64,000 nt of DNA, taken from positions 536,968 through 600,967 of the forward strand of contig ML213513.1 in NCBI GenBank assembly GCA_004369045.1, written 5' to 3'. The notes beneath the pieces are model-generated. The model made no database searches. It was not told where the DNA came from and worked only from the letters and a program-made list of their open reading frames with translations. Source of the stretch: Heliocybe sulcata. Its lineage: Eukaryota; Basidiomycota; Agaricomycetes; Gloeophyllales; Gloeophyllaceae. Made by a program: the position numbers and the translations under genes. The first letter of the stretch is position 1, and each line of letters starts with the position of its first letter. Shown here in pieces: positions 1-64,000 of the stretch.

Positions 1-1
1 C

Positions 2-1276
2 AGGATGTGTCGGGATATTTTAAATTCGTGTATACGGAATACGGAGGAGGCTGAGAGGAGCTCGGCAGCGAGTGCGGCGTATCCGGGGAGTGGAAGAGGG
101 TTGGGCAAAGGCGTGTGGGGACTTATTGAGGAGAGCGAGCTGGCGAAGACTATCAGGAAGGATGAGGAGAAGAAGGTTAGCGTGGATTTTCTACGCGTGG
201 CTGTGTACTAATCAAGTCGTAGGTCGGCTCGGACCTTCTTATCCGTGCGTACGGATGTAAGGCGGAACTAGAGGAGCAACTCGCGCGTCCAGGAGAGGTG
301 GACGGGGAGGTTGTGGAGAAGGTGAAGGAGATGATGGGTCCGCTCAGGACGTTGATCGAGGCGACGGTGGATCCGACGCGGTTGGATGAGATTTTGATGT
401 TGAATGATACGCTGATGGGGCTGATGAGAAGGACGGGAAGTGGGAGGGGAGCTTTGAGGGAGTTGGGGTTGAGCGACGGGAAGGATATGAGTATCGCGAT
501 TCCGAATGGACATGCGGAAGCAGAGGCAGAGGGCGAGGAGGGCGAGGACGAGGAGGTGCTGGCAACGCCGAGGGTGGACAAGGGGAAGGGCCGGGCACAG
601 CCGGAGCCGGAGGAGGTGGAGAAGATCTTGAGCCCGACAAAGTTCTTGATTACGGAGAGCGATGATGAGGACGAGGGAGAGAAGTACCATGATGCGGCGG
701 AGGCGCCGGAGTTTGGGTCGCCGTCTCCGACTGATAGGTATGTACAGTGAAGACTGCTTCAGAGAATGGAACGCTCATTGGGTTGAAGGTCGAGGAGCTG
801 GGTCGCGGAGGAGGGAGAGATATTTAGGAAGGGGAATGTCCTGCTGGGCCCAGCAGAGATGGAGGGCGAGTATGCGGGAGAGGAGCTGCGGAGAGAGGTG
901 AGTGGCAGGATCCTGCTGCTTCGTCGTCCGTCAAGGCTGATGGGTGTGATAGCTCCTGGAAGTCGAGGTCGAGCGCCCACCGCCGCGGCCGATCATAGAC
1001 GAGTTTGGCATGGAGATACCCCCGCCCGCGGAGGGGACGGAGGCCCCGGAGGAGAAGAAGCCACCCCCGAGACCGTATGTGCCGCGGAGGACGTCGACAT
1101 CGTCGTCAATCGTGTCGCTGAAAACACAAAGCCTTGCGTCGCCCCGGCAGAGCAGCGACGGGGAGCCCGCGCTGGCTGCTGGGGAATCCGCGGCGAGTCC
1201 GACGTCTGCGGTGTCGCCTGGCCCGATGCCGTACCTTACGCGGAGGTCGTCGGCTGCGTCGATTGAGACGCGATGA
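2..1276 (+). CDS. VHS/GAT-type trafficking protein (LSB5-like), 3' part
   Basis: The gene runs in from before the window, so its start is not seen. Exons read 2-175, 223-737, about 789-897 and 953-1276. The first intron has a clear TACTAAT-like branch site, and the third exon's acceptor is ambiguous. The conceptual product has a helical region (VGSDLLIRAYG, then EVVEKVKEMMGPL and LNDTLMGLMRR) resembling the GAT three-helix bundle of GGA/TOM1/LSB5 adaptors, which bind ubiquitin and ARF in Golgi-endosome sorting. An acidic linker, a conserved block (EGEIFRKGNVLLGP, DEFGMEIPPP) and a Ser/Pro-rich tail follow. The last block is, as I recall, typical of basidiomycete LSB5-like proteins. The family call is from memory of related proteins. 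The missing VHS part would confirm it. Confidence 0.5.
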
Positions 1277-1847
1277 GCTCGCGGTCCCCGGTTTGAGGGC
1301 TCCCATGCGTGAAGTGTTCGCGTCTGGTGCACGCAGTGCTTGTTTGACTGCCGCTATACCCTGGTACATAGCGAGTGGACGGAACTATTATACTCTAATG
1401 TTGTTTATAGTCTACATGGTGCCGCGTATTACTACGTTCCTACGTTACTCGTGCGTTGACGACTTGATTCGCATCTCAACGAGGGTGCTGGTTGATGGTT
1501 GCCCTGAGCTACAAAGTCGGTGCTGCTTGCATTGAGGTCGGCGTGGATATCTTCATGAGACGCCGATGTTGTTATGGGTCGAACGTCGAACGCCATCGCC
1601 ACATCGATGGGAAGGCCTTCCCCAGGCTTCCTCCCGCGCAATTATGTACTCAATATGCGGGGGTATTACATGAATCTCGGGCCCAGTCCAAGAGGTATAC
1701 TTAGCGGTCCGATATGCGCTACGATTTGACTTCACGCAGGGGTAAGCCGTCGTAGGGCCCGCGCGTCCCCGCTTTCTCTGCCATTTTCTCTGTCATTTCC
1801 TCAATTGACCTGAGCAGCGAGGCTCTCTAACATCTCTCGACTTGAAT
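1277..1847. other. intergenic, 570 nt
   Basis: This stretch holds the 3' flank of the LSB5-like gene and the promoter side of the peroxiredoxin gene. Only short chance reading frames are seen. No repeat or RNA gene was recognised. Confidence 0.5.
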
Positions 1848-2774
1848 ATGCCACGGAAGGCTGGCACAGCAGATGAAGGCGCGGCCGGGCAGCTCGCTCC
1901 TCGTCGCTCGACTAGACTGACCGCTGCTCTTGCTGCGGTTGGTGCTAGTGTGGAGCCCGGTAATGTCAAGAGACCTCGAGAAATAGAGGAGACAGATGAA
2001 GTGACAGATGCAGGTTCCAAAAAGGTTGTGTCCATTCATATGTCCCATCTCTTTTTGTCTTGAACGCTCATCTATCGACTAGGCTAAGAGCACCGGTCGT
2101 AAAACAAAGGAGCCCAAGGAGGACGCGTCTGACACGCCAGCACCTACTCTCTCTCCCATAGACGTGGGAGATAGCCTTCCGTCGTTCGTACTAAAAAATG
2201 AACAAGATGAGGACGTCGACGTGGCTACCCTGTCCGCCGAGAAAGGCGTAGTCATTTTTCTTGTTCCCAAGGCAGACACTCGTGAGCACCACTAATTCTG
2301 CTCATTTCAATGGACTTCTGAGAGATGAAATTCAGCTGGATGCACGAACCAAGCTTGCGGGTTCCGAGATAGCTACCCTGACTTCACGTCAGCTGGTTTC
2401 GACGTGTATTGTCTGAGCGCTGATAAGCCGGCAGCGCAGAACAAGTGGAAGACTAAAGTGCGCCGCTCAGAAGCCGGTATCCACGTATGTGCTGACATTC
2501 CCAATCCTGCATAGAAGGAGCTCCAGTACCCGTTGCTCTCCGACCCCAAGAGAGTCTTGATCACTGCCCTAGGTGCTGGAGAAGGCGGGAAGACCAAGCG
2601 TAGTCATTTCATCTTTGAGAAGGGTGGAAAGCTCGTGGACAAGAAAGTACCGGTGAAACCCGTCGATAGGTCTCTTTCTTTCTTCCGTGAAACACTCGAA
2701 TGGCCTAGCTCACAAGTCGCGTCGCCAGCCCCAGGTTTGCGTACGAGTTCATCAAGACCCTCCCTACAGTGTAA
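1848..2774 (+). CDS. DOT5: atypical 2-Cys peroxiredoxin, BCP/Dot5 type, nuclear
   Basis: This is a thiol peroxidase that reduces hydroperoxides. Exons are 1848-2024, 2083-2281, 2336-2457, 2515-2669 and 2717-2774. All phases agree and give 236 residues. The N-terminal ~85 residues are basic and disordered (RRSTRL, KRPRE, AKSTGRKTK), which fits nuclear targeting as in yeast Dot5. The catalytic domain has VGDSLPSFVL, then FLVPKADTPGCTNQAC with the peroxidatic Cys near residue 128 and the resolving Cys five residues later, the spacing of the BCP group. The pattern ends with YPLLSDP, then GGKTKRSHFIFEKGG. The intron between ADT and PGC splits the codon just before the active site. The ATG at 1848 is the first in-frame ATG of exon 1. 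Confidence 0.9.
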
Positions 2775-3132
2775 TGTGTGCTGCAAGGTCTTTTTCGGGC
2801 GAACGGCCGAGAAGCGGAGGTCATGCCACATCCTAGTACGCTGCAGTGCTGTCTATCTTGAACTGTGATCGAGAAGAGTATGGACTCTTACAGCTATGGG
2901 ATCATGCATATATGCCGTGCTTACAAGCAGGTGGTTGCCGGATGCGAAGACATTTATGTAGTCGCTGCGCAAGGTCGGATTGTGGTCATCTCCAGCGCTG
3001 CGAAATCTAGGAAATGAGTTTCTATCTCCTACCGGCTGATTGAACCGGAACTGGCGTGCCGCACCGCGCCGGTAATCTAAAAGTTGCATGAATCCAGTTG
3101 CATGAATCCTTTCGTCGCATATATCATCTACC
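2775..3132. other. intergenic, 358 nt
   Basis: This is the spacer between the peroxiredoxin stop and the Crinkler-like start. A short direct repeat (agttgcatgaatcc) is present near 3082-3110. No gene is seen. Confidence 0.5.
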
Positions 3133-5002
3133 ATGGCTCTGACTGACGGCAAACTTTGGTGTCTGCTAATCGATCATGATAGGAAACCACTTGGCTATCC
3201 GTTCAAGGTGCCACTGGCTGCCGGGTTTGATGTGTCAGACTTGCGGCAGATGGCTGCAGAAATGAGAGCAGAAATAACTGGGTCAACACCGGGCGCGATC
3301 GCCCTGAACATCGTTGTGCGGCAGTGGCCAAGAGATACTTATGTCAAGGACGAATTCCTCCAAGAGGAAGTCACCAAGGCTTTCTCTGACAAGATAACCA
3401 TAATACTGGAGTCGTGGCAGGTGTTGGGAGACCTACAGCTCTCAGTGACTGATATATTGCTCGTGGAACTTCCCCCTCCTCCAGGTTAGTATCCATCTTC
3501 TATTGACGGTAAAGGCCAGTGCAGTGAATTGTCGTTGCAGCTGGATCAGGGAGTAAGCGCAAGCATGATTCACACAACCGACCAGAATCTATGGCGCTGA
3601 AGCGCCTGAAGACAGACATCGCAATGAAACCCTCTTCGCTTACTGCTCCCTCGGAGTTCCAAAAGATTGTAGGAGAAGGGCATGCTATCTCTTGCAATCG
3701 TCCCTTCGACTGCCATACCCTGCCTCTCGTACTCCTTCACGAAGCTTTCACGATTTTCAAAGACAGGTGCAGAGAGGACCCTTCGGAGCAAGCACTTTCA
3801 TGTCTCAATCAACTCAGCGTGGTGGGATGCGCGTGGTTTGAAACTCAGGTTGAAAGGAGGTCGGAGATTCAGGCCGTGCTTAAGGAGTGCATGGATCTTT
3901 CGCTGCCCGAAAGCAAGGTTCCGGGCACTGATTATGGGACCGACGGAAACCTTGACGTCGTCGTGATGCCTGCCGCCATTCGGGATTGCAAGAACGAGTC
4001 GGGACCTGCACTCAACGAAGCCATCCTATATTACGCGAACTTTCTCCAGAAGGCATTCGATCACCCTCTTCGCTTTCGTAATTTCCGCACTTGTTTCCCG
4101 AGTATCCTCATAGTGGACATGGGTGCGTTTTGTACCTCTATCATATGCACGGCATGTTACCATGTTATACAGGTTCGTATATGGGCTTTTATGGAGCCGC
4201 ATGGGACGGGCGGTGCGTGAAGGTCGAACCGCTCACACCTCTTTTCGACCTGTCCACCCATTGGAAGGAGCGGAAAGCGAGATATGCGATGGCAGCTAGT
4301 CTCGATGCGCTCGTGGCTGCCATCAGCAACATCACAGCGCATTACCGGTCCATCGTCACCGACGCAACAGAGAATCCACAGTCATCGGAAGCTGATCCTC
4401 GCGTCGAGAAGGCTCGCGGATATCCGTTCCTGACATCCTACAACGATGGTGAGCGAGAGATAACGTTCACGTACAAGGCGCGAGTCTACGACACGAAGCT
4501 CTTCTTCTATGCTACTCTGGACGGGCCTGACGCTGGCGACTGTCTCGTAAAATTTACGCCTCAGTATTCGGAAGGCGCGCACAGCTATCTCGCATCCCGC
4601 GGATTAGCGCCGATGCTCCGGCGATGCGTTCAAATCTCTGCAGACTGGGTCGCGGTCATCATGGACATATCTCCATACAAGGTGCTCTGCGATATGGATC
4701 TTTCGGAGGCGGACAAGGAGAAGATCCGGCACAAAGTGAAGAGTGCCTTGGATACACTACACCAAGGAGGCTTCGTCCATGGGGACGTCCGAGACACCAA
4801 TCTTCTCGTCGACGTTCAGTCGCTTGAATCTGAGGACGTGGCGATCCACTTGATCGACTTCGACTGGGCCGGACGTATCGGAGAGGCCAAGTACCCGCTT
4901 GGAATCAACAGGACAAGTGTGAAGCGCCCAGCCGGTGTCGAGGGCGGTGCGCTCATCGCAGAGAGTCATGACATTGGCATGTTGTCTTATCTCTTCGAAT
5001 GA
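3133..5002 (+). CDS. Crinkler-type protein: ubiquitin-like header, PD-(D/E)xK nuclease-like domain and kinase
   Basis: Exons 3133-3484, 3541-4122 and 4173-5002 join in phase to 587 residues. Residues 1-117 (LWCLLIDHDRKPLG and following) resemble the Crinkler N-terminal header. A basic patch (GSKRKHD, LKRLK) after it could be a nuclear signal. The middle region carries GTDGNLDVVVM then RDCKNESG at about 265, the DxK arrangement of restriction-endonuclease-like folds, followed by FPSILIVDMGSYMGFYGAAW. The C-terminal part is a kinase with VHGDVRDTNLL (HGD near 514-516) and LIDFDWAG (DFD near 540). This domain order is known from fungal and oomycete CRN proteins of the REase-kinase class, thought to act in nuclei as effectors or in conflict between organisms. 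Which role applies here cannot be told. The gene looks whole. Confidence 0.75.
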
Positions 5003-5606
5003 CTGCAAGTTCCATTGGCACTAGTGGCGCGTCTTTCCCAAAATCGATCAAGTGTTTTCTTTTCGCTGCAATGTCAGTGGCATGTATTCACGCGGCGATG
5101 CCTATATCCTGTGTTTCGTCGACATTCCTCTTTAGGCATCAGAAAAGGGACGGCCAACGATGCGGACCCACCATCGGCCAGGCCAGTGATAGACCCGACG
5201 GGGTACAGCTTTTCATCAATCAGTCCGCAACCGCAGTCTCTCGTGTCCTTACTTAGCTTCACCCAATGGCCGTAAAACAATACAATAGGAATCATGCAAA
5301 CGTACTGTACACATAATGTACAGTCACTGCTCTAGACGTGTCCGATGCAAAGGAGGAACAGAAGCCCTAGTGCAGACGCGACGAAGGAATACTTTACTAT
5401 ATGGGTCATAAAATATTAAGTCGTAATCCGATCCTACAAACAGACAGTCAACAGGCAAAGGTAGACAGACAGGGGATACGGAGCATGTACAGGGTAAAAA
5501 ATATCTGAGCCAGAAATCGTCAGGACCACAAGTAAGGATGCAGCGGACGAGCGAAATACTCACCAGACCCCATCTATGTCTACTCACAAAGACGATCCGA
5601 TCCCCT
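5003..5606. other. convergent 3' flanks
   Basis: This lies between two convergent genes. Only short frames on both strands are seen, with no repeat or RNA gene. Confidence 0.5.
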
Positions 5607-7308
5607 TCACCGGACCCTGCTGACCGCCTTCTTTCTCTCCTCACTCTCCGCCTCCTCCGCGTCCATCTCCATCCCCACCGGCACAACACCCATCCCCACC
5701 GAGACCGCCTCCGCACTGCTCCCCTCTCCCCTAGCCGGCTCAGGGCTCAAACTGCCCTCCCTGGACACACTCGGGCTCATCTGCACGTCGCCATCCTGGT
5801 CATGGTAATGCCCGTGGTCCTCCGGCAGCGGCGGCAGCTCCGCCTCGGTCAGATCCACCACATTGCCAACCATGGTTGTGCTGCGTCCTGCTGCCTGAAA
5901 GCCACTCCGTCCCCTTCTTGGCGCCCCAATCCCGATCCCAAGTCGGCTCGCACCGGTGTCGGCTTCCACTTCGGTTTCCGCGCCCGCGCCGTCCTCGCGC
6001 TCACGCGCAATGCCGGTACCCGCGGGGTCCATGACCATGTCCGCGTCGTCGCCGTCGCCACTGCCGACGAGCGACTCCACGTCCACTTCGACGTCTTCTT
6101 CGAGGTCGGCGTATGTCCTGCAGACTGGGCATGAGAACGCCGGGTGGTGCGTGTCGAGCAGGGGCCGGATGCACTTGTAATGGAAGGAATGCGAGCAGGG
6201 GGCGATGAACAGTGCTTGGTGGATCGTGATAGAGAACAAGCCTGTAAGGAACGTGAGTGGCGCTCATCGCTCAACTAAGACGATGACTTACAGATGCAGC
6301 AGTCCGACAGGCCGCTCTTGGGTGCGATTTTCTTGGAATCGGATGCCTTGGACGGGATGGCGAGGGCTTTGAGCTGCCTCAGCGCATTGGTACTGCCACG
6401 CCATCAAGACCGAGAAGCCCGGCAAAACACAAACACACGTACTTGAACGCATTCGCAGCCGCCTGCCATTCCCGCCCCACCTCGACTCGGATCTTGACAC
6501 ACTTGTAGATGTCCTCCGTCCCGCCCTGGTAGTCCACGCCCAGCTGCAAGATGTCCCCGTCCTTCAGCTCATGCGGGCGACTCTCCGAGTTCGCAGGGCT
6601 CAGCCGGACGTGGTTCAGGAACGTCCCGCTGGAGCTCTTCGTGTCCTTGATGCAAAACTTGCCGCCGGCCTCAACCCAGATCTCAGCGTGGCTGCGGCTG
6701 ACGACCTTGGACTTGAACGCGAGCTTGTTCGACCCGAGCGCGTTGGCCGCCGCGATCCCAAGCCCGGAGCGGTCCGTGAAGCGGCCAATGCGGAGAGGCG
6801 TGTCGCCTTCTTTGACGTCGCGCTGGATGGGCTCGAAGCGGAGGGATCGGCGAGAATCAACGTGCGGGACGAGGCGGATGCGGTGACCAGGTACGTTGGA
6901 CAACGACGCCGGGTGTGCGGAGCGCGGGCCACTCGTCAGCCCGGGTGCGCTGGCGCTGATGGCGACCTGTGGCGTCGCCGTCGAAGCGAGAGTGCCCGCG
7001 GATCGTCTCCTTCTGAGCATGTTGGCGATACCGCCGCCTGTTTGCTGCTGGCTGTTCTGCTGCGAAATGGACGTCTGAATCGGTGCGGCACCGCTGACGG
7101 CGGCTGGGCGTCTTCGGTGACCTGGCGGCGGGGACGGTTCGTGGGCGGGAACAGGAGGCGGAGAAGGTTCTTGCTGGTCGCGGTTTGGGGGGTCCAGATG
7201 AATGTGCGATTGCGAGGTCCCTCGTGGACGCCCGCGTAGGAAGTTTCCCAGTATATGGTGCCGCACTGGGGGTGACTCGGCTCCGACATGAGGTGCAAAA
7301 GGGTCCAT
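5607..7308 (-). CDS. dma1: FHA-RING E3 ubiquitin ligase, Dma1-like
   Basis: Exons (minus strand) 7308-6443, 6392-6292 and 6241-5607 give 533 residues. A Pro/Gln-rich disordered N-terminus leads to an FHA domain at about 171-262 (LRIGRFTDRSG, SRSHAEIW, SSGTFLN), which binds phosphothreonine. A RING of the H2 type follows near 320-365 (CCICLFSITIHQ, APCSHSFHYKCI, SCPVCR). The RING is split by an intron inside its first Cys pair region. The tail is acidic and Ser-rich. FHA plus RING in this order defines the Dma1/Dma2/Chfr group, which acts in the mitotic exit and septation checkpoint. The second exon's AFNTNALRQLKAL linker also fits Dma proteins. Confidence 0.88.
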
Positions 7309-9517
7309 GTTGGGTGCAGTCGCGAAAACAAAAGCGAGAGGCGCTGTCGAGTGCTGGTAGTCGCTGTGTCAGGGTGTGCGTGATGCCGGAGGTGTCGATG
7401 CCAATTTCGAATGTTGGCGGGGATATAAGCAGAGACGACGGCCGGCGCAGCGAGCAAAGACAGGCAGGAAATCGCGGTTAGGAGCAAAAGAGGAGAGTGC
7501 GGAATTAAAGCCTGTGTGACGGAAGAATTCCCAATATAGGCTACCGTCAGCCACGCGCGGGGGGGCAGTCCAGACTGGCGCCCGTCGTTCGAACCCGTAT
7601 CTTCACGGTATCTTTTGCCCTGCCCAGGCGGTTCCAGCCAGCAGCGAGCGCGAGTTGAGTATATGGATGTCTATTCTACAAGCTGGCAATGTGGAGAGAG
7701 TGCGTCCGACATACGGCGCGTTTCACTCCAAAATTTGCAGAGACATCTTCGGATTGATGGATATCGTCGAAGGTATCTTCTCTCTTTCCATTTGCATCCA
7801 TACTCCCGGGGACCATGGCAGGAGAGCGTCCCATGCCAGGCACCATTGCGCCGCGGCCTGGGAACAAATGAATGAGTAAAAGCATTTCATTCGTTAGGAT
7901 CAGAAATGCGGTTTCGTTATACCCTCGGTTCCGGGTTTACGCGACGCTATACGGGACGCTCGATCGGATCGAGGCGGAATCAACTCCTCGAAATACCGTG
8001 TTCGCAACATACCGGTTGTCGCATCCACCATTCACCAGCCGTCCGTCTCATGCTGAAAATGTGTTTGCTCGCTATATCCGATTCAGGGATGGTAGACCTC
8101 AGGCCTCAGACTCGAAGCTGTTGACATTGACAGCTTCTCCCGAGATCTGTCTGAGCGCGTGCGAGTCGGCGGTTGCGAATTCTCCAGGGCCTGGTTAGGA
8201 TGGACCGAAGGACGCACGAGTGAGCATGGATAGAATGTTTAGATTCCTGACAGCCTCCATACATTCCTGGGCGAGCAGTGCCGACGATTGTCTGTCGGAT
8301 AAATGACTTTCGACGCCGTTCTCCGCCACGATCGTTATATGCATGAGTAATAGACAGTAGTGCTCAATATTTGCATAGAAGAGCACTCACTCGCGCAGAG
8401 CATCCACCCCGGGAACTTCAGTACTCAGTGCTGGCGGCGGGAGACGGGACTCTCACATTTCATGTGGGCTTCTAAGGTATAGAATGTTGTCTGGATGTGT
8501 CTTCAGGTGCGTATTCGCTTGAATGTCAGTCCCAATGTTGAAAAGTCTCGTTCCTGTCCGGGAACATTAGAGGTGAAACGGCGCATACAAGGGTTCATAG
8601 CCATACTATATGCGCCAGAAAGTGAGCAAGTCGACTCAAGACGGTGCGTAGGCATGTTAGGTAACTTACTGGAATGCGACCCTTTCAATCTCCATTATTG
8701 TTATTCTGGGGCTCGACTGAAAGTGAGGCGGCTGTATGCGCTTATTCATACGAGAAGCACTGCCATATGCATCCACGAGTGTACTGACATCGACAGCAAG
8801 TCCAGCAACGCTTACTAAAGATGTCTCCGGATACGACATCTTATCTGTGTCTGGCTCCCGCATCGCCGTCTCTTTGAGAGACGCGGCATTCTTGCTTGCG
8901 CAGGAAACTACGATTTATGCGCATATATCCCGGGAGTCAAGCTCTATGCACTGCACAGACATCAGAACATTGATACTTATGGGTATGACGGTACTCACAT
9001 TACATGCAGGTTTTTTAATGCCTAGGCGCGGGCTGTCACCAGACTGACTCTGTCTACTGTCCCTTCCCCGCAATACTAGGACATGATGTCCTTAATGGGA
9101 GCAACGGCGGAGCCCAAGGGTTGCGGAGGAGAAGGCAATGGCAGACAGAGGAGGGAGACATGGAGCTAAGTGCGGACGAGAAAAGATCTTGCGTTGATAG
9201 CTGCTTCGGATGTGGCAAACGCAGGGGCGGTTATGTGGCTGTGCTAGCCACGCGAGCTGCCTACGTCACGGCAGTCTCGTAAGAAAGCCGCTCGGGTCCC
9301 TCCCCGGCGTACTTGACAGTCTGAATCCTGACGCATGATGTACTCGCCGCTCCATATATATGTTGCCTTCTGTCTTTCCTCCTCTAAGTCGAATTGCATG
9401 TACGTACTTTGGCTTTCTCCTGCACTGGTTGACTCATCGAGTACTTGCTTTCCTCGCCGTCAGCTTCAAGTCTGACCTAGTTCAGGCATCAATAGAAGAT
9501 CTAGAGCCGAATACGAC
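7309..9517. other. gene-poor stretch, 2.2 kb
   Basis: No supported gene on either strand. Reading frames are short and lack plausible splice partners or domains. One copy of the CCTCAGGCCTCAG motif lies at 8097-8109. This interval separates the divergent dma1-like and ER-transporter-like genes, so it holds both promoters. Confidence 0.4.
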
Positions 9518-12500
9518 ATGCCTTTTCGAAATCTCCAGGTTCCTGGCTGGATAACTCAGAATGTACGATCTAAGAGGTCTTTGAAATTACTCTTTAGATG
9601 TTGGTTAGCATCCTGGCTCGCCTTTGTCCTCCTGCTGCCGAACAAGTCGCTGCAGACCCTCGGAAATGCGTGAGTAACTACAACGTGTTTCAAGTACTGC
9701 ATCTGAAATAATCTGTACTGCTATAGAGCATTCTTCGGAATGATAGTGAGCCTGATGCTCCCGCCCAACATGCCCGTGCAGACGTTCCTTTTTGTGCGTG
9801 GATAATGTCTTGAATGCTCCTAAGAGTTGTCGCTCAAAGTCATACTGAAAAAATAACCAGGCAATCGCGATGCTCTACGTGGGCTTGCTTCTCGGCTGGG
9901 CGTTCGGCGCGGCAGCCATGCGCGCATCTCTGGCTGCGCGGAGCCAGGTGTTGTTGCAGCAGACTTTCCAGAAATTGCAGCAGAGGTGCGTCTTTAGTTT
10001 CAACAGCAATGGCTGCTATGTTTGATTGAGATATTTCCATAGTACTGCAGGACTCTCGAACCCTGACGCCCTTTATCAGATCGAGATCTTCCAAGGATGG
10101 TTCCTGGACCCCCGGTACATCCATACACTTCTCACCTTTCTGACGTTCACATCTAAGCGTATTGCAACAGATCCACAGCTGTTTATGGGGCCTTCCTGGG
10201 AGTTGGCACCTTTCTCTTGTCCCTCATGCGTGCTTACGTGCCTAAACTTGCGTTCACATCCATCTTCGCGACCATTGCTATTGATATATTCTGCGTGCGT
10301 ATCCTCCTGATCTCGTCCTGCCACCTATGCTTACAAACTACGGGACTTCCTTGCCACCAGTCTTATGCCCCTCTCTTTCCCTTCGCCGAGTACACGCTGC
10401 TCAACTCCGTCTTGATATCCTCCGCGGCATACACAGCCATTGCTTGTGTCTGTATTTTGCTAGTATTCCCTGAGACGGTCGCACATGCGTACCTGGATGA
10501 GGTGAGAAGTCAGGTAGAGAAGTGCCGGGCGCTCGTGGGTGTGCAGGAGGATGTGCTTGCCGCTGGGGCACGACCAAAGGCCGAGACTGGAGGTACACTG
10601 CTGAAGACGGATGAGCGCCAAGACGGGGAGGAGAAGCACCAAGGGGATGGTCAGACCGCCGGGGCGGAGACGTTTGAGCAGGTAAAAGCTCAAATCGACG
10701 GGATGAGAGCCGGGGTAATTGGCGGGCTCAAACTGCGTACGTATCTTATCCCTCGCCTACACTTTACCTTTTGAAATTGAGTTTGAACTCTAGTTGATAG
10801 CAAGGTCCAATTCGCGGACCTTGAATTCAGTTATGGCAAGTGGAACAGCGGCGACTTGAAGGAGCTGCAGGAGCCACTCAAGACCCTTGGCGTAAGAGTG
10901 GGTGAGTAGTATTTTGCAGTCCTTCTACCCATTCTACGGTTATATGCCCCTGCGATGACATACGGCTAAATCTCATTCCCGTGCTACAGTCGGCCTGCAG
11001 ACACTCACCCGCCTGGTGTGGCGTATTCGCACCCGCGATCTGCCTAGGCTTTCAGATGCAAAGACCGCCGACACAAGTAGGACGGGGTCCACGGACTCGG
11101 TCGCTCTTCCTCAAGCACAACCGCAACGTGCCAATGTCGGTCCACCCGCCGATGATGATGGTCATGGGGCTGGCAGGCACAGCCGAGCCCCATCTACCTC
11201 TCCAGACACAACCCTCCTACGTGCCATCTACTCGTCCAACGTGCGTTTGGAAGAGGCCCATTCTCTCCGGCTAGAGGACATTCTGCCTCTTCTTCGGGAA
11301 GTCACCGCTCCTCTTCGGAAGGCGATTATTGATGGGCTGGCCTGTCTGGGCAAGGTGGTCGAGGACGTCAATACCAGAAGGTGGGCGCGCTTGAGAGGAA
11401 AAGGGCGGGATGGAGAGGATACGGAACGGAATCTAGTAGAGGCACTGGATAAGCTGAAGAAAGAGATGCAGGAGTTTAGAGGAGGGAGGTATAAGGTCCT
11501 CGTCGAACCTTTCGCTCCTCTCTTCTCCGACTTCAAAGCGGGACAAGAAGAGAGTAGGGAATGGCTCCCCCTCCGCTCTCTGTACCTCGCGTACGTGTTC
11601 GCCGCGACGCTGCTCGCGTCGGGTGAGGCTACAAAGGAGTTGATGGAGAACGTAGCTGGTATTACACAGAAGAGGAGGAGACGGAGGGTGTGGGCGCCTA
11701 GTGGGCTCAGAAAGATCGGGAAGTTGTTCAGGGAACGTGGGCAGGAGGATGCAGAGCAGACGTTTGGAGAAGACCTGAATGCGGAGGAGAGGAAGAGGGA
11801 GCCGGAGGGCGAGTGGGAGAGGGAGGCCAGTAAGTAACAATATCACCTTCCCGGTTAAGGGAGAGATCTGAAGAACTTGCGGACAGGACGTGATCCGGAT
11901 AGTCGGCCGCCGGATAATGCATTTCAGAAGGTCATGAATGGGATCAGTGGGGTGTATGGCTGGGCGAAAACTGTGGAGGTTATTGTGAGTGCTGGAGCTT
12001 TACGACTAAGGAGACGGGCTGATAATGGTGTAGTTTGCGGTGAAATACGTCGTGCTGACAATTGCGTTGTGGTTGCCTGCCGTGTTTCATAATAGCGCCG
12101 GTGAGTGCCATCATATCGCATGACTTATTCGGCCTAACAGAGGAACGGGCGACAGGCTTCAATTACGAGCAGAAGGGTGTCTGGTGCGTCCTGTTGCATT
12201 GGTGGTCTTAACCTGAGGACTCATAGTCGTCACCACATAGGGCACTGATCATGGCACAGATGACTTTGAACGTGTATGCTTCCGACCAGATCTTCAAGTG
12301 GGTCTCAGAACAGCACGTTTGTCGTGATGCGGCTGAACTTAGATTTCTTAGTTACTTCACACGACTCATTGGTACCTTTATTGGTCTGATATTTGGGCTG
12401 TTGGTGTGGTACATTGGTATGCCTTGGATTCCCTTGACTAGCAAGGTATTTCCACCTAACATGAATCGTCATAGGTTCCGGTCATGGAACTGGCAACCCT

Positions 12501-14051
12501 TACGGGATCGCAGCTTCATTCGGGTTCTTCATGATTCCCACTATGTTCATCCGCTTGTTTGCCCCGCCGGCTCTGCTCAGCGGTGTCATCACATCTGCAG
12601 TAATGCCCCCCAATATTGCCGCAAAATGCATTAGACTGACAGTCTTCTCGGTGTAGGTCACGATACCCTTGATTGTCGGATACTCCTGGATCGATGGACA
12701 CCTTCCAACGTATGGAAATCCAGGTGTTGGGTGGTCAATAGCTTGGAGGCGGTGGGTTCTCGTGCTCATAGGTATCTACTTGCCTATCCTGCGTGCTTGG
12801 ATTATGCCTCATCGTTTCGCGGCCCACATCAAGGTTCTGCTGCATCCTTCATCATGATGATGCTACCGCCCAAGTCTGGCCGGAAAGCCGTGCGGCTTCG
12901 GAATGCTACTACGATCAGGCGTCTTGGAAACCTCTACAGTCTCCTCATATCCCGATGGATAGAGAGCACCAACTCGGCTGAGAATGCATCTGAGGGCTGG
13001 CAGGCTTTCTTCCGAGCGGATCTGGTGAATATCGCAGAGCAACTGCAGGCCCTGAAGGGGATGACGGCCATTGCGAAATGGGAGGGGAGTATTCGCGGAA
13101 AATGGCCTTTCGAGGAGTACGATCGCTTGGTCGATGTGCAGATTCAGATGCTGGGTAATTTGGCACAGGTATATCGTGCGGACTGTCGAGGTGGCGTTCT
13201 GATTCACTAATGTGTGCTGTCCAGCTGGCAGGCGCCGTCGTACATATGAACGAGGAGTGGCGATTGGCCCTTCTGCACCGCACTCGTGTGCTCAATCCAA
13301 ATTTCGTGGGTTCTTATTAGGAATATGATGCTCCATAGTTGCTGAATAGTCCTCACAGATTACTGATGTTATGTCGCTATTCTCCCATGTCTCACAATCG
13401 CTGCGGACGGCTGAGCCATTGCATGATGTCCTCCCGCAATCCTTGCTCGAGCGGCTGACGTATCACCATCGTCGAAGGACGAGGATGTCGGGAACGATGT
13501 CGGACGTGCCTTCACTTGAGCAGCTTGAATCCTTGGATTATATGATCTATGCAAATGGGATGACTGCTGTATTGGAGCTTATCACAGTTCGTACCAGGGC
13601 CGTATATGCGACCAGGATTAGATTGATGGTGCATCCATAGGGCTTGGACGAGTTGCACGCGATTACCAGACGACTGTGCGGTGAAGTGTCATTGAAGGGC
13701 TTTGACGAATGGAGGAGCGAATATATGCGCCGGATGGTATAGAGTATACTGGTGTCGTAATTTTGAAACCTATACTATATATACCCTTTATAATTATCAC
13801 AGCTCGACGACGCCCTCGACAGTTACGCCTTGTCAGTGAAGAAAGGTGTTACCAGGATCGACTTGGCCACTACGGCAAGTTACTGCTGGCTGGCCAACGC
13901 GGGGAACCATTCGTGGCTATTCCTTGCGAGCATCTCGCTCAAGCACATGCGCATGCCGTTCTTACCTGTGAATGCCCCCGAATCCGCGTCATCGGAACAG
14001 CTCCAACCGTCCAGGCTCCTTGCACTCGCATGTCGTGTTCAGTGTCTCTGA
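9518..14051 (+). CDS. ER-transporter-like membrane protein (PF10337 N-domain, DUF2421 C-region)
   Basis: About 20 exons and about 1,150 residues. Early exons are 9518-9669, 9727-9793, 9861-9985, 10043-10114, 10171-10294, 10361-10736, 10794-10901 and 10990-11829. The last is 13803-14051. The first half has six hydrophobic spans (CWLASWLAFVLLLPNKS, LMLPPNMPVQ, LYVGLLLGWAFGAAA, GAFLGVGTFLLSL, FTSIFATIAID) typical of the putative ER transporter N-domain. A long charged cytosolic middle follows. A second membrane bundle (FTRLIGTFIGLIFGLLVW, GNPYGIAASFGFF) and a soluble DUF2421-like region complete it. The family is related to FUSC/ArAE efflux proteins and to brefeldin A sensitivity proteins. Substrate is unknown. 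The intron after 11829 would be only 30-36 nt, so that junction is uncertain. Confidence 0.82.
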
Positions 14052-14510
14052 CCTGCTTCGGAAAGCTCTACCAAGTACCCTTCATCTGGCATTTGTCGGA
14101 CAGCTTCAGCAGTCTGTCTATACCGGCTGTCGCGCCAAAAACCCCGCCGGAGATGTAGGCCGCATCTGCTTTCTCCCCATCGTGAGCGTTAATCCTGGTT
14201 CGAGATCGCACGAGTCCATTTGATACGCGTCGACTTTCATCCCATATCCGATCAATAGTATGAGGCGTGTTGCTCGCCCGTTTGTATTCATTAAGGCGGG
14301 CGGGCGTCGATTACTTGAAGTCATATTAGCAACTTTGGGCTGTGAATCCGGTGTAACTCTTTCCACAACTGTCTTAACCGCCTGTACATCGGCACGCATA
14401 TATTCAAACTTTTCCCATCATCTAAGGCTCTCCATCACCGACCAAACGTTATCACAATCTACATCTCCGGATATGCAGTCCGCAAAGCTGTCGTCGCCTG
14501 ATCAGACTGA
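14052..14510. other. intergenic, 459 nt
   Basis: This is the convergent flank between the large membrane protein gene and the minus-strand micro-peptide gene. A perfect 8+8 inverted repeat (CCTGATCA, gac, TGATCAGG) at about 14498-14516 overlaps the peptide stop codon. Confidence 0.4.
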
Positions 14511-14767
14511 TCAGGCCGTGCAGGGATCGCATCCTTTCAGCTCCACTTCGATTACGGGATCCTGATGTTAGATGCGAAACCGGATCCGGACGAAGCTCGA
14601 TCTCACCTGAGGGAGCAGGTTCCCTCGCTGCTACACGGGTGTACTTGAACTAACTCAACACTATCAGAAGTGTTCCACGATACAGGAACATCTAGACTCA
14701 CTGCGGGTTTGGCGTGGACGACGCCGAAGAGGACAGCAGCAATCGCAATAAGGCTGGTGAAGCGCAT
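14511..14767 (-). CDS. micro-peptide 1: secreted peptide with C-terminal Cys pair
   Basis: Three tiny exons, 14767-14702 (66 nt), 14630-14607 (24 nt) and 14561-14511 (51 nt), join in phase to 46 residues. Exon 1 codes for exactly 22 residues, a textbook signal peptide (MRFTSLIAIAAVLFGVVHA, then KPA). Exon 2 is a short pro-segment (QRGNLLPQ) and exon 3 ends in GCDPCTA. Donors are GTGAGT and GTGAGA. The second acceptor has a CTAAC branch site. A TATAAAC lies at 14826-14820, about 53 nt upstream of the ATG. The exon layout matches the peptide genes at 22.2, 23.8 and 24.9 kb, so I treat them as one family. Only two Cys are present. No known family was recognised. Confidence 0.6.
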
Positions 14768-16197
14768 GGTGAAGAGTGTCTGGTCTTTGCGGGATGGCGT
14801 TGTCCTGAGACGAGACCGGGTTTATATCCTATTATTTCAAGGCACGCAAGAGATGACTGATAGTGACATGGCTCACCTATATAGGTGCTAAAAACAGACG
14901 AGTGAGCAGGTCTCTGACAGTTGCGGAGAGACATATGCCCCGGCATGTCAAGGAACCTGTGGTGGTAGGCTTGCTAGGACCTGACCGTGGCTATATTGCT
15001 CTGCGTCTGCGTGCCTCTCTATGACCAGTCGAGTTCAGTGTAGACGACAACATGACCACATAGTCTGAACGCTCCCGCAGAGCAATCATTATTATCTGCG
15101 AGGATCTTCTACCGGAGGTTCGCGATATCTCCTGAGGCCTGAGGTGCTGAACTCGATATCGTTGCTGTACCCGAGAAATGGCTTGCGAAACTTCGCATCA
15201 CACACGGCTGGCAGACGGTGGTGTCTCCGATGAGCTCGGCGCTTGTGCAGCACACCGAACAACCTCTGCAGCTCGGCATGAGAACGATAAGACACGGGCT
15301 GCCATGGTTTAGTGCGATTCACGGGCATTCTTGCTCCCCAATTAACGTCAGGGGGTGGTGGTACAGTCTGGTGCCGCCATTGCCGTCTGGCAGCTGTGGC
15401 ACTGGAGCTCGCGCTCGATGTCAACCGTTTGGACTTTCGCATCGTTATTAGTCCTAACAGAGTCACCGCGTGGACATGCCATTGTTCATATCATCGTAAG
15501 TTCCAGTAACAAATCGACAGCTTACTTTGCAAGTCGTGCCGAGCTGCTTCCCGAACAGAGCAGGCCCTCAGGGCAATAGACGATGCTCGCGTACTACCTT
15601 GCGGAGATAGGCACAAGCCACGAGACCTGCCGCGTTGCGTACCGGATGTGCCTAGTACTGGGCACGTAGGGTGGTTACTCGATGTAAGTCGCGGCCTATT
15701 GCGTGTGCGGGAGTCAGGCCTCCTATCGTTCGTCCCCGTCAAGGTTAGTTGACTAGTTATTACGGTCCTCGTTGATGGGTATCTGTCTAGACTTCACGGC
15801 ATGATCAGGAAGGCCGCCCAGCAAGTGTAGAACAAGACTGCAACTCACAGCCATGAACATGTCAAGCCTCGATGCAGACTATACACTGCAGTCTGCAGTA
15901 TTAAACTGTTCTGTATCGGCAGGCCCACACATAGTACGTGCGTATATATTCCACCACGATAGATGTCAGGAGCTCCCCGTAAAGGCTGCCAGAAGGAATA
16001 TGTATTTATGTCCGTCCAGGACTCCTGGCCAGGATTCGCGAGAGGCGGCGTCGATCTGGTCGTGGGAATGATGAGCTAAGGCAGGAATGGGACGGCCGTG
16101 ATTGGACCCCAGGTTGCTGCCGGAACCCGAATTCACGCGACAAGGACCTCACTCATCCCTTTCCCGCCTCCGCCGTCGTTCTCTCGCTCGTTCCCCA
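14768..16197. other. gene-poor stretch, 1.4 kb
   Basis: No supported gene. A palindromic CCTGAGGCCTGAGG lies at 15131-15144, the reverse of the motif seen at 8.1, 19.8 and 22.5 kb. A minus-strand frame near 15283 is Cys-rich but lacks a signal exon. The last part is the SDHB promoter. Confidence 0.4.
14820..14826 (-). promoter_or_regulatory. TATA box of micro-peptide 1
   Basis: TATAAAC reading toward the micro-peptide 1 start, about 53 nt from the ATG. This spacing resembles the TATA element of the peptide gene at 24.9 kb. Confidence 0.4.
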
Positions 16198-17234
16198 ATG
16201 CAGTCTCTAGCCAGGTCAGCGCTGCGCCCGGCCTTGAGGGCACGCTCTTTTGCCACGTCCGCTGCCAGGGCGCAGGCGGCGGCGGTGGAGAAGCAGCCTC
16301 TCATGAAGGAGTTCAAGATCTACCGCTGGGTACGTGGAATGTAGAGCATGTTTGTGGGACAGGAGGTGACCCAGGGGTACTTGATGTAGAACCCAGATGA
16401 GCCAGAGAAGAAGCCGACATTGCAGTCTTACACTATCGACCTAAACCAGTGCGGTCCTATGGTGGGTAATATTACTGTCTGTCGGAGAATTTGTCTCAAG
16501 CCTTTCCCCAGATCCTCGACGCTCTCATCAAGATCAAGAACGAGGTCGATCCAACACTGACTTTCCGCCGTTCTTGCAGAGAGGGTATCTGTGGCTCCTG
16601 CGCCATGAACATCGACGGACAGAACACTCTCGCCTGTCTCTGCCGAATCGACCGCAATGCAGGCAAGAACAGCAAGATCTACCCCCTCCCCCACATGTAC
16701 ATCGTCAAGGACCTCGTCCCTGACCTTACGCTCTTCTACAAGCAGTACAAGTCCATTGAGCCGTACTTGAAGAACGACAACCCGCCTGAGAAGGGCGAGT
16801 TCCTTCAGAGCCAGGAGGACCGCAGAAAGCTTGACGGCATGTACGAGTGCATTCTGTGTGCGTGCTGCTCGACGAGTTGCCCGAGTTATTGGTGGAACCA
16901 GGATGAGTACCTTGGTCCGGCTACGTTGATGGCTGCGTACCGGTGGATAGCAGACTCTCGGGTATGTCGGGTCTTCAACATTCATCTATCTGTAGCAATG
17001 CTAACTTCACTGTCTGTCAGGATGCCTACGCTGCAGAGCGTAAGGAGCATCTCCAGAACGAGCTGAGCATGTACCGTTGCCATACCATCTTCAACTGTAC
17101 GTCTCCTACTTTGTTGATCCCAGGACCCCTTTACTCAGACATTATACTGCTTATTAGGCGCACGAACGTGCCCTAAGGGTCTTAACCCGGCCGCCGCCAT
17201 TGCCAAGATCAAGCTGGAGCTCGCTGCTGACTAG
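16198..17234 (+). CDS. SDH2: succinate dehydrogenase iron-sulfur subunit, mitochondrial
   Basis: This is complex II subunit B, which passes electrons from the FAD subunit to ubiquinone in the inner mitochondrial membrane. Exons 16198-16329, 16390-16461, 16512-16961, 17021-17096 and 17158-17234 give 268 residues. The Arg-rich N-terminus ([18 protein letters not shown]) is a mitochondrial presequence. The [2Fe-2S] site is CREGICGSC with a later LAC. The [4Fe-4S] site is [12 protein letters not shown]. The [3Fe-4S] site is built across the last intron, with CHTIFNC and [10 protein letters not shown]. Length and ligands are all as expected. The odd feature is only that exon 5 begins inside the cluster-ligand region. 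Confidence 0.96.
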
Positions 17235-18052
17235 ATCACTCGAGATAGTTCACAGGGAACGGGATCACGGCGATGTGCAGTGTATGTACAGGTTCGGGAC
17301 TGTACATGGTGTAGGTTGTGCGTTCACAGGTATATATGCGTTTCTCCGCGCAGCGTTCCTGAGTTGGAATTGCTGTATCGCTGTGTTCGTCCAATGGACA
17401 AGCTGCATCTTGAGCTTGCATTGCGAGAGACGGACGATGGGATGCGGTATGCGACTATGATGGTGGTTGTCAGCAATGCCGGTACATGTGAGTATCCTAT
17501 GAATGTATTCGGAGGCCACATTTGCAGTGCGGCTGCCCTGCACACCAGGACGGTAGGAGTGCGAGTGGTTCGTTTCTCTGGTACGTAGGTCCCTGGGTCA
17601 CGTCGTGGCGATACACACTGATGTTGCTATGTATGCGGATGTGGTTGCGGAGTGCTTTCCGTTGACCTTGGCATTTCGCGGTATTCTTGTGCTTTGGCGC
17701 TGTGGCAGCGCTCAATCGCCGGACGATCTGATATAGACGCTGGGTGGCGCTTGCCATTCGCATGATCTTGACAAGCGCCCATTGACATGAGCATTCGGCT
17801 GCGGTTTGCGGTGTCTGCGCGCTGGGCGGCCAAGCAGATATGGCAGGTAGAGTCATAATAGAGCATAGCCCTGCTATTGGAGTGCTCACTGCCACTGCTT
17901 GGCTGGTATTGCATTGCAAGCGCCGCATTGCCACGCGTTTGGAAGAGTCAGAGCGGAGCTCGTCCACACGAGCCGCCCTTTATAAACACACTTTCCAGAG
18001 CTTTACCGTTGTGCGAGGCCCGCCTGTCTGCGCCGTCTAGTCCGCGAGCGCT
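17235..18052. other. intergenic with BCS1-like promoter
   Basis: No supported gene in about 820 nt. The frames on both strands here are long but have no recognisable domain. A TATAAA is at 17981-17986. Confidence 0.45.
17981..17986 (+). promoter_or_regulatory. TATA box of the BCS1-like gene
   Basis: TATAAA about 67 nt upstream of the ATG at 18053, at a usual fungal distance for a TATA element of a short-leader gene. Confidence 0.45.
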
Positions 18053-19630
18053 ATGAGCGTCGTGTCTAACTCAACAGTCGCTTCGACCTCTTCGTTCATA
18101 CCAGATCTGTCATCTTTGAATTACCTATCCATCTCATATTTCGCTCAGTATGCCTTCATAGCCCTAGGCGCCCTTCTTTATCCCCTCCAGCAGAACTTTC
18201 AAATAATCACAGACCGCATCAACTCGTTCTTCTTCATCACCGCGGCGTTCCGCGAAAATGACGCCGCGTACATCTGGGTGATGCACTGGCTGTCCAAGCA
18301 GCCGGTCCTGCAGAATGCACGCAATGTTGAGGTGACCACTGGCGGGTTCATTGGAAGCGGCGGCCTCGCTTCGTTCAGGACCAACGACGACCCCGGGCCA
18401 TCGACGAAAGACAAATGGCACAGGTTGGCATATGTGCCGTGCCTCTCTAGACCCATAACGTTCTGGTACCGCGGTCGGTGGATTTACGCAGTTCGGGTAA
18501 ACGGAGAGAAGACGGGGTTCTGGGGAGAGACTGGGTTGCTCCTCAGTATCCTCACCTTTGACAACTCGGTCCTTGCGTCCCTGCTTCAAGAGGCCAAAGA
18601 CGCTTACATTGCCTACCAGGATCTGCAGATGTCCGTCTACGCGTCTGACCCTATGGACCGCTGGCGGCAGGTGGCGGCCTGTTCCAAGCGCCCACTGCAG
18701 TCGATCATTCTTGACCCGGGTGTGAAAGAGGATCTGCTGAAAGACGCGCGGGAGTTCTTGCGCAGCCGCGAATGGTACCGGAGGAGGGGTATACCCTACC
18801 GTCGGGGCTACTTGCTGTATGGTCCGCCTGGTACGGGAAAGACGAGTGTCATACAGAGTCTTGCGGGGGAGTTGGGTTTGGATGTGTATATTGTGACGCT
18901 GAGCCGGAGAGGGATGGACGATGCAGGCTTGGCCCAGCTCATATCGGACCTCCCTCCAAAGTGCGTCGCTATCATGGAAGACATTGATGCCGCGCTGGTC
19001 CATAACATTAACCGGAAGAAGTCAACTGGAGAAAAGGACGGTAGCGATCAGGCAGAGGATGAATCGCCTGTGCCGAGGCAGTCGCAGAGAGGGGAGTATG
19101 AGAGACCTTCTGGGGTCACGCTAAGTGGGTTGCTTAATGCAATAGACGGCGTGGGAGCTCAGGAAGGGCGGCTGTTATTCGCTACCACGAACAAATACGA
19201 TGCGTTGGACACAGCGCTGCGACGACCTGGCAGGATGGACAAGCATGTGCGGTTCAAATTAACAAGCCGCTATCAGGCGAAGGAGCTCTTCTGCAGGTTC
19301 TACGAGCCGGCCGAGCTTCCAGACACGGAGAAGAAGGGAGAGACACCTGTGGTTCTGGTAGAACAGGACGTCAACGGGCCAGGGGAGAAGTACCGCGCGG
19401 TAGACCCAGATGATGCTATCCCCCATGTTGCCGCCGATCTGGAAGTTTTGGCATCGCGGTTTGCAGAAGCGATACCGGATAGGAAGCTCTCTATGGCCAG
19501 CCTTCAAGGGTATCTGATGGGGTACAAGACTAGTCCTCAGGATGCGGTCGAGCAAGCTGCAAGTTGGGCTGAGCGGGAAGGCAGGCCAGACGAGGATGGT
19601 GGGAACATGAGAGAAGGGCAAGAAGGGTAG
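18053..19630 (+). CDS. BCS1-like AAA ATPase
   Basis: An intronless reading frame of 525 residues. Residues about 28-55 (YFAQYAFIALGALLYPLQ) form the single N-terminal membrane helix seen in BCS1. A BCS1 N-domain follows (LSKQP, then WYRRRGIPYRRGYLLYGPPG). The Walker A is GPPGTGKTS at about 257. Walker B is VAIMEDIDAA near 305, and the sensor/arginine region is FATTNKYDALD then RRPGRMD. Classical BCS1 inserts the Rieske protein into complex III. Agaricomycetes carry many divergent BCS1-like paralogs of unknown role. This one has a long acidic insert after Walker B and is probably such a paralog rather than the mitochondrial assembly factor. The lack of introns beside intron-rich neighbours is notable. 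Confidence 0.88.
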   Translation: MSVVSNSTVASTSSFIPDLSSLNYLSISYFAQYAFIALGALLYPLQQNFQIITDRINSFFFITAAFRENDAAYIWVMHWLSKQPVLQNARNVEVTTGGFIGSGGLASFRTNDDPGPSTKDKWHRLAYVPCLSRPITFWYRGRWIYAVRVNGEKTGFWGETGLLLSILTFDNSVLASLLQEAKDAYIAYQDLQMSVYASDPMDRWRQVAACSKRPLQSIILDPGVKEDLLKDAREFLRSREWYRRRGIPYRRGYLLYGPPGTGKTSVIQSLAGELGLDVYIVTLSRRGMDDAGLAQLISDLPPKCVAIMEDIDAALVHNINRKKSTGEKDGSDQAEDESPVPRQSQRGEYERPSGVTLSGLLNAIDGVGAQEGRLLFATTNKYDALDTALRRPGRMDKHVRFKLTSRYQAKELFCRFYEPAELPDTEKKGETPVVLVEQDVNGPGEKYRAVDPDDAIPHVAADLEVLASRFAEAIPDRKLSMASLQGYLMGYKTSPQDAVEQAASWAEREGRPDEDGGNMREGQEG

Positions 19631-20772
19631 GCAACTGTATGAGTTATTCGTTAAGGAATTCTTGTTTGGGTAGACATCCCTGCAATTGAGGTGGTGTTAG
19701 AGATGCAAACGTCTACAGATACCGGTCAGTGAGCGGGACGCAGCTGAATCAAGGACTAAACAAAGCATCAGCCTTCGCTGGCCCTCGGGATCAGGCCTCA
19801 GGCCTCAGGTCCAGTGGCCGTCTACACTACCCTGTTCCCTGTATGCTTGTTATCAGGACCCAGGTTGGCAAATGGCTGAGAGCGCTCGCTAGCGTACGTA
19901 GGCACGGAACGATAACTAGATCTTGAGCCGGACGATGCCGAACTACCTTCGTCTCGGGGCGTCGACTAAGGACTTCGTGGCCCAGTCGGTTCAGCTTTTG
20001 CACACTCACTTAGTCTGTTTCAAGAACTCTGAAGACCTTACTGGAGAATGCAGACGCATCAGATATTCAATATTCAGTCCTGGGGTGGCCGTTGTCCTGG
20101 GGATCATGCGGGCGCATACATCTGGCTACGGCTCTTTGCACCGGCACCTTTAGGTTGCGTTTCTTGATAGAGGCTCTTGTGGATAAACCTTACCTTGCAG
20201 TACGAGTTTGACTGAGGGGTCCGCGAGCAGGGACAACGGAGCGGAAAGCGCTATCGACGAGCACTGAAAAGGCACTGGCATATGCTCGACTTCGGAGGAA
20301 CACAGATTCGCCTCTTAGTGCACGTATATCCGGCTAGTCCCCTCCGCTGAGTGTCTCTGGGTTTGCATGCTCATCGGACCATCCATGTCTCGCTGGTCCC
20401 TGCTGAGTTCCTATCTTTACGTCTTGCTTAATGTGCCGCCGCCTGTGTACTTGCAAGCATGGTCGCGGCTAGCGGCTACATGCCTTTCCAGACGGTGCCA
20501 ACCTTTCCCTGGTGCGCTTGCTACCTGAACCCCATTCCACTGGCTCACATGATCGGCCTCGTTCCAGTTCACAACTTGGAAGTCTTGGATTGTGAAGCAT
20601 ATACTGGTCCGTTCCTTACAAGTCCTACAATGCTTACGGACTGCTGCCATTATTCTAGGGCTGAATCCAAGTCTAGACCACAATTGGCGGGTGCAAGAGC
20701 AGCTTCAGTCATGTCGGCTCTCATCATTCATCCGGTCGTCGTAGTTCCCCGCAGCATCTCATATCCACGACC
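19631..20772. other. gene-poor stretch, 1.1 kb
   Basis: No supported gene. A run of the motif, TCAGGCCTCAGGCCTCAGG, lies at 19791-19809. A possible hydrophobic start (MSRWSLLSSYLYVLL) near 20387 on the plus strand lacks a downstream partner exon. Confidence 0.4.
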
Positions 20773-21056
20773 TCAGGGACCGATGCACTTGGGCAGCCAA
20801 CAGCCGTCCGTGCCAGCGGTAGTAGAGAGCACTGCATTGGGTGTTAGCATCGGAACTCTTGACTTGGATCTTCACCGCAATATCTGGGCGGCTGAGCCAG
20901 AAGCCAGGGAGGGGGACGCCTTACGATCACGTCCCTCCTTCGGCTACAGATACAGTTCGCTCGACCAGTGAAGGCTTGTCTGCATCTCACCACGGGATTT
21001 GCGATTGCAACAGCGATGACGGAGCCAAGGACGAGGATTGCAGCGAAGGCACGCCT
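20773..21056 (-). pseudogene. micro-peptide family relic with lost start codon
   Basis: The segment 21056-20991 is exactly 66 nt, the family's first-exon length, and reads RAFAAILVLGSVIAVAIANP after its first codon. That first codon is AGG where the family has ATG, and the phase-0 donor GTGAGA follows. A second exon (20943-20876, PKEGRDRK and on) and a third (20831-20773) follow. The third holds a frame ending DGCWLPKCIGP and a stop, like the HCIG end of micro-peptide 5. However, the phase between exons 2 and 3 does not match that frame. I read it as a decayed paralog. A non-ATG start cannot be excluded. Confidence 0.5.
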
Positions 21057-22092
21057 ATCTTGGTTTAACTTATGGGTCTCTAGGCTGCATGGTACTAAAT
21101 GACTGCCATATATATGGCGGGTTCTGGTCTCCTCTTTGTTTTGAGCCGCATTCGACGGGAGAAGTTTCAGATTCTACATATCTACGGCACCACCTGCTGC
21201 GATTTCCTTGGGAGTCTATCACGATAGGACCCCTCTAGGCGTCCTTGTACCGTGGCCGGATGCTCCAGTTATCTCCTCTCTGGCCTATGCATGGATACCA
21301 AGGACTTGCTCCTATAAAGTATGGCGACAAGGCATGTTGGCGTTCCCTTCGTCGGACTGGGCTTGTTGATTCCATTCGAGGGTAACATTCACCTTGCGTC
21401 ATAGCTTCAACCTTCACTGCCTGATTATCGCATACGTGTTATCCATAACATGACAAGAATCGGACGAACTTGTGGGACACAGTTACCAATCGTCGCATGA
21501 AGCAAAGAAAGCTACCACCTGGCGGAGAAATGAATCGCCGTCCAGCTTTTATGATTCTTCCCGGGAGCTGTACACGCAGCGCTCTTGTCTATGGTTACAT
21601 TTTGAAGCCGGTTGCAGGACACCGAGAAGATGCTGTAACTCGAGGACGGTACGGCCCAGCTTGACCGTTTCTGCTGACTATCTATGGAACGACCCTGATT
21701 CTAAGCCTACTTGCACTAAGGATCTTCTTACTGCAAGCAATGACGCGCGATGCGACTTGGTCCGTACAGACCGTGGACTCGCAGTATTGTCATATATAAA
21801 ATGGTGGTTGTCCACGCCGTATACGCTCTCATCCTTGTATGCCCTTTATTTCGGCATAATGTTTGACAGACATTCTGACGCCGAGAACACAATTCAGGGT
21901 CACAAATTTATTCTGGGGTTCAACTAAGCCCGTTGTTTACAAACGTCTCCAGTTACTCCGGGTCTTGCACAGCGCTGCAACGCCAGTAATTCACTACTAT
22001 TCGTATGCCTGAGGTCAGTGTGGAGACCTGAGGAAGTATGGCCGCTACTCACGTCTGTCTTCCAAGACCGCTAGCGGGACTGCAGCATTGAC
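21057..22092. other. gene-poor stretch, 1.0 kb
   Basis: No supported gene. A short frame near 21800 (plus strand) begins MVVVHAVYALILVCPLF, which looks like a signal peptide, but no coding continuation was found. Confidence 0.4.
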
Positions 22093-22287
22093 TTATTCCT
22101 CAAGATAGCATCCGGGGCATACGCTGCACGGGTATGATGTGCATTGAGCTTCCTCGCTTGGCTGGAACAAGTCATAGTGAGTCTATGATACGGAACGCGA
22201 GTGACCCGGTATCGAACTCACAGTAGGAGTGGCCATAACGGCAGCTATATAGCAAGCAAGCATGAGAACAACGCTGAAGGCACGCAT
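22093..22287 (-). CDS. micro-peptide 3: secreted four-Cys peptide
   Basis: Two exons, 22287-22222 (66 nt) and 22161-22093 (69 nt), give 44 residues. Exon 1 again codes for exactly 22 residues (MRAFSVVLMLACYIAAVMA, then TPT) and ends in phase 0 before GTGAGT. The 60-nt intron has a CTATGAC branch region and a TTCCAG acceptor. Exon 2 starts PSEEAQ and gives Cys at spacing C-x4-C-x2-C-x2-C (TSYP, SV, PG between them), ending YLEE. Unlike its relatives it has no separate pro-segment exon. The mature part after signal cleavage would be about 24 residues. The function is unknown. An antimicrobial, signalling or effector role is only a guess. Confidence 0.6.
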
Positions 22288-23749
22288 GACTGAAATCTGT
22301 GGGTTGCAGTTCGTTCTGAGTCTCGTAGGCTCCATCTTATTCCCTTTTATCTAATTCGAAGGGCTCACTTGGACCGTTGTCCTGGCACTTCCGGAATAAT
22401 GATGCATCTCCAGCCTGTGCATATTATGGCATCGTGCCTTTCTCTATGTTCGCTTCCAAGGGTCAGGCCTCAGGTTCCTTGCTTATCCTCGTCTCGAGCG
22501 CTTGGAGTACCTGCCAGTTAGATCTTTGATCAACGGTTACTTATGCTTCTCAGCCGCTGTTCGGCTTGCAAATTGTTGCTGATGCGGCTCGTATATCAGC
22601 CTGCGCAATACCGTCCGCTCCATCATTCGCCAATTACGTTCTTAATAGTTATGTGGAGCTTTCCTCAACTATTGCGGTGGCAAAGAGGCTCGGAAAGAGT
22701 CTGAGCTATTCGCGATCGATCCAGATGGTCTCCCTCCAGCCGCTATTTGCATGTCCCCCTGGGACTGACCAAATAAGTTCACGTTTTGTCCTCGTTACCT
22801 TGCTGGCTTTTACACTGGACTTATTCGATATTCACATATGATGGCAGCGAATTCCCGAACAAGACGGGGTGCCACTGTGTGAATATGCCTTGTTTATGGT
22901 GGATGAGAGACCTTGGGACCTGGGCCTGAAGTCTGATTTCATCCTTCCATAGCTCCGGAATCAGGTAAGTCTATTACGACTGTGACTGCTGAGTACTCCT
23001 AAACTCCCTTAGCACAATTTTCAACGAGGCTATTCGGCAGCACCAAGGTGACAAGGACGACGGTCCGTGCATCTAGAAAGTCCCGATGTATCAAGACATC
23101 TGTGGCCCTCAACCTCGATGTCCTAGAGTTCCCTGTACCTTCAGGTGGATAGTAGACGCACCCCAGTCACAAAAGATCTCAGTCGTCGTTCAGCGGAATA
23201 TGTCGGTTAGCCAGGCACGTTAACACGCGCTTTCTGGAACTTACTCCCGCTGTCCAGGGAAACTGCCAAATATCCTGGGCGTTATCTGGCTCTCTATCCG
23301 CATCTGATGATGCATTGGCGTACCCACAATCTTCCTCCTTATCACGCCACACTCCCTGTCGTCAGCGGTCCTGCGAGATATCCGCCCCTGGCAAAACTTG
23401 ACAGCTGCGAGACCCGTTTACGGGGACTAGGCATGCGCGACCAGTTTCAGTCGCGCTGGAAGAGAACAAGTGAAGCCGGTATTGCGAAGGCAGTAGTCTG
23501 CGTCAATAGGGAGCATCTAGGGACCGAGAGTAACTCTTTCATATCAAGAGCGGGACCTGGCACGCGGAAAGGCACCTAGGAACCGATATAACAGCAGCCG
23601 CTGGTTTGACATGGGTCGAGTGATGTGCAGCTCACTGGCGCTGAACTTCTGCTCGTAACGCTGAGATCCAGAAGCGTGTAAAGGAGAGATCAGCTGCTCC
23701 TTGGTCAGTCCAATCTCATAACTTTCCAACTACACCACAAACCTCAGCG
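22288..23749. other. gene-poor stretch including the 5' part of duplication unit 1
   Basis: No other gene is seen. TCAGGCCTCAGG lies at 22463-22474. From about 23100 onward the sequence matches the region starting near 24395, the first half of the tandem duplication described below. Confidence 0.45.
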
Positions 23750-24036
23750 ATGCGCGTCCTCAACGTCGTCCTCGCTCTTGCCTCGGTTATTGTCGGGGTT
23801 CTTGCAATGCCTAAGGTATGGCCTCTTAGACACTAGGCATGCAGGCTGTAACTTACGCTTACGGATAGCCAGACGTGAATGTCCTTGCTGCCCGGGAAGC
23901 CGCTAATCCCAGTAGGTCATTCTCCACGTCCAAGTCATGCATCATTCTAACTCCTGACCAAGTTGTCTGCGGGATGTGTGGATGCGAACCGCCCTTTTCC
24001 TGCGTTTTGAGCGAAGACGAAGACACGAAAGTGTGA
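23750..24036 (+). CDS. micro-peptide 4: secreted four-Cys peptide
   Basis: Exons 23750-23815 (66 nt), 23869-23911 and 23963-24036 join in phase to 60 residues. Exon 1 encodes 22 residues of signal peptide (MRVLNVVLALASVIVGVLA, then MPK). Exon 2 is a pro-segment PDVNVLAAREAANP. Exon 3 carries CGMCGCEPPFSC (C-x2-C-x-C-x5-C) and an acidic tail SEDEDTKV. The second intron has an ideal CTAAC branch site. It is the closest relative of micro-peptide 5, 1.16 kb downstream, and both lie in a tandem segmental duplication. The signal and AAREAA pro-segment are better conserved than the Cys exon, and its acidic tail is absent from copy 5. Confidence 0.68.
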
Positions 24037-24245
24037 CCTGATAGGAAAGAGAATCACTGCCGTGCTATCTAAGACATGAGTGACGAGTGTTGGAAAAGCA
24101 CGGCGATTCTTGTACTGGAGACATCCTATAGGCGACCCACCATGCGTACGAGTAACTCTCCACTAACGAAATCAATATTTGATCCTAGAGAACCATCAGC
24201 CTTTAAACCATGCGCATTTGTCTACGAGTAAGACGTCCTGACCTC

Positions 24246-24392
24246 TTAATGCCTCCTTACTAGACATACCGCGGCGCCGCCGGGTTATTTCACCTCCAAC
24301 GTAACTGTCAGTTCTACTGTCTCTTTCCTTCTCCTTGCCGATCTACCGCACGAGTTTCCCAAGAAACTGGTCGCTCGAATCGGAATTTTAGG
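24246..24392 (-). pseudogene. relic of the methyltransferase 3' end
   Basis: About 145 nt align with the end of the intact gene at 25440-25585. Shared parts include the region before the stop (tgcctccttactagacat against tcctccttgctaggcat) and the segment coding for the SDQFF area. The rest of the gene is absent upstream because unit 2 begins there. It marks that the duplicated unit carried peptide gene plus methyltransferase tail. Confidence 0.65.
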
Positions 24393-24832
24393 TCGTAAAC
24401 GTCCAGTTGGATACACCCCACTCACGAAACGCCACAAAAGATCGCAGTCGCTGTTGAGTGGCATATATCGTATCAGGCAGGCACGCTAACACGCTTTATG
24501 GAACTTCCCCACACTGTCCAGAGAAACTGCCAAATATCCTGAGCGATAACAGGCATCCAATGATGCGCTCTAGTGCACCCGCGGTCCACCTCTTGTAGGT
24601 ATGTGGGCGCGGAATTCAGGTTCAGTCGCACTCCAAGAGAGTAAGTCAACTTGGTACTGTGAAGATGGTGGTCTGCATCAGTAGACAAGCATCTGTGAAC
24701 AGCGGACGGAATGCACGATGTGGAATGGTCCTTAGGTGATAGGTACATGATCGCAGTTGTTGCTTGTTCCGCACAGATAGGGCCATGTGCCACTCACCAA
24801 CCCTGAATCAGAAACGCAGAGACCCAGAAGCG

Positions 24833-24839
24833 TATAAAG
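24833..24839 (+). promoter_or_regulatory. TATA box of micro-peptide 5
   Basis: TATAAAG about 67 nt upstream of the ATG at 24906. The matching place in unit 1 reads GTGTAAAG, a weaker version, which might lower expression of copy 4. Confidence 0.45.
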
Positions 24840-24905
24840 AAGGGATCGGTAGCTCACTGGTCATTACAATCTCAAAACTCACCAACCATACCCCAAATCT
24901 CAGCA

Positions 24906-25178
24906 ATGCGCGTCGTGAACGTCTTCCTCGTTTTCGCGTCGGTTATGGTCGGGATTATTGCGACCCCTATGGTACGTTTCATGCAGTGGGATTCATCAGC
25001 ACGTACTTACTTCCATGGGCAGCCGGAAGGGAACATTCTAGCTGCACGCGAAGCCGCTGCTGAAGCTGATCCCAGTAGGTCATCTTCTCGTACGCCCCGG
25101 TGTATGCTGGTCCTGACTCTTTTAAAAGTGTACTGCGGGCCGTGTGGATGCGACCCGCCTCCCCACTGCATCGGTTGA
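24906..25178 (+). CDS. micro-peptide 5: secreted four-Cys peptide
   Basis: Exons 24906-24971 (66 nt), 25023-25074 and 25129-25178 give 55 residues. Exon 1 is the 22-residue signal exon (MRVVNVFLVFASVMVGIIA, then TPM). Exon 2 reads PEGNILAAREAAAEADP, close to copy 4. Exon 3 reads MYCGPCGCDPPPHCIG and stops, with C-x2-C-x-C-x5-C spacing identical to copy 4. The intron phases (0 and 1) are also identical. The GN(I/L)L motif of exon 2 recurs in micro-peptide 1. The mature peptide may be only about 15-20 residues and Pro/Cys rich, recalling venom or antimicrobial mini-peptides in style only. Confidence 0.7.
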   Translation: MRVVNVFLVFASVMVGIIATPMVRFMQWDSSARTYFHGQPEGNILAAREAAAEADPSRSSSRTPRCMLVLTLLKVYCGPCGCDPPPHCIG

Positions 25179-25439
25179 GTAAAGGCAGTAATCGAGGTTG
25201 CCGTATAATAGGGGAGGGAAGCAACTGTTGTTTTCATGATAAGATGTTACGCCACGGTTTTTCTAAGACACGTTTGACGAGAGTTTGAGGAGCACGGCGA
25301 TTGTTGTATTGGCGACAACCTACAAACGACCCGTCAGGCATGCGAGTATCTCTCTACCTAAGAAATCAATATGCGATCCTATGAAACAATCAGCCTTGGG
25401 TACAAACATATTTGGCTGCGACTAAGACGCCCTGACCTC

Positions 25440-26626
25440 TTAGGTCCTCCTTGCTAGGCATAACGCCACAGGCCACTCCACATCCAATTGATCTCCCTCT
25501 TTCACCTCTCTTCCCTCCTGCTCTCCGACCTTCTCCATGAGCTTCGCGAAGAACTGGTCACTCGGATTTGGCTTGTCCGGAAATTTCTCTTTATACGTGT
25601 GTAAAGAGGAGAACGTCTGCAGGTACCCGTAGAGTCCGGCCCAGGTAGTACGCAGCCGCAAAATGGGAGGAAGAGGATTGGGGAGGTGCGGGTAGTAGTC
25701 GCCTGTGCATCAAGTCAGCATCAGTAGGAGCCGAAAAGAGAGCGATAGGACGAGATTCACCCGAGAAGTAGACTCGCTTCAAGTCTGTCCACTCCGAAGA
25801 TTTCGGGTCGGGCACGTCCAACAGATGGTTTACGAGCTTATTCCTGCCAGGCTGTTCCCAGTACGGCCCGAGGGTGTCAAAATCGGTGACCGCGCCAGGC
25901 GAAGCTGGCTGGATGCCTTGAGCGTAGTAGGTTATCAAGGGGGTTAAGGAAGGGTACTGAGGGAGGCGGAATTCGGAGTAAATCTGGCAACACGTGTAAG
26001 TCGAGGAAGACATTACATATCCGAGACAGGCGCACCCAAAACGCGAAGCTTCCACCAGGGCGTATGACTCGCGCGGCCTCCTGCCACATCTTCTCCCAGT
26101 CGAACCAGTGCGCCGCTTGAGCTATTGGCCAAGTCGACATGTGTCGCACGATGGATGATACAATTCTACTGAGAATATTCTGGGTGCGGGAAGCGACTTG
26201 GAATCTTGCGCGTACCTGATATCATCAAGTCTACGCTGCCGTCCTTGAGGAAGGGGAGTTCCTCCGCTGCAGCCTGGCGGTATTCGAATTGCGTAGCATG
26301 AGTGAGCGGGAGGGACTTTGCTGTAACCTCCCGAGCCCTGTCAACCATTCCCTGAGATGGGTCTACGCCGACGACGTGTTTGAATTGTGTGAGCTCGACT
26401 GTCGCTTGACCTGCATTCGGATATTGGTCAGGTTATAGAGTACCTGTCTGTAAGTGTTAATTAATGACTCACCGGTGCCACAGCCAAGGTCCACAGCGGT
26501 ATCCCAGCGTGCTGCATTGTTCTTTGCGTGGTAGGCAGAGATGAAGTCGAAGAGTTGACGAGGGTACGTCGGGCGAGCGGCGGCATAGACGGCAAAATCG
26601 AACCGAGCTTTAGCAAAAGTCGCCAT
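25440..26626 (-). CDS. class I SAM-dependent methyltransferase (TMT1-like)
   Basis: Exons (minus) 26626-26473, 26410-26216, 26121-26036, 25983-25761 and 25702-25440 agree in phase and give 306 residues. The SAM-binding motif I is VDLGCGTG at residues 45-52, followed by VVGVDPSQGMVDRA, AAAEELPFLKDGSVDLM and AAHWFDWEKMWQEAARVIRPGG. This is the pattern of fungal small-molecule methyltransferases near yeast Tmt1 (trans-aconitate methyltransferase). The substrate is unknown. Its last exon and downstream DNA were copied together with the neighbouring micro-peptide gene, which faces it tail to tail. That link may be chance duplication rather than shared function. Confidence 0.88.
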
Positions 26627-27083
26627 GTCCAGCAATGTGCCTCTAGGCAGGTGAATGAGCAGTTGAACTAGGTAGTTTTAATCCTTTCGGACTCCAAGTT
26701 GGACGAGTTTAAAAGGACAGGTAGAACTGGACCCGCGTTACAGCCTGAGAACAGATTCAGCCTATCGGACTACGAGTCCCGACGAGTCATACCGAGAAAG
26801 GCGGACGATTCAACGATGAAAGATATGTTTGCTCGGTCTGGAGACTGGTCCTGCGAGTAAGCGAGTGGCCTGCAGACTGGTTGTGGCGTAAGCGGGAGGT
26901 CTGGAGACCATGGCATTCAGGCCCGGACTTTCCCGGAAGCGTGTTTCTCGGACTATGCGCTCAGCGCTCATCACCAGCGACAAAACTGAAGCGATCCGTG
27001 CATTCAAATTTACAGATGCGAAGCTACCGGAACTTAGGAAGATCTCCCTCGGTTCTGCGCTGACTGAACTTTGAAGGACAGTT
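26627..27083. other. methyltransferase promoter side
   Basis: No gene is seen. The first ~100 nt beyond the methyltransferase ATG have a matching relic near 31400. Confidence 0.4.
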
Positions 27084-27180
27084 ATGCTGCGGCTCGTCGC
27101 GCCTCCACGTCCTGCTGACTGTCGACATCTATATATACGTATGACAAGTATGTTCTCTTCAAGTTATGATAAGTAAGTAT
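27084..27180 (+). pseudogene. relic of an AIM9-like phosphotransferase 5' end
   Basis: The start (cagttATGCTGCGGCTCGTCG) and the following ~90 nt match the first exon start of the intact gene at 29277. Similarity fades after about 27180. It shows that an APH-type gene once preceded the dehydrogenase relic here, as it does further along. Confidence 0.55.
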
Positions 27181-27620
27181 GAACGACGCTGAGCCCTGGG
27201 CCGAGCAAAGCGTAAAGCGGAGCCTGTGAATGCACTTACGCCTTCAAGACGCAAATGGAGATATCTGTCGTATTCGAGCCAAATACTGGGCTGTTAAATA
27301 CACAGGGCTTATCAGTAATGACGTAGTTATAAGGGACATAAAGTGGAAGATATGATATAAGCCAAGAATAAGGAATATCGTAGAAGAATCCATATCTATG
27401 TCTAAGATCTAGTTATGACGATAATAAGGTACGAATAGCAGGAAAACATACGCTCAATATGGTAATAACTAATAGAGGCAAATATCGCGCTTTACAAGCC
27501 GCATCCGCCACGCGGCCCATAAGCGAGTCATCCTTTCCTTAGTGATGTCATCTATTCTCATTATCTTCAAAAGTTCGAAGACAACATGTCGCGCGCATTC
27601 TCATTCTTAGTCCAGACGCA
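27181..27620. other. AT-rich spacer
   Basis: An AT-rich, featureless stretch before the dehydrogenase relic. The last ~50 nt (ttcgaagacaacatgtcgcgcgc and on) match the leader of the intact paralog at 34035. Confidence 0.45.
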
Positions 27621-28785
27621 ATGGCAAATTCTGAACCTACATCCGCTCGTATAAAAGTAGCAATTGTGACTGGTGCTGGCCAAGGCATTGGGAAAGGGAT
27701 TGCTAACTTGCTGCCGACGGATTCCAACTCGCGCTTAACGACATTTCTTCCAATCTCGATGCCCTGTCGTCAGTGTCTACAGAGCTGCGGTCCGAGTTTA
27801 ACTGTAGCGCGGAAGTCGTTACTGGAGATGTTAACAAAGAAGAGGATGTCAAGCATTTGGTGGATACTGCGGTGGAAAAGTTCGGTGGCCTCGATGTAGT
27901 GAGTACTCATGAATTTAATCTGATAGCTGGGCAAACGTGACGATGATAATTTTAGATGGTAGCTAATGCAGGCATCACGGTAACCAAACCGATACTCGAA
28001 AGTAGGGCTACAGTGTGACGTTACTTGACGATATGCTCAATGATCGCCTACTCCAGCATCCGGCGAGGAGTGAGACCGCCTTATGAACATCAATGCAAGG
28101 GGCACCTTCTTTTGTTACAAATACGCCGCAGAGCAGATGGTCAAGCAGGGGCGCGGTGGGAGGATCGTTGGCGCTTCTTCCATCGCGGGCAAGCAGGGAA
28201 CAGCGGAAGCTGCTGTATATGCTGCCTCCAAGTTCGCTATACGCGGCCTCACTCAGAGTGCAGGTGGGTATTCTAGGATATGCGACGATATGCCAATGAA
28301 CTGAGCTCATGTTCCGATCTCTTTATGCGCAGCACTGGAATGGGGCAAACATGGCATCACTGTAAATGCGTACGCCCCTGGGATCACGATCACGCCTTTC
28401 CGTCTGTACCCAAGCCGTCCTAAGCCTACTGTACTTGCTAATGCCGCTCTCATGCAGTTGAAGTCTGGGACACCTACCACACTTCGAAGACTGGCGCCGC
28501 CAAGGGCTCGTGGATCGAATCTGTGAGCTATCTGATCCCGTATGGTTTGGGAGATACTGATTTGAGAACTTGGGAGTACAGCAAAGGGCAATGACAGCGA
28601 CGGGTACCTTCGGCTCGCCGGAAGAAATTGGTGCTCTAGTGTCATACCTAGTGTCCGACGCTGCTAAGTTTGTTACTGGACAAACTGTAAGTGACCTTCC
28701 ACTCGCGTACAACCACTTGAGAGGACTTACAAATTACTCCGTTCCAACGTAGATACTAATTGATGGTGGTACTGTGTTCGACTAG
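27621..28785 (+). pseudogene. short-chain dehydrogenase copy 1, broken
   Basis: The exon layout matches the intact paralog at 34035-35209. It begins with the TGAGQGIGKG nucleotide-binding motif and ends with ILIDGGTVFD and a stop at 28785. Against copy 2, about 4 nt are missing after GKGIA near 27707, shifting the frame. The conserved EEWDRLMN block reads TGA for Trp near 28070. The splice acceptor before NLGVQQ (about 28570) is a normal AG. Two disabling changes make it a probable pseudogene, though partial transcripts are possible. 3' flank similarity to copy 2 continues for about 150 nt. Confidence 0.75.
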
Positions 28786-29276
28786 GGACCAATCGACTAG
28801 AGGAAAGGGAGGTTGTACGAACGTCAACAAAGCAATAGATCAGCTGTGTACTGTACTCACGTGCATTACGAAGTGTATGATCGGCAATCTGACCTGCGAG
28901 TTCCGTTTCTTCTCTGGCCTACTGGGACGACGTCCTCTGGCCTAAGGCTACCTTGACTGGCTTGACCATTCAAATAAGATGCTGCTTATGTCAAGAAAAT
29001 TCTCTGTAAGGACAAAGGGATTATCGCGAAGAACAGGGCTTTGCAACAGACTCTTCGTCCACGAGTTAGTTGTGGCCTCGCTTATGCAGTTGGTCACGTG
29101 ACTGCAACGTGGCGTCACAGTCACGCTCGCCTCGCAGTGTGCTTTTAACTAGCGGTGGAACCGGAAATAATTGAGCGACGAGACTTACCTCTGTAACCTA
29201 TCAGACCTGCGGCTTATGTGAAGCTCACAAAAGGCAGAAATTTCTTTCGCGGTTCTGCCCCGGCTGAAGCACAGTT
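28786..29276. other. intergenic, 490 nt
   Basis: The first part repeats the 3' flank of the dehydrogenase copy at 35210 onward. The rest is the promoter side of the first AIM9-like gene. Confidence 0.45.
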
Positions 29277-31008
29277 ATGCTGCGACTCGTCGCTGCTCCA
29301 CGTCCTGTCCACAGTCTATGTCTGAAGAGGTTCCTCTCTGGCAATACGTCCTCTTCAAATCATGACGAGTATGTACACTTCTATGGCTACACCTCTGGCA
29401 GATGGATTCACGACGAGGCGAAGCAGCTGGCACTGCGCTACTGTCGATTCAATGTCGACGGGTTGAAGCATGCTGCTGCATCCGCCTGCAATGCGAGAAG
29501 TGTCACTCGCATGGTCAAATTGGCTGAAGGATCTTATAATAGAGTGTTCCTGATATCGCTCGATAACTCCAGAGAGATCATCGCTCGTATCAAGACCCCT
29601 CATGCGGGCCCGTCCCATCTAGTTACGGCTAGCGAGGTCGCGACAATGCAGTTCGTCCGTAAACTCGGGATACCTACGCCAGCCATCCTTGACTGGAGTT
29701 CGCAAGCTGGAGAGAATCCAGCAGGGGCGGAGTACATTATTATGGAAAAAGCTGCTGGCGTGGAACTGTCTACCGTGTGGTCAAAGCTGTCCGAAGCACA
29801 GCGGGACGGCTTCCTCGCGAGATGGGTGACATTGGAGAAGGCTCTCATGGCCCGTTTGTCGGGCGGATATGGGAGTCTCTACTACAAGGGTGATGTGGAC
29901 TCAAAGCAAACGCGAGATTTGTACGTGAATGGCGTCCTCGAGCCGGAGTTCGTCCTAGGTCCGAGTGTCGAAAGGCAGTTTTGGTCTGGAGAAAGGCTGG
30001 ATATGGATCTTGACCGTGGTCCATGTACGTATTCTGCACTTACATCCGGGTCATTCATCTGATTTCTCGTTGAAAGGGAAGAGTCCGCAGGCTTATTCTC
30101 TGGCGATTGCGAATAACGCCAAACAATGGCTGAACGATTTCGCTGTACGACCGGCGGAGTTCGGCATATTCGATCCTCCTGAGCGTGTCCAGCACCCTCA
30201 TTTACATCTCGCTCTGCTGGGCCAATTTGCTGCTGTGGCTCCTTTCCTCGTACCTGAAGACCAGCAGCTGATAAGGCCAATACTTTGGCCTGGGGATGTT
30301 CACACGAATAACGTCTTTGTCTCCGAGGGATGTCTCTCTGGGGAAGACATTAGTATAACGTCTGTGATAGACTGGCAACACCTTGCGGTACTCCCTCTTT
30401 ATCTTCAAGCAGCCGTCCCCGCGCTCTTCGAGTACTATGGTAGGAGACCGCTTCCTGCTGGAGACTCGGAGCAGCTGCTGTCTCTTCCCGAGGACTTCGA
30501 TACACTAGATGAAGAAGATCAGATTCAAGTGAGGGACGACATCGAGCAGTTCAACCGTTGCCTGATTTACAGAAGGGTCTGTGCTGGTCTCATTCCCGAG
30601 TACTATCGCGCCCTCGTCCTCCCGACCCACAGGCTGCGCTTCTTCCCAGTAAAATTTGCCAGTCATACATGGGACAATAAATTCATACCATTGCGTGACC
30701 TTCTGAGTCAGATCTATCAAAACTGGCGCGTAATATATCCTGGAGACGTGCCATGCCCTATCCATTTTACCGAGGAAGAAAGCCGAACATATCACCTGGA
30801 GGCTCTCGAGTGGCAGAATGAGGTGGATGCAAGAGCGTCACTTGATCGACTTATTGGGGTCTCAGATGAGGACGGGTGGGTAGCAAATGAAGAGTATGAG
30901 GAAGCTATCGCTCGCAACGCACGGGTGATGGAACTATACATCGAGAACGTGATGGAGGGCAAGTCGGCGGATGTTGTGAGGCGTACCTGGCCGTATCGGC
31001 CCAGCTGA
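29277..31008 (+). CDS. AIM9-like mitochondrial phosphotransferase (APH family), copy 1
   Basis: Exons 29277-30024 and 30077-31008 join in phase to 559 residues. The intron (GTACGT donor, TTGAAAG end) restores DRGPWKSPQAYSLA, the usual GPWxSP motif of fungal AIM9 relatives. The N-terminus is a mitochondrial presequence (MLRLVAAPRPVHSLCLKRF). The kinase-like fold shows LAEGSYNRVF, EIIARIKTP, YIIMEKAAGVEL, a catalytic loop WPGDVHTNNVFV and a metal-binding SVIDWQH. Yeast Aim9 is a mitochondrial protein of unknown substrate. It is a tandem duplicate of the next gene. Confidence 0.85.
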
Positions 31009-31906
31009 GGCTATTCATGTAGCTCAATGCAGTGCGATGTCCCTGTGACGGAGATCCTATTCGTAGATACTGACATGACATCTGGACAAGCTGAACATCT
31101 GCAACTGCCCCACCAAGGTACTCTGAGAAGCTTGGTGTATTGGTATATGAAGCTTTGAAGACCGAATAAGCTCCGCCCGAGGATGCAACCTTGTTCTCCA
31201 GCGGCGCACTGCCAGTGACAAAGCGGATGGCATCAGGTAGAACAGATATCTGGGGTGTAATGCAATTAGTACTTAGGCAGTTGAACGTGGAACGTTGAGC
31301 ACTCGAGCACCCTTTGAAGTCTCCGTTCGGCGCTTGCCATCGGGAAGGTCCCGGTCCGGTTGCCGGGCCGTTGGTGACGGGGGTACCAAAATTAAAACCG
31401 AGTTCTGGCAATAGTCACCATGCCCAGCGATGTACCTCTACTAATCCAGTAAATCAATGGTGAGCTAGGTGAGCTACTTAATTTGGACCCTTAAGTCGTA
31501 CACTAAGTTGAACGAATTTCAGTCGCAAGTCTCCCTTGACCCGCGCTACTGACAGTAACAGCTCTGTTCGTCATAGCCGTGTATAGATACTTATAGTACG
31601 TCCGTCGCACACCGTGATACGTGGACCATCGTCTTCTGTGGTCTATCATGGACTCTTCATCCTTTAAATTGACATGTCGACCTTTGAAGCTGAAGCTTGA
31701 AGCTTAGCAGACAATCAGCTTCTGGATCTGGCCAGGGCATCGCGGGCCCGGAACCGCCGTGCTGGTTGAGGCTCCTAGAAGGCGGCGTTTAGGACATCTC
31801 GTGCTGAAGGCGGTCTGCCAGTCTGACGGAGAAGTACTTCGACTTTTGTTTCTGCGAGGAATTAGTGCAATTGACTTCCCTCGATTAGACGTTGGCCAAA
31901 ATTACC
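31009..31906. other. intergenic with a methyltransferase relic
   Basis: Holds the relic at 31388-31440 and otherwise no gene. The last 30 nt form the leader of AIM9-like copy 2. Confidence 0.45.
31388..31440 (-). pseudogene. relic of the methyltransferase first exon
   Basis: About 50 nt match the start region of the intact methyltransferase at 26590-26642, including the aligned ATG (cat at 31419-31421), aaccgag and gcaatagtcaccatg. The remainder of the gene is gone. It supports a common ancestral order of methyltransferase beside an AIM9-like gene. Confidence 0.55.
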
Positions 31907-33649
31907 ATGCTGCGAATTCTTGCCCGTTCACATACTGTCCAAAATCTATCCCGGAGAAAATCTTTCTGCACTTTCAGTACATCTACGGCTTCCAATGATG
32001 ACGAGCAGTTCTATCGCTATACCTCTGGCAGGTGGATACATGACGAGCCAAAGCAGCTGGCGCTGCGCTACTGCCGATTCAATGTGGACGGGTTGAAGCA
32101 TGCTGCTGCATCCGCCTGCAATGCGAAGGGCGTTACGCGTATGGTGAAGCTGGCCGAGGGATCATATAACAAGGTCTTTCTGCTATGTCTCGATAACTCT
32201 AAGGAAGTCATAGCTCGTATCAAGACCCCTCACGCGGGCCCGCCTCATCTCGTTACTGCGAGCGAGGTTGCGACGATGCATTTCGCTCGCAAACTCGGCA
32301 TACCTATGCCAGATATTCTCGATTGGAGCTCCAAGGCCGAACAGAACCCCGTGGAAGCTGAGTACATTATAATGGAGAAAGCTACTGGTGTGGAGCTGTC
32401 TACCGTGTGGTTCCAGCTGTCCGAAGCACAGAGAAACCGCTTCGTAGCGAAATGGATTACATTGGAGAAGGCTCTTATGGCCCGTCTGTCGGGCGGATAT
32501 GGGAGTCTCTACTACAGGAGTGACGTGAACTCGAATCAATCGCGAGACCTGTACGTGAATGACGTCCGCGAGCATGAGTTTGTCCTGGGTCCAAGTGTTG
32601 AAAGACAATTTTGGACCGGAGAAAGGCTGGACATGGAACTTGATCGTGGTCCATGTGCGCATAATTCACACTTATCTCCGGGTCATTCGTCTAATTTCTC
32701 ATTGAAAGGGGATACTCCGCAGGCTTACTCTCTGGCGATTGCGAATAACGCCAAACAGTGGCTGAACAATTTCGCTGTACGACCGGCGGAGTTCGGCATA
32801 TTCGATCCTCCCGAGCATGCTCAACATCCTCATTTACATCTCGCTCTGCTGGACCAATTCGCCGCTGTGGCTCCTTTCCTCGTACCTGAAGACCAAGGGC
32901 TGACAAGGCCAACACTTTGGCCTCGGGATGTCCACGCGAGTAATGTCTTTGTCTCCGAGGGATGCCTTTCCGGCGAAGCTATCAGTATAACGTCCGTGAT
33001 AGACTGGCAACACCTTTCGGTACTCCCTCTTTACCTCCAAGCAACTGTCCCCGTACTCTTCAGGTACCATGGGACGAGGCAGCTGCCTGCTGGAGACTCG
33101 GAGCAGCTGCTGTCTCTTCCCGAGGACCTCGATGCATTAGATGAAGAAGATCGGATCCAAGTGAGGGACGATATCGAGCAGTTCAACCGTTGCCTGATGT
33201 ACAGAAGGCTCTGTGCTAGTCTGAATCCCGAGTACTATCGCGCCCTCGCACTCCCCACTCGCACACTGCGCTGTTTCCCAGTGAAATTTGCCAGCAATAC
33301 ATGGGACGACAAATTCATACCACTGCGTGACATTCTAGGTCGCATCTATCACAACTGGGACGCGATATGCGCTACAGATGTACCATGCCCCATTCATTTT
33401 ACCGAGGAGCAAAGCCGAACATATCCTTTGGAGGGTATTGAGTGGCAGAGCGTGGTGGATGCAAGAGCCGAACTCGATCGAGCTGTTGGCGTCTACAGTC
33501 AGGATGGGTGGGTACCAAATGAAGAGTATGAGGGAGCTGTCGCTCGCAACGCACAGCTGATGGAAATGTACATCGAGGACGTGATGGAGGGGGAGTCGGC
33601 GGATGTTGTGAGGCGTACCTGGCCGTATCGGCCCAGCTCACGCAGCTAA
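31907..33649 (+). CDS. AIM9-like mitochondrial phosphotransferase (APH family), copy 2
   Basis: Exons 31907-32654 and 32709-33649 give 562 residues and match copy 1 over the full length. The presequence (MLRILARSHTVQNLSRRK) is Arg-rich. Motifs are LAEGSYNKVF, EVIARIKTP, YIIMEKATGVEL, WPRDVHASNVFV and SVIDWQH. The intron is 54 nt, divisible by three and free of stops, so an unspliced message would still be open and add 18 residues. Splicing gives DRGPWDTPQAYSLA, which fits the family better. The first ATG at 31907 is in the right place against copy 1. Confidence 0.87.
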   Translation: MLRILARSHTVQNLSRRKSFCTFSTSTASNDDEQFYRYTSGRWIHDEPKQLALRYCRFNVDGLKHAAASACNAKGVTRMVKLAEGSYNKVFLLCLDNSKEVIARIKTPHAGPPHLVTASEVATMHFARKLGIPMPDILDWSSKAEQNPVEAEYIIMEKATGVELSTVWFQLSEAQRNRFVAKWITLEKALMARLSGGYGSLYYRSDVNSNQSRDLYVNDVREHEFVLGPSVERQFWTGERLDMELDRGPCAHNSHLSPGHSSNFSLKGDTPQAYSLAIANNAKQWLNNFAVRPAEFGIFDPPEHAQHPHLHLALLDQFAAVAPFLVPEDQGLTRPTLWPRDVHASNVFVSEGCLSGEAISITSVIDWQHLSVLPLYLQATVPVLFRYHGTRQLPAGDSEQLLSLPEDLDALDEEDRIQVRDDIEQFNRCLMYRRLCASLNPEYYRALALPTRTLRCFPVKFASNTWDDKFIPLRDILGRIYHNWDAICATDVPCPIHFTEEQSRTYPLEGIEWQSVVDARAELDRAVGVYSQDGWVPNEEYEGAVARNAQLMEMYIEDVMEGESADVVRRTWPYRPSSRS

Positions 33650-34034
33650 TGTGGCTATATCATGTTTTTTTGTAATAGATTCGTGCTCTATCCACAGATA
33701 CTGGGGTCATATCTTGACAAGCTGAATATTCGGCAAGTGCCCTCCTTTACAAACATATTTTGAGAAGCTCGGCAAATGAGTAATGAGAACCGAGCTTCAA
33801 GTTCCTGAAGGAGAGCGCTCTCGCAGAGGATGTTAACTTGATGCATTTTCGGGTGGTGCATCGATATAGTGAATGGCCTCAGAACAAGATACCTTGTGCG
33901 TGATATACCTAGTCAAGTCGAGTCCATTTGGCGCTCTATAAAGGCCCGGGCCGCCGGCCACCGGCCCGCCAGTACAACTTGTTCGACTTCACGCATCATG
34001 TCGCCGGCACTCTCACTCTCAGTACTCAATACCA
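33650..34034. other. intergenic, 385 nt
   Basis: Promoter side of the intact dehydrogenase copy. A GC-rich palindromic stretch (gcccgggccgccggccaccggcccg, described only by position) lies at about 33945-33969. Confidence 0.4.
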
Positions 34035-35209
34035 ATGGCACATTCTGAATCTACTCGTACTCGGACAAAGGTAGCCATTGTTACAGGTGCTGCTCAAGGC
34101 ATTGGGCAAGGAATTGCTAGGCGTCTTGCTGCGGATGGTTTTCAGATCATGCTTAACGACCTCCCGTCCCGTCTCGATGACTTATCTTCACTGTCTAGAG
34201 GGCTGCAGTCCGAGCTCGACTGTAGCGTGGAAGTTGTCACTGGAGATGTTAGCAAAGAGGACGAGGTTAAGCAACTGGTGGATATTGCGGTGGAAAAGTT
34301 TGGTGGGCTCGACGCTGTGAGTACTCATGGTTTTGATCTGAAATATGGGCAAACATGATGATGATTTTAGATGGTAGCTAATGCAGGTATTACAGTAAAT
34401 AAACCGATACTTGAAAGTAGGACTGCGGTGTGACCGAATGTCCACTTGCTGGCATGCTCATGGATCGCACACTCCAGCATCCGCGGATGAATGGAACCGC
34501 CTCATGAACATCAACGCCAGGGGCACCTTCTTCTGCTACAAATACTCTGCAGAGCAAATGATCAAGCAGGGACGAGGTGGGAGAATCGTGGGCGCTTGTT
34601 CAATCGCGGGCAAGAAGGGCATAGCCGATGCTGCAGCGTACTCTGCCTCCAAGTTCGCCGTACGCGGCCTTACTCAGAGTGCAGGTTGGTATCATATGAT
34701 CTGGAATAACGTGGCGATGGATCCAGTCCATGCTCTGACCACCTTGTGTGCAGCACTGGAATGGGGCAAATACGGCATCACCGTAAATGCATACGCGCCT
34801 GGGCCCATTAACACGCCTTTCCGTCTGTACCCACCCTCCTTCAGGCCTACTGTACTTGCTAATGCCGCTCTCATACAGTTGGCACCTGGGACACTTACCA
34901 CACCTCAAAGTCCGGCGCGGCGAAGGGCTCCTGGGCTGAATCTGTGAGCCAATTTATTCAGTATGGTGTGGGAGACGCTGACCTGGGAATTCGGGAGTAC
35001 AGCAAAAGGAAACGACAGCGACAGGTACCCTCGGCACACCGGAAGATATTGCCGCCCTAGTGTCATACCTGGTATCAGACGACGCTAAGTTCATAACTGG
35101 ACAAAGCGTAAGTGACCTTTTACCCTCGAACAATTATCTCAGAGGAATTGATTAATTATGCCTGTTGTCGACGTAGATCATTATTGATGGCGGTGCCGTG
35201 TTTGACTAG
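34035..35209 (+). CDS. short-chain dehydrogenase/reductase, intact copy
   Basis: Seven exons (34035-34316, 34371-34416, 34478-34684, 34754-34822, 34879-34943, 35003-35107, 35177-35209) give 268 residues, the normal SDR length. The Rossmann motif TGAAQGIG is at 17-24, VANAG at 96-100, the catalytic Ser in ACSIAG near 151 and YSASK at 164-168. The product ends in the IIIDGGAVFD typical of acetoin/diacetyl-reductase-like SDRs. The acceptor used in copy 1 before LGVQQ is GG here. Using the next in-frame AG (35001-35002) drops about five residues but keeps the frame. It follows the AIM9-like gene head to tail and may share a pathway with it, which is inference. Confidence 0.82.
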
Positions 35210-35835
35210 AGGGACTACCGACTGGAAGAACGGGAGATTGTACGAACATCAATAAAGAAACAAAGGAGCTGTATGCTGCTGTACTAACGTGTATTGGGAA
35301 GTGTATCACTAGCAGTCTGAGCTGTGAGTTCCCTCTCGTCTTTAGCCTTTGATATTTGGAGATCGTCATAATCCGACGAAACTTAGGGACGGAACAACGT
35401 TTCATTCTACGTTACCTTCATTTCGGAAATCCAGCAGCGGACATCGTGATTTACAATCAGCACGAAGCATGGCCCCACCTTCTCGCACAGTTGCATCGAT
35501 GGCTGCCACTATGTGCATAGACTGGCCGTAGCGGTAGCATCGGGGTGACCTTGTCAGAAGTAATGCTGGATCCTTTATCATTTGCTCGATGGCTTGAGTA
35601 TCCACCAGCGAAGGGTCGTAGGTCCAGTTTTGATCCTGACCGCTGGGCTAACCTCAAGCCGGACATCGCAATTTGGTCTGACTTGCCATCCAACACGCCA
35701 AATCGTGAAGATCTAGACAGTGCCAGCCATTGTCAGCCGCCTCAGGTAGACAGGTATAAAATGCCGGCGCATCTCTCTTTGCCAGACTACCCCTTCATTT
35801 CCTCTTCTCATTGTTTCTCATTGTCCATTTCTACG
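35210..35835. other. intergenic and kinase promoter
   Basis: About the first 130 nt repeat the 3' flank of the broken dehydrogenase copy. No gene is seen in the rest. A TATA box is annotated separately. Confidence 0.45.
35755..35761 (+). promoter_or_regulatory. TATA box of the Ser/Thr kinase gene
   Basis: TATAAAA 75 nt upstream of the ATG at 35836. It supports choosing this ATG over the downstream ATG at 36047. Confidence 0.5.
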
Positions 35836-37674
35836 ATGGGTGCCGACGCGAGTATACCAGCTCACTTTCGCGCAGTTGTGGACATCGTGAAGACAAAGCG
35901 GGCCCATGGAAGACGTCGGGTAAAACAACCAAACAGTAGTGGGGTGAGTGGTTTGACCGCGTCTATGCTCATGTTGGGCTGACGGTATGATGTTGTCAGG
36001 ACGTTGACACTGCCGAGCCTTCTAAGGACGATGGTCGCTCTAGTAAATGGAGCATCTTCCATTCACCTTTGGTAGGTTGACGGTATTATCCCCCCTCACA
36101 GCAGTGCCTAAGGAGCCATTCTGTCAGACTCCCACTACCTCTTTTCCTCCTTCGCCCACGCCCACCCTCTTCAGCACGCCCAACTCTCCCGCTGTTATCT
36201 CAGCACCAGCTTCTCCTACTCCGACGCTCTGTGTCGCCGCGTCCACTCTGCGTCTATCCGACTTCTTGATCATTGAACACCTTGGCAAGGGCAGCTCTGG
36301 CGTCGTCTTGCTCGCTAAACACCGCCCGTCCGGGCGGCTCGTGGCGCTCAAGACGGTCAAGAAGCACATAGAACGCAATGTATGGGTACGAGGTGAACAG
36401 GAAGCGATGAGGAGAGTCAGGGAGGCGCATCTAAGTGGTGTGGCGAGGATGTTAGGCAGTTTTGAGGATGGGGACAGCTTCGTCTTCGTCATGGTCCGTA
36501 TCTTCATCCGTGTTATCATGGCATACTCCTCATTATGGTTGTACAGGATTACTACCCTGGCAAGTCGCTTGCACAGGAGCTAAGAAAATGCAGACGCTTC
36601 TCCCCTGAACGCGCACAGTTCATCACAGCTTCTCTTGTTGGTAGATTCCCGTCAGCATAGTGCTTATCAGAATGCTCATAAGATCCAACTAGATATCAAC
36701 TCTGTCCCAGGTCCACAACGCGCGCATCCTGCACCGCGACATCAAGCCGGGCAACATCTTATTCACAGCTTCAGGCTCCGTCGTACTTGCCGACTTCGGG
36801 CTGTCCGTCGTCTTCGAGGACGGCGAGGAAGAGCTGGTCAGCGGAGATGCGGGCACGTGGGCGTTCATGGCTCCAGAGATGTTCATGGGAGCGTCGTACG
36901 GGTTTGAAGTCGACTTCTGGGCGGTGGGAGTGGTACTGTATTTGATGCTAACTGGGAAGGTGCGGCAATCCTCAGCAATACACCGTAGACACCGGATATC
37001 AAGTGCTTATGTGATATACAGGTTCCATTCGGTCGGCGAACCCGGTCCATCAACGATCTGGTCGATTGTGTCCTCCAGGATCCGCTTGTCTTCTCCTCAG
37101 GCATAGACGCGGTGACGCGGGACTTTTTGGAAAAGGTATGTTCCCGCCGACGGCAGTATGCTCAAGTGTCGATGCTTAACCATGTCTATCTTGGACTCAC
37201 AGGTTCTTGCACGAAACCCCGACGATAGATTGAAGACTGTTGAAGGCATTAAGGCTCACCCATACTTCTCCAATATGTGAGTTCCCATGACCAGTCGGGA
37301 ACATCGGTGGTCTCATTGACGTCTATAGCCACTGGAGATCGTTTCGCAACGAGAAAATGCTCAGCCCTTCTAATAACCATTCGCTACTTGAACCTGATAC
37401 TAAATACGCCATGTTGACGGATATTCCACCTCTCTCATACGCGGAGGAAGGGGACGGTGACGGGCCCGAGTACCCGGATTTCTACTATGTCTCGCCAGAA
37501 TTGGCACATCAAGACACGTTCAAGGGCGCTCGTATTTCAGACACCTCCGCGATCCCGGCTCACTCAAAACACCGAGGTATTGGCCGAATGGTTCCGGAAG
37601 ACAGCAATAGAGCAAGCCGAAGGAAGTGGTACAAACGTTTATTCAATGCGGATGGCATGAAGAGCACGATGTAA
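35836..37674 (+). CDS. serine/threonine protein kinase
   Basis: Eight exons (35836-35943, 36000-36071, 36113-36493, 36547-36636, 36711-36959, 37022-37135, 37203-37276, 37329-37674) give 477 residues. After a Pro/Ser-rich N-terminus the domain begins LSDFLIIEHLGKGSSGVVLL. VALKTVKKH holds the ATP-site Lys, HRDIKPGN is the catalytic loop, DFGLS the metal loop and GTWAFMAPEM the activation segment end. RNPDDRLKTVEGIKAHPYF closes the fold and HWRSFRNEKM starts an AGC-like tail. All catalytic residues are present. It resembles AGC/CAMK-type fungal kinases, but I cannot assign an ortholog. The second intron would be only 41 nt. Confidence 0.85.
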
Positions 37675-38038
37675 TATCGATGGGAAAGCTGTATGTATAT
37701 AGGGGACTAATAATGATACAAGGGGCTATTCAGGGTGCTTCTTACTGTGGTATGCATATGTTCGAGAAGCAGGAGAGCAGTCGACTACAACAGATTAACT
37801 ACCTTGCTACACGCGAAGAGAATAACATACGTGAAAATTACAGGTCGATAAATATGGTGCTTTTGAGAAGGCGCAATTGAGACCGCAGCAGACATAATTC
37901 AAGTCCGATGATGTCCAGTCGAAGTCCAACAATTGAGCCAAGAACTGACAAGAGTCTTGTTACATCACTCGTTCTTTCTCCCTGACTGTTCGTATCCAGA
38001 CCTCTCCAGGACGACTGTGATATGGCGCTTAGCCACTG
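37675..38038. other. convergent 3' flanks, 364 nt
   Basis: AT-richer DNA between convergent genes. No gene or repeat is seen. Confidence 0.5.
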
Positions 38039-41000
38039 TCAGACTAAATGGCAACAGGGGACTTGCCTCCGTTCGCGCAGTATCCTGAATACCCGACCCG
38101 GCGCCTTATTCTCGCTACCTGCCCTCGGAGGAAATGCGTCCCTGCATCGATCTTGCAGATCCGCAAGCCCTTCATTTGTACCCTCGGCTTCCACGACGAC
38201 GGTGCCAAACCAACCAGGATCTATAAAGAGATCCGTGTTCGGAATGCGCATCTTGATCGAGGGAGGCTTGACCACGAAACTGGAACGATGAACCCATCGC
38301 ACAACAGTATGGTAAGTTCCCTGTGGGCTATTACGAGACCTTATGAGCGACGAGCGAGTGATATGGTATATGCACTTACGTTTCGGTCTTGACCCTGTCC
38401 TGCAAGAGCTGGAGATTATCCGCAATTTCCTCGCTCCACGGAGATATGTCAATGTAGCACATCGGATTATTGACGGACCGAATGACCCGGTGAAAGTATG
38501 ACGGAGGGAATGCAAGGGAATGTAGATACTGAGGCAGTTCACCCGTCATCGAGAAAGTATAATCAAGATCCTGCAGAGAGCAATCTTTAATGTCCCCTTG
38601 ATCGGACAAGCAAAACGTGGTTTACGTACGAGCAGGTAGCCGCCGTCCCATACCATCCTACCCACATTTCCCTCGTCTCCTACGGCCGCGTCCCAGACCA
38701 CGTCCCCGGCTCTGAGGAGATGAGCCACTCCCGCACGCTTCAACTCCGCCTCACATTCCAAGACGCTGGTGTCCGACAGCCACTCCCCCTCGGGTGACGG
38801 AACAAATACGTACAACAGGGGCGCACGTCGGACACGATAGAGTGGTGATCGGAACGTCACCGACTGACCGCTATTCATTGTCGATCCGGAAGTTGAGGCT
38901 TGTATGACACCACCAGATGGCCGTGATTGGGATCTTGTCTGAGATGCGGCCCTTGAGTACGTCCCTGAGGCGCCCTGATGCGTCGAGTTCCTGCCATGGA
39001 ACGAGTTCGGCGATGGCGCGCGACTGGGTATCCTGGATTGAGATCTACCAACTGTACCCATCCTCGAACTGTGACCACTGTTTTCGCGGGAGGGATCAGA
39101 TAATCTGCGGGAATAACGATCCATGATCTCCGCTTGAGCGCGCAAGCGCAAGACGACCCGGTTATAGGACCGTGTGCAGAAGGCCAGATTACGGATAAGG
39201 TCGGTGTGGGTCTTGGGAGAGGCCAGGTACGTCTGAGCCATCAGGTGGTACTGGTGAGTCGGCATTGACACACTTTGCATGTAATAATGCATATCCTGTT
39301 ACGCATTGTGAGCTGTTGGTCCTTGTGAAGTCAAGAGAAGATCCAGACCTTGATCGACAAGACCAGAGGCTCCTCCTCTTCCCAAGTCCACCTCGAATAA
39401 CCAACGGAGCCGAGGTACCTCTCAAGGGCGCACTCTCGCAGATTGCGATGCTTCAAGAACATCTTGCCAACGGTCTTGTTAACCGCAGATAGCCTGCACC
39501 AGTCCCAAAAGCTCAGATACTCCAGCAGCGCTGGGAGGATATCAGGATTGGAAAGATGCTGCATGAGAGGGTACGGAAGGCCAGGGTTAATAGGGACAGC
39601 CCGCGCTTTGCCCTTGACGTCCTTGACCACGGCCGTTATCGCCTCCAGTCTATGCCCGCGCCGACGTGAGCGTGACCGCGAATACTCGTCAGGCGACATT
39701 GGCGGTGTAGGCGGCTTCGCGACTCTGGGGGTGGTGAGGATAGAAGGCATCTCTTGCTCTGCAGGCACGTCCTCCTGCGTATGTTCTTCTTGAACTACCT
39801 CCTCCTCCGGCTGCTCAGGATCATTATACGTCCCATTCATTTCGGACGCACGATCAGCAGATGTTGATACTGCCGACTGACCTGCGAGCACAGGGTTTGT
39901 GACGACACTAGCGCTTCGATCGACAGAAGCTTGAGCTTGTTGAGCAGAGTGAATACCATAGGAAGACGTCTTAGGAGGGGGCGATGGCGGCCTAGATGTC
40001 GGGGTCCGGGGGCGCATCTCAGCATCGGGCCTGATCTCCGTTATCATGGCCGTCGCTTCTGTACTCATCTTCCCCGCATCTGTGCTCGTCACAGATAACT
40101 TCCTCGAATGTTCACCGCGCTTCTGCAGTTTACTCGGGCGGTGCTTGGAAAGGCCCTGCGTGTCTCCGTCAGATACGGACCGCTGGTGTCCCATATGCTT
40201 GCGCCCCTCTTCATCCCGCGAGTTCCGCTTGAAGAGCTTGCGCAGGGACGCATGAGGTGAGAAAAGCGAAGAGGAAGAAGTATCGCCTTCCGCGCCGTAG
40301 CTGTGGCGGTACGGAGTAGGGTTAGGTTCAGGTGGTGGAAGGTTGGACTTTGTCGGGTTACGAGGGGTATCAAACGCGGGCGTATGTTCCTCCACTGGGA
40401 TGGAGATGGGCTCGAGCGGCGGCGAGGGGTATCCATACGAGTTCGAATGTCCGCTCCTGGGGGGCGTCGCCATCTGCTCCAACTCGGCTGAGCTTGTCAT
40501 CGCTGCAAAGATGAGAGGCTTGCCCCGCACAGGGCCGTAGGGTGCGTCCATCGAGGCGGGCTCCTTGTGCTCAGATTCGCGTTGGGGTTCGGGTTCGTAC
40601 TGCAGTCCGTCGGGAAGGGGGTACAAAGTTTGCCGTACCCCGGCCTAAATGCACCACAAATTTAGAGTTAGCACAGGACGGTGACATTATTATCAGAGCC
40701 GAGAGGATGGTGGAGCCTCATGTTGTATATGGGGTTGCCGTACACGGTCGCGGCTCTCAATATTGATTCCTGAGAAACACTTACCACACTAGGCGCGGGA
40801 TGAGCGGCGACCTCCACAGGCTCCGTATGTTCTGATGCATACTGTTCCTGGATGTTGCCGCGTCGTTAGCATTCCATTTCCATCACAAAGGCGTTAGTCA
40901 AGGACGAGCCGAAGACGTCATCGGTGAACTCAACGTCCTCGCGTTCAAATCAAATCAATGAACTCTAACGGAATGAAAGCGTCCATTGCAGGGCATCAAA

Positions 41001-43284
41001 TCGCGTAGCGCCTATTATCGTGACGGGAACTGTCTGGAACGAGAACCAAGACAGCATATGCTGCAAGAACAATTCATGAAACTCTCGTTTCCAATGAATT
41101 GTTCTCGCCCTCCCCAAAGGCTGCGATAAATCAGCCACGAGCCCGGCGCCCGCCACAAACCATACACGTTCGCACTGCACCGGCCACATTTGTCGGATTG
41201 GGTACTGAAAGAAAGACCTTGGTTCGAGCATACAGCGGGAAGCCACGCGAAGGAAATCTCCGTGAGCTATTTGCGCAACAACCCGCAGTTAGGCTATATG
41301 CGCGACAACCTCCAGGTTGCTGAGCTGACCGGATCTTGCTCAACCCCAGCCACCACGCCACGTCGGATGCAAAAAGGCAATCGGAGATATCAAAACCAAA
41401 AAGAGCATGTACATTACCTTTTCAGACGATGTCACTTCCGCAGATCTGTCGGCCGAACCCTCCGGCTGTATGTTGGACAAAGTACGCGTCCTTTCGTCAT
41501 TATTGGGCGCATCCTTGCTTCTCGGACCCTCCATGTCCCCTGGGGTGGCTCTGGGCCGAGGCCGCGGCGAAAGGTCGGAACTAGCAGGCTCGCTCTGATG
41601 GAATACTTGTCGGGACTTGTGGCGGAGGTTGTGTTTGTCCTTGTCGCTCGACGACTGGGATAGCTTCCTCTCTCTCGGTTTGTCGCTCGAGGAACGAGGC
41701 GTTCTTTCCTTGTTGTCTGAGGAAAGAGATGATTTGTCCTTGTCGCCAGAGGAACGAGATGATCTATCCCTGTCGCCAGAGGAACGCGATGCTTTCTCCT
41801 TGTCGCTCGAAGAACCAGAGTGGGAATGCGAGTGAGATGACTTGGAGGCAGTAGTAGCGGTTGTAGCCGCAGACGGGGTCTTACCATACGCCTCGAGGGA
41901 AGGCCGTGTTTGCGCTCGAGGTTCAGGCGATTTGGGGGATGGGAATTGACTCGGGGTCGACGGAGAAGCCATGGGGTGATGAATTTGACGTTGTATCTCG
42001 ACTTGCTGTGGCTGAGGTTGCATTTGAACTTGATGAGATTGAAGCGACGGAGAAGACGGGAAATGAGAGTACGATGGCGACCGAGGTAATACATGATGAG
42101 TTTGGGGATATGCGGCGAAAGAAGAGTGCGATGGTGAGCGTGGTAATACATGAGCTTGCGTGTATGCGGAGGAATGCGGAGGCGGAGAGCGTAACTGAGA
42201 ATGCGATGGCGAGCGAGGTAATACAGAATACGAGTCATGTACAGGAGACTGAGGGTGCACAGCAAACTGAGAACGGTTTGGTGACTGGACTGATGTTGCA
42301 GACGGTGCACGAGAGGAAGAGCGGACAGCAGAGCGAGAACGCGACTGGGCATTCGAATGAGACTGAGGAGCTAGCGACTGAGACGACCGAGTACGATGCA
42401 CCGAGCGTGGTACGCCCAGGAACTGCTGATTCTGGGACGACGCATACTGGTCATTCGGAGAGGGCGGGGTGGGGAGCCGGCGGCTGCGATGCGAGCTGGT
42501 GTGAGGAGGGCGGGAGGTTGAATGCGCTCGGCTTTCGCTGCGCCTCGGAGGCGCGTCGGACGTGTTTCCGTGCCTCGTCGAGCTCGGCTCCTTCGCCTTC
42601 GGCGTGGAGAACAGAGAGGCATGAGATGCACGCGGAGTGATGGGCGGGGAGGCAGATGGCGACGGGAGCGGTTTCCTGGCTCCGCTATCTTTCTCTCGAC
42701 GGGGATGATGCTGGGACTGCGAGCGAGGCGCAGTAGTTGTTGGGCGCGTCGGGGAGTGCGATGGCTTGGGAGTCGGGTATGTCTTTCCATGTTCTCGGCG
42801 ATCATGATCGCCCCTCACTGAATTACAGTTAAACGTAAAGTTAGGATGTTAATCAGCGGTGGAGTACAGCGTATTTACCATCGAGGCTCCTCCCTCTGAG
42901 CAACGCGTCCTTCTCCTTCTGCCTTTCCCGCTCCTTCTCCTTCTCGCGGGACTGCGTCTTCTGCAACCTTCTCTCGCGCTCTTCCGCAACACCGGAGCTC
43001 GGCTTACGACCTGGCTGCCTCCTCTCGTCTGCAGGCTTGGTTAGGGGCATGGGTGAGGAGACGGCGAGGATCTTGGACGTGCGGTCGCGCGAAGCCCTCG
43101 CGTCTTCCGCTGAACTCGTGTTCTGCGCAGTCAAGCTCGAGGTTGCGAACCGGGCGTAGAGAGGGGGCAACGTGTTCGCGTTTGCGTTCGTGCTTGTGCT
43201 CGAAGGAAGCGCGGGAGCTGGGATCGTCGTGGGTGTGGGTGTTTTCACATCCGAAGACGAGAGCTTTTGGCGAATGCGCTTCAT
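38039..43284 (-). CDS. large disordered F-box-like protein
   Basis: Favoured model: exons 43284-42879, 42817-41418, 40847-40785, 40644-39349, 39295-38630, 38570-38380 and 38327-38039, about 1,436 residues. The first 1,000 or so are Ser/Pro/Arg-rich and disordered, with repeats of VLPRSPSHS and of SSxDKDK/SSGDRD type. Near the end of the 40644-39349 exon is an F-box-like helix set (LPYPLMQHLSNPDILPALL, WDWCRLSAVNKTV). The C-terminal part is globular (YRVRRAPLLYVFVPS, CYIDISPW, RWVHRSSFVVKPP). The 570-nt gap 41417-40848 is long for an intron here. Phases on both sides are 0, which fits one gene, but two genes with a promoter in the gap are possible. The first exon starts just after a splice acceptor, so a further 5' exon may exist. 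Confidence 0.6.
41640..41830 (-). repeat. tandem coding repeat, SSxDKDK type
   Basis: Imperfect 30-45-nt repeats (tccttgtcgccagaggaacg on the plus strand) inside the disordered protein. They code for Ser-Ser-Gly-Asp-Lys/Arg-Asp units. Confidence 0.7.
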
Positions 43285-44929
43285 TTCGGGGACGCCTGTG
43301 AGCAAAGAGACGCGAGAGAGCGGTTATACTTGGTATCGACAGCAAGCTAGAACATAAAGATAGCTCGAGAAGGAATGACAGCAGAACCAGTCTGGCTAGC
43401 GGGATCGATGTCGGGTGTCGGCGACAGCGACAGCGAGCACGGTGGTTATATACAAAGCGAGCGATGGTCAACGGCGGCGACAGCGACGGCGACGCAGAGA
43501 ATGACGGAGTCGAAATTAGGCACATTTTCTGTAACCACTGACGTTTATAGCAGCCAGGCTATTCTGGACGATCCCAGCGTACTTCGCCCCTGCCCGAGCA
43601 AAGCCGGGCTCTGATTGGCTGCGCCGGACGGACGACGATCCGGCGGCACAGGGGGGCCGCATGCTGTACACCACCGGCACCGACGCCTAGAATTAAAATC
43701 TTAATTATAAGCGGCATAATTAACGCTTCAGATGACGTAGAATCGCTAGGGTTTCACTTTGACAGGATCACGCTGTGGCAGAAAAGAGTGGCCAGAGCAT
43801 TCCAAGCTGGTATCAAGTGGTACCAGGCGATACGGTAATGTTTTCCAGTTTCCAGAGTTCGACGTTCAACAGCGCTCAGGAATCGCGGAATGGACGGCCG
43901 CTCGTCCACAGAGACATGGCAGCAAGAACGGAAGAACGTTGAGATTCAAGGAGATTCCGCCCGGCTGATAATGGCAATGGCATTACCGAGGTGAAAGAAT
44001 AATTGAAGTTTATCTGACACATCTTCTCGGTCTATCATTCAAAAGATTAAAAGACTGACTGACTACGGATGAATGAATTGATTGTAGGTAGACAACGATC
44101 ACAGCGAACATTGAGTCAAGTAAGCACACTCGGGGTAACTCTCGCCGGTTGTAGGAAGGACTTGCGAAGGATTGAGGAAGTTGGTCCTTCTGTCGTTGCC
44201 CTCTGCTCCATTTATCCATCATACGAACTGCCGGGCTCCGCTCAACATGTGCACCATTCCCGAAGCCCGTCTGCACCAAAGCCTGTCCACCGCAACGCCG
44301 CCAGCGACCGCAGCAACCGGTACCCCCCTGCTTTTGAGCAGACCACGCCACGCAAGGCCCCAGCCGGACAGAGGCTGAAATACGTGGACTGTGCTGGCGT
44401 GCTACATGTGGACAGGCGCGTCGGACGTGAACACACCCATTCCTTGACAGTATTTTGAGCTTCCAGATGTGGGTCAGAAATCCGAGGGCTGGCATCACTT
44501 CATGCACGTCAGCTTCAGTGTAACGGTCAAGGCCAACAACCTTGCCCAGCAGCGCAGGCATAGTGAGAACCCTTACAGAATAAAGCAAATTCACTGCCCT
44601 CGCCAAGCAATCTACTTGTAAGGACCCGCTCCTCGGGAGGTATCGCCAGGTTCAATTGGCAGGTAGGACGCTCGAACCTTGGAAGTTTAGGGAGACATGA
44701 ACCGTAAGAATCCCAAGCCGAATCAACGCCGTGGACATACCAGATTCGACGGAAGATGCGCACATCAGAGGCAACACTTAAACGCTCTCCAATCTTGATA
44801 GGAGATACGAAAGCTGGATCCTCCTCCGACTCGGGAGGCTATGCCCCCATCCTCGAGAAATCAAATGAATCCATTTCGGAGGGCAGGCATGCGGATATGT
44901 ACGTTGACTGCACCAGCCAGCGCGTTCGA
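43285..44929. other. gene-poor stretch, 1.6 kb
   Basis: Includes the 5' flank of the disordered protein and an AT-rich palindrome-like spot near 43692-43722. Minus-strand frames at 44460-44763 (YVHGVDSAWDSYGSC, DVHEVMPALGFLTHIW) look protein-like and might be extra 3' exons of the gene at 44930-45643, but phases could not be joined. Confidence 0.35.
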
Positions 44930-45643
44930 TTACACATCAACACGGACATTCAGAATCGGGAACAACGCAACATTCGAATCTTGATAGGAGGGACACTCGC
45001 GGAGAAGCTTCGAGGACGGAGATGCGTGCAATACATCCGAAGTCCTGCTTCGAGGAATCTGGAAGGCATGGACAGAGGCCAGCCAAAACAACGCCGTCCC
45101 CAGCCAGCCTGGCATGACCCATATTAAGCCAGAGCGAAGAATGGAATTCGCGAATACTCACCCAGGTTCGCATAACATGGCATCTGCGGTCGGTCATTGT
45201 CGTTGCAAGCCTCTATGATGCATGTGGGGCACGGCCACCACCCCTCCCTTTCTACCTGACATATGTACATGACCGCCGAGCACCACGATGAAGCAGATGC
45301 ACCAACAGACACGATACTCCCGTCGCAAGGAGACTCGTATCGATGCTTGACTCACCTTCGCGGTCCAGGCCCACCCCGACCTGTACCACGTTCGTGTTCA
45401 GAGGTAGATTGAGCGTGATGTACCTGGTCTTACACAGGACCATAGATTTGCATACTTGCCAGAGACGAGAGGTGGTTGCTAGCAGCGCAATCGCCCAGGA
45501 TTCGGAGAGAACATCCATCCCCAGAATTCTCTATACTTTGTTGGTTAGCATTCGCAAGTATTGTTTGCATGGAGGTACTCTCTACTTACCGAAGAGATAG
45601 CGATGACAAACGCCAAAGAACCGTAGCTCCCGCCACATGCCAT
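44930..45643 (-). CDS. unrecognised small protein, possibly membrane-bound
   Basis: Exons 45643-45590, 45530-45356, 45251-45162 and 45108-44930 have consistent phases and good GTAAGT/GTGAGT donors, giving 165 residues. It starts MACGGSYGSLAFVIAISS, a possible membrane helix. Other parts are SWAIALLATTSRLWQVC, CPTCIIEACNDND with several Cys, and GWLGTALFWLASVHAF, a second possible helix. I know no family with this pattern. The phase agreement across three introns is the main support. Further 5' or 3' exons may be missing. Confidence 0.35.
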
Positions 45644-46251
45644 CCGGAAGGTTCAGTAACTCCTATAGACTCGTCGTATACCCCCACACAAACCCGGATA
45701 GCAAGAGTCTCTGCAGAGACGATCTACGGATAAGCGCGTATCGGAACGGCACAACACGTCAGTTAACGTGCAGACCACACGAAAAATGTTACGCACCTGA
45801 TAACAGACGGAGATCCTGGAACCCGTGGGCCTGTGACACCTGCCTAGAAGCTACTCCCCAAAGACTGAGACTTACCAACTTCCCCCTATTGTCCTAGAAC
45901 GAAGGCAAGGCCAGGAGCTCGAAGATTGGAAGACATGTGTCGACAGAGCAGATCAAGTATTAAACTGCAGTGCATGCAGATATCATTACGCATAAGGATA
46001 AGGAGTACTCTAGAGAGCGTCCGGCGCAGGAAGGATTAGGAGATTAGTGAGCGGCTGTGTGTGAGATGGTCGCGGTTGAGAGAAGGGGGTCAGCTGGGCA
46101 AGAAATACATCAGTCCTTAGTCAACGGCGTCATAGATGATAGAATATACATTACCATGACTTATGGCACAATATGATACAGTTTTGAGTATTGTACAACT
46201 CTGCTCTTCTGGCAGGCAAAATATCTCTTTCCCCTGCATGTCCCTCCTCTC
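45644..46251. other. intergenic, 608 nt
   Basis: No gene seen. It lies between two minus-strand genes. Confidence 0.4.
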
Positions 46252-47543
46252 CTACTTACTCTCCTCCTCACCTGTATATTCCATATCCTCCAGCGGCTCG
46301 CCAAACCTCCTCCTATCCCGACTCGTAAACCTCGGTCCCTCGGTATTCGTGCTCGTTGACGCCAAAAATTTTAAATCCATCGAGTCCGGAAATTCCGAAG
46401 TGCGGGTGATAAATTGCGTCGTCGGATGCACTGAGAAGTCGGGTACGGTATCGGTGTTGGTACCAGGTTCCGAAGATTGTTCGTTGCGCGACGATGGGGG
46501 GACCCGGCGATAGAGAAAGGTGGTAAGAACAAGGAGATTGGCGACAACTAGCGAGATGCCAGCCTATAAAACGTGAGCAAATAGGGCTGGGGTGTGGTCG
46601 ACTTCACATACCTCGACATGGGCAGTAAGACCCTCAAGGAGGCCCTCCGGGCCCATAACGGATACTGCGTGCGGAATGCTCACGATAGTCGTCACCATAC
46701 TCCCCGAGAAGATGATGAGCAATAGTGTACGATGGTTGGGTGTCAACTTGTGCGCTTGCCATAGAAGCTGGATCGGGAGGTATACAAGGATCGCGTCGCC
46801 CACAAAATCCGCTGGACCAGAATCAAAACCTGCTCGACGAGAGGAATGCGAATACACTCACTAACAAGCTCCGTTATCGCGACTTGTTTCCCCAGCTTGC
46901 ATTGCGCCCAAGGCACAATGGTCTTCCAATCCGTATCTTCCTTCCCGCACTTATAGGCTTTCTGTGCGACCAGGGCAACCCAGATGCATGCGAAAAGCGC
47001 CACCGCGGCAAATTCTAGCTTCCGGAGGAGAATTACAGGGGGTGTAGCACGGATGATAGACAGCAGGATGCTGAGTCGCGCGGACCTGATGCAGAATGGT
47101 GGTCGAATAAATGGTAAACCGAGGAGACGGAAATACGAGACGTACCAGAGCACGAAGGTAAACCCGAATGAGACGATCCAATAGCTCACGACCTTTGTGC
47201 GCATGGGCTCTCCTGCTCACTCATAGTAGAAATGTGAGTGAAGTTTCCCAACAAGCGAGAAGCACGACTCACGATAAGCAAACGTCCTGATCCATATGAC
47301 TACAAAGAATACAACATCAAACAACATCGAGAACCCCGCCAGAGTGTCGTCCCACCAGAACCGCCTCTGCCGCCAACGGTACACGAGTCGAAACGCGGTG
47401 CATAGGATCGCGACCGGGTGGATGATGCTCACAGCGACTGCGGACCATAACTGTCAGTCTCGAATGCGAAATCGGAGAGTCCGAAAGCCTGCGTAGACAA
47501 GAGACGCACCTCGCACAGCGTTGAGGGATGGCTGCCTGACCAT
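46252..47543 (-). CDS. fungal rhodopsin-domain (PF20684-type) membrane protein
   Basis: Exons begin 47543-47510, 47437-47273 and 47212 onward to about 46865, then about 46830-46611, and a final exon to the stop at 46252. The reading has AVSIIHPVAILCTAFRLVY, RFWWDDTLAGFSMLFDVVFF, SYWIVSFGFTFVLWYVSYF, RATPPVILLRKLEFAAVAL, GDAILVYLPIQLLWQAHKL, LLLIIFSGSMVTTIVSI and a final helix AGISLVVANLLVLTTF. This seven-helix series with the WWDD motif is typical of fungal rhodopsin-domain or integral membrane proteins, which are widespread and of unknown ligand. The C-tail is Ser/Thr-rich and probably cytosolic. The junction after ITELV implies an intron of about 32 nt or an alternative splice. Confidence 0.75.
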
Positions 47544-48216
47544 CACTCAGCAGACAGCCTGGCGGGACGCACGCAAAGGCAGAATACCACGTTGCCGCCG
47601 TGGACGATGACGGTGAGGGTGGACTGAAAGTTGCATGGAGCGGCGATTGGTTCGGGGCGATTGGTTCGGATTATGTTGAAATGCCGGAGGACGCCGGGCA
47701 GGTAGGCGACAGCTACTGGTACAACTTCGAAGATCCGAAGCTTGTTGAGTGAAAATTGTTATACTTCTGGCTAGAGTCACAGTTTCGGGACTGAGACCTT
47801 GTAGAGCCATTGACAAGATCGTCATGTTTCCACGGGATATGTATAGTACTGCCGTTGTGGGTCCGACGTGCGCCGCCCGCGGGCCAGAGCCACAACGGAC
47901 GGTCTGTGGCAAGACTAGGAGTCCTGACCATGAAGAGAGCAAGCGAAGCGGGGTAAAGACTATCATCGTATAAGTACTAGTGTCGAGGGCATCAGCTCAT
48001 ACGAAACATGCGATAGAAACTGAAATGTGGCATGCATGAAGACGTGACAGAGGAAGAAAGGGCCAAGCCTAATTATCGGGAGATCTAGTTGCACTTGCAA
48101 GCATCAACTTCTGGATGCAGTCTGCGACCAAGTATCGCATTTCGGATTATAGACGTTGCTTTATTGTCGTTACCATGATCTACCTAACGGTCCAAGATAC
48201 GGCAGCCCTGTGTACT
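47544..48216. other. intergenic, 673 nt
   Basis: No supported gene. Short frames on both strands only. Confidence 0.4.
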
Positions 48217-49807
48217 TCAAGAACCAGACACGTGCAGAACAGACAACTCTATTACGTCCGGGGGGTCGTACCCGTTGTCCTTCCCCAGCTTAAGCTGGGC
48301 TGAAGCTAGCCCCATATTCAAGATCATGCTCGAAGCTGAGGCAGTGGGGATAACAAACGCCCAGACGATAGGAATATTGTCCTCGATGGCCGGGCAGATT
48401 GCGCTGCCTACTCCGCGGATGCTGAACGTGGCTAGAACGCTGGTGCCACACGTAAGTCACGCGGAAGGATGAAGATGGATGCGAACAATTGCATACCTCA
48501 AATAGTACCAGATGGAGTCTCTCGTAAAGATGGCAAAAATCCTGCCACCATAACCCCAGAACGTCGGGACATGCATCCTCGAGCGCGAATGCGCATGCTG
48601 AACAAATCTGTACGCCAGTAAGAGCAGAATACACCCATCGAAAGCAAAGATGGGCTTTCTGTGGGGTGGCATCCATGAGTTAACAGACAGGACAGATATA
48701 CGACTTTGCGTACAGAGAATAGTCAAGTCCCATGCTGCACACGCCGTTCTCGCGGATATCCTTTGTTATCTCGTCCATCCCTTCAGCACCCAAGCCGACC
48801 ATGACGGCTAGGATGATTGACGCACTGACAGTCAGTACAAAGAGAGCTGTCACGAGAATCACAATACTGAGTCCTACGATTGGCTTTAGAAAGGCACTAT
48901 CAGTCATAACAGATTAAGAGGTGCGCACTACGCTCGAACAAAGCATGCAGTCGAAGTTGAAGAATGACTAGTACAAAACGATTTAGCCGAGGCCAGGTTT
49001 GAGGAAAGCGATTATTTACCTTCGACAACTCCGATTGACAAGAGGCCTGCAAACGTTGAGTATAACAGTAGATGGTTAGCTTGAGGTCGACCTACATATG
49101 TATCTCATCCCGCCGTAGAAGTGGGTACCTGCGAAATGTAAGGGGAAGCACAACGCAAGGGCATAGTCAAGTGCATACATATTCTGTAAGAGCGGCAGAT
49201 GCCATCAGTCATGATATTCCATACTTCAACCCCAAGCAATGAAGTCAGCGTACAGGCTGGTGTCGTATGTCCCTATAAAAATGCATGAATGACCGGCGCA
49301 GTATCTGTTGGGGGTTGGAGGAAACCTACCGACGGAAATCACTATGACGACGAACAGTCCCAGGTAGCGATTCTACGAGGCCATGAGCTCAATTCAAGAC
49401 GGACCATTCGATACTCACGATGAAATATAGGGTTTTCATACGGGTCCAAGGAGTGGCCTAGCGCATGCACATGAGCATCCCAAGTCAACGATATCAGAGC
49501 GGGGCTACTTACCCATACAATGGTAATCTATGCCGCCATGATGGATGAGAACACGGGGTCTAGCACGGGTGTCTGTTCCTCACCTCTGATGGGACTGTAC
49601 AGGCTACATAATGGAACGTTGAGCGGGTCACGTATGAACATGACCTACAAGCCGTACCGAAGTGGTATGCATAGCTAGTCAACGCGATAGCTGCCAATAA
49701 AGCCAGATCAGTCTGATGTCGCCGATGTCTCCAGGAATATTGTGCTCACCCGTAGAGTACTCCCTTGTCCGTGCGATGCGAAAGTATTCAAGGGATCCGA
49801 CATCCAT
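48217..49807 (-). pseudogene. DUF6533-family membrane protein, copy 1, damaged 5' end
   Basis: The C-terminal half is well preserved: IVILVTALFVLTVSASIIL, FAFDGCILLLLAYRFVQHA, VPTFWGYGGRIFAIFTRDS, SVLATFSIRGVGSAICPAI and IVWAFVIPTASASSMILNM, stop at 48217. The DUF6533 exons ATPWTRMKTLYFI and NRYLGLFVVIVISV are also readable. At the 5' end the acceptor after exon 1 reads GG instead of AG, and the next segment carries an in-frame TAG where copy 2 codes for the HFRYLVWTIPSE region. So the full product is unlikely, although an internal start could still give a shortened protein. Confidence 0.6.
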
Positions 49808-50262
49808 GGCAGACAGACTCGTGAGACGGGAATGAGAGTCAAGCGCAATCCCGCCGGAGTGATAAGTGATATTTATTACCAGCAAGACGTTTGCATCCCA
49901 TTCTATCAGATTATGACCGAGCGCAAGAGCGGGACTTCTTCGCGAGACCGAGACGGGTGCTAATCGAGCATGACATCTTTCGCACGACATTGTTAAGGTC
50001 AATAAAAGCCTTATAAAAGGAGGTCAGAGATAACTATATCGTTGACGGACGAGAAAGCGCACCAGTCTGGTTTAGTCGATGGCTTATGCGGTAACGACGG
50101 GCATGGCGGCGATTAAGGACAATACACCATGTAACGCTGGGTGATATAGGACGACTTCCACTATAACTCTGAACTGACAGGCAGAGCAGGGACATAGGCA
50201 CTACATCCACGCGGATTAGTCTAATAGAAAGCCGGAACTTCTCGGAGGATGCAGCGTTGGCA
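49808..50262. other. spacer between duplicated blocks
   Basis: No gene seen. Parts match the region upstream of the second DUF6533 copy (53446 onward). Confidence 0.4.
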
Positions 50263-51010
50263 TCAAATACGGCGGCTATTTGACTTCATTACTCTGGGTT
50301 GATGGTAATGGTCCCGAGCAAGAGGAGCTCGGGATAGACTGTCATCGCGCGTCAAGAATTCGAGCGGCGTAGAGACAAGGACCACAAGGAAGGCGCCTTC
50401 AATAGTAAAGCTGTGCGAGATGAGAATTCTCCCAAGAGCATGGAGCAGGAATACGACGAGCTATAGCCTGTACCACTGCGACGGTGAGGAAGCGAATAGT
50501 AGCGCCTGAAAGCCCCTCGTTTGCGGCGCCGACATAATGGATAAACAATTGTGCTACCATCGAGACGATAGGTGCTTGTAGCCAGAGATTGAGCGAGGAA
50601 CGGGCTAGCGTCGTGGTAGAGTCGTCGAGTACCCTGTCATCGTCAGTCCAGAAAGCAGACCTCAGTCAGATGCCCTCAGTCGGGAGACAACACACTGACT
50701 GTCATGATCGCCGAGATTGACGGAACAGTGGCCGAAAGCAGAGGTGCTGGAAGGAGTTGAGGCCATTATACAGCCCTCTAAAACCGCGTCGCCATCGACC
50801 GGAGCACTTGCAGAGGCTTGGCTGACCTCATGAGATATTGATGCTCCCTCCATATCCGTGAGAGGTCGAGATTCGGCTATATTGCCACGGCCAAGCACGA
50901 AGTCGCTGCTCCATCTTGTCGTGCAACCAAATATAATCAGTACTGTGGTCCAGCACCTCGTGTCGCTGAAGTGCGCGCTAGTATGCCTCACGGCTTGTCT
51001 GACCACCTAC
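50263..51010 (-). pseudogene. membrane protein fragments, unassigned
   Basis: On the minus strand, 50640-50440 reads SLNLWLQAPIVSMVAQLF, then HYVGAANEGLSGATIRFLTV. After a possible splice it continues LVVFLLHALGRILISHSF and AFLVVLVSTPLEFLTRDD, ending ARDHYHQPRVMKSNSRRI and a stop at 50263. Upstream (to 51010) lie further protein-like parts (SATVPSISAIMT), but phases do not join. It resembles the C-terminal half of a multi-helix fungal membrane protein. A diverged counterpart is at 53850-54010. Confidence 0.35.
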
Positions 51011-51855
51011 GACGATACCTGGCAGATGAATATGCTGTGTCGAAGTGGATATCACCGGGGAGCAGAGGGGCGTTACGCTGTATTTCCGCACAAGTTGGAA
51101 GAGCCGAATTTCGCAGGTGACACAGACGATTTGTTAACGAGCACGTTTGGTGCACCTGCCACTTGATATGATAGCCGACCATCCATTCTGCGGATCCATT
51201 AGTCGACTTCGTCTCGGCTCAGAAACGACTATAGTGACTTACATAGGCCGCGGAGAAATTCGATGTTTATTTGCTCTTCGGCACAGAAAACACTGCTCCT
51301 AACTGCAGCTCTCAGTTCAAACTACAATCAAGTTCTGCATGCTGTTGAAGATATTGCCCCCGGTGGATGCGCCAGACATAAACACAAAGAGAAGATAAAA
51401 GATAGTCGCATGAACTCGAGGTGACTCGTCACGGTGGCTGTACGACAAAAGTGACTGCATCACGTGATTCCCGCGCTCGATGCCGCATGCCACACTTCTA
51501 AAGGAGACTCAGTGGACTGCGTCAGCACAAGCAGAGACAGACAGACATCGGCCATTATATCATTCTGAGGTATTCATAGACAAATATTGATGGTACCCAG
51601 AGCTGCTATTGGTTCCGCTCCAAGTCCAGATCGATACTTACGACGACAGAAAGCCCCATCTAATATAAAAGAAAAAGCGTTGCAAACAGTAATGGTGGTG
51701 CAGCGAATTTACCGGAACGTATATTTGGTTTAATATTGCTTCAGTTTCACTATGTCATTCGGTTCGCCGATTAGCGTTACTACATCGGTCTACTAATGAT
51801 CTTGGACAGGACAAGCATTGATCACCGAGCATGAGCCCCTGAAGTCCGGTGCGTT
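51011..51855. other. spacer, 845 nt
   Basis: No supported gene. AT-rich patches near 51640-51800. Confidence 0.4.
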
Positions 51856-53445
51856 CTAATGAGTGGATGTGGGCAGAACAGAAAGGTCCACTACGTTCCG
51901 AGAGTCGCGGTCCTTGTGTTTCCGCAGCTTTGGCTGTGCTGAAGCCAGCCGCATATTCAATATCATGCTTGTAGCTGAGGCAGTAGGGATAACAAACGCC
52001 CAGACCACTGGAATGCTGTTCTCGATGGCTGGGCTAAGGGTGCTGCCTACCCCGCGAAGGCTGAAAGTAGCCAATACACTAGTGCAATATGTAAGTCGCA
52101 CCAGAAAGCGACGGTGAACTCGGACAGTTGCATACCTCAGATAATACCAGATCGAGTCTCTTGTCAATATCGCAAAAATTCTGCCTCCGTAACCCCAGTA
52201 TGTTGGAATGTTCATCCTCGAGCGCGTATACGCATGCTGGGCAAATTTATAGCCCAGTAAGAGGAGCATGCACAGATCGAAAACAAATGCCGGTGTGCTA
52301 TATAGTGTATCAATCATACGCCGAGGGCCAGAAGAAACAGAAGTGTAACGCACAGAGAATAGTCCAATCCCAGACTGCACACACCGTTATTGTCGATGTC
52401 TTTAGTTATCTCATCCATCCCTCCGGCGCCCAAACCGACCATAACGGCTAGGGCGAGGGATGCTGCGACAGTCATCACGAACAGAGCTGTCACAGCTATC
52501 GCAATACTGCGGCCTGGAAGAAACCTTAGATCACACTACCAGCCATAGCGAATTGAGAGTGCGCACGCTGCTCGAATAGAGCGTGGAGTCGATATTGAAG
52601 AATCACTGGTACGACTGATTTAGCACGAATATAGACGGGAAGATACGGTAGCTTACCTTCGACTACTCCAATTGACAATAGACCTGCAGCATGTTAAAAC
52701 AAACACATGGTTACATCGTAGTGCACCCACATATGTATCTCATGCCATGGTAGAAGTGGGTGCCTGCGAGATGTCTTAGGAACGTCTGAAAGGAGCACAA
52801 ATAAACGACGGACACCTACATATGCTATGCGAAAACCGAATAACATGTGAGATGTCACAAGAGAGCCCTAAGTAATGCAGTTACCCACAGACTAGTATTG
52901 TATGTACCTTAGCGAAAAACGGATCAATCATTGGATTGTCCAGCGAGCGTTGTATGGTACCTACCGATGGAGATTACGACGACGACAGAGAGTCCCAGCC
53001 AGCGATTCTGCGAAGCCATGAGCTCAAGTCAAACCACGGCTGTTTTGATACTCACAATGAGGTATAATATCTTCATACGTGTCCAGTGAGCCGGCTAGTG
53101 AAGATCTATGAGCATCTACGAGGGATGATTCAATAGCCTAAATACTGCCTACCCATACTATGGCGATCTGCGCAGTTATTGGAGACATGAAAGCAGTCTT
53201 TCGTGCAGTTACACTGTTCCTTACCTCGGAGGGTATGGTCCAGACTAGGTAACGGAAATGCATCAGTAAGTTCGCATGGCATGAGATATCGTTCGTACTG
53301 AAGTGGTATGCGTAAGACGACAAAGCAATGGCTGCCGATAATATTCAGATCAGTCGCATGCCACTCGTATCTCTAGGAACGCGATTTACCTGTAGAGTAT
53401 CCTCACCCGTGCAATGCGGATATCCTCAAGGGATCTGCTATCCAT
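51856..53445 (-). CDS. DUF6533-family seven-helix membrane protein, copy 2
   Basis: Ten or so short exons read in phase from the ATG at 53445 to TAG at 51856. Order: MDSRSLEDIRIARVRILY, a segment with CHANLLMHFRYLVWTIPSE, IAIVW, PAHWTRMKILYLI, NRWLGLSVVVVISI, then GTHFYHGMRY, LLSIGVVE, VILQYRLHALFEQRAHS, a helix TALFVMTVAASLALAVMV, FVFDLCMLLLLGYKFAQHA, RDSIWYYLR and TFSLRGVGSTLSP. The series E-I-x-x-V-W / W-T-R-M-K-I-L-Y / NR is the DUF6533 signature of agaricomycete orphan receptors-like proteins. Ligand and function are unknown. One intron (near 52515-52547) appears to be only 26-33 nt. Confidence 0.72.
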
Positions 53446-54998
53446 GAGCAACAAACCTAACGGAAGGAAGGGAAGGGCCAGGCATCGGCCTAGCCATGGG
53501 GATACAAGTATTTTGTTACCGGCATATCACTCGGCAGGCCGTCCTGTGCCGCACATCCGAGATGCAAAAACAGATGCTTTGTGAGCCTATGCAGCGATGA
53601 ATTGACATCCTTGATGTGATGGCGGAGGACTCGATATCAAGTTTATTAAATGACATTGGAAATATTCATATAAGTGGTGGACGAGAAGCTTCAACACTCC
53701 GGGGACTTGACGGCTGGACTGGCAGCTAAATCTGCTTGGCGACATGGGACGAGTCCAGTTACGGTTCAAGGGAGGTAGAGAACGTCTGAGACACAAGTAC
53801 AGCAGCGCATCCGCAAAGACGAGCCCGGGAGAAAGCCGGTATTTCTCGGAGGTTGCAGCATAGCGTCACAGATGGCAGCTTGTTGGTTCATTACGGCTTG
53901 CCATAAGAGTAATGGTCCCGAACAAGGGGGGTCGGATGAGGACGCCATCACGAGATTGACCACGCAGGAGGCCGCCACCGAGATATCGGAGAAGCTGAGT
54001 GGCATAAGACAAGGAACTCTCCCCGAAAGAGACCAGAATACAACAATGTGTGATGTTTATCACTGCGCCCCGTGAGATTTATGAACCCTACCAAAAACGC
54101 CGCGCCAATTTGTCTTCACTGAGTTGGCTCCGGGATACAATGAAGCGATTACTAGTAGGCCATGAGAGTCCCGGTGCCAGCGCGCCGACGCAGTACACAT
54201 GCATGCGATTGCGCCAGGCCTACAGGCCCACATGGCCAGATATCGAACCGAGCAAGGAGCTCTGCTAAGCAGTCGAGGTATCTTGAGGGCATCGGATCAA
54301 AAAGTAATCTTCATACTAGGTCTACTCAGTTGCATGAAGACTGAGGCCTTGAGGAGGTAATACGCGCTGTAGCGGGGACTGCAGACGAAAGCGACAGATG
54401 AAGCTGTGAACTCGTGACGGACGCGTGGAGACGCGTCACGCACCTTAGCGAGCCTCTTGCCATCACCGGATGAATCCTTCATTTTACTGCGTCTTTTGCT
54501 ATCATAACCATCAATGTCGCAAGAACCCCGTTAATATTGTAGACAACAGTAAGGGTTGCCAACCTTGACAAGAAACCAGCCCGGTTCTGGAAAAAGCACT
54601 GAAGGAGAGTGCAAAAGCCGACGCAGCCGCGAAGGTCGAACAGGCGCAGGTTCAGAAGCCATTGTATAAGTCCTGACTACAAGTCAAAGTGAAGTACAAG
54701 GAGAAGAGACTGCTGCTGAAAAGAACGGAAAGAGCAGCAGACTGGACTCGAAGGTATCAAGGTTAGGCTGTTCCGTTACATCTACTTGATAGAGAAACTA
54801 GCTTCATGTGCGAATGCCTACCTGCAGAACTACCATCCTGGCGCACCACTCGCGGACCAAATACACTCCTCGATGTGGACGAAGTTATCAGCCGCTCGCC
54901 GCAGCAGGTAAGTGACAAAGATACTTTAACACTGGTTATAGCTCACCGCGTCGCCACAGATGTCATAGATTGGACTGAAATCTTCCCTTGGCTCATCC
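53446..54998. other. decayed region between membrane gene block and unknown ORF
   Basis: Minus-strand 54005-53850 (SFSDISVAASCVVNLVMA) corresponds to the membrane fragment at 50.3 kb, sharing gttcgggaccatta. Near 54575-54680 on the plus strand a short frame (LEKALKESAKADAAAKVE, ending QKPLYKS and a stop) looks like the 3' end of a lost gene. No complete gene is seen. Confidence 0.35.
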
Positions 54999-55652
54999 AT
55001 GCTCTTCCCTTCACCTCTCGCGCTCGAATCCGACGTCGTTCCGTGGATCCTGAAGCCCTGCGGTGTCTCCTTCGTCCGGAGGCAGCGAGAAGAGCCGGTA
55101 TACACCAGGCCGCCCATTCACGACTGCGCAACAGCGAGAATCATTGACTCAGATAGTGGTGAGACGCTGGGGCTAGTCAACGCTGGCTACGCGGTCCGCT
55201 TTAGCAACCATCCGCCAAGTCCTCTGCTCGCTTCGCGTGACAGGGCCATGTTCAAGGCCTTCTCCCTGACCCACAGGGCAATCGAGCTCGAAACGAGGAT
55301 GTGCAACTACACGAATATGGCGGAAAACCTACAGAAGTCATGCCCAACTTTCCGTTCTTCGGCTTTGACAGCGAAAGGTCCTAGTTCGGGAGGCGGGGAT
55401 ACGGTGGCCAGAACATCTATTGGTTGTGAAATCGTGGCTGGTGGGAGCTGTGGCCGAGCACAACGTCATCTTCTAGACCGGCTTGTACAATGCAAGGCTA
55501 TGCGATCTCGACGAAGTTATAATCGCGGGAGCGGCGGGCGAAACCAAAGGAGTTCCTCTGGACTGCTGAGGAGATGCGGGAGGCCATATTGCGGAAGGAT
55601 CCAGACACGGGCCCTTACGGATGAGGAAGAAGATGAGGATGCTGGGAGTTAG
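54999..55652 (+). CDS. unrecognised reading frame, 217 codons
   Basis: An open frame starting MLFPSPLALESDVVPWILK. It has some protein-like parts (RIIDSDSGETLGLVNAGYA) and an acidic end (TDEEEDEDAGS). An upstream frame at 54806-54910 (AELPSWRTTRGPNTLLDVDE) may be an earlier exon, with an intron 54909-54940. No domain was recognised, the latter half has low-complexity composition, and frame changes are likely. It may be a decaying gene. Confidence 0.2.
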   Translation: MLFPSPLALESDVVPWILKPCGVSFVRRQREEPVYTRPPIHDCATARIIDSDSGETLGLVNAGYAVRFSNHPPSPLLASRDRAMFKAFSLTHRAIELETRMCNYTNMAENLQKSCPTFRSSALTAKGPSSGGGDTVARTSIGCEIVAGGSCGRAQRHLLDRLVQCKAMRSRRSYNRGSGGRNQRSSSGLLRRCGRPYCGRIQTRALTDEEEDEDAGS

Positions 55653-56184
55653 AGCTACGGATGGTAAACATGGTTTGTGTTTATGTTACCCTCTTCAATC
55701 GTCTTTGTATCCCTGACCTCTAAACTTGTACTGTATCCCTTCCCCCTCCTTGTGGTATAAGGAGTCGCTCTTACGTCCGGCTGTTTCCCGCTCTCCCCGT
55801 AACAGGTTGCACTTGCAGTCACCTACCTTTGGCTTTCTTTACCTAAGTACACGTATTTACTCCTTCGTACACGCTTAGGCCTCGTGAGTTTTGCATCAAA
55901 AGCGGAGAACACCAAATAAGGCAGGAGGGAGGCCTTATTAAGTGTCAAGCGGCCCCTGTTCCCCACGTCTGAGTTGGTGACGACGGCGACGACGACAACA
56001 ATATACCTTGTCTCCCAGCTACACTTTTTCCGAGTTCTGTTGACTGGTCGTGTGTTCCTCTTGAATCTGTCCGTGTGAGCAGGCATCCTTAGGACAGGAG
56101 GGGGAGTGAGGGTAGACTCTGGTGCGTACGCTGTCTGCAACGAGGGCCACGAGTCTCACGAACGTTACATGTAGTACATACAAT
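55653..56184. other. intergenic, 532 nt
   Basis: Promoter side of the F-box/WD40 gene, with CT-rich tracts near 55740-55800. No gene seen. Confidence 0.45.
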
Positions 56185-59100
56185 ATGGCCCCGAGCCATC
56201 GCACGTCCTTTCCCCCCTCCGAAACCTCAACGCGTTTTACCCGAGCTTCAATCTCCGCGACGACGCTCGTCACCGGTGCCTCGAAGTCCGGTCTGCCCAA
56301 GGCTCGGGCGTCCTCAAATGCGAGCGACATGAGTGCTGGAACGACTGTCACCGGTAATCAGCTGTCGACAGCGCGCTCGCCGGTCCCGCCCCTTTCGTCC
56401 GTGGCCGGGAGACGAATTAGTCTGATGGCCTCTAGGAGGACCTCTGCGCCTATTCCAACCCTTTCGAGAAATGTTACGGAAGATTCGGTGAAGTCGACGC
56501 CTTCGCCTGTGATGCACAGTCCGTCTCTGAGGCAGGGCAGCGCGCCTCTTGTGACGCCTCCACGACCCTCTCCATCTGTCGTCACCTCTTCCCCTCGTCC
56601 CAGGCCCGTGACGATGTACTCGACGGATTCCCTCTCCCTCACTGACTCGCCAGTTACCCCGCCTGAGCCGCGCTCGCGAGTAACATCGATGATCTCCGCC
56701 GCTGCGAAGCCTCTGAAACGGTCGCCCTCTTCTGGAACTATGAGCCTTGCTGGAAAGACATCCGCTCCGTCCACTCCGAAAGGGCCCCAGCGCAATCATA
56801 CCACGCCGAATGTAACACCGACGCGCAAGTCTGCCATTGGTTCCGCGAATACCACGCCCAAGTCTGGGCAGCGGCACCCCTCGGGGCGCTCCGCCCTCCC
56901 GGGCTCGGTCAACGGCAGCCCAGCCAGAAGAGACAAGATGCAGTTCCCGACGATGCAGTCTCCAAAGATCCAGGTGGATTCGAGTGTGGAAGAGGAGGCT
57001 GGTGTAGATGAGGGGATGTCGGTTTGGGACGGAGACGATATGACGCTGGAGCTTATGACGGATGTGAATGATGGGGAGGTGGACGAGGAGGTGAGTGCAG
57101 ATTCATATGTATGAGTTTACCGGCGCTCACCAGGCTGCAGATCCAAACCGCGCTTAACGCCGTTATGACTCTGCACACGCGCAAGATCCTGCACTACAAG
57201 CGGCTCCTCGAGCGTTCGCAGGCCGCGGCAGCGGCACAACTGTATGCTCTTCAGGCAGAGGTGCGCATGCTCCGCGAGCGCCAGAATGACTCCGACGGGC
57301 AAGCTCGCATGGTGCTCGGGGAGGACGAGTACTGCGTGTGCGGGGGCAAGCAGCGAAAGGGTGGGTACTGGGCAGGATGGCGAGGGGACGACGAGGAGGG
57401 CGGGACGGGTGATGTGGATTTGTTGGGGGCGCTGAGGGGCGATGGAGCGGGCCAGTTTAGTGAGGCGGAGGTGAAGAAGGCAATTAGGGGCTTGAGTCGG
57501 GATGAGAGGATGAGACTGTGCGTGTTCTGTTACCTGTTCTCCCTTCATGTATCTGGGCTAACCAATCTCGCCCTTTGCTTCGTAGCATTGCTATCATCTT
57601 GGACTGTACGTCTCTCGCACTTCTCTAACTTATTCACTCCTTCACTCATGATGTATACAGCATGCATGCCAGGTGACATTCGTCTGCAAATCCTCCTCCT
57701 CGAAAAGTACGCCAAGTCGACGTTCGACATCGTCGGCAACTTGGCGCCCGACCTGTCGTTCAAGATCCTCAAGCTGCTCAACGTCAAGGAGCTGCTGGCA
57801 GTCGAGCCTGTGGGTTGTTCCCTCCCTTCTGCGGCTGACTGATTATCTGAATTTGCCCTCCCTCTTTTTCGCTACAGGTGTCTAAGAAGTGGCAGGAGAT
57901 GGTGCACTTGCCCGCGCTGTGGCGGTACCATTGTTTGAGGATCACGGCGTCGGACCCGATACCACTAAAGTCGCCTGCTAGGCCGGAGGGGTGGTGAGTG
58001 GTTGTGATGATACCATTCTTACTCTGTTGTTGATGGCGCTCAGGGAACCTCTGTATCGCTCTTTACACCATCGTGAATCCAACTTCCAGCATGCACTTCC
58101 GCAGTCTATCAGGTTTTTAACAGGTCATACGAACTATTGTACGACTTTGTTGCTCCGAGGTAATCAGCCTTCTACAATTTGGTATATGTGGACTGATGGC
58201 AAGTGCAGGCAAGCGGCTGATCAGTGGCTCGTACGACGAGACTATTCGCTTCTGGGATATCGAGACGGGCGAGATGAAGAAGTGCTTGCAGGTTAAGAAG
58301 CCTGTGAGCTGTGTGGACTTTTTGGCTGAAGAGGAAGTGTTTGTGGTTGGCTTCCATGACGTCGGGTAAGCTTGCAGCACCTCGACCGCTATGTGCGCTC
58401 GTTGACTTAGTGTACCCTCATAGTCGTGTCCACCTCTTCTCCTCGGTCACTTTTACGCCTCTGCAGCAGCTTGCCGGCCACCTGAACGGTATTCGCGCTG
58501 TGGCGTTGTCGTCGAAGAACCTGGTCTCGGCCGGTGCGGACAAAGCGCTCGTTTGCTGGGACTGGCGCGTGGGGAGTAAGATTGTGCGGTTCGGGCAGCA
58601 GACGACTGTTAGCATTGGGGTGCAACTTGTAGGAGGTGAGGAGGGCGGAGGGGAGCGTGTCGTCAGTGTGACGATTGATGGGATTGTGCGGGTGTTTTCC
58701 ATAAGTGAGTCGACTGGTGCTGTTGAGGTTCGAGGGGTGGCTGATGTCTTTTGGTATCGTAGAGAGGCGGGAGATGGTGTCGCAGTTCAAGCTTAGTGAG
58801 CTTGGTGGAGGGGACCCTGTCTTGAGTGCCAAGCTGTTCCAAGTCGGGAAGGCGCCGGACAATATGCTGCAGTGGTTCGCCGCCAAGGGCACGCAGATGA
58901 CCGTATGTCCTTTACTTCTCTGGTCCTCTCCCCTGCATTGCCTAATACGCTGTACAGTGTGCGACAAAATCAGTCATACTGCACCTGCAATGGACGGAAG
59001 GCGAAGAACCTGCGCAGACCGAGCCCAGCACTCCACTGACACCAAAGTCTCTCAGCGGCCTGCAGGCAAACCCACGACAGCGCACCGTGTCCTCTCTGTC

Positions 59101-59993
59101 TCGGCGATCATCGCTGACGACGCCGCAGCGCCGAACCTCGCTGAACACGCCTCCTCCGTCTGCCTTGTCTGGCAAGCCGTCGTCGCGTCTGTCGCTCACA
59201 ACAAGTACTTCCAGCACGCTCTCGGTTGGCTCGCCGTCGACGCCGAGCGGGAAGGGGGATGGGTTTGCGTTTAGGTTTGGGAGGGCGGCGATCTTGACGG
59301 CGCCGCCGAAGGTGGTGGGGATGGTGGAGACGCCGGATGTGGCGATTGGGGCGGTGGATCCGAGGAAGAGGAGGGTTGTTACTGCGACGAGGTTTAGCTC
59401 GAGGGCGGGTGCGGATCGGAGGGTGCGTGGGTGTGCTTTTTTGGGCTGCGTTTTGGGCTGATGGGGGGTAGATTTTCATGTCGACGCATCAAGATAAGGA
59501 GAGCCAGCGGGGGGCGCCTTTGGAGGATTCGGAGTCTGATACGGACTCGGCGTCGAGGATTATGACGCCTGGGCTGGAGGTGGCGATTGATACGGAGGTG
59601 ACTGCTATGAAGGGCGCGTGGGGTGCGCTGGCGGAGTGGGAGGGAGGGGGAGGGGGTGGGGAGGTGAGGGGGTTGAAGGGTGCGGTGCCGAGGGGGTTTG
59701 GGGGGCTGGCGATGCCGGAGAAGAACCCGATGAGTATGCAGCTGAGCCATGAGGAGGTGGTGGTTGGGTGTGCGGATGGGAGTATTTAGTGAGTGTTTTT
59801 TTCGGGTTCTTTCTGCGGGTGACTGGTCCTTTTGGGCTTTGCCGTGTGTGGAGGGCGTTTGTGAGGAGGAGGAATGCTGATTGGTGCATTTAGTGTCCTC
59901 AATTTTGTGGGGTATGAGTATCTCAGGGAGCGCGGTCTGGTGCAGGATGAGGAGGGGTTGGTTGGTGTCCAGCTGGAGGAGGAGGGGTGTTAG
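56185..59993 (+). CDS. F-box and WD40 repeat protein with disordered N-terminus
   Basis: Twelve exons join in phase to 1,047 residues: 56185-57090, 57141-57517, 57586-57605, 57661-57809, 57878-57993, 58044-58159, 58209-58365, 58424-58704, 58763-58902, 58958-59422, 59472-59788 and 59894-59993. Residues 1-302 are Ser/Pro/Thr-rich. A coiled coil follows ([31 protein letters not shown]). Then comes an F-box ([32 protein letters not shown]) for SCF ubiquitin-ligase binding, and WD40 blades ([55 protein letters not shown]). Another Ser/Pro-rich insert and a final blade strand ([19 protein letters not shown]) end it. It is probably an SCF substrate receptor, with no ortholog assigned. The last exon closes the propeller, so the 20-nt exon 3 and all phases are needed. 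Confidence 0.83.
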
Positions 59994-60559
59994 CAAATCC
60001 GCACCGCCGAGGGAATGGGACTCGGTTTGTATATGCATCCCACATTGCCGTTCGTTCCTTAGATTGTTATAGAGTAGGCTCGAGTAATTGGCTATGGTCT
60101 GGTAGTACGTCTGTTTTACGTGTGCATGCTGTCGTGTTGTCTTTGCTTTGTGATTAGGTTGAATGGCCATTATGATTTTTTCGGGGAGGGTGCATTTGGT
60201 GGATTGGGATGGATAGGAGTTGGGTTTTTCTTTCCGAGGTGGGGTGTGGCGTGTCACGTGGATGGCCACATTGTGCACGGGCACGTGTATCGTGGGACAG
60301 TGCCTTTGACGGCTGCGGGAGGAGTACCGTACGAGGCCTTGCGAGGTCATGGTGGCGGTTGGGTCCTCGCACAACTGCACTAGTACCGGTACTAGGTCGC
60401 TATCACTCTCATTGTTGGGTGCGCCCGGGCTTCTCAACAGCGCGCCCTTTATTCTCCTTGTCTTGCAAGTCCCACACCTGCTGATTTTCCGCCAACGAAG
60501 ATGCATATATGGGATCACAGCCTGTCGCAAATGCCGCTGATACATTCATTCATTCATTA
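59994..60559. other. intergenic, 566 nt
   Basis: 3' flank of the F-box/WD40 gene. A tetranucleotide run (cattcattcatt) at 60543-60557 sits right at the insertion point of the next element. Confidence 0.5.
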
Positions 60560-61132
60560 GGGTGTTTCACGTTGGCGCTTTTGACATGATTTCGGTGCGC
60601 TTTTGACATGATTTTCATCGCTGCTTTTCACTGAAAATCCTCTTGAAAATGAAGTGAAAATCGGCCTGAACGTGAAACCCCCCAACTTCTGCCGGATTTT
60701 CGCCCATGCTGTTGTCACAGTAGCTATCCAACAGACCCATATATAATCTATATACACAGTATGAATCTCATCACTGATGTAACTGCAAATGGATGCCCTA
60801 GTAGAAGTAATATTGGGTCATATCCAATTTGAAACCCTCACAAAGAACCTCGGGCCTGAATATTATGAGGTCTTAAGAGTAAGGCAAAGAGTCTCGAACA
60901 TAAGCCCATAGAAGAGTAGTCAGACGGGCCAGCTACTAAACCTATAGAGGTTCGAAATCATGCCAAAAGCGTGGCGAAATCGTTGCAAAAGCAGCATCTC
61001 AGCATCGACGAAAAAAGAGCCAAAATCGACTCTCACTTTTCGAACACCGGGGATCTCCGAGTGCAAAATCGGCGAGAAAGCGAGGCTAAAAACAAGCTGA
61101 AATCACGTCGAAATCCTCAACGTGAAACACCC
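60560..61132. mobile_element. MITE-like non-autonomous DNA element, 573 bp
   Basis: A perfect 15-bp terminal inverted repeat, GGGTGTTTCACGTTG at 60560-60574 and CAACGTGAAACACCC at 61118-61132. The ends are flanked on both sides by TA, consistent with a TA target duplication as made by Tc1/mariner-type transposases. The inside is AT-richer than its surroundings and has no transposase frame. A direct repeat, cgcttttgacatgattt, occurs twice at the left end (from about 60576 and 60598). Similar aaatcg words recur at the right end. Confidence 0.8.
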
Positions 61133-61244
61133 TATTACAACACCAGTATCGCTACAGTATACATTGTCGTGAGAGCATGCAAGTCTTCAGCTTCATTCTC
61201 TACTCATCTTCAACACCCTTCTCTGCTCACCCTCCTCACCCAAC

Positions 61245-62006
61245 CTACACAGCCGTCGTCTGGGTCGTCCCTGGGGCCTTCTTCTCGTCCTCGACACGCG
61301 TAGCAGGCGCACCAGTGGTAGCAGTATACCCAGCCGCACGGGCGCGGCGCGCAGCGAGGTACGTCAGTACAGTCGAAGTGAGCGCGAACAGGAACGCGAT
61401 CCACGGGATAATGGCAATCAAGCGCACTAGCAAAGCTCGTTCAGCACTTCGACGCGGAGAGGGCAAGCGCACTCACGGTAGCTGATATGCCTGTACACGG
61501 GTGTCACGCCCAACGCGCGCTCCACGCTCTGAATGACGCTTTGGGGGAGGGCGACCCCGGCGAGCGTCGCGCTCACCCAGGCGCTGCGTTGCGCGACGTA
61601 GTAGCTCGTCGGGACGGCGGTGGCGAATATGAAGAGGGTCGTGAACGCCAGAATATGTGCCTGGAGGGGCAGGGAGGCGAGGAAGGCGAGGGGGAGGAAG
61701 GAGGAGAGGAGGAAGAGGAGGGAGAGGAGGAAGAGGAGGCCGGTGGCGGCTGTGAGGGCGCCCCCCGCGCCGAGGATGTCGTTTGTGTCGATGGAGACGG
61801 CGGCGCCGCCTGGGGCGGCGGAGCGGATGAGGGATTTTTGGTGGTCGGATCTATGGATGGGGAGAGGTGAGAAGGAGGGAGGGGAGGGGAGGGAGGGAGA
61901 CGGACTTTACGAGTGCGGATATGCCTAGGGCGAATGCGATGACGCCCCATGCGAAGGCGAGGGCGAGCGAGGCGAGGCGCAGCAGGCGGAGCGTGTCTCG
62001 TGCCAT
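61245..62006 (-). CDS. four-helix membrane protein, unknown function
   Basis: Exons 62006-61906, 61850-61477 and 61426-61245 give 218 residues. There are four hydrophobic segments: LASLALAFAWGVIAFALGIS, ALTAATGLLFLLSLLFLL with FLPLAFLASLPLQ, ILAFTTLFIFATAVPTSYYV, and LIAIIPWIAFLFALTSTVL. The C-tail is Thr/Ala-rich. The layout (short N-terminus, loop after helix 1, four helices, polar tail) is like the MARVEL-type or small tetraspan proteins common in basidiomycetes, which is only a resemblance. Joining exon 1 to 2 through LVKSDHQKS uses the donor GTCCGT, weaker than usual. Confidence 0.72.
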
Positions 62007-64000
62007 GTCAAAGGCTTGGGCGAAAGGCTCCAGCGGTGAAGCTGAAGGGAGGGCTTTTTATACAGCAGCAGGCGATCGCCTGACCGGGACTTGGACTGGG
62101 ATTCCGGATTTGGGTGCGATCGGGTCGACTAACGTGCATACGATCCGCTTGGTGCGGGGATCTCGATCTGGGAGGCAGATGACTGGATTCGTGCGGGGCC
62201 CCATGGGGTATCTACTGGCGGGCTGTCTGGTCATCATTGCATGCAGCTAGGTTGGAAGGGTCTGCTTGTGTGGGTGTGCATGTGAAGAGTGAGGCTGATG
62301 TATTTTCGTCCTCCGAGGATGTATCGAAGCTCGCACACTCAACACCCAGCCATCCAGCACGTCATCCTCTCATTCCTCGGGCTTCCCGATGGCCGGCTGA
62401 GACAGGAATCGATGGCGATCCACGCGACGCTTCTCAGGTGAATGAATTCGCAAAGAGAAGCACTGATTCGGGGCTCGGAGCGTGGATTTTGGCGTTAGCG
62501 TCTGTTCTGAGTCATCCTGCGTCGCAGTGGCGCTGATCCAAAGGGAGGACTCCGGTTCAGTGGGGGCAGAGGCATTGCGCTCTATACCCGATTCTGATGG
62601 TGTTCTAGCTGTCCCGACCAAGTGCCGTCAAAGGCCAAGCACCAAGTACTGATGGAGCATCCTGGCAGAATGGAGCAACGGACTCGGGGCGGAGAGTGAG
62701 AGTGAGAGACCGGCAAGAGGAGTTGGAGATGGGATGAAGTGGACATGGGGATGGCAAGGTGGGTTGGTTGTTGAGATAGGAGGGAGGGAGGGCGCGGACA
62801 GCTGACAGGGACTGAGAGGACGAGGCGAGGAGAAGGGAAGAGAAGCCAGAACAAAGACAAGCGGTACAGGATATCTGGCAAGCCCCTCTTGTCGTTTGTG
62901 GCTCAGAAGCACCGAGCAAAGGTCCAGACTGCATGCGTACGAGATTTGGAGGGAAGGACTCGGACCACGCCATTTGGATCGGAGCATAGGTTGGTTGGGA
63001 CGAGATGCACTGGACCTGTCGTTCTCACGTGATGTGGCTATGGCGGTTTCTCAATCGGACGGGCCCAGTGCGGTCATGAGAAGGAGGAACGCGTCTTGTT
63101 CTTGGTATACATCGTTCGGGCAGGGATGCTGTATGGACTGGGTTCCGCGTCAGTTTAGACCTAGCAGACTATCCCGTGTTCTTGGCCGAGCAGTGAAGAG
63201 GAAGCACGCGTGGCGGTGCCGTGACTCTCTTCCCGCTCTATTCTGTTCACTGGAACTCCGAACCCAGAGTCCGCGTGCTCCTGTGCTGCACGACCCTTCC
63301 CCAATATTTCGGGGCCTCGAGTAGCGCTGTCTCCAACTGTGCACGACTCGGGGTGATAATGTGTTCCTAGGACTATAGCCAGTCGCTCGGATCTCTACGG
63401 GTCCTGCTACGACGGACTCCTGCAGCGAGCTCTGCGCTTCTCGGACACAGACAGGGTACCTACCTACATCGGCCTTGATAATATATTTCTAGGGGCTCGG
63501 ATCTGGTCAGTGTCCCAAGTCACAAGACTCTGTGGGACTGGTACTATAGCTAGGCGCTCGGAGCTCTGGTCTTCAATGCATATGGGTCCCGTGCTGCAGC
63601 ATCGGAAGGGGCTCTGCACCCGCTTCTCGGATGTAGACTACGAGGCGCCTACCTACAACAGCGAGTCCGAACCGTTGGATGCTTCGGCCCTGTCCGAGCC
63701 CTGTCGGTTTCTGGCTGGTTACAATCCACGCCCGCAGATGTCCTGGTGTCTGGACTTCGTGTGAGGGCCTGAAGATCTGGCATGGAAGGTTGATATCGTG
63801 CACTGCTACGATCCCCGCGTGAGCAGAGGAGGCCGCACTCGCGCTTTGATGATTGTGGATCCGGATCGTCCAAAGCTACCATACGCAAGGCAGCAGAGAC
63901 CGTGTCTGAGACGGACAATATTCTCCATTCTGGGCGCCCCATGTCCTCACTCCCCTTGCGACTGCATTCTACGGTGTCAGCGAGGGACTGTTAGTGCAGT
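62007..64000. other. gene-poor window end, 2.0 kb
   Basis: No supported gene. An imperfect direct duplication lies at 63367-63660. The frames seen on both strands near 62600-63300 have no domain and no good splice partners. The gene to the right, if any, starts beyond the window. Confidence 0.4.
63367..63660. repeat. imperfect tandem duplication, about 170-nt spacing
   Basis: Two related stretches, about 63367-63470 and 63540-63660. Both contain gactata/actatagc, gcgctcggag-like words, tgctgcagc/ctcctgcagc, cgcttctcgga, gtagac/cagac and cctacctaca in the same order. Confidence 0.6.

Follow-up and report, generated by a model that had tools for sequence, protein, structure and literature searches.

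Putative secreted cysteine peptides encoded by a family of very short split genes in Heliocybe sulcata

Background

Several kinds of short peptides and proteins serve here for comparison. Hydrophobins have eight Cys in a set pattern and a length of about 100 residues. The mating pheromones of basidiomycetes end with a C-terminal CaaX box and have no signal peptide. Conotoxin genes are exon-modular: their signal and pro parts are conserved and the Cys part is variable. Genes for small secreted proteins in general are common in fungi.

Small secreted proteins (SSPs) are predicted to be secreted and are defined by a length of less than 300 residues in PMC4649063, which deals with orphan SSPs of Agaricomycetes. 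Kex2-processed repeat proteins (KEPs) are recognized by at least three internal repeats, and a two-Cys peptide with a Ste13 signature has been reported from a basidiomycete yeast (PMC6339444). Dibasic Kex2 sites and the Ste13 signature, X-Ala/X-Pro after the cut, are further marks of KEPs.

Here we analyze a group of short split genes in the genome of Heliocybe sulcata. "The window" below is the whole analyzed stretch of 64,000 nucleotides (contig ML213513.1). Like the orphan SSPs of Agaricomycetes (PMC4649063), the encoded peptides have a signal-type start, are far shorter than 300 residues, belong to no Pfam family above the cut-off and have no relative found outside one species. Unlike those SSPs, they comprise 44–60 residues spread over two or three exons, and in the three-exon copies signal, pro-segment and Cys part each lie on their own exon. 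They resemble KEPs and alpha-type pheromone-like precursors of fungi (PMC6339444) in their signal-type start and, in four of the five intact copies, in X-Ala/X-Pro pairs behind a possible endoprotease site, which may correspond to the Ste13 signature; they differ in that each precursor would give a single peptide, with no repeats, and in having a single Arg in place of KR or RR. Inspection by eye revealed no internal repeats in the fully read peptides and neither KR nor RR in the five intact ones, which rules out KEPs. Hydrophobins are ruled out by the number of Cys after exon 1 (four at most in any copy) together with the lack of a Pfam match above the cut-off. Mating pheromones of basidiomycetes are ruled out as well, since all copies have a signal-type exon and none of the five intact ones has Cys at position -4. 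The division into conserved signal and pro parts and a variable Cys part recalls conotoxin-type venom peptide genes; six copies were found in all, and we claim no sequence relation.

Layout of the genes

Four genes, located where the preliminary description had placed them, have a first exon of exactly 66 nt, which encodes a putative signal peptide of the form MR...A-x-P-x and ends with a phase-0 donor (Table 1). We scanned both strands of the window for an ATG with 57–75 nt of open frame, a donor and a hydrophobic core. Exactly four matches were obtained, namely the same genes, each of 66 nt with an MR start, A19 and P21. By criteria fixed after the genes had been seen, 150 dinucleotide-shuffled windows contained on average 0.0067 examples of the 66-nt MR/MK form (never more than 1) and 0.56 of the loose form (never more than 3). 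Across 11 further stretches of the genome, 97,303 bases in all, the same scan returned two matches: another copy of the family and an unlike match of 75 nt.

Table 1. Exons of the five family loci in the window
Feature	Position	Strand	Length	Encoded	Remarks
14.5-kb gene, exon 1	14702..14767	-	66 nt	MRFTSLIAIAAVLFGVVHAKPA	TATAAA 59 nt upstream
14.5-kb gene, exon 2	14607..14649	-	43 nt	FKYTRVAAREPAPS	gttag acceptor common to L014, used in the public L014 model
14.5-kb gene, exon 3	14511..14545	-	35 nt	VELKGCDPCTA	first codon split; stop
22.1-kb gene, exon 1	22222..22287	-	66 nt	MRAFSVVLMLACYIAAVMATPT	
22.1-kb gene, last exon	22093..22161	-	69 nt	PSEEAQCTSYPCSVCPGCYLEE	stop
23.8-kb gene, exon 1	23750..23815	+	66 nt	MRVLNVVLALASVIVGVLAMPK	putative signal peptide; donor GTATGG
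23.8-kb gene, exon 2	23869..23911	+	43 nt	PDVNVLAAREAANP	pro-segment; phase-1 end
23.8-kb gene, exon 3	23963..24036	+	74 nt	...VCGMCGCEPPFSC...	stop
24.9-kb gene, exon 1	24906..24971	+	66 nt	MRVVNVFLVFASVMVGIIATPM	TATAAA 73 nt upstream
24.9-kb gene, exon 2	25023..25074	+	52 nt	PEGNILAAREAAAEADP	9-nt in-frame difference from the 23.8-kb copy
24.9-kb gene, exon 3	25129..25178	+	50 nt	YCGPCGCDPPPHCIG	stop
20.8-kb copy, exon-1 body	20991..21053	-		RAFAAILVLGSVIAVAIANPV	donor GTGAGA
20.8-kb copy, probable exon 2	20925..20943	-	19 nt	PKEGRD	phase 0 to 1
20.8-kb copy, probable exon 3	20773..20831	-		...GTDGCWLPKCIGP	then stop

The exon phases are 0 and then 1 in the 14.5-, 23.8- and 24.9-kb genes. 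For exon 2 of the 14.5-kb gene the most likely start is 14649, at a gttag acceptor that the L014 copy (see below) also has; it had first been placed 6 nt further downstream. The 22.1-kb gene has a single intron, and its last exon begins in phase 0 with Pro, as exon 2 of three other copies does, which may point to a fusion of exon 2 with exon 3 in this gene. The copy at 20.8 kb had been described as damaged. It has no start ATG in this assembly, nor is there one in frame within the last 25 upstream codons shown; the missing start codon is the lesion seen, and the full three-exon layout with its 0/1 phases and a two-Cys end is nonetheless readable.

A genome search yielded a sixth copy (L014, at C11:865.86 kb), about 300 kb away. 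Its identity with the 14.5-kb gene is 83%, over 428 of 541 bases. The family, which now includes the five loci of the window and L014, thus extends beyond the window. All five intact copies (14.5, 22.1, 23.8, 24.9 kb and L014) have a hydrophobic core with A at -1 and V or I at -3 of the expected cut, the positions of the signal peptidase residue rule, as judged by inspection. The branch-like motif CTNAY lies 9–27 nt before the 3' end in 10 of the 11 introns examined (raw count), the exception being intron 1 of the 20.8-kb copy. The initial proposal, that these very short split genes form a family coding for putative secreted Cys peptides, is well supported by their anatomy and by the sixth copy.

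Comparison of the copies

The 23.8- and 24.9-kb genes are tandem duplicates, identical at 118/159 exon positions against 49/102 intron positions (P = 2e-5). Between the 14.5-kb gene and L014 there are two differences in exon length, each of 6 nt, and one of 1 nt in intron 2; stop and Cys remain aligned, and introns are no less identical than exons (P 0.60). Exon length differences between copies are multiples of three, with exon borders picked partly for frame keeping. Exon 1 is identical at merely 27–30 of 66 nt between the subfamilies. Direct selection tests on the copies gave dN/dS of 0.51 and 0.35, and in simulations a count of changes as low as that observed arose with P 0.13 and 0.076; for exon 1 alone dN/dS was 0.71 and 0.99. 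The excess of synonymous changes, whose absence the preliminary description counted towards refutation, has the right direction, but the amino-acid constraint is weak. The idea of a "peptide gene nursery" was not supported: tandem duplication and one damaged copy were seen, and birth from non-coding DNA was not.

The element C-[D/E]-P-x(0-3)-C occurs in four of the five intact copies and spans both subfamilies; the 22.1-kb copy has neither AAR nor CDP. CxxC is found in the same proportion of intact peptides (CGMC, CGPC, CDPC, CPGC), L014 having C-x5-C instead. The number of X-Ala/X-Pro pairs after AAR is two in the 14.5-kb gene, two in L014, four in the 24.9-kb gene and one in the 23.8-kb gene (raw counts); pairs after the Arg read EP-AP, QP-AP and EA-AA-EA-DP.

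Database and literature searches

No described family of this design was found, in agreement with the first account. The five peptides have no Pfam match above the cut-off (sub-threshold: DUF6223, Vps36-NZF-N, COA2), the 24.9-kb peptide has three PDB matches to unrelated large proteins (E 0.19–1.2), and searches of a library of open-licence papers revealed no such family. A protein search with the 23.8-kb peptide gave no candidate, and a profile of the five peptides gave, out of 14 candidates, the record P0121 alone at E <= 10; both searches need exact 5-residue words in common and would overlook distant relatives. When the 20.8- and 22.1-kb loci were used as DNA queries, they returned self-matches only, as did protein searches with pieces of the 20.8-kb copy and the 22.1-kb peptide. 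A further, weak match, C1:689692 (E 0.11, 31% identity), was rejected as a family member, the stretch of DNA analyzed there containing no matching signal exon.

P0121 is the hypothetical protein OE88DRAFT_1661122 of Heliocybe sulcata and matches the L014 copy letter for letter, which places the analyzed genome in this species (Gloeophyllales) or extremely near it. From exon 1 to exon 2 its gene model agrees with our reading of L014, which it supports for exon 1 and intron 1; intron 2 is read through, and the end is out of the Cys frame. The family had been called hidden, which is true in part. For the window copies no database records were found, a weak absence, because the BCS1 protein of the window also has no match above 50% identity among the matches listed in the same database; the L014 copy, however, does have a public record, with another 3' structure.

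Alternative explanations

Splicing of intron 2 is unproven. The genes could be real and their products secreted with intron 2 normally retained, so that the proteins would be about 72–87 residues long and those of the 14.5-kb gene and L014 would lack their C-terminal Cys design. P0121 is precisely such a reading of L014. Intron 2 of the 23.8-kb (51 nt) and 24.9-kb (54 nt) genes is stop-free and a multiple of three, allowing in-frame read-through, and its identity between them (30/51) comes nearer to the exon value (P 0.051) than intron 1 does (19/51); between the 14.5-kb gene and L014 intron 2 is identical at 54/61 positions, as high as exons. Each of the four intact genes with three exons has AAG, a less usual acceptor, at the end of intron 2. 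We nevertheless consider retention unlikely, though worth serious attention. The read-through proteins of the 14.5-kb gene and L014 diverge after ...HLTS because of the 1-nt difference in intron 2, whereas in the spliced ones frame, stop and two Cys are all preserved; in the 23.8- and 24.9-kb genes conservation within intron 2 is, by eye, longest at the donor and at a branch-like CTRACTC. The spliced reading appears favoured, since the C-[D/E]-P-x(0-3)-C element is common to both subfamilies and exons differ in threes.

The weak amino-acid constraint, the copy without a start and P0121 as the sole relative found in the protein database would all suit duplicated non-coding DNA or decayed remains, with frames and splice-like sites arising by coincidence. 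Such an origin is very improbable given that the exact 66-nt signal exon recurs far above its frequency in shuffles (4 vs 0.0067), that exons are kept over introns in the tandem pair with length differences in frame, and that the CDP/CEP..C motif is common to subfamilies with so dissimilar a first exon. It is only slightly less improbable that the secreted peptides are thiol or metal ligands, in which CxxC and CGPCGC would bind copper or zinc, or serve redox reactions, without disulfide closure. CxxC is indeed frequent, but the element kept between the subfamilies is CDP/CEP..C, and no metal-binding family gave a profile match above the cut-off, the 23.8-kb peptide having a sub-threshold match to the Vps36 zinc finger (E 0.063).

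Possible processing and role

The genes are probably best read as a family of orphan small secreted proteins, with exons for signal, pro-segment and Cys part. The preproteins would carry a complete signal peptide on exon 1, taken off by signal peptidase with a cut expected after A19. Exon 2 would supply a pro-segment around [V/L]-A-A-R-[E/Q]; a protease would cleave behind the single Arg of AAR, the proposed site being monobasic, and the X-Ala/X-Pro pairs that follow in some copies would be trimmed by a dipeptidyl aminopeptidase of the Ste13 type. The exon-3 Cys peptide, roughly 12–25 residues long with one or two disulfides, would be released outside the hypha. What the sequences show is the anatomy, its recurrence, the duplication and the shared motif; expression, secretion, cleavage sites, disulfides and any role are inferred. 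On balance we judge it fairly probable that Heliocybe sulcata has a small family of clustered, tandemly duplicated genes for preproteins of 44–60 residues that are processed to a secreted Cys peptide. The peptides would most likely serve as signals or act against competing microbes.

Should these genes prove to be expressed, mushroom genomes can encode secreted peptides of 12–25 residues in genes that are overlooked or wrongly spliced by gene finders. A 66-nt signal exon with A-x-P-x and a phase-0 donor would then be a concrete search rule for other Agaricomycetes. A bolder proposal, to which we assign a low probability, is a new class of single-copy alpha-factor-like precursors in a basidiomycete, with each exon a processing unit (signal, Ste13-trimmed pro-segment, disulfide peptide). 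Duplicates would diversify the peptide at fixed signal exon length and phases, giving a lineage-specific repertoire of signals or weapons misread by annotation.

Upstream of the 23.8-kb gene just GTAAAG was found, which was added to the search pattern after being seen; TATAAA, ATAAAA or TATATA lies 58–73 nt before the start in five of the six copies (raw count).

Structure and copies of the peptide genes

The peptide genes, named here by their position in the window (kb), are a new family of putative small secreted proteins; their size and their modular exons are unusual. Contig C11 of the 31.6-Mb assembly contains the window. A 66-nt first exon starting with MR and ending in a donor had been proposed in the preliminary description, and all four window genes (14.5, 22.1, 23.8 and 24.9) have it. 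In its product, MR is followed by a hydrophobic core and this by A19-x-P21-x22. Three genes (14.5, 23.8 and 24.9) show exon phases 0 and 1, with intron lengths of 51-61 nt. The single intron of the 22.1 gene (60 nt) had been explained by a missing pro exon; exons 2 and 3 look more likely to have fused, because the last exon begins in phase 0 with Pro, as does exon 2 of 23.8, 24.9 and 20.8.

The copy at 20.8 kb is damaged as described: there is no ATG at its start, and none in frame within 25 upstream codons. Its three exons are still readable in the family phases, with intron lengths of 47 and 93 and a third exon ending GTDGCWLPKCIGP. The missing start may be an assembly error or true decay. 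The exon-1 bodies of 22.1 and 20.8 match at 36 of 63 bases (maximum 31 among 20,000 random placements).

Whole-genome protein and DNA searches with the 14.5 gene revealed a sixth copy at C11:865.7-866.1 kb, in a stretch designated L014 (83% identity over 428 of the 541 query bases). After this comparison the start of exon 2 in 14.5 was revised to 14649; the acceptor gttag is common to both copies, and both keep the frame. The 23.8 and 24.9 genes lie in tandem, duplicated as a unit of about 1.2 kb, with 68% identity over query part 108-723. Genome searches with the 22.1 and 20.8 loci returned only self-matches; since such searches score the best candidates only, more diverged copies may exist elsewhere in the genome.

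Cys occupies position -3 from the C-terminus in 14.5 (CTA), L014 (CTV) and 24.9 (CIG), and the 20.8 copy ends in CIGP.

Table. Positions of family exons, C-terminal ends and other features
Feature	Sequence	Position	Strand	Remark
14.5 exon 1	window	14767-14702	-	66 nt, open, ends in donor
14.5 C-terminus, end	window	14511		
20.8 exon-1 body	window	21053-20991	-	read in family phases
20.8 exon 2	window	20943-20925	-	19 nt, read in family phases
20.8 C-terminus, end	window	20773		
22.1 exon 1	window	22287-22222	-	66 nt, open, ends in donor
23.8 exon 1	window	23750-23815	+	66 nt, open, ends in donor
24.9 exon 1	window	24906-24971	+	66 nt, open, ends in donor
24.9 C-terminus, end	window	25178		
Sixth copy, exon 1	L014	4860-4925		
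Sixth copy, exon 2	L014	4978-5026		
Sixth copy, exon 3	L014	5089-5129		C-terminus ends at 5129
Fer2_3/Fer4_17 frame	window	16491-17066	+	
BCS1-like gene	window	18053-19630	+	intronless
Duplicated protein, copy 1	window	29277-31008	+	two overlapping frames
Duplicated protein, copy 2	window	31892-33649	+	one open frame, 585 codons
AT-skewed stretch	window	44001-56000		12 kb

Chance expectation and selection

Both strands of the window were scanned for exons that start at an ATG, stay open for 57-75 nt up to a GTRNG donor and encode a hydrophobic core. The four sites found are exactly the four family genes, each 66 nt. The 66-nt MR/MK form had a mean of 0.0067 (maximum 1) in 150 dinucleotide shuffles, a ratio that is somewhat flattering because the scan criteria were fixed after the genes had been seen. 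Fairer controls are the loose form with any length and any second residue (mean 0.56, maximum 3 in 150 shuffles) and 11 stretches from the rest of the genome (97,303 bases), where the same scan gave two sites, namely the sixth copy and one dissimilar 75-nt match.

The excess of synonymous changes anticipated between copies shows the expected direction but is weak. The dN/dS ratio is below 1 for both 23.8/24.9 (0.51, 52 codons) and 14.5/L014 (0.35, 46 codons), and 28 of 60 changes are at third positions (P 0.022). However, dN/dS of exon 1 alone is 0.71 and 0.99, respectively, and when substitutions are re-placed at random, amino-acid changes are as rare as observed with P 0.13 and 0.076. Exons of 23.8/24.9 are more similar than introns (118/159 vs 49/102, Fisher P 2e-5), a difference that comes mostly from intron 1 (P 3e-6, against P 0.051 for intron 2), whereas 14.5/L014 show no difference (121/141 vs 94/113, P 0.60). 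Exon lengths differ by multiples of three (9 and 24 in 23.8/24.9; 6 and 6 in 14.5/L014), while gaps of other lengths occur in the flanks and in part of the introns. These in-frame differences support coding, but not independently, because exon borders were picked partly to preserve the frame; the exception is intron 1, which a public protein model (P0121) shares. Taken together, the selection data favour coding without proving it.

Database record and probable splicing of intron 2

P0121 (hypothetical protein OE88DRAFT_1661122 of Heliocybe sulcata, 87 residues) is the sole database match of a profile built from the five intact peptides. It is identical, letter for letter, to L014 exon 1 joined to 4978-5175, which makes the genome that of H. 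sulcata (Gloeophyllales) or of a fungus extremely near to it. The model agrees on exon 1, intron 1 and the corrected exon-2 acceptor, and reads through intron 2. Neither a peptide search nor the profile found records for the window copies, which says little, because the 525-residue BCS1 protein of the window also has no match above 50% identity among the best 120 of 5132.

Intron 2 is probably spliced out. Its donors are canonical, and CTAAC/CTGAC lies 16-27 nt from the 3' end in all four intact three-exon copies. Its length differs by 1 nt between 14.5 and L014, so that retention would mean a frameshift; when spliced, both contain two Cys (GCDPCTA; VCDPGYPCTV) and their stops align, in a frame that agrees with the 23.8/24.9 subfamily (GCDPPPHC; GCEPPFSC). 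Retention is what P0121 has, and it is also favoured by the AAG acceptor in 4/4 of these copies, by the stopless 3n length of intron 2 in 23.8 and 24.9, and by the high 14.5/L014 identity there (54/61). P0121 may wrongly keep intron 2, which makes L014 4860-5175 a candidate mis-annotation.

Putative processing and relatives

By the general cleavage rule, the signal-peptidase site of the intact copies would lie directly behind A19. Four of these five copies retain [VL]AAR[EQ] in the pro segment. If a cut after its Arg were followed by removal of X-Pro/X-Ala pairs, the product would be very nearly the exon-3 peptide in 14.5, L014 and 24.9; the fit is poorer in 23.8. The spacing of the Cys points to one or two small disulfide loops. 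Such peptides act elsewhere in signalling or antagonism, and their features here are consistent with a signalling or antagonistic role.

Searches of open-licence literature turned up no description of this family. Kex2-processed repeat proteins (KEPs), including those of basidiomycetes, are described as carrying a Ste13 signature (PMC6339444); they have dibasic sites and three or more repeats. The X-Pro/X-Ala pairs of the peptides here are a candidate signature of this type, but dibasic sites and such repeats are absent.

Other features of the window

One frame between the peptide genes has Fer2_3 and Fer4_17 domains and by eye encodes a succinate dehydrogenase iron-sulfur subunit. A BCS1-like AAA ATPase gene also lies between the peptide genes; its identity to relatives is at most 50% among the best 120 of 5132. 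Further downstream are, by eye, two duplicated copies of one protein of unknown family; the copy with one open frame has no Pfam match at E 0.001. The AT-skewed stretch contains just four listed open frames of at least 150 codons, and its AT skew is positive in every 2-kb step (0.075-0.154).
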